From Armillaria gallica (taxonomy: Eukaryota > Basidiomycota > Agaricomycetes > Agaricales > Physalacriaceae), in NCBI GenBank assembly GCA_037576215.1, contig JBANDB010000015.1, positions 62,001 to 126,000 of the forward strand: a stretch of DNA of 64,000 bases, read 5' to 3'. A program made the translations under genes and the position numbers. Positions 1 to 64,000 of the stretch are shown piece after piece. The first letter of the stretch is position 1. Each line of letters begins with the position of its first letter. The notes under the pieces are model-generated. The model was not told the DNA's origin. It did no database searches and worked only from the letters and a program-made list of their open reading frames with translations.

Positions 1-3000
1 GACGTTACAGAAGGAATACGAACACGTACTGGTGCAGGAATTAATGGACAAGTACTACCAGAAGGTATTGTTAGACACCGCGTCTTGATATGTCCCTAGG
101 ACAGGACAGAAGCCGAGGGAATAGGTTTGAGGCGGGTGGAAGTAAGGAAGAAATCGGGAATTATTCGATAGCATCAATTTCCGGGCCGTCGCTCCGTGCA
201 GCTCTCCTGCTCATAGGCGATAGACAAGTAAGAGGGTGGTGAAGAAACCATACTTAGCCCTGTCGGCTGCACAGCAGTTTAGGCAAGATGACGTGTTAAG
301 AAGGTAGATAATACACCCGAGAGTTAATTAGATACTAACAAGAGCACCGTCAAGGATGAACACGTAGCTAAAAGTGACCGTCGTCTTCTGGTCAACCACT
401 GTGGATCCATAGAAGACCATTCCCAGCGAGAATACTTCTAATGAACTAGAAGCATAAGGGATCGCGACGTATCTGTTCTTAAAGTTAACATCATCTAAAT
501 GTGATTACGAGACTGCACATGCCCTGCACTGAGCACACTTATGAGGAAGGAAATATTGACACCGTACCGGGACTATACGCTGAAAAGACCCTTCCGACCA
601 CTGTACAGATAACTGCAATAGCTTATGAGCAATCATCAGGTAAGTCGAGGAACAATGCGCACCAATATCTCCGATTGCTCTGTGATAATGCATTCCTGCG
701 CTCCAGTTATTATCCTTATTCCTTGTTAGCGAAAAATGGCGGTTGGAGTCGAGGGTGAAAAAGTCTCTAGCACAAACCTATGGAGTTCTGCTTCTTCTTC
801 GTTGCATGTAGGAATTGACAGACGATGTGTTGAACATTGGTAAGACGAACAGAACATCGATTAGTCTCCGCGTAGGTTACAGAGAAGGAGCAGAATTACT
901 ATGAGATACCTAGTACAACAATTAGTTACCGGTCGAGTAAGGCAGGGAACTTGTACGTACCAGCTAGGCCCTTCAGAAATTTCGTGTCCATAGTGCGGCA
1001 GCATTCTTTCAGAGGTTACAATCCCGCATGAATATACGCACATGAAGAATGTAGAAGCTGTTTAATAATAAGCGATGAAGGAGAAGGACAAGAAGAAACA
1101 TACCGTATCTAAACAGGCCATTTTAAATCCAAATTTCCCTTGACTCATGTACGCCTATTCCTCTTCCCCGTTGTCTTCGTTATGAAGGTTCACGAGCGGA
1201 CAACAGAGAGGTTAGTCATAAAATACGGGCCTAGGGACGGCCCATTTAATAAAGCTCATATTGACGAAGTTACATTGACGTACCTCCGTAGGGATAAAGG
1301 TCGAGCAGTGGCTGTGCCATTTCGACGTTTCTTGACCAGACACATTCGTACACAGGAAATTGAATTGCAAATTTTGGTGCTATAGACGTGTAGCGACGCG
1401 TCCCGCGCCGGTCCCCGATTCTTTCCATTTGTTTCAACCTCCTCCTCCGAATCTCAGAGAGAAGGAACAACTTCAACCACAAGCTGAAAGATTCCTGACC
1501 ATTCGGGATCATCCTTTTTTCACAATATACCAGGATATATGAAGTACTTCAGAATGTTCTAGATACACTGCGAGCTCTAGTATCTGATCCCCATTGCTAG
1601 TAAGTGTAGTCACGACATTTTCTGCTGGTGACTTTCGAGCTGGAACAATGAGCAGGTAATATGTATGAACATTCACAGCAAATTCAAGGTGGAAAAGACA
1701 GCGATCGTGGATAACTCGTGAACGATCCGGGTATAGACAACAGTAGAAAACCGAGTAAGACGAAGACTCATGCACCTGGCTCGAAAAAGACTCGCTCGGT
1801 AACGGCCTTCGGCCGTCACCAGCTCGCATTTTCTCGCCAAGATCTGAGGTAAGCAGGGAAATACCATGCATTAACCACTCCGACAGTAGCAACGATGAAA
1901 GCAAGGACAATACAACGCATCATAGTAGACAGGGCCTTTTAAATTATCAACCTTGTTGTCACAACCGGCTTGTCGTCGCTACCTTCATCTTCTCAATCAG
2001 ATATGCGAACAGTATTGCACAGAAGCCTTACCAAAAACATAGCAAGAGCAAGTACTAGTATAATTTTACAATCGAAATTTTTCAGGCGGCGTTGAACGCC
2101 AAGTTTGAGGAAGTTTCCACAATTGAAAACGACAAAATTCAAATCGGACTGAACTGCTTGCGCCCACGCATGGCTGAGAGTGTTAGATGATGTCATAAAA
2201 AGAAAAGGAGCATACTTTTGTAACAAATCTGCGGTGTTTGCTGCGTAGCTTGACTCTTGGTGCGCAGATTTTGGAACAGTAACTCTTGGGATGGTGGGCT
2301 CTTTGCGAAATGAATGGATGCTCTGCTTCCTTGTGGCAAGAGACAAGTGATTTGCAGAGGCCCAGCTCCTTAGTCGCTCGCTGCCACGGGGAAAAACAGC
2401 ATCAGCATCAGATGGAACCGTGGACACAGAGCTGAGCCAGTATAATTGCCTGGGATGCGCTACCAAGCAGCAAGAGAGTTCAACAGGAAACGGAGTCCGA
2501 TGGCGTCACTTCACCCTAGGGGAATGAATCAGCCAGAAGCACAACAAAGCGACAGAACAAATGGGGCATACCTAAATGAACAAAGCACAATATGAGGTTG
2601 GTGCTGAATTGAAATGCAACACCGATGGATCGTAGGGCACCCAGTTTATAAGAACAACTCTTGCCAAGGGGCGACACCGCCTGTACCGAGGATACCACAA
2701 TAACGGGGAAAGTCACAGTGTGTAGGTCTGACTGTAGCGAAGCCAAATTTTTACCAATGTCAATGAAGCATGTAATTACACACAAGCAGATTCTCGACAT
2801 TGCTCCAGCATGAATATGTGACAACGGGCAGGACTCAGGAGTCAAGGAAGTGTCGCACCACGGTGCCGGGGAAAGGGGAAGAGGGTGTACAGGATAAAAT
2901 GCCTAGCTTATACTTAAGAACAGATATCGCCAACGGGCGACACCGCTGTGAGACAGTGTCGGGGGAATTTGGAGGGGAAGCATGACAAATCGTAGCGGTG

Positions 3001-3098
3001 CAGGCACCGGGGTCCCCGATTCTTTCCCGGGGTTCTCTGATTTGTTGAACACGCGGTGGTGATGTCTCAGAAGTACTTCCATTGTACCTTGTACCATT
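1..3098. other. Gene-poor region, no recognisable gene
   Basis: Open frames here are short (the longest is 157 codons, minus strand, 1993-2466). None shows a domain I recognise or convincing splice sites. The only structure I see is a 16-base motif (gtccccgattctttcc) at 1411-1426 and 3012-3027 that recurs inverted beyond the RNR gene. A shared phrase (gggcgacaccg) also occurs near 2670 and 2935. Confidence 0.5.
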
Positions 3099-4133
3099 AT
3101 GACCAATACACCTAAAAGTTCAGATTATCCCATCGAACCCGTCCTTACAGCTTCCGAAGAACGTCTTGTTCTTCTACCTATTCGATATCCTGAGGTATGA
3201 ATTTATTTAAAGTGACATAGTCTTGTTGCTTATTGCTTTCACAGGCGTATGACTTCTACAAGAAAGCTCAGGCATCAGTTTGGTCCGCAGAAGAAATGAA
3301 TCTCGCGTCAGACCGCGTTCAATGGGAAACCTCTCTTACAGAGGAAGAACGAGCGATGTTTCGTCATGTTCTTGCCTTCTTTGCCACTGCTGACTCAATT
3401 GTCGGCGAGAACCTAGTCAAACGGTTCATGTGCGAGGTTCAAGTTCCAGAATTTAGGTTATTCTACGGGTTTCAGGTGATGATTGAGAATGTACATTGGG
3501 AGGTCTACTCTCTGTTAATTGATACGTTTATCCGAGATGCACAGGAGCGTAGTTTGCTTTTCCACGCCTTTGCCGAAATCCCAGCTGTAAAAAGGAAAGC
3601 TGCATGGGCGTTCAAGTGGATCAAAAGCGAGCAGTCGTTTGCCACTCGAATTGCTGCTTTCGCTGCAGTAGAGGGAATTTTTTTCTCAGGTTCATTCGCC
3701 ACTATATTCTGGCTGAAGAAGAGGGGCTTGATGCCTGGGTTTACGTTCTCCAACGAACTAATCGCTCGCGATGAAGCACTACACACTCAGTTTGCTTGTT
3801 ATGTGTTTTCACAGTTGAGGAATCGGCCAAAGGAAGAAGAGCTACGAACTATCATTATCGAGGCGTCCGAGGTTGAACAATTGTTCTGGCAAGGTCATTA
3901 TCTTTTGCTCACTCGCGCTTCACGGGTTCATTACTTATGCAGATGCATTGAAGTCACCCATTCTTGGGATGAACGCTAGCGGTATGATTGAATATATCAA
4001 GTTTGTGACGGATCGATTGCTCGTAGATTTGGGAAGCGACCGAGTCTATCACTCGACCAATCCTTTTGATTCACCAAGCAACGTTTCCTCTCAGTATGAT
4101 CACCGGAGGAGACAAGAAGGCCCTGATTACTAG
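3099..4133 (+). CDS. Ribonucleotide reductase small subunit (R2) paralog, C-terminally short
   Basis: Class Ia ribonucleotide reductase R2 makes the tyrosyl radical used for NDP reduction with the large subunit. I read three exons: 3099-3194, 3245-3893 and 3943-4133, with GT-AG introns of 50 and 48 nt, giving 311 aa. All R2 metal ligands are visible: Asp in [10 protein letters not shown], Glu and His in IENVH with the radical Tyr four residues on (WEVY), Glu in AVEGIFF, and Glu and His in [21 protein letters not shown] is a near-perfect family signature. The start is the ATG just before the conserved [16 protein letters not shown] segment, so the usual N-terminal extension is missing. After NPFD the sequence departs from the family. 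It lacks the FFEKRV-type segment and the acidic/aromatic C-terminal tail that docks on the large subunit. It may be a divergent paralog or an early pseudogene; catalytic residues are kept. Confidence 0.88.
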
Positions 4134-4214
4134 GTAGAGAAAAACAGATAGTAGGGCCTGAAGCACGCCCGGTGGCAGGAACATGAGTTCTCATATCTTG
4201 AGTACAGCAGAGAA

Positions 4215-4515
4215 TATATCCACCTTATTTTAACCGACGCAGCAAGTAAGCTCGCTTCAACAGACCAAATGCACGTAGTTAGGCAATATTTTGCTGTTTC
4301 CACGTGCAAAAGTATTTGTCCGGGCAAGCAAATCGGTCAAGAAAGAGATGCTTATACACATTAAACCATCAGTCCTCCCTTCCAGTTAGTCGAAGAAAGT
4401 CCCACATTATGTTGCTAACACAACAAAGAAGCTCACTTCAACGGATTAAGAGCACATAGACAAGCAGATATCTGCTGTTCCAACGAGCGAAATGTAGTTG
4501 TCCGGCAAGCAAGTA
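4215..4515. repeat. Diverged two-copy tandem repeat downstream of the RNR gene
   Basis: Two units of roughly 100 bp, about 4217-4321 and 4420-4512, share the order: aag.aagctc.cttcaac, then gca..tag, then tgctgtt.cca, then ttgtccgg.caagcaa. They are well diverged. No coding potential is seen. The rest of 4134-4620 shows nothing else I can name. Confidence 0.45.
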
Positions 4516-4939
4516 AGTCAGGAATAGGCAAACGTCTGCCCAAGTATATCACTCGGGATACAACGGTTCCAGATGACCAAGCATTAGTAACACAGTAAGA
4601 CATTGAGCTCCGTAATTATCTTATCTATTTCCAAATAAGGTCATGCATTTCCTTTTTTGGTGTGGCAGCTGACAATAAATATGAACAAATTAACCCCTGG
4701 CGCCTCGGTTTGGCAGGGCAAATGGTCGTTATCCTTCCTACTAAACCCTCTGTCGTTTCCTCCTTATCTCGGAAAGAATCGGGGATAGTGTTTGGACCAG
4801 AAGCACAAGTACGCGAATTCAAATAAGTCCAAATAGCCCCTGCCCACGGTCTATGGTGGGCAAACGGTCGCGGAGGGCACGACAATTCCCTCTCTTCTCC
4901 TCACTACGTTCGGAAAGAATCGGGGACTAGGAGAGCCCA

Positions 4940-7900
4940 GTCAGCGTAAGATTGTCAGCCGTGGCGAGATTATAAGAAACTACTTAATGGCAGTATAGTG
5001 TAGCATGGAGAACACCGTGGTTGTGGTTGTGGACAAGGAAGCTGACGTTGAGATTCGAAGCGTTGAGGGTCCGTTCTGAGTTCGGGCTGGTTGACTGCAA
5101 TTCCAATTGGCAAAGACGACAGGGTCAATGCAACAAAACCATCGTAAAGACAATCGTCATATTGCGGACGGCAAAGAGAGGAAGGAAACGAGACGGTGAT
5201 GCCAGTCACATCAGACTCGTGCCATGATCAGGCCGGGCTGTGTCGCTATTTAAGGCAAGCAGTCGAGGTCACTGCTTCATGAAATGGAGTGACGGCTGGA
5301 AGGTCCGGACTAAGTATATTGGTTCCCAAACAATCTCTTCCTCTACCGCTACCATAAAATCTCGCCTTGCTCCACAATCTCTGTATCTGAGAAACTCCGG
5401 GAAAGCTCTTGAAGATCGAAAAGACTTGGGACTAGGAGAGGGTAGAAGACCACGACTCCCGTCGATTAGAACAATCTGTTAGAACGGGCAAGCTGGCACC
5501 TTTCAAGAAATTGGCAAGTAACGAACGTCTAGTCAAACCCGAATGTGTTGCTTGAATGCATGACGGCGCACGCGCTCGATTTTCTAGACTCCCTAACCAG
5601 CGTAACGGGGGACCCAAAAAACGCCGTCTTGTTGACCCGGACACTGCATCGATAACTTTAAGGTGACGAGAGTGACTGACCGGTGTCATGTGGGGAAAAG
5701 TAGATAATGATGTTGTAATCCATCGCCGTACTCGATATCGGTATGCTGAGGTCCCTGCCGCATGTAAATCAGAAGCTCGTCGTGGATAGCTTGGACATTG
5801 ATTAGAATATCCCAGAATTTAGAATAAATGCCATGGTAGAAAAGCTATAATCCCGCGAATCAGCTTCCAGGTGTGTGACAAGGAATACACACCTACCGCC
5901 GGGGCCAATGAAGCATTCTAGACGTTTGAAATAATGCCTATTGTACAATGAGAAAGTAGAGCCAAACGGCCGACGAAAGTCAAACGTACCTTGGAAGTAA
6001 AGGCCGCGACGGTATCCTGTACTATGTACGTTTCAATTCCTGGTGAAATGGCGTCACCTGCAGTCAGCCGTGAGGGTGGAAATTTGTGTACTAGTCAGTA
6101 TTGTACTTACTTCACCGGGTGGTACGCTCGGAGAGGCAGCTAATTCATGGTGCCTTGCTGTATTACTACGGCCCAGGAGTTCATTCATTGTCATTGACGA
6201 TGAGGTCCTGATGTTCTGAAATTCTTCGCCGTCGAGCCCTTATCTGGATGTTCAACCGGTCGATCCGACACCTTCTCCTGCAGTTCGCTCTTGACAAAAT
6301 AGCCTGTGGAAAGTCAGCACATCTCGAATAAGAAGCGGAAATGTACACACCTATGTTGAAATGAATCTGGGTCCTCTTGCTATGATTCCTCCGTATCGAC
6401 TTCTTCGATCGTTGAAAATTACTATATGCTGTTCATTCAGTGAATCAAAACGAGCACGAGAGACGCACCAGGTCGTTATGATAGCGTCGCCGTCGCCATT
6501 CATATTCCTAGATGTTCATTGCTGCGGATAAATGACAGTCGAAGAATATATCTGGGCTTTTCCTTGTTGATCGAGGAAATTCCGGTACCGGTTGGTTTCA
6601 TTTAGAGTTGGAATACACGTAACACATTAAGTAAGACCTGAGTATATGCGCTTCATTAGACGAATCAAGACCGGCTAGTAGACACGTACCAAAGCCCTGC
6701 GTAAGCTTCCATCTTGGTTGTTTTGTAGTTCTATTTCCCATCTCGCAGTGCAGGTTTGATGTCCTAAATGACGACCTCTCCAATGTTACTCTGCCATTCA
6801 CAGCCTGGTCGGCTATCAATTCCTCGACCATATACTGTGAGCTGGATTGAAGTGTGCAAAGGACAACTATGCAGAGACTCACAAGCAGCCAAGGTCTCAT
6901 CAGAGTACACAACGTCTTGCAGCAACAAAGGGCGTACCTGAGATGCAAGACCAGGCCAGTAACGGCGAATTTTTAAGTACGTCATGATGGAAAAGAAGAG
7001 CCGAGCGGCCCGATCATTTCAGGGTCCGACGACTCTGACACGAACTACCATCGTCAAATCGTTGACTCGACCTTGGCGCTCCTCTAGTATGCTAGCTTCT
7101 CAATATGCTCAGTAGTGACGAATATTCTTCCAGTAACCCTTCCGATGACTGTGCGAACCCATCTCGAAACATCTGCATGTCGATGAACCGATAGGCGACG
7201 CCTGACTCACAGTCACCGCGTATACACAAGCCTTGAACTTCAAGGGACATGTTGGTGCGGAGGCGCAAGGCATCTTGGATAGGTCTCTCCTTCTTGGATC
7301 ACGCCGCTGTTAGAAGGCCGTGGAAGGAACAAATGCCGTACGACAACATTACTAAAGTATGCGTTCCAACTAATTTGTGAGTCAATGGGCCATGCATGAC
7401 GAAGCGTATAGTGAACTATTTCCAAAGACGTGGGATACAGTCTGAGGGAGGAATTTGAGGGACGCGTATGCCTAGAGGACGACGACAGGACTAGGCCTCA
7501 ATTATTCGTGCGTTTACTCAGCTATCTCTGAGCATTTTTCTCATTTCTATACAGCTGCCGCGTTATCCCTTGACCTTTTGGCAAGCAAAGTAAAAATTCC
7601 CCCTCACGGGGCGCTGCCTGGTACGTCCTCGCCATATCTTTTCCTCCTACCTTTCTCACAGACCTCGATGTAGCATCTCCGAGTACAGATATATCTAGGA
7701 TTGTGTCACCGTTGGCGACTCATCATGGAAATGTACGGCAACGAGAAAGACAGGATCATGGCCAAGCTTTACAGCAGACGGTTTTTTGACACCTTGTGCA
7801 TCTTTACTTCTACTACCAGTCCAAATCCGCCTATTCAAGTACAGCTACGTAGGATTTGATAATATGGGCTTTGTATTCGATGTAACGAATGATTAATGAG

Positions 7901-10050
7901 CGGCGACTTCTTCTCTAGTGAAATGACTCGAGGATGATCTTGGATACGTCCACTGGGTGCGTGCACTTGTTCATATGCGTGTATCGAGTCATCTAATATC
8001 AATACCCACATAATTCAGAACTACGACGCCTGACGCCATTCCCTGTACCTGGATTTCGACCTTAGAGAACGGTGGAGAAGAAGCGAAGGCCAACACATGC
8101 GCAACGTTAGGGGTAGTTCACCGGTGCTTGTACGTGTTTGGTAGTTATCGTTCCAACATTGTTTTGCCAAACGTTTTTCAGGTTTTGACGATACTGGCAA
8201 AGAATGTTCGTCCACAAAACCTCTCAATCACCAGAAAAGCCCACCGTTGTGACGACTCCCCGTAATCGTATCAAAAGTGTCAAATCAACGAAGCCAGTCT
8301 GCCGTTCTCTTCGTCGCTTTGCAATCACCGACGTTATTTTCAGACGAATCGATTTTCTCAGCGCCTATGCCGTTAATGGTGCCAACTCTTTCGACGCAAA
8401 CAATGGAATAGGACCCACCCTTGACCACGCTGGTTCGAATGAGAATTACTTTGCTCGCCCCACGACCCCAGCGTTAGATTCGACTGCCTGCACTTATGGG
8501 CACGCCGGGTGGTTGCCTTGCAGGACACCTTTGTCTGTCCGTGGCGTGCAGCATTGTTACGTCGCTAGATCGTTTCTATTCAATTCCGTTGCGGCTTCTT
8601 TCTAGAGTGATATTTCTTCCGTAAGCTTATCCGTCTTTTCGGCTTAGAATATCCTCTAATATACACTTGCCCTTTGTTCAGACTTGAGCATCCGTATATT
8701 ATTTCTTTGCGGAACTATAGGGACGAACGGACTTGATATCACGTCTGTGTAAATAGCCGCCGATTTTACCGAGAAGCTGTATCATTTCGTCCTCAAATTC
8801 AGTGCCGGCGCTTATTGTGATCATCAAGATATACGAAATCTGCTTCCAGAGTGACTTCGACGTCGGGAACTACCATAGAGCACAGCCACTGCTAGTGGCC
8901 ATTTTGAGCGACGTCCCCCGTAAGCGCTGAATTCTTGCTTGTGGCACTCTTCATGTCTGATACTGATACGGCTAGGTATCGTTACAGAGTATGTCGATCG
9001 CCTACCATCTGTAAGAGATCTCCAGGGTTCGAATATTTGACGACGACTTACAGTCGGTGATATCACCAGGAATCCAGCCAGCTTATAAAGATCAACCGTC
9101 AACCGTCGTTGGACGACTGAAGAGGTTTTGACTTTGAAGGAAGGAGCATTCTCTCCAGGCCTCGGCTGGGTGCATGCTATGAGACGGCCCCATTGTGCGT
9201 AATGCAGTCCCAGATTGAGGAGATGCTACATAACCATTGGTTGAGCAGCACACCGAATACTTACCCCTGCGGGCTGAACGTACGAAATGCATGGCGGAAA
9301 CCTGACACAACGCTTCTCCACTATCGTCACAACTGAAAATACCAAGGACAATGGCGACGACTTACAACCGTCAAAACGACTACTGCCATTGAGCTCAAGG
9401 ATAACTTCTTTGAACTTTCAGACCACCACCGCCTCAGAGACGTTGAATATTGAGGGCAGAGTTGTGTTGTCTTTTGTATTCCGGTATGCTTGTAGTCTTT
9501 CTTCTTATGGCATGTTCTCATTGTTCTGTGTTGTACAGCCAAAGCAAATTCTTTTAGACGTCACTCCACCGAAGCGGTGTTTCCGGTGCGGATATCGGGA
9601 GGACTCTTCTCAGCTGATGGCTAAACAGAGGCGAAGATGCTTATGATGGTGCATAGAGAAGGAAATAGCGCTTAGAAGCCGTGGTATTGTACAGATGTGG
9701 ATACTTCAGTAAGCGCGATGTCGTTTCCAGGATGCCACATGGTCTAATCTTCTTTTAGGCGCCCACGAACCTTCGTATTTATGGCCATTAGATGGTCAAG
9801 TTTAAGGATCCGAGTTGTAAAATACTGCGGGGGTGTTTACAGGATCACGTATCCCTAGCGAAAGCACCTCGGGGGAGAAATATATCACAGGTACGCCTAC
9901 AACATGTTCTTTCTTCCCTTTCCCTGAGTAGTCCACACTTTAGAGCAGCGTGCTTCCTTGAAACCCAGGATACCACGTTTTGTTTACAGTAATTTTATAT
10001 GCAACGGCTCTCGACGGCGAGAAGAAATCACAAACCTCAAATCTCACAAG
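4940..10050. other. Gene-poor region without recognisable features
   Basis: Scattered open frames of 60-133 codons on both strands; none has a domain or family signature I recognise. The largest, 8204-8605 plus (133 codons, Ser/Thr/Arg-rich), begins with ATG but has no supporting context. No tRNA, rRNA or transposon terminal structure was found by eye. Confidence 0.4.
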
Positions 10051-10059
10051 CCCAATAGC

Positions 10060-11155
10060 GATATAGACCGCAAACGATGACACTTGTTGATATCTCGGCA
10101 AAGCCTGCAGAGATGAGAGGGAAAATCGAAAGGATGATGAAGAGTCAAGCCAAAGTCGATGTACTACCGAGGTGAAGAATTGGCCGATTCATAAGTACTT
10201 CATTATCATTTGTCTATTGATCTCAACTCATCTCTCCTACACAGTCATCCATGTCCCGACATCGGATATATTTAGCTACGGCTCTGACAATTCTGCCACG
10301 ATTCTGCCTACCTCTATACCTTTGGTCCGGAAGAGAACAGGAGAAGTACGCATGTCTTCTTTATCAAGATACCCTGTACTTACCTTTGTATCCTCTGGTA
10401 GCTTGCTGTCGTATCGAATTTCTTCACAATGATTTGAATCCTCGGAAATGTTGGTATCATTCCGTCATTGAATCAGGGCGAGAGGATTGTCGCATTTCTC
10501 AAAGTCTACTTAATGTTCTGACCATGTGAGTACGGCTTCTTTGCGAACAGCGAATCTTAGTGACTTTAGCCAACAACAGGGACGGCGACAGTATCAGTCT
10601 CCCAATCGTCGACACCCATCAAAGTCCCTCTCGGATAGGTCCCAATTCCGAAGAACGACTTTGTATGGCTATCTTCCGAGACTGGAAACGACCCCTTTTC
10701 GCTCGTCGGATTGATGCCGTGTTTGCGCTGGTTACATTCGGTTCCTAGTCCAGGTGTTTTCCTTGCCAAAGCTATCCAGAACTTTTCTGCTACTATTGCG
10801 GTTCACCCTTGTTTACGGTATCACGAACTGTATGAGAATAGATCAACGTCACCTTATTATCAGATAAGACTGTTCATCACTGTGGGAACCGGTGGTGCGA
10901 CATACGTTATCCTCGAGCCGAGTCCTCTCTTACATCGGACTTGATCCTCGACGACACTGTCGATTTGTGAACATCGTATTCCTCCTTCCCTCACGCCCAA
11001 GTCTGCTGAACGTCAGCGTCTATTCTTAAAGCTGAGTCTTCCTGGATCACTTGCTTTTTTATCACACAACATTACTTTGGTGCAGTCGTCTTCGTGCATC
11101 AACATGTGCATGTACAGATTGAATGGAAGTATTGTTCTACACGACATCAGGTGTA
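10060..11155 (+). pseudogene. Unrecognised exon-like segments upstream of the HET gene (copy 1)
   Basis: I do not recognise a family. Conservation with copy 2 is visible at protein level in places: IHVPTSDIFSYGS here against THDPASSIFSSGS there, EKYACLLYQDTLYLPL against EKYTYLQYQDLLHLPL, and PSPGVFLAKAIQNF against PDPGVFLARAVLNF. Intron-like boundaries recur at matching positions, such as an acceptor ctacacag near 10244 and a donor gtgagt near 10527. Frames are interrupted in both copies, so this looks like a decayed gene that was duplicated with the HET locus. Confidence 0.35.
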
Positions 11156-11764
11156 ATAAGTGAATTCCATCACCAGCTCTAGACGCCTCCCTCAGCGCTT
11201 ACCTTGTGGCGCGCGCTTGTTTGGTGGACGTGCCCCTTTCACAGGGATTATTCCTTGTACAAGGTACCCAATCTCACTCAGCATTAATTCGTCCGACAAT
11301 ATATTCGGTGTCTTGGGGCCTGGCCTCACGAACGGGCGAGCCGGATGTAGAACTTCAGCTGTTTGTGCGCTGATCGTTATCTCACCTTTTGAATTATACG
11401 TGCTGTGTGCGTGGAGTGCCGGAATATTTGAAGTCCTAGTAAAGAGACAGTACTATTCCGCTGTATTTGACAATCTTCGGTGGAGCAACGAACTCGAGAG
11501 CAGAAGTCGTGCATCTACGATTTTCAATTCCCTTATAACATGAAACAAATTGAGGGACATAAAACATTTAATTCTCGTATGATCATCAGGAGACGTCTAA
11601 GAAACGCCGTGCTGCATTCGCATAGTGGTTCGAAGAATCAGTGCTAGGCCTGAGAACGTTGTGCCCAGCATATGATGTATCATGCGGTGACTCCAATGCT
11701 TATCAAGGCTCTTACGTCTGTACCAGCAGCTCACGACGGGTCTGGCTGATAGTCTGGGTCAAAC

Positions 11765-13648
11765 ATGGCTAATTATGGTAAGTATTGTCTTCTTTTCTTT
11801 GTTTCAAATGTGTATTCCACTCACGAAAAAACACCAGGATTCCATACCGCCCCACCGTACTATCGCATACGAAAGAATTGGATAGAAGTCACAGAGAAAT
11901 ACAGGAAGGATGGCAGTGTAAGGATCTCACGATGGCATGGAAGGACACTCGATAACATATTTCAGGGACTCTTCACTTACGCAAAGTTCCCGGGGGTGAC
12001 GATCTCCGTGTTCACAGAGATTGGACAGGCGGATGAGGACATCATTGTTCCATTGCAGCGCATTTATATTGGTACAACGCCTGTGATATCATCCTCTCTT
12101 GCCGACACTCCTTGTGCTATCCTCGGCCGCCGGGGCCTCTTGAAGCGACTCAATGCCACCCTCGGAACATCACACACCTTGGACAACCCGACCTTCTCCT
12201 CCCTCCTTCAAGATTGCATCGCAAAGAACTACGATTTTGGTACCGCTTACGGCTTTCTCCGTCCGGCATGGTACAGTAAAGACCGGAGTTCAATACCAGA
12301 CATAATACGGGAATGTGAAGAGAAGGACCGAGAGATGCGACAAAGCGCACTGCGTGGAAGCGAAATTGTGGATCCGCATATCCACCCTCGTCGTACATGG
12401 GATTTATACAGCAATCGTGTTGTGCCAATGTGGACCACTGGCGCAGCACATCCACATCCTATATCACATGCTTGGGTGCAAAACAAGGATCGCGTGGATG
12501 TCTGGACGCCCGTCAATGGACGTGAATGGCCAGTGCCTATCCCGAAGGATACCAACCTCGATCTCATCGGCATCGAGATGCTAAATAAGGGTTTGGAGTA
12601 CGTGTGGCTGGACGTGCTCTGCTTAAGGCAGGAAGGAGGACCGAGGGAGGATTTGCGTGTGGAGGAATGGAAACTGGATGTTCCCACCATTGGAGCACTG
12701 TATAACGTGAAGAAGGTGCGTTGCTACCTCAATGGACTGGGTCGGCCACTCAGTGAAGAGAACGACTACTCTAGCAGTGACCGCTGCTGGTTTAATCGCG
12801 CTTGGACACTGCAGGAGACCGGATCCGAGGGCTATGAAGTTTGCGGAGTTACGCTGAATGGACCACTTGACGCGAAGCCGGACAAGGACGGGAAATATGA
12901 CACTGAGGTTCTGATGACATTTCACCGGAAGCTGCTGACCCTGAAGCGTCTTTCGTCCCAACCATTTGAAGTGCTGGAGGAGATGCAACGCCGGGTGTCG
13001 ACAAAACCAGTGGATAGGATTGCGGCGATAGCGATCCTTCTGTGGTCATCCACAATACCAGCATACAACGAAAGCCACACTCTCGAGGGTGCATGGACAG
13101 CCTTGTTAAATGTGATCAGTCCCAGGACACGGGCAGCTCTATTCTTTTGGTTTCCTGAACCGGGAATTGCAGGTGCAACGTGGCGGCCGTCATGGAAACA
13201 AGTGATGAAGACATCTCTACCCAAAGATTATCCATCGAATGGGGTTCATTTCATGGCTGTTAGAAGGGATAACGAGACTAAGACTGATCAATGTGACGAG
13301 GCGTTCTGCATTGAAAAATGCTTCGTGCGCGGGTTGGCTGTAGGTGGTGCGCTAGGAACCGATCGACATGGGGAGTTGCTCGTTCGAGACGCGTTCGGGA
13401 TACAGCATGCATTCCCTGTTGTTGCGACACACCAGTACCCTATACCCGAAAACACGTACACACTGATCAGATATGAGTTATCTTATTCCCGTTCCCTTGA
13501 GCTGGGGGTACAGTGGGTTGTCGGCGAAAGGTTCGCAGACCAGAGGTTCAAGAAACTGTCAGTGCTCACAATGGCAGCGGGCGTGGTACAAAGTATGTTG
13601 AAAGACCTTCAATCTAAAGAAGAAAAGCGTGTCAATGTTCTGGTTTAA
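11765..13648 (+). CDS. HET-domain (heterokaryon incompatibility) protein, intact copy
   Basis: HET-domain proteins act in fungal non-self recognition and can trigger incompatibility cell death. The three classic HET blocks are present in order: PISHAWVQ (around residue 212), EYVWLDVLCLRQ (around 258) and CWFNRAWTLQE (around 320). Between them lies LDVPTIGALYNVKKVRCYLNGLGR. The frame is open from 11765 to the TAA. I read a first intron at 11778-11837 (GTAAGT...CAG, 60 nt). It is supported by the homologous intron in the decayed copy and leaves about 607 aa. A second GT-AG pair just after the stop (about 13649-13709) is conserved in both copies and may be a 3'UTR intron. No partner domain (NACHT, WD40) is seen. 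Its paralog at 60813-62671 is broken, so this is the functional member of the pair. Confidence 0.85.
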   Translation: MANYGKYCLLFFVSNVYSTHEKTPGFHTAPPYYRIRKNWIEVTEKYRKDGSVRISRWHGRTLDNIFQGLFTYAKFPGVTISVFTEIGQADEDIIVPLQRIYIGTTPVISSSLADTPCAILGRRGLLKRLNATLGTSHTLDNPTFSSLLQDCIAKNYDFGTAYGFLRPAWYSKDRSSIPDIIRECEEKDREMRQSALRGSEIVDPHIHPRRTWDLYSNRVVPMWTTGAAHPHPISHAWVQNKDRVDVWTPVNGREWPVPIPKDTNLDLIGIEMLNKGLEYVWLDVLCLRQEGGPREDLRVEEWKLDVPTIGALYNVKKVRCYLNGLGRPLSEENDYSSSDRCWFNRAWTLQETGSEGYEVCGVTLNGPLDAKPDKDGKYDTEVLMTFHRKLLTLKRLSSQPFEVLEEMQRRVSTKPVDRIAAIAILLWSSTIPAYNESHTLEGAWTALLNVISPRTRAALFFWFPEPGIAGATWRPSWKQVMKTSLPKDYPSNGVHFMAVRRDNETKTDQCDEAFCIEKCFVRGLAVGGALGTDRHGELLVRDAFGIQHAFPVVATHQYPIPENTYTLIRYELSYSRSLELGVQWVVGERFADQRFKKLSVLTMAAGVVQSMLKDLQSKEEKRVNVLV

Positions 13649-14039
13649 GTGAGTACACATGTCGCACTCGTCTGAATCACCTTTACTGATTTAAAATCCA
13701 CCTCTAGGTTACCGCAACGTTACAGCGCAAGTCCCTATTTCGTTGTAGCCGTGCTGGAGGGAGCTGGGCAAGAGCTGGGCAGCTTGTTTGACATTTGTAT
13801 CAAACAAGAACGATCATTCAGTATAATTCACCTTAGTAGTGAATTGAAAGACATTGACAATTTCGTTATATTCGCCGTCGGGATTCATCAGGATTAGAAG
13901 CGTAGCGCCTGAAATGCACCCAAACTGTGGGAAGGATGCAGAAGCTGTGACAATGATAAGGTAAATTATAGGACCTACAATGGCGAAACGTCCCCGCCAG
14001 TTGTATCAAGCGGCGCTGAGGTTTAGGAAGGCTATGAAT

Positions 14040-16190
14040 AATTGAACGGTATGTACATCGATGTTGCGTACCTTTAAAAAACGCTCAATCTCAACCTCAA
14101 CCTTGAGCCACCTACAGCCTCGCATATCCGAAAACGTAACAGTCTGTGTTTAGACTATGCTCCAGCAGAAAGATCTATCAGGGAAGGAACAGTAGGCGGC
14201 GAGCACGCTGAGATTTCTCAATTTCTTAGCAAGACGGAAGCAAGCAGTATTATTAGCCTGTAAAGCAGCGAAATTTGATTGACTCGAGTTCAAGAAACCC
14301 AGGTATCTATGGAGAATGGACGCAGAAAAGCTGAACCACAGCAAAATCGAGTTCCCAGCATACCCTTTTTCCTTAAGCGCCCGGGTCAAAGCCAGTGTGT
14401 TGAATGAAACACCGGTGCTTGCTCGCACTTAGGCACAACGAGACGATATCACATCCATTTGGCAGAGCTTCCAAAGAAACCGAGTGAACCGAGTTTCCAG
14501 GAACGACATGTTCATCCAGAAATGAAGAAGGGGAATAGGGGCCCAGAGAATCACGAAAAAAGGTGCGCCGACACAACCTTGGGAAACAGTCGTTCAGGCT
14601 TGTCAGTTATATCGTAAGTGTTGTTGTACTTACCCATAGTCGTACACCGCAAGACAAGAAGTGGACACAGACAGAGGTATCTTCAGGGATAACCTGTAAG
14701 AAAGAAAGCGGCGATTGCTGGAAGAAAATTCCAATAGCGAATCTAGGAGAAATACACGGATGCTGTGTATTCTAATGATACATCAGGTACCTTATGACAC
14801 ATCCACCAAGAGGATTTCCGGTATGCGTGGAAAGTGCACCACTCCTCGTTGTGCTTCGATAATCGCCTTATACGCACTGTCTTTGCAAAATAAGCAAGGT
14901 ACGTCTCTCAACGGGAATCGACGTACCTTGCAGGTATTTTCCAATTCGCTGAGCCACCAGGTGCGAATGTCAAATTTCTGTCACTACGCGCTTTATAAGG
15001 TGATACCTTAATAACTTTTGTGGGAAAATGCACACATACATTACCGAGGGCTCCCCTCTATCATCGCTTGTCGATTCCGAAATGTGCAGACTATTCTGGG
15101 AACGAAGACATGCTGCGATGATTGTCTGGGCGTAAGTTGATTTGCCGTGTTCGACACTGGTTCTAGTGTCAGACGGCTACAAGGAAGCCAGGAGGATGAA
15201 CACGTACTTCAATACTAGGGTACCCTCTTGTTTTCCTGCCGTAAGCTCGTAGCGTCATATGCGACAGCTTCTGCAATGGATGACGCCGGTATGATCTCTT
15301 TCCGTCCAAGTTAATCCGTCACAAACGAAAGGGCTAACATTTGTTATATTTGCCGGCGGGTATACGCTGGGGAGAGAGCGAAGCAAAAGGAAGTGTGAGA
15401 AGCATATAAACCGATAAGATATAGAGAGGAGAAAACGGCCTTGAACGACGGGGGTGGGGCAGCAACCATCTCTCTGAGCTACTATCTGATGGCGTGGCAG
15501 ATGGCATGACCTCGGACTTTACTGCACGAAAGAGTCGCTTCGACATGTATCGTGTTTAGTTGCGGCGCGAATGGGGTACGTGGAAGCATAGCATTTTCAT
15601 TCGGGTCCATATAAGTACAAGATATATCTGATACAGTGTGTCAGCGAAATCGTTATTAGGTAAAATGATGATAGCGTACAAAGAGGTAATGAACATCGCG
15701 CTGAGCACAACCTTCATGATACGGTATTCTGGACTGCAAAAAGGTCAGGCAAAGAATTTACGGTGAGGAGAAGGAAGAACTAGCCATCTGAAAAACCGCG
15801 TGATTGCGGCCAAAATCCTGGACTACCATGCTCAACGTCCATCAACGTCCGTAGGCAATATGGGCGTTCAAAGGCTCGTAAATGAAGTGGCGCTCAATAC
15901 TTGGCGTCCGCATTGATGAATTCCTACAGCGTCTAAAGATGAGAGACCGAGCTCAGGATGAGGTTTCGAGAACGGTATTACATAAGACTCGCTGGCGTAG
16001 TCTTCGATCCTTGTCCCAAGCAAGTCACCTTTAACAATAATCCTGATTTCGGCAGCTCATCAAAAAACCGCAAGCAAGCTGAGAGAAACTGAATCAATGA
16101 AGAGCGGGCGATACACAGTGGGAAGCTCACGGTGAATTAACCCGGCTAGGCAAGCGCTCCATTTTCGCCTTCGTACTCTTCCTACACGTC
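14040..16190. other. Intergenic, nothing recognised
   Basis: Several open frames under 100 codons on both strands, without domains or consistent splice signals. No repeats other than the end of the HET duplication at the left edge. Confidence 0.4.
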
Positions 16191-16261
16191 AAACCAAGTG
16201 GAACAGTGGGCCAAAGAAAGAAAAATAAAGAGAAGGCACGGTGAAGAGGCGCAGTATGGCG

Positions 16262-16400
16262 CCCAAGATGTTGGTCTTCAAGAAGAAAGGGAAGAAAGGG
16301 ATCCCCAAGTCGGAGCCCCGTGGAAGTCCCACGGACACTATGCGTGCATGGACCCTCTACGCGTTCCCGTGGGAAAGGCTGCGTGCTAAATGCGAAGATA
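16262..16400 (+). repeat. Dispersed repeat, copy 1 (inverted relative to 23.2-23.35 kb)
   Basis: The stretch with ccaagtcggagcc, cggacact, tgcatggaccctc, acgcgtt and cgtgggaaa matches, in the same order, the reverse complement of about 23217-23345. The two copies are clearly diverged. Short peptides encoded in one frame (HGPSTR.RGK) are shared, but no gene is recognised. Confidence 0.5.
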
Positions 16401-16409
16401 TCCGATGAT

Positions 16410-18980
16410 GGTAAATCAAAGAATATGACTCGGCCTCAGGGTGAGATTAGTTGTTTGTGGAAAATCCAAGCAAGAATGCGTGAAGGCGTACCTGCAAGCG
16501 GAAGACAATCGCCGGTGATTGCCTAACAGTTCGTCCATCGGTACGGGCAAGTCAGATGAAGTACACGCATGGAAAGAAGGTTCTCATGTCCGGAGTGGTC
16601 GCACTAGGCATTGGCAACTTAATCATCAAGGGATCACAGAGCGCAGACGCCGCGTATCCTGTGGTCACAGCTACTGGGCTGATCGAAATGATGCCCATCA
16701 TAGTCCACGGAGGTAGTCGAGCACATCTCTCGCCAATTATCCCATGGCGGTTGGTGGTTACCCATATGGGCTTCAACACACTACCAAGGAAGTCAGACCA
16801 GACCATCCAGATATTTGAGGTACAGACGAACGCACGCGAGTCTTTGAACCAGTCGCCACGCATCCCTGCATAATCTATCAAACCGCGAAGTTCGGTCAAT
16901 TGGAAGCCGTACACGCCTTATCTTGGAGGTTCTCCTACAGCGTTTTACAGCTCGACTCGTTAACATCGACTCTCTAATGAGCGGAAATCCGAAGGTTCGT
17001 GGGCGCCTAAAAGAAGATCAGACAACACGGCACCCTGGACATGAGACCGGGCTCACCGAATTATCGACGTCGACAGTACAATACCCTGGTTTCTCAAGAT
17101 CGATACCGTGAATAACAATGCTTTTCTCTTTGCAACACCGCCTGCCATCTTCGCCCTTGGGTATGCCCGTCGACTGAGTAGAATACTCCCAAGTGCCAAA
17201 GCGGAGACATCGCTGTGATGGAGACATGTCAGCCTATGCGAGACTGTCAAGTATGGCCTGGTGCCGCTTTTGCTTTGCAGATTGGCCGTGGGTGTAAAGA
17301 GTAAGTGCAAGCATGCAAATTACGAAGATGGCTATGCCCCGAAGTCTCTTGGGAATGAAAATCAAGCAGTAGTGGTAAGGAAGAGTTCTGATACGTACAT
17401 GGAAGATAGACTCGAGGAATAGGTTCTAGGCAAGGCAATATTTAGTTCAGATTTTATTGTCAACGAATATGTACTCACAAGGTGGATGAATGTGAAATCG
17501 TTACCTCTGGATTGGCTAAAAAGTCAGAATAAGAGTACGCTTACAAATAAGAATTGAGCGGTACTATACCAGAGTATGGGTGGCATCTTTCGTTCGTATG
17601 ACGCGCATCTTAACTGATGTCTACGCTATACGGAGGTGGTGGTGCTAAATTCGGGGAAGTGGAAGACAAAGACGCTATATTCGAGTCCGGTGGTGTTGAA
17701 TGCAATGCTGGAACGTCGTCGTCGCTGTCATTGATGCTCTCACTCATGATGCTGATGGTAGAATACAAAGACACGACGGCAGCGTTGGGTTAGGGTTCCA
17801 CTCTTGGATTTCGGATACTCGGCCCGAATCCGTAAATCTTTTTCAAAGAACGCTCGCCGACCATCTCCTCAGTCTGCGCCTATGATATGCAAGAGGTTGC
17901 TGCCTAGCCCGAATCCAGTTGACGTCTCAACAACATTGATCATTAAGGCCGTCCTAGGCTGTGCAGCCGAAGCCCAACAACACCTAAGAAACGAGGCTGC
18001 TATACAAAATCGTCGCCCCTAGGTAAGCTATCCTCCATCGCAAGTCTTTTTTAATCATTCGGATCTTAATCATCTCTTACCGTGTGAGGGACGTGCACAC
18101 GGAAAAGGACTTCGTTACAAGTACTGATAGCAAATGCTGTACAATATCGCTGACCAGGGAAGGCGATCACCGTATACTAGCACTCAAGCGACATTGCCGT
18201 ATCAGACCTGGAACTTAATTTCGTGAACAAGGTTTCTAATGTGAAAAAGAAGTACATTTGAATTAGGCGCCCATCATCACGTTAAAGTCCGTAACTTCTT
18301 CAAAAGCAGAGTGTTTCTGTCATGAGCACAGCTACCTTGTCCGTCGTTCCACCAGACCCTGCGAAAAGAGAATGCATGAAAATCTACACAAAGATCAGAG
18401 TAGAAGACAAGACAAGCGGCGCTACTGGAGACACACCGAGTAATTTGACACGACCGGAGGGCAGTACCCGCCAGGCGCTTAAACTTGAATTGGAGTACAG
18501 CTTCGAAGAACGTTCGTCCGAATAACGTAAAGCTCTTGTTCGCCACTGTGCAATCATTGGCGCCAGGGTCGTCGTCATTGATAAGATAGAGAGTACCAAT
18601 GGATTTGGAAGCTGCAAGGGAAAACCCAGATTATAGCGAGTTTCGCCTCGAGGGTGGTAAGTGACGGCGTCTTGGCCAATATGAATTCGCAAGCGTCTTA
18701 GATGGTGCACGCCTCTCCCATTCAAGGCTCTGATTACAATCGTCTCGTAAGACAGATGCTCGATCACGCGCACGAGCAAGCATGTACAAAGTATCAGGCG
18801 CGCCGTCGTGTAAGGAATTGAATTGTGGGTGTCAACCTTGAGTTAGGAGGTATCCGGGGGATAGGTAGGCTGTAACCATTTATCCGGGTTAAACATCCAC
18901 TGCAAGCTATACGCTCACACTCAGGGGAGAGGAATTTCTCGGTTATTGTTAACTGTGAATTTGCAGGATCACATGAACAT
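16410..18980. other. Intergenic, nothing recognised
   Basis: Only short open frames (up to 131 codons), no recognised domains, no clear repeats. A few GT-AG pairs could be drawn but nothing constrains them. Confidence 0.35.
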
Positions 18981-18982
18981 GT

Positions 18983-19072
18983 TAAGCCTTAATTAAGATA
19001 ATAGATTTTGCGAGATGCTAATTAAGGCTTTTATTAAGGCCTTATTAAGGGCTTCCTTAATTAAGCCCTCAC
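18983..19072. repeat. AT-rich nested palindromes built on TTAATTAAGG/CCTTAATTAA
   Basis: Within 90 bp there are six or so overlapping inverted copies of the unit. aagccttaattaag at the left pairs with ctaattaaggctt 20 bp on. agggctt ccttaatt aagccct at the right is itself a near-perfect palindrome. It directly abuts the left edge of the third HET-upstream fragment, so it may mark a transposon end or a recombination junction. Confidence 0.55.
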
Positions 19073-19079
19073 CCTTAGC

Positions 19080-19390
19080 CACTGGGAACCGGTGCTGCAA
19101 GATATGCTACCTTCGATTCGAGTTCTCTCTTACATCCTACCTGATCCTCGAGGACTGTAACTTCCATCAGCGTCGCACCCCTCCTTCCCTCGCTCCCAAG
19201 TCCGCTGAACGTCGGCAGGTACTCGCTCAGCCGAGTCTTCTCGGATCAATGGTGCTCTCATCACACGGTGTCTGTTCAATGCGGTGTTCTTCTTGGATTG
19301 GCATGTGAATGTACAAAATTGAATGAAAGCAGTGTTCCATACGTGAAGGAGTCTCCTGCGACGACCTGTTCATCTTAATATGTAATAAGT
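19080..19390 (+). repeat. Third, partial copy of the HET-upstream duplicated segment
   Basis: Homologous to about 10880-11160 and 59890-60160. Shared landmarks are the gggaaccggtg block, gattcgagttctc, tcctccttccctc.c.cccaagtc, gtcgagtcttc/agccgagtcttc, and an ending in gtaataagt. The frame PPSL.PKSAER.. is open in all three copies over about 60 codons. A weaker fourth fragment with tcgagtcttcttggat lies near 19784. Confidence 0.6.
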
Positions 19391-20119
19391 ACGCCATAGT
19401 GTTGTTCAGTCTTTTCAGTCACCCGAGATCGAGTATAGCGACAGGACCTTTCTATATTTTTGTGGTGACAACACTGGCTACCCATACTCCGACGATGACG
19501 CAGGACTGAAACTATCAAAGCTCTTTGTCTTGTCGACCATGGCACTAATGGAGCGAGAACGAAGGTCACAGTCCCTCGTGAGAAAGTGTATTGAATCACC
19601 ATGATTTTCGACTGCTGCAGCTGCAAATGACACACCTGAGGATGACGGAGTCATGATTCTGTTGCGTGGTCTCAGATGAACACTGCCCTACACAGTACAC
19701 ATTGCTGTCCATGGCAACTTTGATGTGACCATCACCTTCATATCACTCCTACCCTCATGGCCAAAACCGCTTCTATTCCCATTGTCGAGTCTTCTTGGAT
19801 ATCACTGGATTTCCAGAGAGCAGTTGTCTTCATGGATCAACATGTGGGACTACGGATTTAATAACGTCGGCGTTTGATATGCGGCCGCAGGGATTCCATC
19901 CATCGAAAGAAGCTTCTATTACATGACGTTCAGCGCTTATCTCCATACCATGCGCTTGTTTTTTCGGCGTCTCTATTGCAAGTAATCTTCTGAGGTTGCT
20001 AATGCAGACCTCAAGCTCCTCTACCTCCGTAGCGATAACATTCTTTAGACACTGCATTCATTGTTTTTGGGTGGAGTACCATGACGAACAGGTAAGCCTG
20101 CCAAGGCTTTTCGCCATTT

Positions 20120-20623
20120 TTGGTACTTATCTTTGTCACAGCTGCCGAACACCACCTACTGCTCCCATACGATCCGGGTACATTTCAAGTACTACTGCAT
20201 GCTTGTAAACCTGATGCAGACATCTCCGAGTTAATCCATTCATGGGATAGAATAAACCCAATGATGTACGTTTATGACGATACCACGTTTCTCATACACA
20301 ACTCCCTTCAACGATATCGAAGTTCACAAGAAAAGAGATCCTATTTGGACCAGGAAGCAGTGATCAAGGTCCACGGTTCCAGACACCGAGTGACCTTGAT
20401 TGTGATTCGTGCTGTATTGGCCGAAGTCAGTGCATCAGCTTCTTTGTGTCATCCAAAAGTAGTGTCGGAAATTGATACTTTCAATCTTGAAGCCTGTCTA
20501 GAGTTTGCCTACGCTCTGACCATTAGATTCATTCATGATCGGAGACATTCAGCAACTAATTTGAGGCGTATACATAAGCCGTGTCGCACTGCACAGAGCC
20601 TCTTATGTTGCTCTTATGCGTGA
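20120..20623 (+). CDS. Hypothetical protein fragment, unrecognised
   Basis: A 167-codon open frame starting from an internal ATG, with ordinary-looking composition (Leu, Ile, Val and His rich, no low complexity). I recognise no domain. A plausible 52-nt intron ends just inside its start (gtaagcctgcc...gtcacag, about 20091-20142), which could join it to an upstream exon around 19996-20090. Reading frames across that junction are ambiguous. It could equally be chance open sequence. Confidence 0.25.
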   Translation: MVLIFVTAAEHHLLLPYDPGTFQVLLHACKPDADISELIHSWDRINPMMYVYDDTTFLIHNSLQRYRSSQEKRSYLDQEAVIKVHGSRHRVTLIVIRAVLAEVSASASLCHPKVVSEIDTFNLEACLEFAYALTIRFIHDRRHSATNLRRIHKPCRTAQSLLCCSYA

Positions 20624-21077
20624 GAGTTTGATGAGGCTGATTTGACAACTTATGAACCCTTGCGGTGAGAAATTTCTGTGCGAAGACCACAAGTATAATT
20701 ACAACAGAGTGTTCAGTAACGCGCAACAATGACCCGTGAACTAAACACTTTTGGAAATACTTATTACTTACCAGTAACGGGGTCTCCAAATTGTCACTGC
20801 ACGATGAATATGGAAACTCACTGCCGGTGAACGGCAGATATCGACCTATAAGATTCTTACATTACTCCCAGATATGGCGGGAGGGGGCAGGGTCGTGTGC
20901 TACTTATAAGTCCGTTTTCCGCCGCTCACCTTGGCATCTATATCGCCAAAATACGGTACTGATTCGCAGGCACTTGTTTCATTCCCATCATATGCCTCAT
21001 ATAAACTTGAATAGCTACTCATCCTATCGGTACAAAAACTCCACACACGCGTACCAGCGCAACTCAATTCCCCCGAC

Positions 21078-22832
21078 ATGCAACGCTCCAACACAAGTGA
21101 AGCAAAGGACCAGGAAGAAGAGACGATACAGCTGATCACCCATTCGCGCATGAGAAATCGGTTATCATTATCGACGTTCGAGCCACCCCCACCTTCTCCT
21201 GTTACAACCACCTCTTCCCCCACGGTAAAGACTATACTATGTCGTGGCAAACCCATGGGCATAGTCGGAATGCTATTAGGCGCAGGGCTCACGGCCGGAA
21301 TACATCATGTCTTCCTTACCTTTCTACAAGGACGTGATGCGCAAGACCAGTTCTGGATCAGGAACTCCTCCAACGCACTTAGTACACTTGTACATTGGCT
21401 CTGCGCAGGTTCAGTTTCGATATCGCTTACACAGCTCGTGAGTGCATTTTTCCTTAAATGCATGGACAAACTTACAATGACGACACGACAGATTTGGCTG
21501 TTCCTGTGCCGCAGACCCTTTACTGTCAAACAGTTGAATCATCTATTCGGATTACCGGATCCTATTCAGACTCTCCGTCTGGTTTTGGCCTGGAGGATAG
21601 TCCCTATCATTATCATGGCCCTACTCTTGCAATCCCTAACCCTCGTATCCATTCTCGCACCGAACGCCCTCGAGGTGGGCTCAGGTTCTCCAAGGAATGA
21701 AATCATCTCCGTCCCGACTGTATCCTTCGGCAATGGAGATGCCTGGACAACGGGTTCGATGACTAACTGTACTTTTACCATGACCGTAACCTGGGAACGG
21801 ATCCTTTCGCGCTCCTTCCTATCTGACTCACTCATTGGGTGGAATGCGCCTGCAGGTTGTGGTAGCGCATGTAATTATACGATCGAGTATGCGGCACCAG
21901 CTCTACAGTGTTCAGAGATCGGTCAAGACGAGATACTTGACGATGGTGATGGCTCTTCAGGCCCCTCTAACCCTTCTGCAATCCTCCGGAGTACAAACAG
22001 CACCGTAGACACTGCAGTGTACAATGCTACGACCTCCGCCATCGACAACGTGTGGAATTTTACCATGGCATGGCGCACGTATCACGATTCCGCAGAGAAT
22101 ATCACTGTTGCAGGTGTTCGGTGCTCTTTACACAACTCTACACAGCGAGCTGTGGTTTCCTTTATCAACAACACAGCGTTAATCTCTCCCAGCGTTATTT
22201 CCTATAATGACCTTTTCTCTACCAGCGACCTTATTTGGGGCTGCCAGAATGGTAGCATTCCGGTTGCAGGACTCTCCACTCGCGCGAGCTACATTGCCAT
22301 TATGGAGTGGCTCTTCGACCAGCTAGATGGGGCGATAGAATTCTTGAGTGTCGGGGACAAGCAATGGTTCTCTGAGACGAAGGTGTTGACAGGTATCCTC
22401 TTCTCGATGAACGAATCCGCACGGACGTTTAGTCCGAATCCCTCAAATATGAGTCGGGCCCTGGAGGACGTCCTGGTGAACGCGACAATTGCGTTGATAA
22501 GTTCAGAGAGGGAGATGACGTTGGTGGAAGCATCAGTGGCGCACGACCAGCTGGTGTGGGTATATCAGTATCCCAGACTGTGGATACCTTATGCAGTCGC
22601 CCTGGTATGTACGGCCGTGTGTGGAGTGGCTGGGTTTGCGTGCATGGTGAAGAATGAAGATGTCAGGGATTTGGGCTTCTCAGCTATTGCAAAGGCGACT
22701 AGGAACGAAGCTTTGGATAACGTTTTTGGAGCAGGGACTGATAAGGATGTGAATGAGGATGTACTTTTACAGTATGGGTTACAGCGGAAGGATGGGCGGG
22801 GTCGGTTTCGCGTATTTGAACTGGCTATGTAG
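21078..22832 (+). CDS. Multi-pass membrane glycoprotein, uncharacterised fungal family
   Basis: Single-exon frame of 584 aa, ending in TAG. A Ser/Pro/Thr-rich cytosolic N-terminus (about 1-55) is followed by hydrophobic segments near residues 59-83, 100-125 and 170-195. A long luminal or extracellular domain (about 196-505) carries around a dozen N-glycosylation sequons (for example NCT, NYT, NST, NAT, NFT, NIT, NGS, NMS) and several cysteines. A last membrane segment lies near 507-531, and a charged tail of about 50 residues ends the protein. This layout is common among large uncharacterised membrane proteins of mushrooms. I do not know a function. It stands alone, and the start is the first ATG in frame. 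Confidence 0.7.
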   Translation: MQRSNTSEAKDQEEETIQLITHSRMRNRLSLSTFEPPPPSPVTTTSSPTVKTILCRGKPMGIVGMLLGAGLTAGIHHVFLTFLQGRDAQDQFWIRNSSNALSTLVHWLCAGSVSISLTQLVSAFFLKCMDKLTMTTRQIWLFLCRRPFTVKQLNHLFGLPDPIQTLRLVLAWRIVPIIIMALLLQSLTLVSILAPNALEVGSGSPRNEIISVPTVSFGNGDAWTTGSMTNCTFTMTVTWERILSRSFLSDSLIGWNAPAGCGSACNYTIEYAAPALQCSEIGQDEILDDGDGSSGPSNPSAILRSTNSTVDTAVYNATTSAIDNVWNFTMAWRTYHDSAENITVAGVRCSLHNSTQRAVVSFINNTALISPSVISYNDLFSTSDLIWGCQNGSIPVAGLSTRASYIAIMEWLFDQLDGAIEFLSVGDKQWFSETKVLTGILFSMNESARTFSPNPSNMSRALEDVLVNATIALISSEREMTLVEASVAHDQLVWVYQYPRLWIPYAVALVCTAVCGVAGFACMVKNEDVRDLGFSAIAKATRNEALDNVFGAGTDKDVNEDVLLQYGLQRKDGRGRFRVFELAM

Positions 22833-23216
22833 CGTGGAGCATATGAGGGAAGAAAGCGGTTATAAGATTGACTAGTTGTTGTCGAAGTGAAAACGTTGGT
22901 ACAGTTTTCTAATATGAGTTCACGTTTATATTATATTTGTAGACAATCAAAATGCAAAGAAATGTAACATGACCCTTACCTAAGTCAAAGGCACTACCGT
23001 AAAATCGCAGCAGAAAGTTGTCTGCCAGCTATTCGAGTTCAACATGTATGTGTCATAAAATTCGGTGGTAAAACATCATGATCACCAGACAGTGGAGACG
23101 AGACTATGATTTAGGCAAAGAAGGACACGCAGCAACGAGTGATGGTACTCAACTAGAGCTTGCGAAGGGACCTGTACCATGGAAAAGGGAAGAGGAAAAA
23201 GTAGATGGAATGAAGA

Positions 23217-23345
23217 ATTGAACGCCGGGTCGTGTTGAAGGACAGCTTTCCCACGAAAACGCGTCGAGGGTCCGTGCACACCCAAGTGTCCGGGGGACCT
23301 CCACCGTGATTGAGGCTCCGACTTGGCGTTCCTTCCTTCCCTTCC
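23217..23345 (-). repeat. Dispersed repeat, copy 2 (inverted relative to 16.26-16.40 kb)
   Basis: Reverse complement matches the copy at about 16262-16400 over the ccaagtcggagcc, cggacact, ggaccctcgacgcgtt and cgtgggaaa blocks. Downstream, 23360-24320 is AT-richer and contains several ccatacccca phrases (23520-23655) but no gene. Confidence 0.5.
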
Positions 23346-24320
23346 TTTATTCGTCATAGGTGACAGAGCGATGCGAGACTTCTACAAACTGGGAAATATG
23401 CTGTGGCGCCCTTCTCGAGGCTGAGCGCATCGCCACAATTTTATTGTATGTGCTTCCTGGGGGTGATATGCTTCTCATTGAGTGATAAGCGGACACCAAA
23501 TAGAGGCTCGCACTCGTTACCCATACTCTGCCATACCCCATAGATTTTTGGATCCACTGACCTCGTTTGCAGGGAAATTGATGCCATAAACCATACCTCG
23601 GCCATACCCCATATCCCATAGCTTTTTACAAGAATCTCCTCTCTGGCACCCCATACATTTGCCAGTCCGGGGTCAAAATTTGACTAAATATTGGTGATTT
23701 TAAGAATCCGTGTCATCGGGACATTCAAAATATGACTATGCTGAGATATATGTACCCCCGCTAGGTTGAAAACAGGAGGGGGCACCACAGAAAAAGGGCA
23801 AGATTTAGGAACAAGTACATGCCAAAATCACGTGTCATAACACCAGATAACCCGGAGAACCCCTTATAAGCAAGGTAAACATTAGGATTGGTTATAAAGA
23901 TAAGTCACATATCTCAAATTCATAATAAGGGGAATATGAGTTCAAATATAATAACAAATAAACCCAGTGAATGACTACATACCTTTACAATCTGAGCTGC
24001 AATGGGCTGGAGATAATATTTACATATAAGGATTTGAGGAGGTTATAACACTTATCAAAGATTTTATGACAGATTGGTCTGAATTACTGAATATAATAGC
24101 TTACTAGGTCATCATAACTCATATATATCAGTTGGGATCACCACTTTCAGTGCACGAGGCACTGATGGACAGTAATGTGACATTGTTTGGTATAGTAACA
24201 ACAAACAATAGTAGTATCTTGAGCAAAGAGTGAACACTGAACTTGGCCAAAGTCTATGAAACCAGCCAAACCAGCAGTAGCTGACTGACTGCAGGCCCAA
24301 GGAAAACTCCAAGAGACCAA

Positions 24321-25282
24321 TGAAAGGTGCTGAGTGCCTATGAAGATGTGACATGCTACACACACCACACTACACTAAACACTCAGTAATTGCGGTTTGA
24401 AGGGAGGCATGTTATACCAGGTTACGACACTTTGTACTGTAGGATACAAGTTCCAGGTGCAATGAATATGATTTGTATAAATAATATATTGCGGTTTCCA
24501 CTCTAAGTCTGACGTGTCACTGAACACAAACTTAAACTGATACAGAATAACTGCCTGGTGCAGGTTCTGAACTTGTGCTGGCTGCCTGGTGCAGTTTCAA
24601 TACTGATACGTTGCACCTGGTTGCGACTTAAAACACACTGACTGGTTCTGAACTGTTTCTTGGGTCTGACTTTCTGTTTCTAGCTTAATTCTGTTTGCTT
24701 GCTTGTCTGTTCTTGCACACACAAAGTGACCAGGTCACAATCTTTCTATTCCAGGTGAGTCTACAACTTGAAGCTCTTAACCAATAAACCTGTGCTATTT
24801 GCCTGGTAGTGTTCCAGGGGTCAGAAACCTGATTCCCCACTAGATACATGACCTGTATTTATACTATCCTACTGATACACTATTACCAATCCTTTTTACT
24901 ACTGACTAATATGCTTGCTGACCCAGCCTGGTGAGGATAAACACTCTGCCTGGCAGATATTATCTCATCCACAGCTACCAGGTCGATTGATCTCTTATAA
25001 AATCTGGAGATCACATATCGGTGCCTGCTAGAAAGCCAGATCTGGCTGTACCAGGTTGACCGGGTAGCCTGGACTATCAGCTACTGGGTAGAATCCCTGT
25101 GCTTCGTTCTTGGTTTTTACATGTCTTGCTTTATGGTTCCTGGGGAACCTTCTCATTGCTAGTGGTACTTACTGCTGGTTTCTTACTTATTGTAGTTAGA
25201 TAAACTTGCTTGAATTAATTTACAGTGAACTTTATATGTGATTTTCAGAGGTGTATGCTGGGCAGGCATATCACTAACTACA
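24321..25282 (+). repeat. 0.96-kb direct repeat, copy A
   Basis: Begins tgaaaggtgctgag and matches 35522-36483 closely for the first 650 bp (tattgcggtttccactctaag, ctgcctggtgcag, caggtcacaatctttctattc). The match is then more diverged to about the phrase ggtgtatgctgggcaggcatatcac. The second copy lies immediately upstream of the LINE reading frames. Copy A is therefore either a stray 5' part of the same LINE family or a solo LTR of another element. No primer-binding site follows it. Confidence 0.6.
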
Positions 25283-28200
25283 CTGCAAAAATTGCAATGG
25301 GAAAAGGCACTAACCTTCAAGAGGGGACCCAAGACCTAGTCAAGTGTCAATGTCATCGTTGCAAACATGATCAGAAGCATTCTCAGTGTCTTGGACCTTG
25401 TCGGTATCTGTGTATCTGCTAGATTACTGAGAAAGACAGAAAATGAAGAAGACAACATACTTGCAATATGCTTCAGTATGCCAGGCTCTCAAGTATCCTG
25501 AAGCACTGATTTATCCAAACAGATGCCATACTGTCATAGAAAACAGTGATGTCGAGAGCATCATCCTGCTCGATCCACCTATTCTCTGAAGATAGAGCAT
25601 ATGGTGTCTATGAAATCTATCAGACAGTTTATCAGCCAGCTGACATTATCTCACCTATGGGAGTAAAGAGCACTACAGCACAAGGAACTGAGTTATTGAC
25701 ATTGTAGCAGATGCCAGGCACAAAATATCGTCTAGTATGCCAAGAATAGTCAGTATATGTATGTATATATGCATATATGCTGTCGAACATGGTGGCATAC
25801 CGCACATATAGCACATTTCTGTCATTGTGTCCTTGCTGTTGTGATTCTCATCCTCTTCACCTTCATGTCCCTGTAAGCACATAGCTATCCTTCCATGAGA
25901 GCTCCCTCTACCCATTGTCGAGTTTTTGCCAGTATTAGGGAACTGACACTTGATGGTCAGTTTTTTCGACACAATCTTGCTTGAAGGTTTGCTGGAGCCT
26001 TGGTGGACCATGGGAATGAGTCACGAGTCCAAGACTCTTATTGTAATGTTCTCACTGCCTTGGTTTTCAAAGAGACAGAAGACAGAGGCATGGCAGGAAG
26101 ATGGCAGTAGAAAGGAAGAAAGGCAAGAATTAATTGATGTGGTCCATCACATCTGTGACATGATGCCAATTTTGGAAACTCCAGCCTTCAATTCACAGAC
26201 TTAGCATTGCTGCAGGGAATGTGTAGCATTATGCTTCCTGCACCTAAAGCCAGTGCATTCATCTATCCATGGGTATATGTTTACAACAAAATTGTTCTCC
26301 TACTATGGGGCTCTGTTTCTGAAATGCATCTATCATCCTTCAGACTTCTCTTTACTGTCAGACTTCAGTCACATCTGCAAGCTTTGCTGTGGCCTCCTAT
26401 GACCTGGTTACAAATTCTTACAAACCAAAATAAACCTGGCCTGGTATTTTCAGAGGCTACATTATCTTACAACCTTGAACTGATAGGATTAAAATAGGAA
26501 ACATCCCACAATAACCCCATGGCTTGTTTACTTAGGTATATGAACATGCCTTTTCTTTATACTGGGCTATATACAAAGCCACCTTATGTAAGGGTAGGTA
26601 ACCTTTTCTCACTTTTTGTGGTGCTGACAAATTTACTTTCAGGAAGTTGCCGAAGAAGTGCCACTCGAGTGCTGTCATCAGAATAATTGATGGGACTAGG
26701 CAAAAGTGCCAAAAACAGGTGTCTTTGGTGTGTTTAACCTTTCTAAGTGATAGACTGAAGCAAAATACAGCATAATATGACCAAAAGACTTGGTTAAAAA
26801 TCTATTAAAATCTTGAATTTTACACATGACCATCCTCATAGCCCATACTCCCTCATAACCCAGAGTTAGGAGGGTCCACTGAATGCTATGGGTTATAAGA
26901 GAGGTGACTGTAGTGCTCCAAAGGTCGCCTCCCCATTACGTTCACCTATGAAGAACACAAGTAGAAGATTGGACATCCAGAAGAGTTCCCTTGGCATAGT
27001 AACCCAAGTGAAGCGAATGTGTCAAATGCACATAGTGCAGATTATTGGTTAAGTATCATAAGGCAGGAAGAAGGTGGAATAATTCTGAAGACGATAAGCA
27101 GGCAGTGGTACTGTCAGACCAACAAGGGGGTTGCAGGCCATCAGCCTGGCATATCTGGTTGGTCAGTTGGTCAGTCAAAAAGGTTGCTAAAAATAAATTT
27201 GCTAGTCCAAGTAAATTAGCATCTGAGTACCTCATACTGAGTTAAAATGACCACATAACATGTATAAATGACCCAGAACACCTTCAGATCCAGAGAGAGG
27301 CATTCCAAAGCAAAGAAATGTGAATTTTCAATTGAATGAGTAGCATTTAGTTCCTTCTCTTGCTTGGACTTAATATTCTATGAGGTGTGTTTACCTAGAA
27401 AGATGAGTATTAAACCAGAAGTATCATGCATGCACAGTAGGGAAGTGGACTCACCATTAGTATTATAGGCTGTATAGACACAGTGAGACATGGAAGTACA
27501 ACAGAAGGGGGGGGGCCCTTGATCTGGAACCACCATCATCCCATGGATGAGGTGGCAGGTAATTGGGCTCCTGGCTGCAGAGCACAGTCAGAGCTGAAGA
27601 GATCACTCCCACCACCATGCAAGTGGACATCCACGAAGGATGAGACCGGTTTTTAGGAGTTCAAACACACACTGCAAAATGAAACAATGATGTAATCAGT
27701 ACTTTTAGTATGTGATCGATGACAATGAGAGATACTCATCATATAAAGAAAGAAAATACACAAATTCTTCTATGTAAGGCGAAATCCTGTGGGCCATTGC
27801 CACGATATGCAGGGGAGACCCCTGCAGACCTCCCTGCCCTTGCCAGGTGGCTGACTCTGTCAAGGCCCTTAGCCAGGGAGGCTCACTCAATGGAATGCTT
27901 GCCAGCTTGCATTGTTCACAGGAGAACTTGACAAAGCTTGCTTGGCATACCACCAGCTCTCATTGTCTCATGTTCTACATGCCCTTCGGGCATGATAAAG
28001 CACTTTAACATAGACTGAATAAATTATATTATATTATTACATTTGTATTGACACAATATCAGTAAGGCCAAATCTAACACACTTTCTGAATGCTGGAACA
28101 GGGATGATGGTTGCCGGTGATGAAGTATTTGGGGTGAGAATAACTGGGGAGATAGATGCCACACTGCCAAATGGGATTGATTTCATGCTGCATAGCATTT

Positions 28201-28600
28201 CAGACTGTTCCAGAGTGTCAGGTACAAGAACATGAGGTTTGTCAGGGACTTGCTGTGGTTTACATGGTGTTGACGGTTTTGGCTGGCTCCGCCTGAATCA
28301 TTTCCACTGCAGTTTATGGGGTGTTGACAGCTATGGATGGCTTTGCTTGTACAGTTTTCCTGGCAGTGTTGAAGAGTACTGGGGAGTGCATTGAGCATAC
28401 TGTACTAGGCAACTTGGAGGATGGGGGCAAAAGTATTGCTGCAGTGCAATACTAAGCTTCTCAGGTAAGGGATATCTTGTCACATGCAGCTCCTCATGGT
28501 GAGTAAGGCAGTGAATCATAGTGTTATGTCTGTGAATAATTTATGTGAGTGTCCAGTAGTTAATAGGCAGAAAACAGAATTATAACTTACACATCTTCAA
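25283..28600. other. Decayed transposon-like sequence without assignable genes
   Basis: CpG-poor sequence with short broken frames. One frame (25225-25422) has a Cys-rich end (CQCHRCKH...CLGPCRYLCIC), but it stops and I cannot place it in a family. Two diverged tandem units of about 60 bp lie at about 28248-28370 (gtttaca/tgg.gtgttgacag/ggatggct). An imperfect hairpin (atgcccttcgggcat) lies near 27980. Nothing else is supported. Confidence 0.35.
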
Positions 28601-28603
28601 TTT

Positions 28604-29075
28604 TCAGTTTTCATTTGAATGGTGATAATTGGAATGGCAATACAGGAGGAGGCTGGGCACATGTTGGTGGAGAATAATGATGCTCATGGCCATCAAGATG
28701 CTGTATAATGTTGCTTGAATTGAGTGCTGGTCCTTCATCAAAAGGCAAGCTTGGCCATTGGCTGTCTTTTTTGAATTTGTGGCATATTGTAGCTTCTTGG
28801 CTGGTTTGAGATGGAAGGGTATGATAGTGAGATGCTGATTTGAGCAATGTTGCTCAATCAATGTTGATCAATATGTTCAATCAATATGCTATTTTTACAT
28901 ATGTCTATCTCAGTGATTACCTCAGGCCTCATTTCTCTTCTCCTTGACCATTGGAGAAAATTTAATTAGCTTCTTCTGTGAATGGCAAGCAGGACCCAAC
29001 TCAGCCTCAACTTCATTATCTCCCTCACTACTAGTAGTATTGCAAGATTGCTGTGGCTTGTCTTGCGACATAGAA
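28604..29075 (-). pseudogene. Short minus-strand coding remnant next to the MULE
   Basis: Minus-strand frames encode MSQDKPQQSC... (from 29071, about 50 codons with an acidic stretch) and then a segment with SQWPSLPFDEGP (28611-28847). The latter resembles the tail of basidiomycete MULE-type transposase proteins as I remember them. A splice junction between the two is possible but not clear. I treat it as a remnant of a second MULE copy or of an accessory frame. Confidence 0.3.
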
Positions 29076-29168
29076 TAATCTGAAGACAAGATTTTGTATT
29101 CAATAAACAATAATATTATAAGATATAATCATACCATTTAACTCTGAAAGATCTTGATATGATCTGAG

Positions 29169-32156
29169 TCAATCCTGCATTGTCACAGAGATATACTCAT
29201 CCAATTGATCCAACTCCAATAGACTGGCATCAATGTCAAGTATATTTCATAGAGTATGGAACAAAGTATTATCTGCTCGCTGAAGGGCCATGAGCACTGT
29301 AGTGAGCTTAGCATCATGAGAAAGCTTGGCCAATGACACATTAGAGGTGATTGAGCTGTTGTCAAAACTGCTAATATCATGTATATCAGATCCAGCTGTT
29401 GCATTAATTGAAATAGAATTGTTGTTAAGCACAAAGTCAGTCTGAGTGGCCAGCCTAGACTTGGACACCATATGAACTGGACTTGACAGCACTGATGGAA
29501 AGATGAATGATGTCATTGGTGTTTCAGGAATGATTTCAAATGACCACAAGCGACATAAACACAATGGAGTATCTTGTGGCTAGGGAAACAGGTCGCCAAT
29601 ATCTGTAGATAGACACTCCATGTCATCAACACTAGGACCAATACTAGCTTCATCTATATCAGTATCTTCATTGTCGTCCAATTTCTGCTCTTGCACTAGC
29701 CAATCTTCCATGAGATTTGTTTCATAGTCTACACCAGTAGATTGCACTGAAAGAGAAGTGTTATAATTTATTCATTTTCTTTATGTAAGTGCCTCTTATC
29801 TTATCTTCAGTGCTTATCTTATCTTATCTTATTCTTAGGATCCACGACTCCATGGAGCCATGACATTGCGACACAGTCACTGTTGTTCACCTTATGATAT
29901 TTCTGCTTCTTTCTTGCAATGGTGCACTTATTATTAGACCCCTCACTTTAGTATATAAGTACTGTAGCTCAAGCTGTATATTCCCTAGCTTTGAGCTAAA
30001 GTTTATTCATACTGAACCACATTCATTCTTGCTAAGTGCTTAGAGACTTAGTCCAGAACATCCTTTCATCACAAGACTTAATGGTGACTGTACGAACACG
30101 ATACAGCCATTATTTACTCTTGATTGGACCTCAGGTCTAACAAGAAGAATCTGTTGTTTGAGTCAACATCTGAAGAGAGGTGAGATAGCTGTGATTTGCT
30201 TTGTTGTCTGAAAGTTCTGTGAAAAAGTTGGGCATAACATGTGTGATGATGAGAAAAATCCACATGTCAATTCTTGGCAGTCAGCCATCATGCATATATG
30301 GTGCAAAATATTTGCCCTTGATGTGTCTGTTGAACAATTCTAAGGGATTGGTTGTATGAGCAATTTGATCAAGTGGGACATCCAGTAGTTCAGCAGCCTG
30401 CTTGGTGCCTGCCAGTGACCAAGATTTCCAATAGGACTCCAGGGAGATATTGCTATTGAAGTAGTCCAGAAAAGTGATGGCAGCTATACCTTGGAGCTTT
30501 GGTACTTTGTTGCGATTTTTTAAGAGCTGAGTGAAATATTGGCATTGGTCCTCATAGAGCTGTTTTGCCTCATTGTATTGATGCACTTCCTTAAGCAGCT
30601 TCATGAGAAGTGAGGCAAGACATTGGTAAATATCATTTCTTGCATCTCCTTTGGGTATATATCATAGATTCTTGCTGAGTCCATTTCACCATGCCTGCCA
30701 GACATGGAAGGTGCACAGAAGAAGAAATACACCAGGCCAGTTCACAGCCAGCACCTTGCATTCACAGGCATCATTGTCTGTGTTTTCAACCCATATCTCA
30801 AACACCTCACCTCTTGCATTTGTACCCAGTCCAGACTTGAAATGTTCAAGAAGATCAAGGAGCTCTCTGTTATAATCAGCATGGACAGCCTTTGCATCCT
30901 TTCGAGCGCTAAAGAGTATGAAGCTGAGAGGGATGCCACACTTGTTCTCATCTATAGCTAGAAGGATTCCCAACAAGACATGTGATGATGAGAATCCAAA
31001 TGTCAGATCCATCAGAATCTGGTTTTGATGACCATAACGCCAAGCAGCTTCTTGTTGTTGTGAGGTAGAGATGATCAATTTGAAGTGAGATTCATGCCCA
31101 TGTTTGAGGATTACATGCAGCTGGTAGTGAAGGGAAGCCATTGTCAGAAGAGCAGAAGGGTGCTTCAGATTCTTTGCTTAGAACCATAGCTCAATGTTCT
31201 CTTCAGCAGCAGAACATTGTGGGATTCTATGCTCTCATGCCAGCATTCGGTACAGAGATGTAGAGTTGTATGATGTCAGAAAAAGCAGTGTATCTTGTCA
31301 CCTTGATGAGAGCCCAGATTATCCTTAGTATATTCTTTACACCTCGAGTGAACAACATGCATCGGTATGTTCTGATGAAGAAGGCTAAGAGTGAGATCAC
31401 AGATATTTGGGTCAAGAGGAAGGTGTGGGTTTCAAACCATCTCGGTTTGTTCTAAGCAGGATTCAGAGTGATCAAGGATGCCAGAGAGTTTGATAACAGC
31501 CACAATGATACTGTCTTTAGAAAGCAGTGAATTAAGAACACGATGTACCACTTGAAATTAAGAAAATGACTTACTGTTCTGCTCATCATGCATAGTAATG
31601 AGTTGTACATAGCTCAGCATCCAACATTCCTCCAAGGTATTTGACATTTGTTCTCTGAGGCTGCAAATCTCCCTTGCATGTGATCCACACCACACTGACA
31701 TTGATACACATGCTCAAACCTCTTCCATCACTTATCTTCATCTTCAGATGCATTCTGTGATTTTGACTTCTTGGAAGTATGGAACTTGCTGTCAGTTCGG
31801 ATGATTGAATACTTATTCTACATGTCATGCTTGTTGTGTGTAGGTATATAAAGGTTGAGGCAGCCAATCAGATTCATAGCTGCAGCTGAAAACACTGTTT
31901 TAATCCTGCTTTCAATCAGCCACATGATTTTCTTACCTTGCTGTTCTCGTGTATAGTCAAATCTTCTTACATCAATTCCGACTGCCTCCACATGAGTGTC
32001 TAACTCTGCAAGACTCTGGGAGGATAGATGCAGGATATTTCTGGGAACAGAAGGTGTGACACTATTCTTGGGCTTATTGGGTGCAGGAACATTCTCAAGT
32101 CCTGGAACAATGAGGTTGCTGAGTGGGTCAGATAGAGACAGAGAGTGAGGCATCAT
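29169..32156 (-). pseudogene. Mutator-like (MULE) transposase, decayed
   Basis: Read from 32156 down to 29169. Recognisable pieces in order: an N-terminal region (PAPNKPKNSVTPSVPRN); a Cys motif YQCQCGVDH (about 31690) followed by VQLITMHDEQN; then the catalytic core with LMDLTFGFSSSHVLL (first Asp), VENTDNDACE (second Asp) and LLCTFHVWQAW (the MULE C-x2-H motif). After the core come NPLELFNRHIKGKYFAPYMHDG and an acidic C-terminus ending near 29171. Frameshifts and at least six in-frame TGA codons break it. At several of them the family has Arg, as in MHDG-stop-LPRID (30281-30283) and HVWQAW-stop-NGL. About 29760-30130 is an insertion or intron rich in ttatc repeats that looks LTR-like (tatataagtactg at about 29951). 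Confidence 0.75.
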
Positions 32157-32849
32157 TGTATGCTTGTAATACAGGAGAAAAAGGAGTGATTATAGTCATG
32201 TTGCATCCATGCCAATGATAACATCACTGCCACTTTGATGGTTTTTCATAATGATGTCACCACCTTCAAGTCCCATAAAGTATCTATCATGCACTGGCCC
32301 TATCATAATTTCATCCCAAACCCAAATCTCATAGTGTGAGTTTAAATTCCCCTCGTTTTTAAGGTCTTAGGATGGGCAGAGTGCCATACTTATCGATTCA
32401 GTACAAACAATGTCCAGAGTAGTCAAAACTCACAAGCAAAATTAACAGACATACACAATATGTACATATGCCTAATACTAGGAAGAATATGTGAGTGATC
32501 AGTGAGCACCTAGAGAAGCAAGCTAAGTTGAACAAGGTACATCACAGACCTTTGTGGAACTACCACCTGCTGCCCATCATTGCAATCCACACACTGCACA
32601 AAACTTCTTCCCCCATGCTCTTCCTTCATTGTCACCAATGAGTTTGAATCCTGCAAAACACCAGAAGAACAAGGACAGAGGTATTGCAGGAGAAAGGGCA
32701 GAATTCCAGCTACAAACACCAACAAGATGATGCACAGTGAGCTCAGCTCCATTGCATCTGCCCTTAGGATCTACAATCATCATCCAGGACCATCAGAAGG
32801 GCAAACAAAAGAACAAAAGTCAGCAGGACAAGCAGCTACCAAACCAAAA

Positions 32850-33245
32850 CTCACTGCAGGAAAACAATGTCTTTATGGATGACAACCAACCCCCTCCAGT
32901 CTAACCCCCTGTCCACAACACCACACCCACACTGTCACCCACATTCATCTTCCTGAATGACAAATATGACACATGCTTACAGTCCACAGTCTCTGTGAGC
33001 ATCTCCCCTCACCACAACAAACCATTACCAATGACAAACTAGCCCCCCCCCCCTTCATTGTTGTCATTGAGCTGGCGGGAGATATTTAAGATGTTCTCCT
33101 GCACCAACAGATACTTACTCTCAATGACAGCCTGGCCTTTCACATCATGCCTGCTGACTGCAGAGACCTGTCCTGGGCAGTGTGGTTCTTCAAAGCCAAT
33201 GAGCCCATCATTACTGGTGACACACTTGGAAAGCATTCACATGTG
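32850..33245 (+). pseudogene. Unrecognised decayed coding segment
   Basis: One plus frame reads through with three or four stops: FIFLNDKYDTCLQSTVSVSIS, then FIVVIELAGDI, then LNDSLAFHIMPADCRDLSWA, then VWFFKANEPIITGDTLGKHS. It ends at a TAA near 33246. The amino-acid texture is protein-like over about 130 codons and is spanned by a tract of about ten C at 33043-33052. I do not recognise the family; it is probably another transposon remnant. Confidence 0.35.
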
Positions 33246-33259
33246 TAATTTCATGAAAT

Positions 33260-34200
33260 GTATGAATACATACATTTTATAAAACCTGGATACTAAGGCA
33301 ATGAGATATACATTAGAGTGCAATTTCCTACGTGTGGGCAATGAAATACCTTGAGTGATGTTTAGTGAAGTGCATGGCTTAACTGTAGAGTGATACTATA
33401 AGGGTCACACTAAGTATAAAGTCCCAGCACTTGACACTGAGTGCACTGACAATGCACAGACAATGCATGCTAAGAATAGAAACAGAGAAGCTCAGGAGAT
33501 AATTAATACTTTATGTAGCCTTGATCTATGATGCACAAGGCACTGCCATGCCAGTAGCTAGTGCTCTAGACCTCAGAATGTCAGAATCAAGAGTAAAACC
33601 GATGTCTCTGACTTCGGCCAATGTGTGTGAGGCCTAGACTAAGAGCTGGTGGTCCTAGAAGACCATGGAAGTCACTAGAAGATATTATTACCAGAAATGT
33701 GAGTTGCATGGTAGGCTACAACTCCGAGGAGATACTAGGGAATGTCAGTATGCATGGATAGTGTGGCTAACCAATGTCACACCACTGAGAGACCAGGATC
33801 TGGCCCCGAGCTGGAGCTCTGAGTAAGCACCAAGCAATGGTATAATTATGGTGACATGTGCAGGACCCAGGAAAGGAAGTTCTGCAAGCCAAGAGTTACT
33901 ATTTAAGGTTGTATTAAATTGTAGAGTGCATAGTATATAAATACTGTAGTGTAGTAATAATGTACAAGTTTTGGACCCCCCTTGTTGGAGCGCAAAAGCC
34001 CTCAGCTTAGCGCTCTAGCTTCAGGATTTGTTTGTGACTTCAAGTGAGAGAATAGACCTTTTATTGATAACATTTGAGTGACTTGAGTATTGTGTGCAAG
34101 GCGTAGAAAGCTAACACAGGACTTGGGTACTGTTTGAGTGATTGGTTGACTTGCGCTCTAACCTGAGAATAAGAGATTTGTGTCATTGGAGACGCGCTCT
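33260..34200. other. Non-coding, possible LTR-type sequence
   Basis: No open frames of note. A tatataaatactg phrase at about 33933 and a run of short promoter-like and repeated phrases before a gag-like remnant suggest the 5' LTR and leader of a decayed LTR retrotransposon. I cannot define its ends. Confidence 0.3.
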
Positions 34201-34239
34201 TGAGTTTTGAGGTTTTCTTGTGATATGAGGTGCTACAGG

Positions 34240-34440
34240 TGGCAGAGGTTCAAACCCTTTGGCTTTTGGGCAGCGTTTCTTGTTGTGCAAGATACTACAG
34301 GCAGCAGAGGTTCAAACCCTTTGGCTTGTCGGACAGGGTTTATTTTGGTTATTGCATCTCTGGATCGCATAGGTTTGAACCCTGTGGGTCTATGATCGGT
34401 TTGGAAGCTTGATCACATAGGTTCAAATCCTGTGGCTTGA
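34240..34440 (+). repeat. Four spaced T-arm/B-box-like repeats
   Basis: The phrase aggttcaaaccctttggctt occurs at about 34247 and 34309. Variants lie at about 34370 (taggtttgaaccctgtggg) and 34419 (taggttcaaatcctgtggctt). Each resembles a tRNA T-stem-loop, with GGTTCAAATCC close to the Pol III B-box consensus. No A-box or full cloverleaf is present, so these are not tRNA genes. Confidence 0.55.
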
Positions 34441-34862
34441 GTGGACATGTTTTGAAGGGTTTCTGCTTAGAGTGCAAGCTTTAAGTCATGTTTAGGGTGT
34501 GTTTAAGTTGTTTGTGGTCACCTGTGTGTGTTGCACGAGACTTATTAAGGGTTTTGTTGGTGTGTGGTGATGTGTTGTGTATTGTAGTACACCTTGCCTT
34601 GAGGCCTGGCGACATCTGTCACCCCTCTTGTTATAAAAGCCTTTGGACTTAGAGAGATCTAGATACCCTATGAGCACTATCGCTATACATGTGTATCATA
34701 TATTCTGAGAGTTTAGTTGTTTTGCTTCAATCTGCATCTATTGCATAATATCCCCCCAAGAACTTGAGGGTTTGTGTGTGTAGTGTTGGGTGTGAGTGCT
34801 ATCAGTGTCTTTGACACTGTTGCATTTCTAGCCTGTGCACACAGAGTCTCTTCACCGGGACC

Positions 34863-35420
34863 ATGGAGGAGATGATGAGGATTGCCAACCACCTGTGCTT
34901 CATCATTCTACAAGGCCTGTGGACAGATGTAACCCTCTGCAAAATGATATACCAGGCAGCCAGTAACTGTACTGACCCTGTCGACACTGTCATTTTCAAT
35001 GTGCTGAAGGATAGCTTTGTCAAGTACAGAGGTGCCAGAAGCACCCAATGTTGGGTCCCTCTTGAAGCCACTGTCATCAGCCACCACCACCCAGGAGTGG
35101 AACAGCCTCCAAAGCCATGTCAGGAAGAAAATGATCAACAACAGCAACATCAGCATCACACCAGCACTCCTGAAAAGCAGTAACCTGTACTGCACCATCT
35201 GCAAACTTGACACTCACCCTCCCTTCAACTGCTCCTATACAAGGGGTAATGCTGTCTTCCCAGGTCTGACCAAGCCGATTGTTGGCAGACAGTACAATGA
35301 ACAGCAGAATGCAAGTAGCTGAGGAGGTGGACGTGGCAGTAGAGGAAGGGGAGGCTGATCTGGACATAACAGACAAGCAGGATGCAACACCCAGGGTGGT
35401 AGGACTCAATACTAGACTAC
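34863..35420 (+). pseudogene. Gag-like remnant with a CCHC-type knuckle and RGG tail
   Basis: Frames between 34863 and 35420 encode helical-looking sequence, then YCTICKLDTHPPFNCSYT. This has the C-x2-C-x4-H-x4-C spacing of a retroviral-type zinc knuckle. It is followed by a Gly/Arg run (GGGRGSRGRGG). At least one frameshift lies between the first part and the knuckle, and two TGA codons sit in the RGG run where Arg would be expected. The sequence is cut at 35522 by the start of the next repeat. Confidence 0.4.
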
Positions 35421-35521
35421 TCTTGTAATGTTGGACAATTAATACACATTGAGACTGCTGCACACTATCTGGGGTTGTAAGTGTGAATGTAGAATATTAT
35501 AAACCCTCCTGAGTAATACAC

Positions 35522-36483
35522 TGAAAGGTGCTGAGCACCTATGAAGATGTGACATGCTACACACAACACACTACACTAACACTCAGTAATTGCAGTTCGA
35601 AGGGAGATATGTTATACCAGGTTACGATGCTTTGTACTGTATGTTACAAGTTCCAGGTGCAATGAATATGATTGGTTTAAAGAATATATTGCGGTTTCCA
35701 CTCTAAGTTTGACATGTTACTGAACACAAACTTAAACTGATACAGAATAACTGCCTGGTGCAGTTCTGAACTCCTGCTGGCTGTCTGGTGCAGTTTCAAT
35801 ACTGATACTTTGCATCTGGTTGTGACTTAAAACACACTGACTGGTTCTGAACTGTTTCTTGGGTCTGACTTTCTGTTTCTAGCTTAATTCTGTTTGCTTG
35901 CTTGTCTGTTCTTGCACACATGAAGTGACCAGGTCACAATCTTTCTATTCCAGGTGAGTCTACAACTTGAAGCTCTTAACCAATAAACCTGTACTATTTG
36001 CCTGGTAACATTCCAGGGGTCAGAAACCTGATTCCCCACTAGATACATGACCTGTTTTTATACTATCCTACTGATACACTATTACCAATCCTTTTGCTAC
36101 TGACTAATATGCTTGCTGACCCAGCTTGGTGAGGATGAACACTCTACCTGGCAGGTATTATCTCATCTGTGGCTACCAGGTTGATCAATCATACTAAATC
36201 ACCACCAGGTGATCAGATATCTTCCACTGGAATGCTGGGTGATTACACCATGCAAGGCACAGCCTAGACTCTTGGTCTGCTGGATAGAATACCTGATCTT
36301 CTATCTGAGTGTTAGAACTGCTTGTTTCAAAGTTACCAGGTGAACATTTTATCTTACAATGAGTTACTTTCTTCCTGTGTCTTACTTATTGGTACAATGT
36401 ATTTTGATTATATTGCCCAAAAACATTAAGTTACACACATTTTTAAGGGTGTACGTCCAGCAGGTGTATCAACACTGACTGCA
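35522..36483 (+). repeat. 0.96-kb direct repeat, copy B (upstream of LINE frames)
   Basis: Partner of 24321-25282. It begins tgaaaggtgctgag and is followed within 350 bp by the first LINE-like open frame, so it may be the LINE 5' untranslated region and promoter. The pair diverges mostly by transitions. Confidence 0.6.
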
Positions 36484-37590
36484 TGTCAAATGCGGGACAG
36501 AAATCAGGATGGGAAGCTGACAGGATGTCCACAATACTCACCTGCAAAGGAGATCAGTATGAACCCAGCATACTGTTTAACAGAGCAGGAACCCCCTCTC
36601 TCTAAACCCTAGCTAGGTATGAGAGGTAAACACAAGCTATGTCTTCTACTATCACAAATGATACATTTACTACTAACAGGTCTTCTCATACAGGTTCAGT
36701 TATGGCTAATGCCACCACCCAATGTGGTGATAACCCAGCCACTGATTATCATCCCACCAATGACAGTGCTGTGCAGGTAGGTGGGAACTTGTTCTCATGA
36801 GAGAACAATTGGGAAGTGGAGCACTACCCCAGGGATCTAAGAGGGGATCCTGGTTCACAGAGCGTGAACCCTCCACAGAGAGTCGGACAACCCAGTCAAT
36901 GGGTAGAATCTAGAGCAGGTTCGGCTGAACAGAATAACAGCCTACCAACAAGAGAAGACACCAGCATGCACATGTTGGAGATGATAGATTGCCGATTGAA
37001 TGGTGGCCAAGATCACAGTCAAACTTTGCAACCAAGAACACCTATGAGAGCACAGGTAATTTCAGGGATCCGTATGGATAATTGATGGCAGGCAAATGGT
37101 CCAACAAGATGCAGGAAGAACACAAAGGCATCAATAAAGATTGCAGCTTTGAACATCAGAGGGATGGGGAATACCAACACATGGCATCCCAGTAACAAAT
37201 GGAACCATGTTAATCAAATCATGAGAGTGAAAAGAATTGGAATCCTAGTAGTCAGAGAAGCCCATGTAAACAATGAAAGATGGAATATGATTGAAAGCAT
37301 GCCTAGAAGCTGACTGTGAGTGCTACACTCAGAGGACCCCAACTCCCCAAATGCGAGAGGTGTAGCAATTGTACTAAATAAAGAAATAACTGAGATAGAA
37401 AACATGAATGCAATTGAAATAATCCCAGGCCATGCACTGTTCCTTGAGACATGTTGGCACAGAACTGAAAGACATAGCATACTCAGTGTCTATGCACCTG
37501 TCAATCCAGTGCAAAATGCAAAATTCTGGTCAGATATCAAGAAGTTCTTTGAAGACAATCCTAACATGAGAAGGCCAGATGTGATGGCAG

Positions 37591-38954
37591 TGATGTGCTC
37601 AGTAACGGCAAGTGGCAAATGGACTAGAGGCTGGCAATGAACACCAACACTAAACCAATCACTAACTCTACACTTATCACCAATGTATTGAATTCAGGCG
37701 TTTCGAGTATAATAGAAGCACTCTGCAAACTTCAATAATCAAGAAAAGTTGTTTAAAGACATTTTATTTCATTACTACTGAGCTATACAAGTGTACTACT
37801 TGCACTAGCAGGGTTGGTAAGACACAATTGGATGAATAGTGACTCGACTTGAGCTACTGCATTCACTCTGACTGGGACTGCTTCAAATTAGTGGCTCTCT
37901 TGGCCCTATACTGTCTTACAAGTGAATAAACACTTGACTAGTTGCTTTCTAGGCAGACTAGTGGCACTCTTGGCCTAAGAATAATACTTTAAACTTCGAG
38001 AACTTGCTTGAACTAACTTTGAAACACTCTTGGCCTTTGCAGGACGTGAAAGATTGCTCTAAGACACTTCTATTCACTCAATGCTATGGGTAACTTAGCA
38101 ACTAGTAGCCACTTTGTCGAGGTTAAGCACAAAAGCCTTTAATTGGGCACTAGATACTGACTAATAGGTCACAATTGCAGGGATGGCTTGCCTAAGCAAT
38201 GCATGTGCCTATTCTACTACTTATATACTGACAAACAAGGTACAATCGAGATATAAATAACTGACTAGAGGGGTATTATTGATAAGGATTTCTTGGCTAG
38301 TCATGAATAACGGTGAATAATCACGCAATAGTCAGCCTAGAAACGGTCGCTTGCTGACTAGTGAGCCTAGGAGCTCTGCTAGCAGTTGTATTCCGTGTCC
38401 TGGGCCCAGCAACGCTCCACTAGTGTCAAGGATAAATGACTAGCCAGGCAAGCATGCCTGTAACAGCTGTCGATCGTGATCGAAGGCGCAGCCTGGCTAT
38501 ACTAGTACCGATCACAATGGATCTGTATCACACTCGTCAGATCTGCTGCAAGGTTAATCTGTTGCTAATTCATTTCTATGTCCTGTTTCGAGATTGCCGC
38601 ATGACTAGTTAACCTGACTTAGGTGTTTATGCCCAGATCAACTTGCTAGTGACTGAACTTCATGAGATTTGTGTCCTCTGCTTCTTGTTTGGTGCACTAG
38701 TCACGTTACTTGTCCACTAGTGGCCATATTCACTTAGCCCTGTTAGCAGTCAAGTCACTAGTATGGCCAGCTGGTAGATTTAACTCACTAGTGGTATCAC
38801 ATCTAAGTCCTGGCTCTACTAGTCGCATACTAGTCTAACTATCAGCTCGAAGCCTCAGCTATAGTCCTTTAAGTATCACTAATGTAAGATAGATATGCAA
38901 TAGTATTATTATAAAATTGCAAAATCTAGGTGTGAACATGAAGACGGCATATCA
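37591..38954 (-). mobile_element. Solo LTR of the gypsy family, in the LINE endonuclease
   Basis: Reverse complement of the LTR at 42368-43735 over its whole 1364-bp length, clearly diverged. It starts TGATGTGCTC and ends GGCATATCA. It is flanked by a 4-bp target duplication GCAG (37587-37590 and 38955-38958), and removing it plus one GCAG rejoins the endonuclease frame (RPDVMA-GDMNI). It holds about 13 ACTAGT hexamers. Origin by LTR-LTR recombination of a full insertion is the standard explanation. Confidence 0.88.
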
Positions 38955-39030
38955 GCAGGAGATATGAATATCACCAAAGACCCAATAGATCGACTCCCAG
39001 CTCATCAGGACTATACCTCAGCTGTAGATA

Positions 39031-41913
39031 CAGTCAAGAACTGGTCACTGAGACAGTACCAGTCAATGAGACACCCGGCCCAGGTGCTTTCCTCACGGTC
39101 AAATTGGCCTCGGACTTCCTGTATATATCATCCTAAGACATGTCCGTGTAATAGCAACAAATTTCCGAAGCAGTTGGAAATGTACTATGCCTATAATTAT
39201 TTTGGTGGTGGGTTGCTATGTCACATCATGCATTACCAAATTGGGATGCAGTCAGCAGCATACTTTTCTTTTCTTCTTTACACGTCACTTATTGGATTCT
39301 ACTCACATTGGGTGTGCTCAGCTTCTATTTCCTTCACAAGAACACACTACTACACTGTGAAAATGGTTGGGCACTCCAAGTCAGATAGTAAAAAGGCACA
39401 AATATGCTGGGAAACCCGTGATGCATATATGGACAAAGCTGAAAAAGTATACTGGGAAGAGATGGCACAGCCACTTGGGGAGAAGAGGAAAGGACTGAGG
39501 ACAATATGCAAGGAGTTGGAAAAGGAGTGTTTGATGGAAACTCACCAAGAGATCTCCCTGGACAAAACCACATTATCCTGCCATATTCGAGGGATTACCA
39601 TGAGCCTATCACAATCCAACGAGGACAAGGGATGGCTTACCACAGAAGAATGGCATGCTGTGCTTGCCTATATGAAAATGATGGCCTATCAGGGATTCCC
39701 ACTCAGTCTTCGACACATTATGGAGCATGTGAATGAAATTTGCTGGGCATGCTATGGGCCTGACAGTGATTTTCTGGCCAAAGGGGTTGGTCAAAACTGG
39801 GCGAAGTGCTTCATTGAGAAGCACTCAGATGAAATCAAAGCATTTTGGTCTCACCCTCTATACCACTCACGTGCATGTGCTGTGAACCCTTATACAAAAG
39901 AGGAGTTTTTTAAGCTTTTAGAAGCTGTGATTGAAGGAGATGGAGGAGATGATATCATACCTCCTGAGTTAATCTATGGGACAGATGAGACAGGGATCCA
40001 GCAGGGGATTGGTGTAAAAGAAAGGGTCTATGGTCCTCAAGGTGCAAAGATTCAGCACCAACAGTGAAGCAGAGACAGAGAGAATATCACTGTAATCACA
40101 ACAATCTGTGCAGATGGTACCTGGGTGGCTCCTGCTGTTATATTCAAGGGCAAAGGTTATCAGACATCATGGAAGCAGAATAACCTCTTGAAAATGTTGT
40201 GAGTAAAAGAATGCAATATCATTGATATCATACTTACGTGAGGATAGAATTGGATACCAGAAGAAAGGATATACCAATCGCAAAATTGGCATGGAGTGGA
40301 TCAAGGACTTCAATCAGCAGACAGAAAGCAAGGCAGCCGGCCACTGGCATTTACTCCTGGTGGATGGTCATAACTCACATTATACACAGGAGTTTCTGAA
40401 ATATGCATGCACTCATGCCATTGAAGTCCTCTGCTATCCTTCACACTCCACACATGCATATCAGGGTCTCGACATTGTGATTTTCAGTGTGGTCAAACAA
40501 TGGTGGAGTGAAGGGCGTGACGAATATGAATGGAGGACATGTCAGAAAGTCACAAAATCAAACTTTCTAGAAATATATAGCATTGCGCACGTAGCCGCAC
40601 TCACTCCAGAGAATATCAAAGCTGCATTCAAGAAGACAGGAGTCATACCTTTCAATCCCAATGTTATCAGCAAGGAGATGATGGCACCTAGTCTGGAGAC
40701 GTCAATGGAGAACACAATGCCCACACTGCAGTCTAGTCTGGTGCATCACATGTCAAAGCTGATGACTATCTGCATCAAGAATCAGCATGCAAACTGTGAT
40801 GACACGTTGGACATACCAGAATCTCCGCTAGCTGGACCATCGGGTCGACATTTTGTCTTCTCCCCAAATCAACCTAGCCATTCTACACATAGTGCCCCAA
40901 CTCCACAAGACACCCTCAATAGCCTTGCATCATCTTCAGGATCATTTCTTGTATCATCTTTGTCACTCCAATCATTCTCGAGTCCGCCGAAATATGCTAC
41001 ATCTGTCATATCCCCAATAAAACAGAAATATAAGGACATCCTCAGTCAGCAACCACGGACTGAGCTTGAGGCTAGCTTACAAAGGGCTTTGAGAGAGTCG
41101 GATGAACACAATACACTCCAGAAAGGGGCCATGATAAGAATGCAAGCAACAGCAGTTCTACAGAATATCTATGTTAGCCAGTCACAGCTGCAACTTCAAT
41201 CAGGAGAGGAGAAAAGGACCAAGAAATGAGGAGGTATCATGGGAGACGGCATGCCCAAGATGATGACTGGAGATGACTTCTTCAACATAGTTACTGCTCA
41301 TGGAAAAGCAGCAGAAGAAGCAAAAAAGGAAAAGGCATGTCGTACATTGTTGTGGAACAAGAAGGTAACAGCAATGGTGTGGTGGACACGAGAGGACAAG
41401 AGATATGTGGAGAGGAACAATAAGAAGCGCAAGTGCTTCCACCAGGCTGTGCTGGCATGGCAGAATGCCAAAAAGAATGGGCACTCAACTCATAAGAATA
41501 AGCCAAAACTAGCTGATTTTGGGGAGATTGAAAAGCCTTTCCCCAAATACACACAGGCTGAACTTGAGGTGCTTTCTACTGATGATGAGGACAGTGAGGA
41601 AGAGGAGGAGGAGGAAGAAATCAGTGTTGATGACAGGAAATCTGATTAGATCTGGATTACAAATGATTGCCATATATAGATTTGCTGGTGTGATGTGACG
41701 TGTCTCATTGAGTGGTAACCATGCGATAACACAATTTCACACTGATGTTCTCTAGCATAGGGAGTTTGGCCCATATCCCAACCAGATTTTATACCATTAT
41801 GTTTCTGTCATAGTATACTTTCTACTCCTAATAGCTGATCAGGTCAGGACTCATATTTTCACTCTTCCAAGGACCTTCTAAATTTGAGTGTCTCATTGAC
41901 TGGTCCTTGACTG
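39031..41913 (+). mobile_element. pogo/Fot1-like DNA transposon, complete with TIRs and TA duplication
   Basis: Flanked by TA (39029-39030 and 41914-41915). The left end starts CAGTCAAGAACTGGTCACTG. The right end, reversed, starts CAGTCAAGGACCAGTCAATG, and both continue to tgagaca(c). A second related block (gtaccagtcaatgagacac) follows inside the left end. Length is 2883 bp. It sits inside the LINE endonuclease and carries one transposase gene. Confidence 0.85.
39363..41649 (+). pseudogene. DDE_1/pogo-like transposase, two nonsense changes
   Basis: Cut-and-paste transposase. I read exon 1 as 39363-40198 and exon 2 as 40248-41649, joined across a 49-nt intron (GTGAGT...TAG) that restores the family's IGYQKKGYT. 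The N-terminal half has a CENP-B/HTH-type region (KGWLTTEEWHAVLAYM, then GVGQNWAKCFIEKH). The catalytic triad is visible: Asp in YGTDETGIQQG (39983), Asp in LLLVDGHNSHYT (about 40363) and Asp in YQGLDIVIFSVVK (about 40471), spaced as DD35D. The tail is basic, then strongly acidic (a long Glu run). Only two in-frame stops exist, TGA at 40065 and 41227. At the first, in QHQQ-stop-S, the family has Arg. It was recently functional. Confidence 0.85.
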
Positions 41914-42367
41914 TACCTTGATGAGATGTGCACAACAGTGCAGCTCATTGATAGCTGGAAGAACTGCTATGCAACCACACTGAAATACACCTGGCAATGA
42001 CCAGCAACAGGAACACAATCACACCTTGACAGAATCTATATCAAAAATGTCATGAATGAACATTGCTACAAGTGGTCAATAGAAAAGTCTGGTGTCCCAA
42101 CAGACCACGATATGGTATCAGTAAGATTCTCAACAGCAACCACACCTAACATTGGACATGGCAGATGGGTAATGCCCCTACACATCATTAAAGATAGTAA
42201 AGTAAAGGGATTCACACTTAATGCTGGATGAGCACTTCAAGAGAAAATTGAGAAGTACTCCCAAGATGAACACTGAACCCAGGAGAAGAACCCACAAACA
42301 CTGTGGAAGAGATTTAGCAAGGATCTTCATGAGTTAGCAAGACAATGAACAAAAATACTTATACCAC

Positions 42368-43735
42368 TGATACGCCGTCTACGCGTTCACACCTAGATTT
42401 TGCGATTTTGTAATCATACTAGCGCATATCTATCTTAGACTAGCAATAACTAAAGGACTATAGCAGAGGCTTCAAGCTGATAGTCAAGCCAGAAAGCTAC
42501 TAGTCGAGCCAGGATTTAGGCGCGATACCACTATTGGGTCAAGTCTATCAGCCAGCGTGACTAGCACCTCGAATACCAAGCGAGTCAGTAAATGACGACC
42601 GCTAGTCGACGGGGTAGCTACGAGTGCACCCAACAAGAAGCAGAACATACAGGTCTCGTGAAAGTACAGTCACTAGTGGAACGGTCTGCGTGCGAGTGTT
42701 TAAGAAGAGTTGACTAGCGGTGCAGCAGTCTCTAACAGGACTTAGAAATGAATTTAGAAATGAAGCGCAGCTGTCCAGATCGGGCTAGTACGATACAGAT
42801 CTATTTACGATTGGAACTAGTATAGCCGGGTTGTGCCTTCGATCACAATCGACAGCTGCTACAGGCACGCTCGTTAGGCTAGCCGTTTATCCTTGACGCA
42901 AGTGGAGCATTGCTGGGCCAAGAACATGGAATGCCACCTCTAGCGGAGCTCCTAGGCCCACTAGTCAGCAAGCGGCCGTTTCTAGACCGACTATTGCGTG
43001 ATTATTCACCATTATTCGTGACTAGCCAAGAAATCCTTATCAATAATACCCCTCTAGTCAGTTATTTATATCTCGATCGTACCTTGTTGGCCAGTATATA
43101 AGTAGTAGAATAGGCGCACGCACGGCTCAGGCAAGCCATCCCCGCAATTGTGACCTACTAGTCAGTATCTAGTGCCCCAATTAAAGGCTTTTGTGCTTAA
43201 CCTCGACGAAGCGGCTACTAGTTGCTAAGTTACCCATAGCATTGAGTGAATAGAAGTGTCTTAGAGTAATCTTTTGTGTCCTGCAAAGGCCAAGAGTGTT
43301 TCGAAGTTAGTTCAAGCAAGTTCTCGAAGTTTAAAGTATTATTCTTAGGCCAAGAGCGCCACTAGTCTGCCTAGAAAGCGACTAGTCAAGTGTTTATTCA
43401 CTTGTAAGACATTACAGGGCCAAGAGAGCCACTAGTTCGAAGCAGTCCCAGTCAGAGCGAGCACAGTAGCTCAAGTCGAGTCACTATTCATCCAATTGTG
43501 TCTTACAAACCCCACTAGTGCGAGTAGTACGCTTGTATAGCTCACTAGTAACAAAATAAAACGTCTTTAAACAACTTTCCTTGATTATTGAAGTTTGCAG
43601 AGTGCTTCTATCGTACTTGAAACGCCCGAATTCAATACATTGGTGATAAGTGTAGAGTTAGTGATTGGTTTAGTGTTGTTGGTGTTCATTGCCAGCCTCT
43701 AGTCCATTTGCCACTCGCCGTTGCCGAGCACATCA
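42368..43735 (+). repeat. 5' LTR of the gypsy element
   Basis: 1368 bp. Contains a TATA-like tatataag at about 43096 and an aataaa at 43553-43559, consistent with U3-R-U5 order. It has eleven ACTAGT hexamers by hand count. It differs from the 3' LTR at nine positions, eight of them CpG transitions. The open frame at 42910-43101 recurs identically in the 3' LTR and is a by-product of LTR sequence. Confidence 0.93.
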
Positions 43736-43737
43736 TC

Positions 43738-43755
43738 TGGAGCCCACCGCGAGGG
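43738..43755 (+). other. Primer-binding site
   Basis: TGGAGCCCACCGCGAGGG begins two bases after the 5' LTR end. It has the TGG start expected for pairing with the CCA end of a tRNA. I cannot identify the tRNA from sequence alone. Confidence 0.75.
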
Positions 43756-44225
43756 AGTTTCAGACTTGATAATCTCGTTGAATTAAGACTTTTATTTGAC
43801 ACTAGTCTTGTTAAATAAACTACTATTCAACCTAGCAGCTTGTACGCAATCTGTCTAACCAAGCCTCAGCGAAAGCAAAGGGCAAAGCTAGAGTAACAGA
43901 GCCCGCACAAGCATCATCTTCGAGGCCAGCACCTAATAGTGCCGCCACAAGACCAAAAGGAAGATCAACAGCCAATTCAAAAGCTGCTGGTGTTGGAGTC
44001 CCATCTAACTACGACTTATTAAAGAATAAACGAAGTGCAACTGCACTGCCTGATAGCCCACAAGCTAGGACAGAGCAGCGAATCAACGCGAATCTTAACG
44101 TCCAACAGACAAGACCCCTTGCACCGCGCCCACGGCGAAGACCTTCCCCCTCTAGTGGATCAACAAACCCACTAGCACCTGGACAATCGAACTCCCAGTC
44201 CATTCAAACCGCTAGTAGACCGATC

Positions 44226-45758
44226 ATGTCTGCTAGCACCCAAAAGATGCCTAGACCGACGTCTAGGGATGCGCCCAAGTTTGATAGTGATGAGCCTGAG
44301 AACTTGCATCGTTTCCTTGGTCAGATGGAGGATTTATTCTCCGACTATAGCATCACCGACGACGACGAGAAGAAGAAGAAACTAGTGAGGTACACGGATG
44401 CGTGTACTGAAGAAGAATGGCAAGCATTGGAGGAGTATGATGGTGGTACCTTCGCCGAGTTCAAGGACGCGATCTTGAAGAACTATCCAGAGGCGGCAGA
44501 CGCAGAGACAGGCACTTGGGAGAGGCTCACGCATATTTCGCGTAAGTTCTCGAACCTTGGGGCTGACGAGCATGAGTCGTACCTGAAATTCAAGCGCAGG
44601 TTCTTGACTGAAGCCAAGAAACTACAGAAGCCTCCAGCGCTAGTCACAAATTGTGAACTAGTGGAGAAATTCACCGAGTCGTTGTCACCTGCGTTTAGAG
44701 AAAACATCGCGTCGCGACTGAGTATCAAGCGTGGAATCAAAAACGCGACAAGTGCGCCCGCCCCTGCTCCTGCTCCTGCTGCTGCCGCAGCTGGTGCTGC
44801 TGGTGCTGCCGCCGCGGGTGCTGCTGTTGCTGCACCTGTAGTCGCGAGACCCATCAAGAGGCATGAAGATATGCACACCCTCGATGAGGTTGTTGCTGAA
44901 GCAGATGATATCGCTCTCAACAGCTCTACTAGTTACCTTCTGTCAGTGACTAGTGGAAGTGTATCATCGACCGGAGCCACTAGTGGTTCTGGAATCAAGG
45001 CAGAATTTGAAGATGTGAAGCAGCAAGTAGCTGCTTTACTTGATCGCATTGACGTGAGTGAGAAACAGGCGAAGGAGCATCAAGAACAAATATTGAAAGC
45101 CTTTCAACAAGGCGGAAATAATAGCTCCTCGTCTAAGCAATCGTGACCTCAGAATGAACACTCGGGAGCGGGACCAAACAACAACTGCTGGTATGACTGG
45201 AAGCCTGGACATTATGTGAAGAATTGCCAGAACATCCAGAAGCATGTAGCAGAAGGTTTGTTGAAGCTCGTCGATAAGAAGTTCATGATGATAGACGGGA
45301 CAGCTATCCTGCGCGAGCCAGCTCATCTCTGCCCAATGGATCGTATGCTTGCATCGTTGAATAAAAGGCAAGAACAGATGTTCTGGGAAGATGTTAGTGG
45401 GCCCGCTGGTATATTCAATATCAACGTACCTGATAACACTTCCTTGTATGCGAACAAGCCTCGAGATGCTAGAGACGAAGTAATTGACAAACTTCACCAA
45501 GATCTGCAATATTGGCAGACTAGTACTCATGTTCCAACATCGGTTCAGCCTCAGTTGTTACAAGCACCTGTACCATCTACTAGTAGTCAGCCAATGAATC
45601 AATCCTTTGACCCTAATGTGTTCTTGAACCAAATGAGGTCACTATTCAATCAGGCCAGTAGTCAGAATGCGACTAGTGGCCAGAACTTCGAAGGTCAGTA
45701 TGTTGCCACACGCACTAGCGGTGGTGAGTCTTCCCAACAGGGTTTCAAAAGGGTCTGA
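44226..45758 (+). pseudogene. gypsy gag (capsid/nucleocapsid), one nonsense codon
   Basis: The frame starts at ATG 44226 and runs to TGA 45756-45758, with one internal TGA at 45144. The N-terminal part (KFDSDEPENLHRFLGQMEDLF) and the following helical region match gypsy capsid proteins of mushrooms. An Ala/Pro run (about residues 178-205) precedes a coiled segment. The zinc knuckle CWYDWKPGHYVKNC has lost its second cysteine (Asp there). The frame stays open upstream to 43836 with a basic Ser/Pro-rich sequence but no ATG. The true N-terminus may therefore have lost its start codon. The stop overlaps the next ATG as TGATG. Confidence 0.8.
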
Positions 45759-47068
45759 TGAAGGCTATGGGGAAGAATAAGTCGATCCCTACGACTATTC
45801 CCCATAAACAGCCAGAGGACCATTTTAAAAACCGACCAAAGGGAACTGAACCGAAGAAATATGCAAAGAAAGCGATTGAACCAGTGTCTGATGAATCTGA
45901 TGAATCTGAAAACGAAATACCAGTACCGAGAGAACCCACTAGTAAGAAAGTCGTTGTGGAAATTCCCACTATCTGACCCACTAGTAAGAAACCGGTTACT
46001 GTAGAAGACGCTAGTGATGATGAGGATGAGGTCCCACGGCGAGAACTACCTTTTAGGAAAGTTCCGAGTGTAAGTTTCATGCCCCTTCCCTCAGATAGCG
46101 CAAACAAAAAGAAAACTAAAGTAAGATTCGATGAATCCAAAGCACCAGCGTATAAACATACGGCGCCTATCCATAAGGAAGGTAGAGTGCAGGATGTCGC
46201 GTCTAAAGTATTGAAAACGCCTATTGTCTTGAATGCAGAAGAACTTATGGATCTGTCGGAGCCATTAAGGAAAGAGATCGCTAAGTTGATGGCCAAGAAA
46301 AGGATTTCGACGCAGCCAGTGACCGAACAGATGTATAGTGCGGGGGAGACTCAACCTGAGTCCGACCCGTTACCATTTAGTGAGACTAGTGATGAAGAAG
46401 ACGCGACTAGTGAGGACTTGTCCTTGAAGTCTGATGCGATCGACATCCATGACTTGCCATCTGGGACGTTTATGGCTGCGCAATTCAATGTTGGCTTGAT
46501 ACCAGCTGGCTCTCTAATTATGTCCAACCCGTATCTTCAGTATCTTGACTCACTAGCGCCAGGAGAAAAGCCTAAGCAGGTAATAGTCACGAAAGACTCG
46601 GCTAGTCTGCGAGCTGTGTATCCAGTAATCAATGGCGCAGGCGAAGAAGAAAGTGTAGTTGATGGAGGCTCGCAGATAGTATCGATGGCTAGTATGATAG
46701 CAACCAAGCTCGGAGTAGCTTGGGATCCTGACATTACCATCCATATGCAGAGCGCGAATGGTCAACTAGAGAAAACCTTAGGGCTAGCAAGGAATGTTCC
46801 GTTCCTTTTCAATGATATCACTGTGTACTTGCAAATACACATCATCGCTAGTCCCGCATATAAAGTACTACTAGGCCGTCCGTTTGATGTCCTCACTGAG
46901 TGTGTAATCAGGAATCATGCAGACGGTGGCCAAATCATTACTATCACTGATCCTAACACTGGTCGAAGGTGCACTATTCCAACCTTCTTGAGAGGTGCGT
47001 CTCCTCGGGTTGCGAAAGCTGTTCCTAAGGCTACGGAAGAGGGTTTTCATTTGAACTCGATGAATTGA
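45758..47068 (+). pseudogene. gypsy protease-containing frame, one nonsense codon
   Basis: Starts at ATG 45758, overlapping the gag stop (TGATG), and ends at TGA 47066-47068. An in-frame TGA lies at 45974. The first half is charged and low-complexity with repeated Pro-Thr-Ser-Lys-Lys. The C-terminal half holds an aspartic protease: EESVVDGGSQIVSMAS (active Asp; a DGG version of the usual D-S/T-G) and later YKVLLGRPFDVL, the conserved ILGRPF-type segment. The domain order matches basidiomycete gypsy elements. Confidence 0.82.
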
Positions 47069-50000
47069 TGAACGATCAAGGAGAGTTAGCCCTGCAAATC
47101 ATGCAGACTAGTGATGGTAAGTTTGAGATTGAAGGCTATATGAAGCCAAAAGAAGGCGCTAGTTTCTCAGAGAAAGAGCTACGCGACAGCTTCCTCATGG
47201 CCTCGATGGCTAGCGAAGAAAACCTTTTGCAAGATGAGCAAGCCAAGGGACTATTGAACTCTTACTTCCAAGGTAAGGTAGTTCCAGAAGGCTATAAAAT
47301 GCAATATCATGTGTGCGAGCACACTAGTGATGGCTCTCCGTTACTAGACAATACTGAAATCCCAATCTATAATGTACTAGTTGATAACTTGCGCGCAAAA
47401 TCGAAGACTAGCCAACCTACAAAGAAAAAGACGGCACTAGTCCCCAGTTTTGAGCACCTTGGTGTGCGCATGAAGAGCCCCGACTTTAAGCCAGTCGCAG
47501 TGCTCACTAGTAAGAAATATAAGCCTGTGGCACTAAAAGTAAAGCCACTATTAGGCGATCTGCCGGACAAGTTTCGAATAGTGAGAGACATTAAGGGTGA
47601 TCCCCTCAAGGACATCCCACTATTGAGCACTAGCCCACCAGAATATGTGCCTACAGCGCGCTATACCCCTGAAAGAAAAGCTAAGATTGACGAAAACCAT
47701 CCAGAAGGATTTCTATGGCCAGAAGAGCGCAAGCTAATGCACCATTTTATGACTATCCAAGAGCAAGCTTTTGCTTGGGATGACACGGAATGTGGGCATT
47801 TCCGAGAGGACTTCTTCCCGCCAATAGATATTCCTGTAGTACTGCACACTCCATGGGTTTTGAAGAATATCCCCATCCCGCCTGGAATCTACGAGGAAGT
47901 CTGTCGGATTATTAAATCCAAGATCGACGCTGGTGTATACAAGCCGTCTAATTCCTCCTACAGATCGAGGTGGTTCTGTGTAATTAAGAAAGACGGTAAA
48001 AGTCTTCGACTAGTGCATAGTTTGGAGCCTCTGAATGCAGTGACTATCGCGCATTCTGGGATTCCGCCGGCCACAGACGAACTATCCGAGCATTTTGCAG
48101 GAAGAGCATGTGGCGGGTGTTTGGACCTGTATGTTGGATATGACGAGCGAGATATCGCTATTGGATCCAGAGACTATACTACGTTCCAAACTCCTTTCGG
48201 TTCGATGCAACTAGTGAAATTACCAATGGGTTGGACTAATTCGGTACCAATATTCCATGAAGATGTAACGCATATCCTACGAGAAGAAATACCACATGTC
48301 ACTCGTCCCTATATCGATGATGTACCTGTACGTGGGCCCAAAACTCGCTATGAAACTGAGGATGGGGGCTTTGAGACTATCCCGGAAAACCCTGAGATTC
48401 GTCGTTTTGTATGGGAACATATGCAGAACATGAATCGAGTGGTTCAACGGATGAAATATTGTGGAGGTACCTTCTCTGGACCTAAGACGTTCTTGTGTGT
48501 TGAGGAAATGACAGTGGTCGGTCATCTATGCACGTATGAAGGAAGAAAAATCGAACCTGATAGAGCTGGAGTCATCAGTCGTTGGGGTCCTTGTCAGCAC
48601 CTCACGGATGTATGAGCCTTTCTGGGCACTTGTGGAGTCTGTCGAAAGTTTATAAGGGACTATTCGAAGATAGCGGAACCACTGGTCAAGTTGACGCGAC
48701 TCAATGTACCCTTCGAGTGGGAGGCTGAACAGCAGCTAGCCATGGACAAGCTCAAGCATGCAGTCGTGACTAGTCCGGCTATTCGACCGATTGACCTCAC
48801 TAGTGATGCAGAAGTGGGTCTATGTGTTGATACTTCATACAAAGCTGTTGGATTCTACATCTATCAAGTTGATGAGAAGGATCCTACCAAGTGCTATTAT
48901 GTGCGCTTTGGTTCAATCACTATGAACGAAAGAGAAGCGCGGTTTTCACAGCCCAAACGCGAGTTGTATGGTCTATTGCGAGCTTTAAAGGCTTGTCAGT
49001 ATTGGCTTATTGGAATTCGCAACTTAGTGGTTGAGACCGATGCGCAGTACATCAAGGGTATGCTAAGCAACCCAGGAATGGGACCAAATGCCACTATCAA
49101 TCGTTGGATAGAGGATATCTTGATGTTTCATTTCACCCTTCGACATGTGAAAGGTAGTACTTTCCCTGCTGACAGACTATCGAGGTGAGATGCGCAACCT
49201 GGCGACGAGATCCATCCTGACTTGGAGGATTACGAGCTAGAGGACCATGGCCCTTTGCAGTTTGAAGTAGCGGAAGGGACTAGTGAGCTGCCGAAGGAAC
49301 TAGAGGAATTTAAGAATGAAATTGATAGTCGAGGTGGTTACATGCATGCACTAGCCACTAGTATCGACGATTTTTCTGTAGAATTAGACGAAGCCCGCTC
49401 TCGTGAACTAGAACTAAGAAATCTTTACTTAGCACAGGAGAAAACCAATGAAACCATATGCCAGTTCTTGAAAGCGACTCCACTCATTCCTGATCTCGAG
49501 TATAAGTTCGATCCTAACAAAAGAGAGGACTATCCAGAGAAACAACAGACTAGTAGTGGACTAGCGCAAGATGGACGGCTGCCACATATCAGGACTTGGT
49601 TGAGGAACCCTAGACACCGCCCAGAAGGACTTAACGACAAGCAGTACTTGACTTTCAAGCAGTACTGTCGTAACTTCTTCTTGGACAAAGAAGGCAGACT
49701 ATATAGATGCAGTACTGAAGGAGACCACCGGCTAGTAGTGGATAAAGAGCATCGAATGTATATGATGAGATTGGCACACGACTCGTTAGGACATAGAGGC
49801 TTTTACGCGACTAAGTCACTGTTGGAGCAACGGTTTTGGTGGCCAGAGTTGGAACAAGACATCAGTTGGTATGTCAAGTCAGACAGAAGACTATGGTCCG
49901 TATTCCACCCTCTGTCACCGAAATGCCTTTGCTATTCCAGAAAGTACACTGCGATACTATGGTTATGACCCCGGTTTCTAATAAGTGCAGGTATATAGTT

Positions 50001-51107
50001 CACACACGCGACTCGTTATCGTCTTGGCCTGAAGCAAGGGCCTTACAGCAAGAAAATGCTAAAGCAATTGCGGTTTGGTTCTTTGAGGATGTGATATGCA
50101 GGTGGGGCTGTCCCAACGAAATAGTAACTGATAATGGCGGACCTTGGGTCGCAGTTATACAGTGGCTAAGTGACAAGTATGGCATCACCGGCATAAAGAT
50201 CACTCCTTACAACTCGCAAGCGAATGGAAAAATTGAAAGAGGCCATTGGGACATTCGTCAATCGCTATTTAAGGCGACTAGTGGCAACCCAAAGAAGTGG
50301 TTTTACTTCCTACCACATGTGTTATGGGCGGACCGTATCACTATCAAACGCGGTACCGGTTGCTCACCATATTTCATGGCACTAGGCGCACATCCAATAG
50401 TACCCCTCGATGTAGTTGAAGCTACTTGGCTAGTCAAGCCCCCAAGTGGAATCTTGAGCACCGAAGACCTTATTGGTATGAGGGCGACAGCACTAGCCAA
50501 GCATGCTAAACATGTAATGGCCATGTGACAGAAAATTAATAAGAATAAGCTCGATACTGTACTACGCTACCAACGCGAGCACAAGGCCACTATTGTCGAT
50601 TACAACTTCAAACCAGGTCGACTAGTGCTTATGCAGAACACGCGGGTCGAGGAAAGTCTCGATAGCAAGATGGAGCCGAGGTACTTGGGGCCACTAGTCG
50701 TTATCAGAAGGACTAGAGGTGGTTCTTATGTTTTAGCAGAGTTGGATGGATCCCTGGTGGGCGGCACAGTCGCTCAGTTTAGAGTAATTCCATACCATGC
50801 GAGGCATAGTATCGAGTTACCCAAGAAAATTCATGATTTGATCGATGTAAGTCCCCAAACTCTTAAGGAGTTGGTGACTAGTGACGAGTCTGTCCCAACA
50901 GAATATCACTATTGACCCTTAGGCAAGAAACTATATGGTATAGACCGAGTTAGGCTGCAACAGAGCGACACTAGTGAGTCTGACAGCGAAGATTCAGGTT
51001 CGGAGGCCGAAGGATACCTTCAGCCTGACGAATATGATAGCAATAGTGATGAAGACAACGAGGTCCCCATCACTAGTCGACTTAGAAGCTTGAAAACTGC
51101 AGGCTAG
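47068..51107 (+). pseudogene. gypsy RT-RNaseH-integrase polyprotein, broken
   Basis: Starts at ATG 47068, overlapping the protease stop (TGATG), and ends at TAG 51105-51107. RT motifs: RSRWFCVIKKDGKSLRLVHS, LDLYVGYDERDIA, TPFGSMQLVKLPMGWTNS, and the catalytic box as PYIDDV. RNase H follows: LCVDTSYKAVGFYIYQ, KRELYGLLRALKA, VVETDAQYIKGML. In the integrase, the HH half of the zinc finger (LAHDSLGHRGF) is present. A deletion just after WYVKS (about 49880) removes the CxxC half and shifts frame. The core Asp (HCDTMVM), Asp (IVTDNGGPW) and Glu (NGKIERGHW) remain, then a GPLVVIRRTRGGSYV tail. TGA stops at 48613, 49186, 50526 and 50913 all fit Arg CGA changes. Confidence 0.87.
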
Positions 51108-51252
51108 AACGTTCAAACACACTTTATATTGCTAGGTAACAACGGTGTATGCTAGATACTGTATCTAAGCAGTTGGAAATTATGAGAAACGACAGACTGG
51201 TGATTGAAAACTTTTATATATAGCGACTAGTGACCGTTCTGAACAGCTAGCG

Positions 51253-52754
51253 CTAGCCAAGCTTGGAACTAGAGGCAACGGGAGCAGGAGAATCGTCTTC
51301 CATAGGTACCGGGAGATGACTTTCGAGCTGCTTGACGACTTGGCCATGATGAGCGACCACAAACTCGCGGTACTTGAGTAAGTACTCGATCTTGTGGGTC
51401 GTAGCAATCACGTCGTTGCAAAGATCAGCCTCTCTAGAGCGCAAAACGCTCTCGGAGGGATTGACATGATCTCCAGCACTGACTAGCGTGGCCGCAGCGT
51501 CGATAGTGCTCTGGCTAGCCTCGTTGTTGATAGCTAGGTCAGCCGCTAGTAAAGGAAAGAAGGTCAATAGTGCATCGCAAAGCTCAATAGTAAGCACGTA
51601 CCAGCAATAGTGAAAGGGGAATCCTTGAAAGCATGGTCAGCCGAGGCACGAGGACGCTTCCTGGCTTGGATAGCAGCCTCGTTGGCCTTCCCTTTGGCGA
51701 TAATCGCTTCGGCGGCCTGGTAATCGTGTAAAGATGAGCCAAAGTCGGCTACTAGTGATATAAAATCACCTGAATAGCCTCGGCACGATGCTCTGCCTTC
51801 TCCTTTTCCCTCTGAAAGAAAACCTTAGACTAGTAAAGAAGAAAACCTGACTAGTAGACTAACCTGAGCAGCCTGAGCAACCTTCTTGTTCTTGAGGAAC
51901 TTGGGGAGCGTAATCTTGTGTCCTTCAACGATGTTACCGGAAGTAGGGTCATGATTGACAATGACATCGACATCTTCATCGATATTCATCTGTTCAAACC
52001 GTGAAATGACGGTATCAGCCTTGCGACGAACAGTAGCTAAGGTAAACAATACCGAGTCAGTTTCCTGCGGCGCATTGGAAGCATCAGGGTTACCCATGAC
52101 CATATCCTCCTCGGTTGCTGCGACAACGCTAGCCTCTTCATCGGATGAGTCCTCGACGATAGCCCATGACTTAGCAAGACGACGGCTTCGTTTGGCAGGC
52201 TAATGGTCAAAACAGTCGGTCAGAAAGCGAAAGAACAATAGCTAGTGAGGTACTCACTCCCTTAGAAGCCTTAGCCTTGCCACTAGTGGCCACGGTTTTG
52301 GCGGGAGTAGCAGGAACAGGATCAGGAGCAGAAGGAGTGGTAACAGTGGCAATAGCACTCACTAGAGCTGCTGATCGCTTTTTGCGCTCGCTATGAATAG
52401 TCCCAGTAAAGGAATGAACGGTGTGGTAGTCCTTGAATGTCGGGATGGTCGGATGCTCATCAAGGATGCGCTCGAAAACCTGCTTCATGCGAAAACACAC
52501 GTCTTCAGCCTTCGGGTCACCTATGATAGCGGCGGCGTGATGGATAATAAGCTGTGCCTAGGACACTAGTCAGCGAAAATTTAGTATAGAAATGACTAGT
52601 GTCCACGTACCCCAATAGCGCAAACGCTCTTGCCCTGGTCAATGATAGTCTCCAAGGGTATGCCTTTTTTCCTGACCTCCCACAACGTGTCGGCGGCTTG
52701 GATGGCATCGTTGCCTTGAGCAATGAGGAGTGCAACGCCGGCAGGATTGGACAT
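51253..52754 (-). CDS. Antisense accessory gene A of the gypsy element, intact, function unknown
   Basis: Six exons on the minus strand: 52754-52611, 52557-52258, 52199-51864, 51811-51770, 51716-51602 and 51545-51253. All five introns are GT-AG (52-58 nt), and the joined frame of 409 aa has no stop or frameshift. I recognise no domain. Visible features: an N-terminal helical region (ALLIAQGNDAIQAADTLWEV), a Pro/Ala linker (about 119-140), a basic patch PAKRSRRLAKS, an acidic DSSDEE patch, a charged coiled-coil-like stretch with REKEKAEHRAEAIQ, then ARKRPR. It looks nuclear. It lies between pol and the 3' LTR on the opposite strand. Five of six ACTAGT sites within the gene are in introns, and its promoter has seven. 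Confidence 0.8.
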
Positions 52755-53170
52755 GACTAGTAACGAGAATTTTGATAGAAAGTTTGAAAACCTTTTGAGT
52801 GATGAAGCTAGTCACGGAGAGAAGTCCACTAGTGAGACGACGAAGTGACTAGTCAACGAGGACGTTGAATTTATAGTGTGGGGGAGAACCGTGCGCTTGG
52901 ACTTAGTAAAAATCTCAACGAAAATTTCGTGAAAATTTCCGAGAAATTTCAATGATAAATTACTAAGGTCCAGACCATGAATAACACCGCTCATGCAATA
53001 TCAACCTGTCAAAAGGAATACCCAAGTCGAATTGAAATGACTAGTGATGAAGGAATCGACCTGAGATCTAATCGATCGCCAATAGTGCATCAAAGATCGG
53101 CCACTAGTGAAAATTCTAAGTCACTAGTGGACTTGTAATTCTGAACGGGTCCACTAGTCACCAACAAAGG
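52755..53170 (-). promoter_or_regulatory. Gene A promoter with clustered ACTAGT sites
   Basis: Reading toward gene A, a TATA box (TATAAAT, minus strand, 52875-52869) lies about 115 bp before the ATG. Seven ACTAGT hexamers occur within 410 bp, at about 52755, 52828, 52846, 53040, 53103, 53122 and 53154. Several near variants (gctagtcac, gctagcgg) lie among them. The density suggests binding sites for a regulator, possibly the gene product itself (inference). Confidence 0.55.
52868..52888 (+). repeat. Internal copy of the polypurine-tract region
   Basis: The sequence gtgtgggggagaa at 52876-52888, preceded by gaggacgttgaatttata, closely resembles gaggacagtcactattttagtatgggggaga just before the 3' LTR (about 56079-56109). 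It may be a second plus-strand priming site or the trace of an internal duplication. Confidence 0.5.
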
Positions 53171-53488
53171 ATCGCTAGCGGTCTGGCAAGGTGTTTGAAA
53201 CAACTATTGGGCATGAGGACTTCACTGATCACACTAGAAAGGGCTTAGAAATATTCCTTACGAATGGAGCTCACATCACACAAAAAGAGCAAGAATAAGA
53301 AAACATTGTATTTGAGTGCCTATCCACACTTGTGGCACTGGCTAATGTAAAAGAAAAACATATGCCCTAAGGGCATGTACAGTAAAGCTAAAATGAAAAA
53401 TTTAGGCTGACAGGCCATACGCTATGAGTCCCTATGAAAACTTGTATAAAAATTTGGTCTCAAGGACCGTGAACCCAGCCGAACCAGC

Positions 53489-55609
53489 CTAGGGACGAGC
53501 GGCAGAGTGACGCTTCTTAGGCGACTTCTTCTTGCGAGTGCGCCGAGGAGAATTAGCCACCCGTAGCTCTGGCTCAAGATCCTGGTTCATATCGCGCAGC
53601 TCCCCTTTTGTCACACGAAACTCGTCCGCCAGCGCAGCCTGTTCCTTTCTGTCTGCAAGCTCAGTATCGGCAGCAAGCTCATCTACCAAAGCATCAGGAT
53701 CGGGAACTGGGGCCGACGAATTCTGGTCGGAATCGGAGTCGTGACCCGAAGGCTCAAGCAAAGACCCTACGACACTGGAATGGGAGTCGCTGTCGGACTC
53801 TTCACCACCGGAATGCAGTGTCACCTCGACCTGCTGGGCAGACTCAGAAGACTTCGAAGGGCCTGGTTTAGAGCGATGTACGAGAGGAGGAGTCGGTTCT
53901 TTGACTAAGAAATTATATCAAAGTCAGTATGACCAGCACCAAGGAAAGAAGAAAAGAGACGCACCAGGCGGTTTAGCAACTGACAGCTCGGGGTTGTCAA
54001 ACGTGTCGAGGACGGTCTTGAGCTCAGCCAGGATGCCTGGGTCTTGGAAAACGATGCCTTTCAAGGCATCAGTGCCCTCGCTCCTGATAGTGTTGTAGCT
54101 GACGCGGAGGGCCTCGTATAAATCAGACCGGTAGTGCAGAGAGGCTTGAGCCGCAGCACTGGCAGTAGACTCGAAAATCTGCAAGGAAGCCGAAGCTCGA
54201 TCGAAGGCGGTGCGGAGGTCTAAGAAAATGGTTCGTAAGAGAAAAGAAAACACAATTAGACGACGACTTACGTTCAGGAGTGGCCTCGGCGAATAAAGCC
54301 AGCTCACGACGTGCGGCGTACCTCTGAAAAGGCTCGGCACAGAAAGAGCATAGGCTCTTCCTCCCAATCTGGCAAGGGCCGCAACGCTTGCCCCAGCCTT
54401 GAAAGACACAATCGGCACCTTGGACACTGGATGAGCATTGAGCACACCCATACAGGGGCTGAGGTGGGAAGTCAATACGAACACAAGAAAGATTGAGTGC
54501 AGAAGAAGTACATACTGCGGGAGGAGCCTTGAGCAAGGCCTGGTATTCGTCCTTATGAACGGGCACGGGTACCTTCTTGATGTAGTGATAGGCTTAAACC
54601 GAGGCTAAGTCAGCATAAGGAGCCAAAGAAAAGGGCGGGGAACGTACTGCTAAGTGGGTTAGTCTCGACGGTGGCCGAAGCGGCAGCCTTGCCCTTCCCT
54701 TTGGGCGTGCTAGCGTCGCCCTCCTCCTTGACTGTGGCGCGTACTTGTGCACGTGCGGCGTGGGAGCTTTCGCCTTTAGCTAGAGGAGCAGATGAGTAGG
54801 CTAGTAAACAAGAAAGAAAGCTGACACTCACCTGTGGACAGTTCGTCCTTCACAGAGCCTGTCTGAGTCTTGTTTAACTTGCGAGGCGGGACCTTGGCAG
54901 TGGTAGTATCGGTGACCTCCTCCGTGGTAGCAGTGCCCTCGAATCTCGACTTGAGGCTCTTGGGTTTTGGGTTCTTCGAAGCAGCGCCCTTGCTGGATGA
55001 AGCCTGAACAGAAAACTATGTAAGAAGGATATCGAAAGAAAAAGAAAGGAGTAGATGCGACCTTCTTATCCTTTTCAGTGGGTTGAATATCGGGGTCATC
55101 GTCCCCGGAGGCATCGAGGTCTTGAAGATCTTGTTCAGCTGGGTGTTTCTTTCCATGGACAGGTTTGGTAGGCTCGGGCAACGCGAAGTTGGAATCCTCC
55201 TTGAGGAGCTCACGCTACAGAAGGTCAGCGCATAAAAACGGAACGAAGCGGAAGGGACTCATGTTGGCACGCTCGTTCATGAAGAGTTCCCACTCCCCGA
55301 AATCCTCAGATCGGTCGGCGACTTCTAACTCCTTCGAAATTTTCTCGCAAGTATACACGAGGTCGTAGAGGAAGTCACTCTTGGGAGTCCCGCTGAGCTG
55401 GCGTGCGCTTTCTATCGCGGAAACCTGTAGAAATCACGCGATGCGTCAGAAGAGGCAATGAATGCCACAGAAAGGCAAACACGCACGAGGAGATCGGTGT
55501 TATGTTCGAGAAGGCGACGAATGTCACGAGGGCGCATCTTGCCATGCTTGTCAGCATTGAAGAGGGGCCGCAGTGAGTCGAACGAGGCGTTAAACTCGGA
55601 TATCTTCAT
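53489..55609 (-). CDS. Antisense accessory gene B of the gypsy element, Zn2Cys6-like protein
   Basis: Nine exons on the minus strand: 55609-55487, 55424-55263, 55214-55062, 55003-54832, 54773-54648, 54592-54516, 54458-54272, 54219-53965 and 53904-53489. They join into a stop-free 556-aa frame. Seven introns are GT-AG. Intron 2 (55262-55215) begins AT instead of GT, while keeping a good branch region (gctgac) and acceptor. Residues 276-311 hold C-x2-C-x8-C-x8-C-x2-C-x7-C-x2-C, close to a fungal Zn2Cys6 cluster, suggesting DNA binding. The C-terminus is acidic/Ser-rich and ends in a basic RRTRKKKSPKKRH. No other domain is recognised. The gene interval has no ACTAGT, unlike the rest of the element, so it may be a later acquisition. 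Confidence 0.75.
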
Positions 55610-56078
55610 GATAAGATCTCAAAGTGCTGGGAGGACGAGTAGAACAAAGAAAGACGCGGTAGAGAAAAAGCAGAGGGACGTATTAAGAGGGAGAACGAAG
55701 CAAAGTGAAATTTTGTCGAAGTCGGACTCTGGTGTACGTTCCCACAGTTTACAAGCTGAGATTGAAATTAAAGTTAGCCGCCCCAGCTGGCTGGCAGCAT
55801 TCAGGCGCTAACGAGGCCACTAGTGGTTATCTGGACGCGAGTTGAGGGATTCAGCTAACTTACAAGAACGATAACGAAGAATAGAGTCCTATCAAAGAAG
55901 ATTGACGCTGTCACACGTGAACCTGCAAATCATTAAATCCAATTTGATGATGTTTGATGGCTAAGCGCCGGACGGACTTAGTGGCGATGACGCAATCGAG
56001 ACCTGTGAACTTGTATGAATTGAGTAAGGGACACCTAGTGAGACCTACTACTGAGTACCAAAACGGACTTGAGTGACT

Positions 56079-56109
56079 GAGGACAGTCACTATTTTAGTA
56101 TGGGGGAGA
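56079..56109 (+). other. Polypurine tract
   Basis: tatgggggaga ends immediately before the 3' LTR (TGATA at 56110). This is the expected position and composition for plus-strand priming. Confidence 0.7.
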
Positions 56110-57477
56110 TGATATGCCATCTACGTGTTCACACCTAGATTTTGCGATTTTGTAATCATACTAGCGCATATCTATCTTAGACTAGCAATAACTAAAGGAC
56201 TATAGCAGAGGCTTCAAGCTGATAGTCAAGCCAGAAAGCTACTAGTCGAGCCAGGATTTAGGCGCGATACCACTATTGGGTCAAGTCTATCAGCCAGCGT
56301 GACTAGCACCTCGAATACCAAGCGAGTCAGTAAATGACGACCGCTAGTCGACGGGGTAGCTACGAGTGCACCCAACAAGAAGCAGAACATACAGGTCTCG
56401 TGAAAGTACAGTCACTAGTGGAACGGTCTGCGTGCGAGTGTTTAAGAAGAGTTGACTAGCGGTGCAGCAGTCTCTAACAGGACTTAGAAATGAATTTAGA
56501 AATGAAGCGCAGCTGTCCAGATCAGGCTAGTACGATACAGATCTATTTACGATTGGAACTAGTATAGCCGGGTTGTGCCTTCGATCACAATCGACAGCTG
56601 CTACAGGCACGCTCGTTAGGCTAGCCGTTTATCCTTGACGCAAGTGGAGCATTGCTGGGCCAAGAACATGGAATGCCACCTCTAGCGGAGCTCCTAGGCC
56701 CACTAGTCAGCAAGCGGCCGTTTCTAGACCGACTATTGCGTGATTATTCACCATTATTCGTGACTAGCCAAGAAATCCTTATCAATAATACCCCTCTAGT
56801 CAGTTATTTATATCTCGATCGTACCTTGTTGGCCAGTATATAAGTAGTAGAATAGGCGCACGCACGGCTCAGGCAAGCCATCCCCGCAATTGTGACCTAC
56901 TAGTCAGTATCTAGTGCCCCAATTAAAGGCTTTTGTGCTTAACCTCGACGAAGCGGCTACTAGTTGCTAAGTTACCCATAGCATTGAGTGAATAGAAGTG
57001 TCTTAGAGTAATCTTTTGTGTCCTGCAAAGGCCAAGAGTGTTTCGAAGTTAGTTCAAGCAAGTTCTCGAAGTTTAAAGTATTATTCTTAGGCCAAGAGCA
57101 CCACTAGTCTGCCTAGAAAGCGACTAGTCAAGTGTTTATTCACTTGTAAGACATTACAGGGCCAAGAGAGCCACTAGTTCGAAGCAGTCCCAGTCAGAGC
57201 GAGCACAGTAGCTCAAGTCGAGTCACTATTCATCCAATTGTGTCTTACAAACCCCACTAGTGCGAGTAGTACGCTTGTATAGCTCACTAGTAACAAAATA
57301 AAACGTCTTTAAACAACTTTCCTTGATTATTGAAGTCTGCAGAGTGCTTCTATTGTACTCGAAACGCCCGAATTCAATACATTGGTGATAAGTGTAGAGT
57401 TAGTGATTGGTTTAGTGTTGTTGGTGTTCATTGCCAGCCTCTAGTCCATTTGCCACTCGCTGTTGCCGAGCACATCA
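56110..57477 (+). repeat. 3' LTR of the gypsy element
   Basis: 1368 bp, 9 differences from the 5' LTR (99.3 percent identity by hand alignment), and eleven ACTAGT hexamers. Most differences show TG or CA here against CG in the 5' LTR. The sequence after it (gcgaactttctg) is not LINE and gives no target duplication. Confidence 0.93.
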
Positions 57478-58960
57478 GCGAACTTTCTGTGCATTTACTA
57501 AGCCATGAACTGCACAAAGTAAACAGCCTTGGTAAGGCTTTAACTGCTGCTGACTGTAGCGAATTATTATAGTTTGCTAACTTGTCATTAGAGTTGCATA
57601 ATAGGATTCAGGATTAAAGTGCCTGACAATCATGGCTGTGCTTTGATATGGCAGTTCAGAAGGGGAAGAATATCACTAGATCATTATAGATCCGTGAATT
57701 TATGAGCATACAGAGCCTGGAGGCTCATCAGCGCACCACCATGGGTCTCATTGCAATAAAGATTCCTGTGTCGCAGCGTCATTGTAGGTCGCAGGCAATG
57801 TCGCAAATTAATCAGAAATTAAGCCCAATGTCATGCCGTGCGTGAAACTATAATGCCAAACGTCACTCCTTCAACGACACATACTCAGACTGAAGACATT
57901 AGAGAGTAGTGAAAACTGTCTTTTGTAGAGCTGTAGTGCAATTTGATTAAGTATATGCAGTAAAGGTCATATGGAATCAATACCGGTAGCGGGTCACCTT
58001 ATCATGATATCTAACTCGGCGTGGTGAGTACAGGAATAAGCATATGGGGGAGGAGAAAACAAGATATATGGCAACGATGATTAAGAGCAGAGGAAGTTCA
58101 TCAGTAATAGCCCCTGAAGCGAAAAGAACCTGGGCTGGATATAACCGAAACACTCGTTTCTTTCACCATCACTTTCCTTTCCTTTTTGCTCTCAAGCTGA
58201 ATCTTTACTTGTCGACATAAATGTTCGTGCTACCATCATCTTTGTGTGACTGTATTCATATTTCATAATTTGCTTCTCTTGACAATTGTAGGCTTACCTG
58301 GGTTGTTGCACACAACACCGACATAAGTAAATGTTATAATACCAACCTGCAGCGGAAAAACCAACATGAGATAATCAGCTTGAAAGTATTCCTATGCTCT
58401 CTTGGTGACTCCAATGGAAAGAACTAAGAATAGAGTGCATTTATTCCCTGGATCTGACAGCGTTTCTTTATCTTCTCATCTGCTATAATCTTTCATTTTT
58501 TCTTGGAGGCATCAGTGGCAGTAACATCACTTATAGCTCCTAAACTATCCTGCTGAGGCGATGTGTAATTCATGATGAATACTAGGTGCATTAGTCTCTC
58601 GTTTCTCATCTGCATTCATTGGAATATATGCCCTTTAAAGATGCACTTCTCAGGGCTCACCATACAAGTGCATCACTTGAATGACAAATGTTACTCATTG
58701 GCACCTTTGAGAAGTCTACAAAAGACAAGAAATAGGAACTTTTTTTTTGCTTGGTATTCGGCAGGTCAATATCCATCAGCATACTTCTGTATGTGACAAA
58801 TGGCCTCCTGAATATTCCTCGCAGAAATATTTTAACCCCTGCACTACTCGTCTATATCATCTAATGCCACGAATAAATGGGTAGTTACTAGTATCCGTCA
58901 GAAGAGGCACCACTGGTATGGCAAATCCTTCTTCTCGAAGTCCTTTCTCTCACTAATGTC
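57478..58960. other. Intergenic, nothing firm
   Basis: No plus-strand gene recognised. On the minus strand a frame beginning MNYTSPQQDSLGAISDV (from about 58576) runs about 26 codons before a stop. This is too weak to call. The sequence is AT-rich and CpG-poor. Confidence 0.35.
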
Positions 58961-58979
58961 TCTGTATAGTCCACCCACG

Positions 58980-60402
58980 TATCTCAGGCTGTCAAAGTCC
59001 TAAACATCTGTGGTGCCGGACCAGCTGCATTTCTATGTGCTGGAGATGGTCGGTGCCTATTGGAAGATGGCAATTTTCTGAAGTGTTGTCTTAAAGCCGA
59101 TGTAGTGGTGAGTTCATGAAGCGGCCATTTGGTGGGTTTGGCTTCATTATCCTTCATCTATTACTTTGAACTTATCGGTCCCTCACAGATAACCCATGAC
59201 CCGGCATCAAGTATATTCAGCTCTGGGTCCGTGCAATCTGTCGAATCGGTGTCACGATCAATACCTTTCATCGCCAATGTATTCGAATACAACAGCGATC
59301 GGGCAATAAGGATAGACACTGATGCATCTAGGTATCTTCTGTTGATCAAAAAACGGGAGAAGTACACCTATCTCCAATATCAAGATCTCTTACACTTACC
59401 TTTGCATCGCTTTGAAGATTCCCCTCATGTTCAACAAGTACCTTGAGGATACCTACTATACACCTGAAGCCAGAGATGTCTGTCACTGAATCAGTGGGGG
59501 ATAATCATCACCTCTTGCTACATCCATTGATATTCTGACCTTGTAAGTTCTGTTTCTTTGCGACAAATGAAATGTAGTAACTTCCATGGACAGGAGCTAC
59601 GGCGAAGCCATGCCCAATCATTGGCACCCATCAACATCTACTCAGACGGGTCGCGATTCCTTTGTAGTGAGACCATGAGTTTCTTCCGGCACTTCCATAC
59701 AATAAACAGTTTTTCTCCCATCCTTGGATTGGAGCTGCATTTGCGCTGGTTGACTTCGAATCCTGATCCGGGTGTGTTCCTTGCAAGAGCTGTCCTAAAT
59801 TTTGAGGCTGGTGCTACCACAGTTATTCCGGAATCGCGAGTTGTATGAGAACAAATTCACATCGCCTCATTCTCAGATCAGGCTGTTCATCACTTTGGGA
59901 ATCAGTATTGCAACATATGTTATCCTCGATCCGAGTTCTCGTACACCCACCTAATCCTCGATGACTCGGTCATTTCCATTGGTGTCGTATTCCTCCTTCC
60001 CTCGTGCCCAAGTCTGCTGAAAGTCAGTGGCTATTCTCACAGTCGAGTCTTCTTGGACCCATGTTGTTGTCATCACATGGCATTGATTTGATGCAGTCAT
60101 CCTCATGCATCAGCATGGGGATGTACATATTGAATAGAAGCTGTGTCCCATATGGTGTAATTGGTGAACTCCATCAACAGCGCTAGAAGCTTCACTCAGC
60201 GCTTAACTCGCAGTGCGCTTGTTTCGTTGACGAGCTCATTGCAGACAGATTATTCCTCATACAAGGTGGCCAATGTGAATCATGTGATTGAATTCAATCC
60301 GAACTGTCTGGTTCTGAAGGGACAACGTTACGTCGTTAATTCCTTGGACGACATCTTGGCTTATTTTGGGTCGAGCTTTGCGAACAGGGTAAGTCGGAGA
60401 TA
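58980..60402 (+). pseudogene. Unrecognised exon-like segments upstream of HET copy 2
   Basis: A frame AVKVLNICGAGPAAFLCAG...LKADVV (about 59003-59108) ends at a GTGAGT donor. An acceptor (ccctcacag, about 59188) leads to ITHDPASSIFSSGS...REKYTYLQYQDLLHLPL (to about 59446). A further segment with PDPGVFLARAVLNF lies at 59758-59848. Copy 1 keeps the same junctions and several of the peptides. I do not recognise the family, and both copies have frame breaks. Confidence 0.35.
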
Positions 60403-60812
60403 AAACTTTGCCGTTTGGGCGCTGATCATCATCACAGCCTCTGGATGATGCTTGCTGTGTGCATGGAGTTCCGATATATTTCAGGTGCAAAGGAGAAAGG
60501 ACTATTATTCTCTCCTCATAAATACGACATGAACATCGAGATCGAGAGTGGAGGTCATTTTTCATGACTTTGAACTCGCTCATAACACAAAACAAACTGC
60601 AACATCATTTTTTCTTATTTGATCATTAACAAGCGCCATACAGCATTTTGATACTGGTTCAAAGCCTCGATGTCAGGCCTGAGAATGCTGCGGAGATGGC
60701 CTTACCTGAAGTACGATGTACAATGCGATGACTTCATGCACCCTTGGTTATCAAGCCTCTTATACCTGTACTAGCAACTCGCTACACATCTGACTGAAAG
60801 TCCGAGTCGAGC

Positions 60813-62671
60813 ATGGATGCACTCAAAACAGGTATCTATTCCCTTCCTTTCATTTGATCCAAACACGTGTTCCACTGACAAATAAAAATCAGCAGCCCGC
60901 GAAGCCCTATGGCATTGGGAACAAGTAACAAGGGAATACCAGAAAGACGGCAGTGTAAGGATCTTACAATGGCATGGAAGGATACTTGATAACATATTTC
61001 CAGGTGCTCATCAAGGATGTGGAGTTCCCGGAGGTGATGATCTCTGCTCGCACAGAGACCGGCCAGGCGGAGGAGGAGATCGTTGTTCCACTTCAGCGTT
61101 CCTACACTGATACAAAACCTGTGATATCTGCCTCTCTTGCTGACACACTCTGCACTACCCTCGGCCTTCAGGGCCTCTTGGAGTGACTAAACACCACTCT
61201 TGGAACATCATGCACCTTGGACACTCCCATCCTCTCCTCCCTCCTTGAAGACTGCATCACAAAGAACTATGACTTTGGTACTGCTTACGGCTTTCTCCGC
61301 CTGGCATGGTACACCGAAGACTGGAGTTCAATCACAGACAGACTACGTGAATGTGAAGAGAAGGACTGAGAGATGTGACAATGTGCACTGCATGGAAGCG
61401 ATGTTGTTCAGACGCATATGCACCCTCGGTGTGCATGGGATCTGTACAGCAATCACATTGTGCCAATATCGACTGCTGGCCCAATATCTCTGCATGTAAT
61501 ATCACATGCTTTGGTGGATGAGAAGGATCACGTGAATGTGTGGATGCCCATCAATGGATGTGAATGGCCTGTGCCCATCCCGAGTGATACCAACCTCGAT
61601 CTGATCTGCATTGAGATGCTGAATAAGGGCTCGGAGTACATGTGGTTGGATGTGCTCTGTTTAAGGCAGCAAGGAGGGCGGAGGGAGGATCTGCGTACGG
61701 AGGAGTGGAAGCTGGATGTGCCCACCATTGGATGGGTGTATCAATGGAACAAGACGCACTGCTACCTGAGTGGGCTGGGGCGGCCTCTCCGTGTGACAGA
61801 GGACTACTTTGACAGTGATCATTGCTGGTTTAATCGTGCATGGATGCTGCAGGAGATCGGAGAGCAGGGTTATGAAATTTGTGGAGTTACACCAGGTGGG
61901 CCACTGGACATGAAGCCGGACAAGGAGGGGAACTATGACACTAAGGCTCTGACATCATTTCACCAGAAGCTGCGGGGCCTGAAACGCTTGAGCCTCAAAC
62001 CATTTGATGCACTGAAGGAGATGCGGCACCGGGTATCAACAAACCAAGTGGATAGGATTGCGGCGATGACAGTCCTTCTGTGGCCCCATATAATACCAGC
62101 ATACAATGAGAGCCGATCTCTCGAGGATGCATGGACAGCATTGATGAATACAACGCTGTCCAGCACACGGGCAGATCTATTCTTTTGGTATCCTGAACCA
62201 GGAAATGCAGGTGCAAAATGGTGACCATCATGGGACCAAGTCATGACAACACCTCTGCCTAGGGATTACACATCAGACGAGTTGCATTTCACGGTTAGCA
62301 GGGATGTGGAGATTAATGTTGATCAATGTGATGAGGTATTTTGCATTGAAAACGGGTTTGTGCAGGGGCTGGGTGTGGGAGGTGCACTAGGAACTGATCG
62401 ACATGGGGAGTTGCTCGTTGAAGACGCTTGCGGGATACAGCATGCATTCCCCATTATTGCAACTCACGAGCACCATATACCCGAAGACACATACACACTG
62501 ATCAGAAATAATTTCAGTTATTGTCCCTGGAAATGGGTACAGTGGGTAGTTGGGCGAAGACTGTCCGATGAGAGGTTCGAGAAACTTTCAGTGTTCAAAA
62601 TGGCCGTAGATGTGGCACACAGAATGGAGGACAGTCTAAGCCTAGAGAAGCGTGTCAATATTCTGGTTTGA
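60813..62671 (+). pseudogene. HET-domain protein, second copy, nonsense-mutated
   Basis: Paralog of 11765-13648 with the same first intron (60832-60892). The HET blocks survive as VISHALVDEK, EYMWLDVLCLRQ and CWFNRAWMLQE. The frame is broken by a one-base insertion near 61003 (tttccag against tttcag) and by TGA codons at 61184, 61367, 61376 and 62222. Copy 1 has CGA at the first three and CGG at the fourth. Those changes are mainly CpG to TpG. The C-terminal half (61418-62221, then 62243-62671) stays alignable to the end, so decay is recent or slow. The original stop position is conserved. Confidence 0.88.
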
Positions 62672-63039
62672 TGTGAGTACAGGCTTTTCAGCTGGCTGAA
62701 GCACTATTAATGATTCGATCAATCATTGAATCCACCTAGGTTGCCGCAAGTTTACAGAGCAACTTCTGATCTTATGACATACTTATGAAGGGAGCTGTCC
62801 GTGTATTAAAGAGAATATTCATCACCCAGTATATTACACCTCACGAATAAACTGAAAGACGTTTATAATTTGGTTATACTTGCCGTCGAGATTTATAAGG
62901 ATAGCAGCGAAAGCTTTCCTCATCCCTGAGATGCACTTTAACCGTAGTTAGGATCCAGAAGCTGCGACAATGAAGGAAAATTAAAGCACCCTCAGTGGCG
63001 AAACACTCTCACCGGCTTATCTGTTTTCCATCAAAGCTC

Positions 63040-64000
63040 GAGAGGCATATTGTTGTCACCATAGGGCTAGAGAGCTGGAATCAGGATTGGCCGCTCCCAT
63101 AACTTTGACCCATGGATGAAAGTCTTACTGTTCTGTACATGTCTTTTGTACCTGGGTATACAGAGGCGTGATCCTTGTCATATGTGTTTCGTTAGGCTAG
63201 CCAAAATAACTACAAGGAAACCATACACTGTTGTCAGGTGAGAATTTCTGACCGCATCGGATCCCAATGGTTCTCAACCTCGTCTTTAACCAATGAGCAT
63301 TACTGGGCACCCGGAAACTATCTATGAAACTCTTAAGTATATTAACGGTGTAGTAAATGTAAGAATACACTAACTGTCCTACTTCAATGAACTTCAGCGC
63401 AATTTTGTCTTCCAGGACCTTGTTGGTTCCGGAGCATACGCTAGTACCAGATGCACGAAGGATGTTCTACAATCACGCCATTCAGTTAATCCTTTCTGAG
63501 TAAATGACTAAACATCCTCCAAGCCCTGACTAAATGTGCGTCAGCGGACATATCCAGAACAATATTGAGAGAATTACGCACCATCAATAGTGGTAAACAC
63601 GTCCTGATGAATCTTCCATTTTGGAGGAACAGAGTACCAACAGAAGTCTTGCTAGTATCAGTTCCTTCTCGCTGACTGCGCTGACTTGAGGCTGGGGCTG
63701 AGAGTGGGCCTCAGGAGTGATCAGACAATGAAGAATGTGGCACCTCGCCAAAGATCTAAAGCCCTTATGTCTAATATTATTATCATTGGGAAGGTGTTAG
63801 TATTTCCTATCCGACATCAGATACTCTATAGGTTGTTGCATCTTGGAAATGACAGGGAAAAGTCGTTCTAAAAGGAGCTAATATTAGGTACACGGTCAGC
63901 TCATATAGGACTATCATCGTACTCATCTGATGCATGAATGTGTTCAATATGATAGATACCGAGTTTCTCAGAAACAGGGATGGCGGCACTAAGGAGCGAC
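63040..64000. other. Intergenic, nothing recognised
   Basis: Short open frames only (about 60 codons). No repeats or RNA genes seen. Confidence 0.35.

Follow-up and report, generated by a model that had tools for sequence, protein, structure and literature searches.

A palindrome array in an Armillaria gallica retrotransposon: a proposed family-private address for a DNA-binding protein

Introduction

In the gypsy element of Drosophila, the sites of Su(Hw), a host-encoded zinc-finger protein, are grouped at a single place within the 5′ untranslated region. Helical periodicity characterises the Periodic An/Tn Clusters (PATCs) of C. elegans, whose period is 10 bp, and many methyltransferases have as their sites short palindromes that are either perfect or centred on W. 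PATCs have been found to counter silencing, and they are described as A/T runs in host non-coding DNA (PMC7725773). The known nucleosomal pattern consists of WW dinucleotides in phase about every 10 bp with SS in antiphase (PMC6735720). In Arabidopsis, VANDAL elements carry family-specific motif arrays, and the binding of VANC proteins removes silent marks (PMC5735166, PMC10398659). In the same studies, the motif of VANC21 (YAGTATTAY) lacks perfect palindromic symmetry and lies in non-coding tandem repeats, and its element-encoded binder has been demonstrated (PMC5735166, PMC10398659).

Here, an array of the palindrome ACTAGT is analysed in a 64-kb stretch of Armillaria gallica DNA, referred to in full as the window. 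In the open-licence literature, our searches listed no report of an array like this one, nor of any retrotransposon with a motif lattice. To an earlier note on this DNA, the present work adds the helical phase of the sites, their nucleosome-type background, a gene (gene B) that is free of sites, and other palindromes in related families.

Results

In the element at 42368-57477, Pfam matches appear in the order RT_RNaseH, Integrase_H2C2 and rve, with the rve and protease matches falling below the Pfam cut-off; the piece at 47065-48612, which precedes RNase H, gave no Pfam match. This order of pol domains and a pair of LTRs that are 99.3% identical fit a Ty3/Gypsy LTR retrotransposon, to which class the element is assigned. 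The genome searched comprises 86 Mb in 28 contigs. The features are as follows.

42368..43735, plus strand: 5′ LTR, with 11 ACTAGT; 22 sites, including weak variants, on a single 10.25-bp lattice
44226..51107, plus strand: gag/pol region, in several ORF pieces in this copy; 30 ACTAGT; short-range phase (pairs up to 110 bp)
51253..52754, minus strand: gene A, predicted protein of 413 aa in 6 exons (own splice model), antisense to gag/pol
53489..55609, minus strand: gene B, predicted protein of 564 aa in 9 exons (own splice model), with a Cys-rich segment; no ACTAGT
53159..55818, no strand: gap in the array, flanked by ACTAGT at 53153 and 55819
56110..57477, plus strand: 3′ LTR, with 11 ACTAGT; 99.3% identical to the 5′ LTR
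37591..38954, minus strand: solo LTR from a diverged subfamily (identity to the 5′ LTR 85%), with 13 ACTAGT; strong and weak sites together number 21 and fit a 10.246-bp lattice with R 0.95
24318..25150, plus strand: LTR from another Gypsy family, carrying a private CCWGG (ACCWGG-type) array in helical phase, jitter p 0.0016
35519..36185, plus strand: second LTR copy of the CCWGG-family element, identity 93.4%; same motif, weaker phase (p 0.05)

ACTAGT occurs 86 times in the window: 68 times in the element (11 + 46 + 11), 13 times in the solo LTR, and 5 times in the remaining 47,528 bases (at 2054, 6090, 22871, 29030 and 58887). The earlier note, which had claimed a massive over-representation in the element, was exact in its counts (68, 13 and 5 elsewhere). 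A first-order Markov background predicts 4.6 occurrences in the element, and the excess is exceptional over 42368-53159, where 56 were observed against 3.3 under Markov-1 (Poisson P ~1e-47) or 8.6 under Markov-2 (~1e-26), a background that already includes the trinucleotides of the motif itself. The note had also placed sites throughout the element; this holds for the LTRs, gag/pol and the gene A region but not for 53160-55800 (gene B and its flanks), with no site in 2.6 kb against 45 in 43736-53159.

The base composition around 70 sites gives a palindromic consensus of approximately YSACTAGTSR. With the unrelated sequence of the window as baseline, ACTAGT is enriched 38.5x, ACTAGC 9.5x, ACTATT 9.0x, GCTAGC 7.2x and ACTAGA 4.1x, and in the same comparison TCTAGA (0.8x), CCTAGG (1.0x) and ACTAGG (0.4x) show no enrichment. 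Such a spectrum of variants reads as the profile of a binding site, with a specificity like that of a protein. A generic preference for CTAG or for TA steps was rejected, since TCTAGA and CCTAGG share the CTAG core and yet are not enriched. In the whole genome, the pattern of ACTAGT pairs at spacings of 7-37 gave 1086 matches, and the reversed pattern gave 573; the latter is an unclean null, as TGATCA may itself be clustered. Among 60 distinct listed places of such pairs, 59 have spacings of 11, 20, 21, 30 or 31, and one of 12; little weight is given to this pattern because many of the places look like copies of one LTR.

Gaps between neighbouring sites cluster at 20/21, 30/31, 41/42, 60-63, 72, 82/83, 92/93, 102/103 and 144 bp, with some off-cluster gaps (e.g. 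53 and 78 bp), and the 48 neighbour gaps of up to 200 bp yield R 0.74 at 10.22 bp. When the strong site ACTAGT was pooled with five weak variants, 22 sites in the 5′ LTR fell on one lattice over ~1 kb (period 10.251 bp, R 0.85), as did 21 sites over ~1 kb of the solo LTR (period 10.246 bp, R 0.95). ACTAGT positions differ between these two LTRs in 12 cases; the two lattices do not amount to independent proofs, because the LTRs are homologous. A jitter test, in which sites were moved by up to 5 bp, gave for the strong sites at 10.2 bp p values of 0.0002 (solo LTR), 0.0044 (5′ LTR), 0.0002 (gag/pol) and 0.0024 (gene A region), and their mean cosine was 0.64-0.93 in the four compartments with enough pairs. 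Weak variants are in phase with ACTAGT (GCTAGT/ACTAGC, R 0.79, 30 pairs; AATAGT/ACTATT, R 0.86, 27 pairs), and the little enriched AGTAGT/ACTACT showed no such phase (R 0.05, 11 pairs).

All 4-mers were scanned in the 5′ and solo LTRs and in a further 33 segments, 833-1400 bp in length, from the LTR of a second family and from L063-L068. ACTA and CTAG stood out in both the 5′ and the solo LTR, with n x R-squared of 14-20 against at most 10.1 for the best word of the other segments. CTAG in positions 1-24000 of the window is unphased. The lattice of the internal region is short-range, 10.2 bp being the top peak in three of nine 1.2-kb intervals (42368-53167), the LTR among the three; it is for the LTRs that a long-range lattice was demonstrated.

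The sequence around the sites is itself periodic. The maxima of WW dinucleotides lie whole turns from the sites (phase -0.1 to +0.5 bp) and those of SS dinucleotides half turns from them (~4.7 bp). This holds for the LTRs, for gag/pol and, more weakly (p 0.02-0.09), for the gene A region. CTAG in unrelated sequence, used as a control, gave a small WW signal at a different phase (p 0.04) and no comparable SS pattern. When all hexamers within two mismatches of ACTAGT were masked, the LTRs retained an AA/TT peak at phase 0, of relative amplitude 0.34-0.43, and a GC peak at 5 bp; in the masked interior, the amplitudes were 0.13-0.18 for AA/TT and 0.21-0.24 for GC. AA/TT/TA and GC are phased around the sites as they are in nucleosomal DNA, and if the DNA is wrapped as this phasing indicates, the minor groove of CTAG would face the octamer and its major groove would face outward. 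Several segments outside the element also show a WW/SS peak near 10.2.

With one-mismatch sites masked, site-independent WW/SS power at 10.25 bp was 3.7 and 3.6 in the LTRs, 2.0 and 2.25 in the interior, and 1.0-2.45 in segments outside the element. These values bear on a purely physical explanation, in which TA steps every 10.25 bp aid nucleosome wrapping and no specific protein is involved. Such positioning would account for the period, for WW in phase and SS in antiphase around the sites, and for the power of the masked LTRs relative to segments outside the element. However, the power of the masked interior lies inside the background range, TCTAGA, CCTAGG and ACTAGG are not enriched despite their shared CTAG, ACTATT is enriched although its CTAG is broken, and CCWGG, the word of another family, has no TA step. 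We regard nucleosome positioning by itself as a quite improbable cause of the array.

The diverged solo LTR, on the minus strand, keeps the site density with 13 ACTAGT at 85% identity, as the earlier note had proposed, and the gain and loss of sites can be read from its comparison with the 5′ LTR. For the 12 ACTAGT that the two do not share, the other LTR has, in all cases but one, a word that differs from the motif at no more than two positions. At the seven private to the solo LTR, the 5′ LTR has ACTATT, ACTAGC, GCTAGT, ACGAGT, ACTAGC, GCAAGT and one unrelated word, and the five private to the 5′ LTR are one-mismatch forms in the solo LTR without exception. Individual sites switch between strong and weak forms with no loss of overall density. 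In 30 LTR copies taken with the solo LTR, variation is lower in the non-CpG columns of sites than in other columns (0.0083 vs 0.0136). Where gene A copies have gained sites, these keep the phase only weakly, with a mean cosine of 0.35 over 61 pairs that are not independent.

Sites occur in LTRs and introns as well as in coding exons. Of the 30 sites in 44226-51107, 28 lie within ORF pieces, 8 as Leu-Val and none in the third frame, as the earlier note had reported, and 20 as Thr-Ser, for which it had given 22. Thr-Ser is found 28 times in the gag/pol ORF pieces against 8.7 expected from residue frequencies, ACTAGT encoding 20 of the 28; at the compared positions, aligned L066-L068 have Thr-Ser at 2 of 27 and Leu-Val at 6 of 11. 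Where ACTAGT encodes Thr-Ser, the protein thus appears to have been shaped by the DNA. Codon or dipeptide bias was rejected, given that ACTAGT is also present in LTRs and introns. The claim that the constraint is on the DNA and not on the protein is supported by the spread of sites over LTRs, introns and exons, by their helical phase, and by the low count of Thr-Ser in the relatives.

It could be argued that the word multiplied neutrally, by way of a tandem satellite, biased mutation or gene conversion, and most sites are indeed shared by descent among the copies of a family. This neutral history is disfavoured, and we give it almost no credence. The sequences flanking the sites resemble one another hardly more than random positions do (identity 0.286 and 0.276 vs 0.253 and 0.258), so that an origin from an ACTAGT-rich satellite, raised by the earlier note against its own interpretation, is unsupported. 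Moreover, the sites lie in coding exons in two frames and toggle between weak and strong forms, and of the 226 sites in 12 gene A copies, 187 are retained where the other non-CpG hexamers of these alignments predict 131, a figure that is descriptive only because the copies are related and not independent.

Homologous pol stretches of 4.0-4.4 kb were compared among four families (the ACTAGT family, L066, L067 and L068). The ACTAGT family has 15 ACTAGT, no TCTAGA, no ATCTAG or CTAGAT, and 4 CCWGG. The corresponding counts are 2, 6, 12 and 8 in L066, whose identity over the query piece is 73%; 2, 0, 2 and 41 in L067 (60% identical); and 0, 2, 2 and 4 in L068 (72% identical over the core). L067 carries a private CCWGG array at a density at least that of ACTAGT in its own family. 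L066 has a moderate ATCTAG/TCTAGA array, with 19 ATCTAG against 4.4 expected over its 6-kb locus, TCTAGA being weak in pol alone (6 vs 1.7 expected), and L068 has no clear private motif.

CCWGG sites are phased in the LTR at 24318-25150 (mean cosine 0.52, 20 pairs, p 0.0016) and, with motif and phase computed on 35519-36400, in its partner (mean cosine 0.40, p 0.05); the CCWGG array is absent from the interior of the element to which these LTRs belong. A genome search with the CCWGG LTR gave matches at C6:4596574, C3:1231792 and C4:1407411, all of which have an L067-group pol at a distance of ~3 kb, and therefore the LTR and pol of one family share a word. In L067 pol, CCWGG sites are unphased (mean cosine 0.01, 34 pairs), as are the CTAG sites of L066 (mean cosine -0.01, 31 pairs), which have no lattice of their own; L066 TCTAGA sites lie at WW phase 0 (p 0.01, 11 sites). 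In L064 and L065, TCTAGA-type enrichment is weak by Markov tests and has no clear phase. CATCGA in L063 was rejected as a further private motif, its count being inflated by copies in a long internal duplication.

The private motifs are short palindromes, perfect or W-centred, as would be expected if a palindrome-specific methyltransferase labelled or protected each family. This is very improbable, given that no such enzyme family was matched in the six relatives of genes A and B that were scanned and that DNA modification leaves the helical phase unexplained.

Gene A has ACTAGT in three of its five introns and in exon 2. Its dN/dS is 0.21-0.43 in the 7 of 12 compared copies that lack stops and 0.32-0.72 in the 5 with stops, values that indicate purifying selection. 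When the 8000 candidates sharing most words were scored for each gene, 54 relatives of gene A were listed, from Armillaria and Desarmillaria, and 21 of gene B, from Armillaria; no VANC protein was seen among these listed relatives. The six relatives of the two genes had no Pfam match above the cut-off. The gene A profile found no PDB sequence match at E<=1, and its relative P0001 (90% identical; model mean pLDDT 57) no PDB fold match at E<=0.001. PDB matches of the gene B profile were at chance level only (E 0.47 and 0.68), and the predicted model of its relative P0056 is poor (pLDDT 51); one gene B intron has just 30 bases in our splice model. Gene B could have joined the element late, or there could be a reason for its exclusion from the array.

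All gene A loci from L033 to L062 carry the array, at 3.6-7.2 ACTAGT per kb. Around the gene A relatives of L063-L065 (47-48% identical), the DNA has 0.1-0.4 ACTAGT per kb, which is no excess, and among the matches listed gene A is absent from L066-L068; thus, gene A does not simply track one motif. As a candidate element-encoded reader, gene A would come first, because it is constrained and loci L033-L062 all have the array, and gene B second.

Alternatively, the reader could be a host protein, either an activator or a silencing factor and a different one for each family. This would agree with the lack of listed gene A matches near L066 and L067, whose pol has other words. Nevertheless, the sites fill coding exons and introns besides promoters, which is more than an activator should need, and the site of a silencing factor should be selected against in the element. 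The use of unrelated palindromes by related families also speaks against a host reader, which we consider unlikely.

Discussion

Taken together, the enrichment, the variant spectrum, the phase, the strong/weak turnover and the differing motifs of related families suggest that the palindrome array serves as an address private to the family and recognised by a DNA-binding protein. With moderate confidence, and from sequence analysis, we propose that the array consists of family-private sites for a sequence-specific, probably homodimeric protein, arranged to suit chromatin, which would coat the element and most likely act against silencing. Neighbouring sites, which tend to lie whole helical turns (10.25 bp) apart, would be rotationally matched to nucleosomal wrapping, with the CTAG minor groove toward the histones and the major groove toward the solvent. 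A family-specific protein could then bind many sites on one exposed face of the element chromatin and, therefore, would mark or coat the element's own chromatin. By analogy with VANC in the VANDAL elements of Arabidopsis, the likeliest benefit of such coating would be protection from silencing. A broader proposal, which we offer tentatively and as rather less than an even prospect, is that the Gypsy families of this fungus bear private palindromic addresses that extend into the amino-acid sequence and follow the helical repeat of chromatin, that an element-encoded protein binds the grooves turned outward on the element's own nucleosomes and coats the element for self-recognition and anti-silencing, and that reader and word change together when a family splits.

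If this is true, selection imposes a single exact word on coding and non-coding DNA alike, in a fixed rotational setting, and does so strongly enough to alter the protein, the word being rewritten as families diverge. The sister families would then be a natural experiment on the co-evolution of a DNA-binding protein with its whole set of sites, and could also inform how factors read nucleosomal DNA. Anti-silencing by fungal retrotransposons would become directly testable.

In comparison with known systems, the array shares with the nucleosome rotational pattern AA/TT/TA in phase and GC in antiphase at ~10.2 bp. To our knowledge, that pattern demands neither an exact hexamer nor a difference between sister families, whereas here an exact hexamer is favoured (ACTAGT 38.5x vs TCTAGA 0.8x and CCTAGG 1.0x). 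The Su(Hw) sites of gypsy are likewise clustered within an LTR element, but in one local cluster and for a host-encoded reader. PATCs are also helically periodic DNA, with an anti-silencing role that would be shared here by inference, and they differ in having no family-private palindrome. The closest likeness is with VANDAL and VANC, in a short, family-specific motif repeated within one mobile-element family, with other motifs in related families, and this is what was found here. The VANC-type placement of the motif in non-coding tandem repeats was not found, there being 28 coding sites and no flank similarity. The present array thus differs from that of VANDAL in its palindromes, its inclusion of coding exons without tandem repeats, its helical phase, its Gypsy retrotransposon carrier and its putative binder.

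The gene B stretch of the focal element

The stretch comprising gene B and its flanks (53160-55800) contains no ACTAGT site and lacks the 10.25-bp WW/SS periodicity (z 0.2), in contrast to the remainder of the focal element, and it is possibly a late acquisition by that element. Elsewhere in the genome, a relative of gene A (48%) is found at the locus L063, which has an excess of CATCGATG-type words, inflated in part by internal duplication.

Other features of the window

24318-36185, second LTR element, CCWGG family; LTR pair identity 93.4%
38964-41229, two ORFs adjoining the solo LTR
11765-13648, 627-aa ORF

The CCWGG-family element is an older element, whose interior holds no ORF of at least 200 aa and shows no excess of CCWGG. 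The second of the two ORFs beside the solo LTR has a match to a DDE_1 transposase. The 627-aa ORF lies within 10722-13657, a stretch paralogous to 59740-62681 (identity 74-78%).

Target duplications of the focal family

The focal element (42368-57477) is itself without a matching target duplication. Among the 30 genomic LTR copies of its family (L001-L030), 13 have a matching 4-bp duplication, and the central CG present in 10 of these 13 (CCGC, CCGG, ACGG, TCGG, GCGG) suggests that the family has an insertion preference for NCGN.
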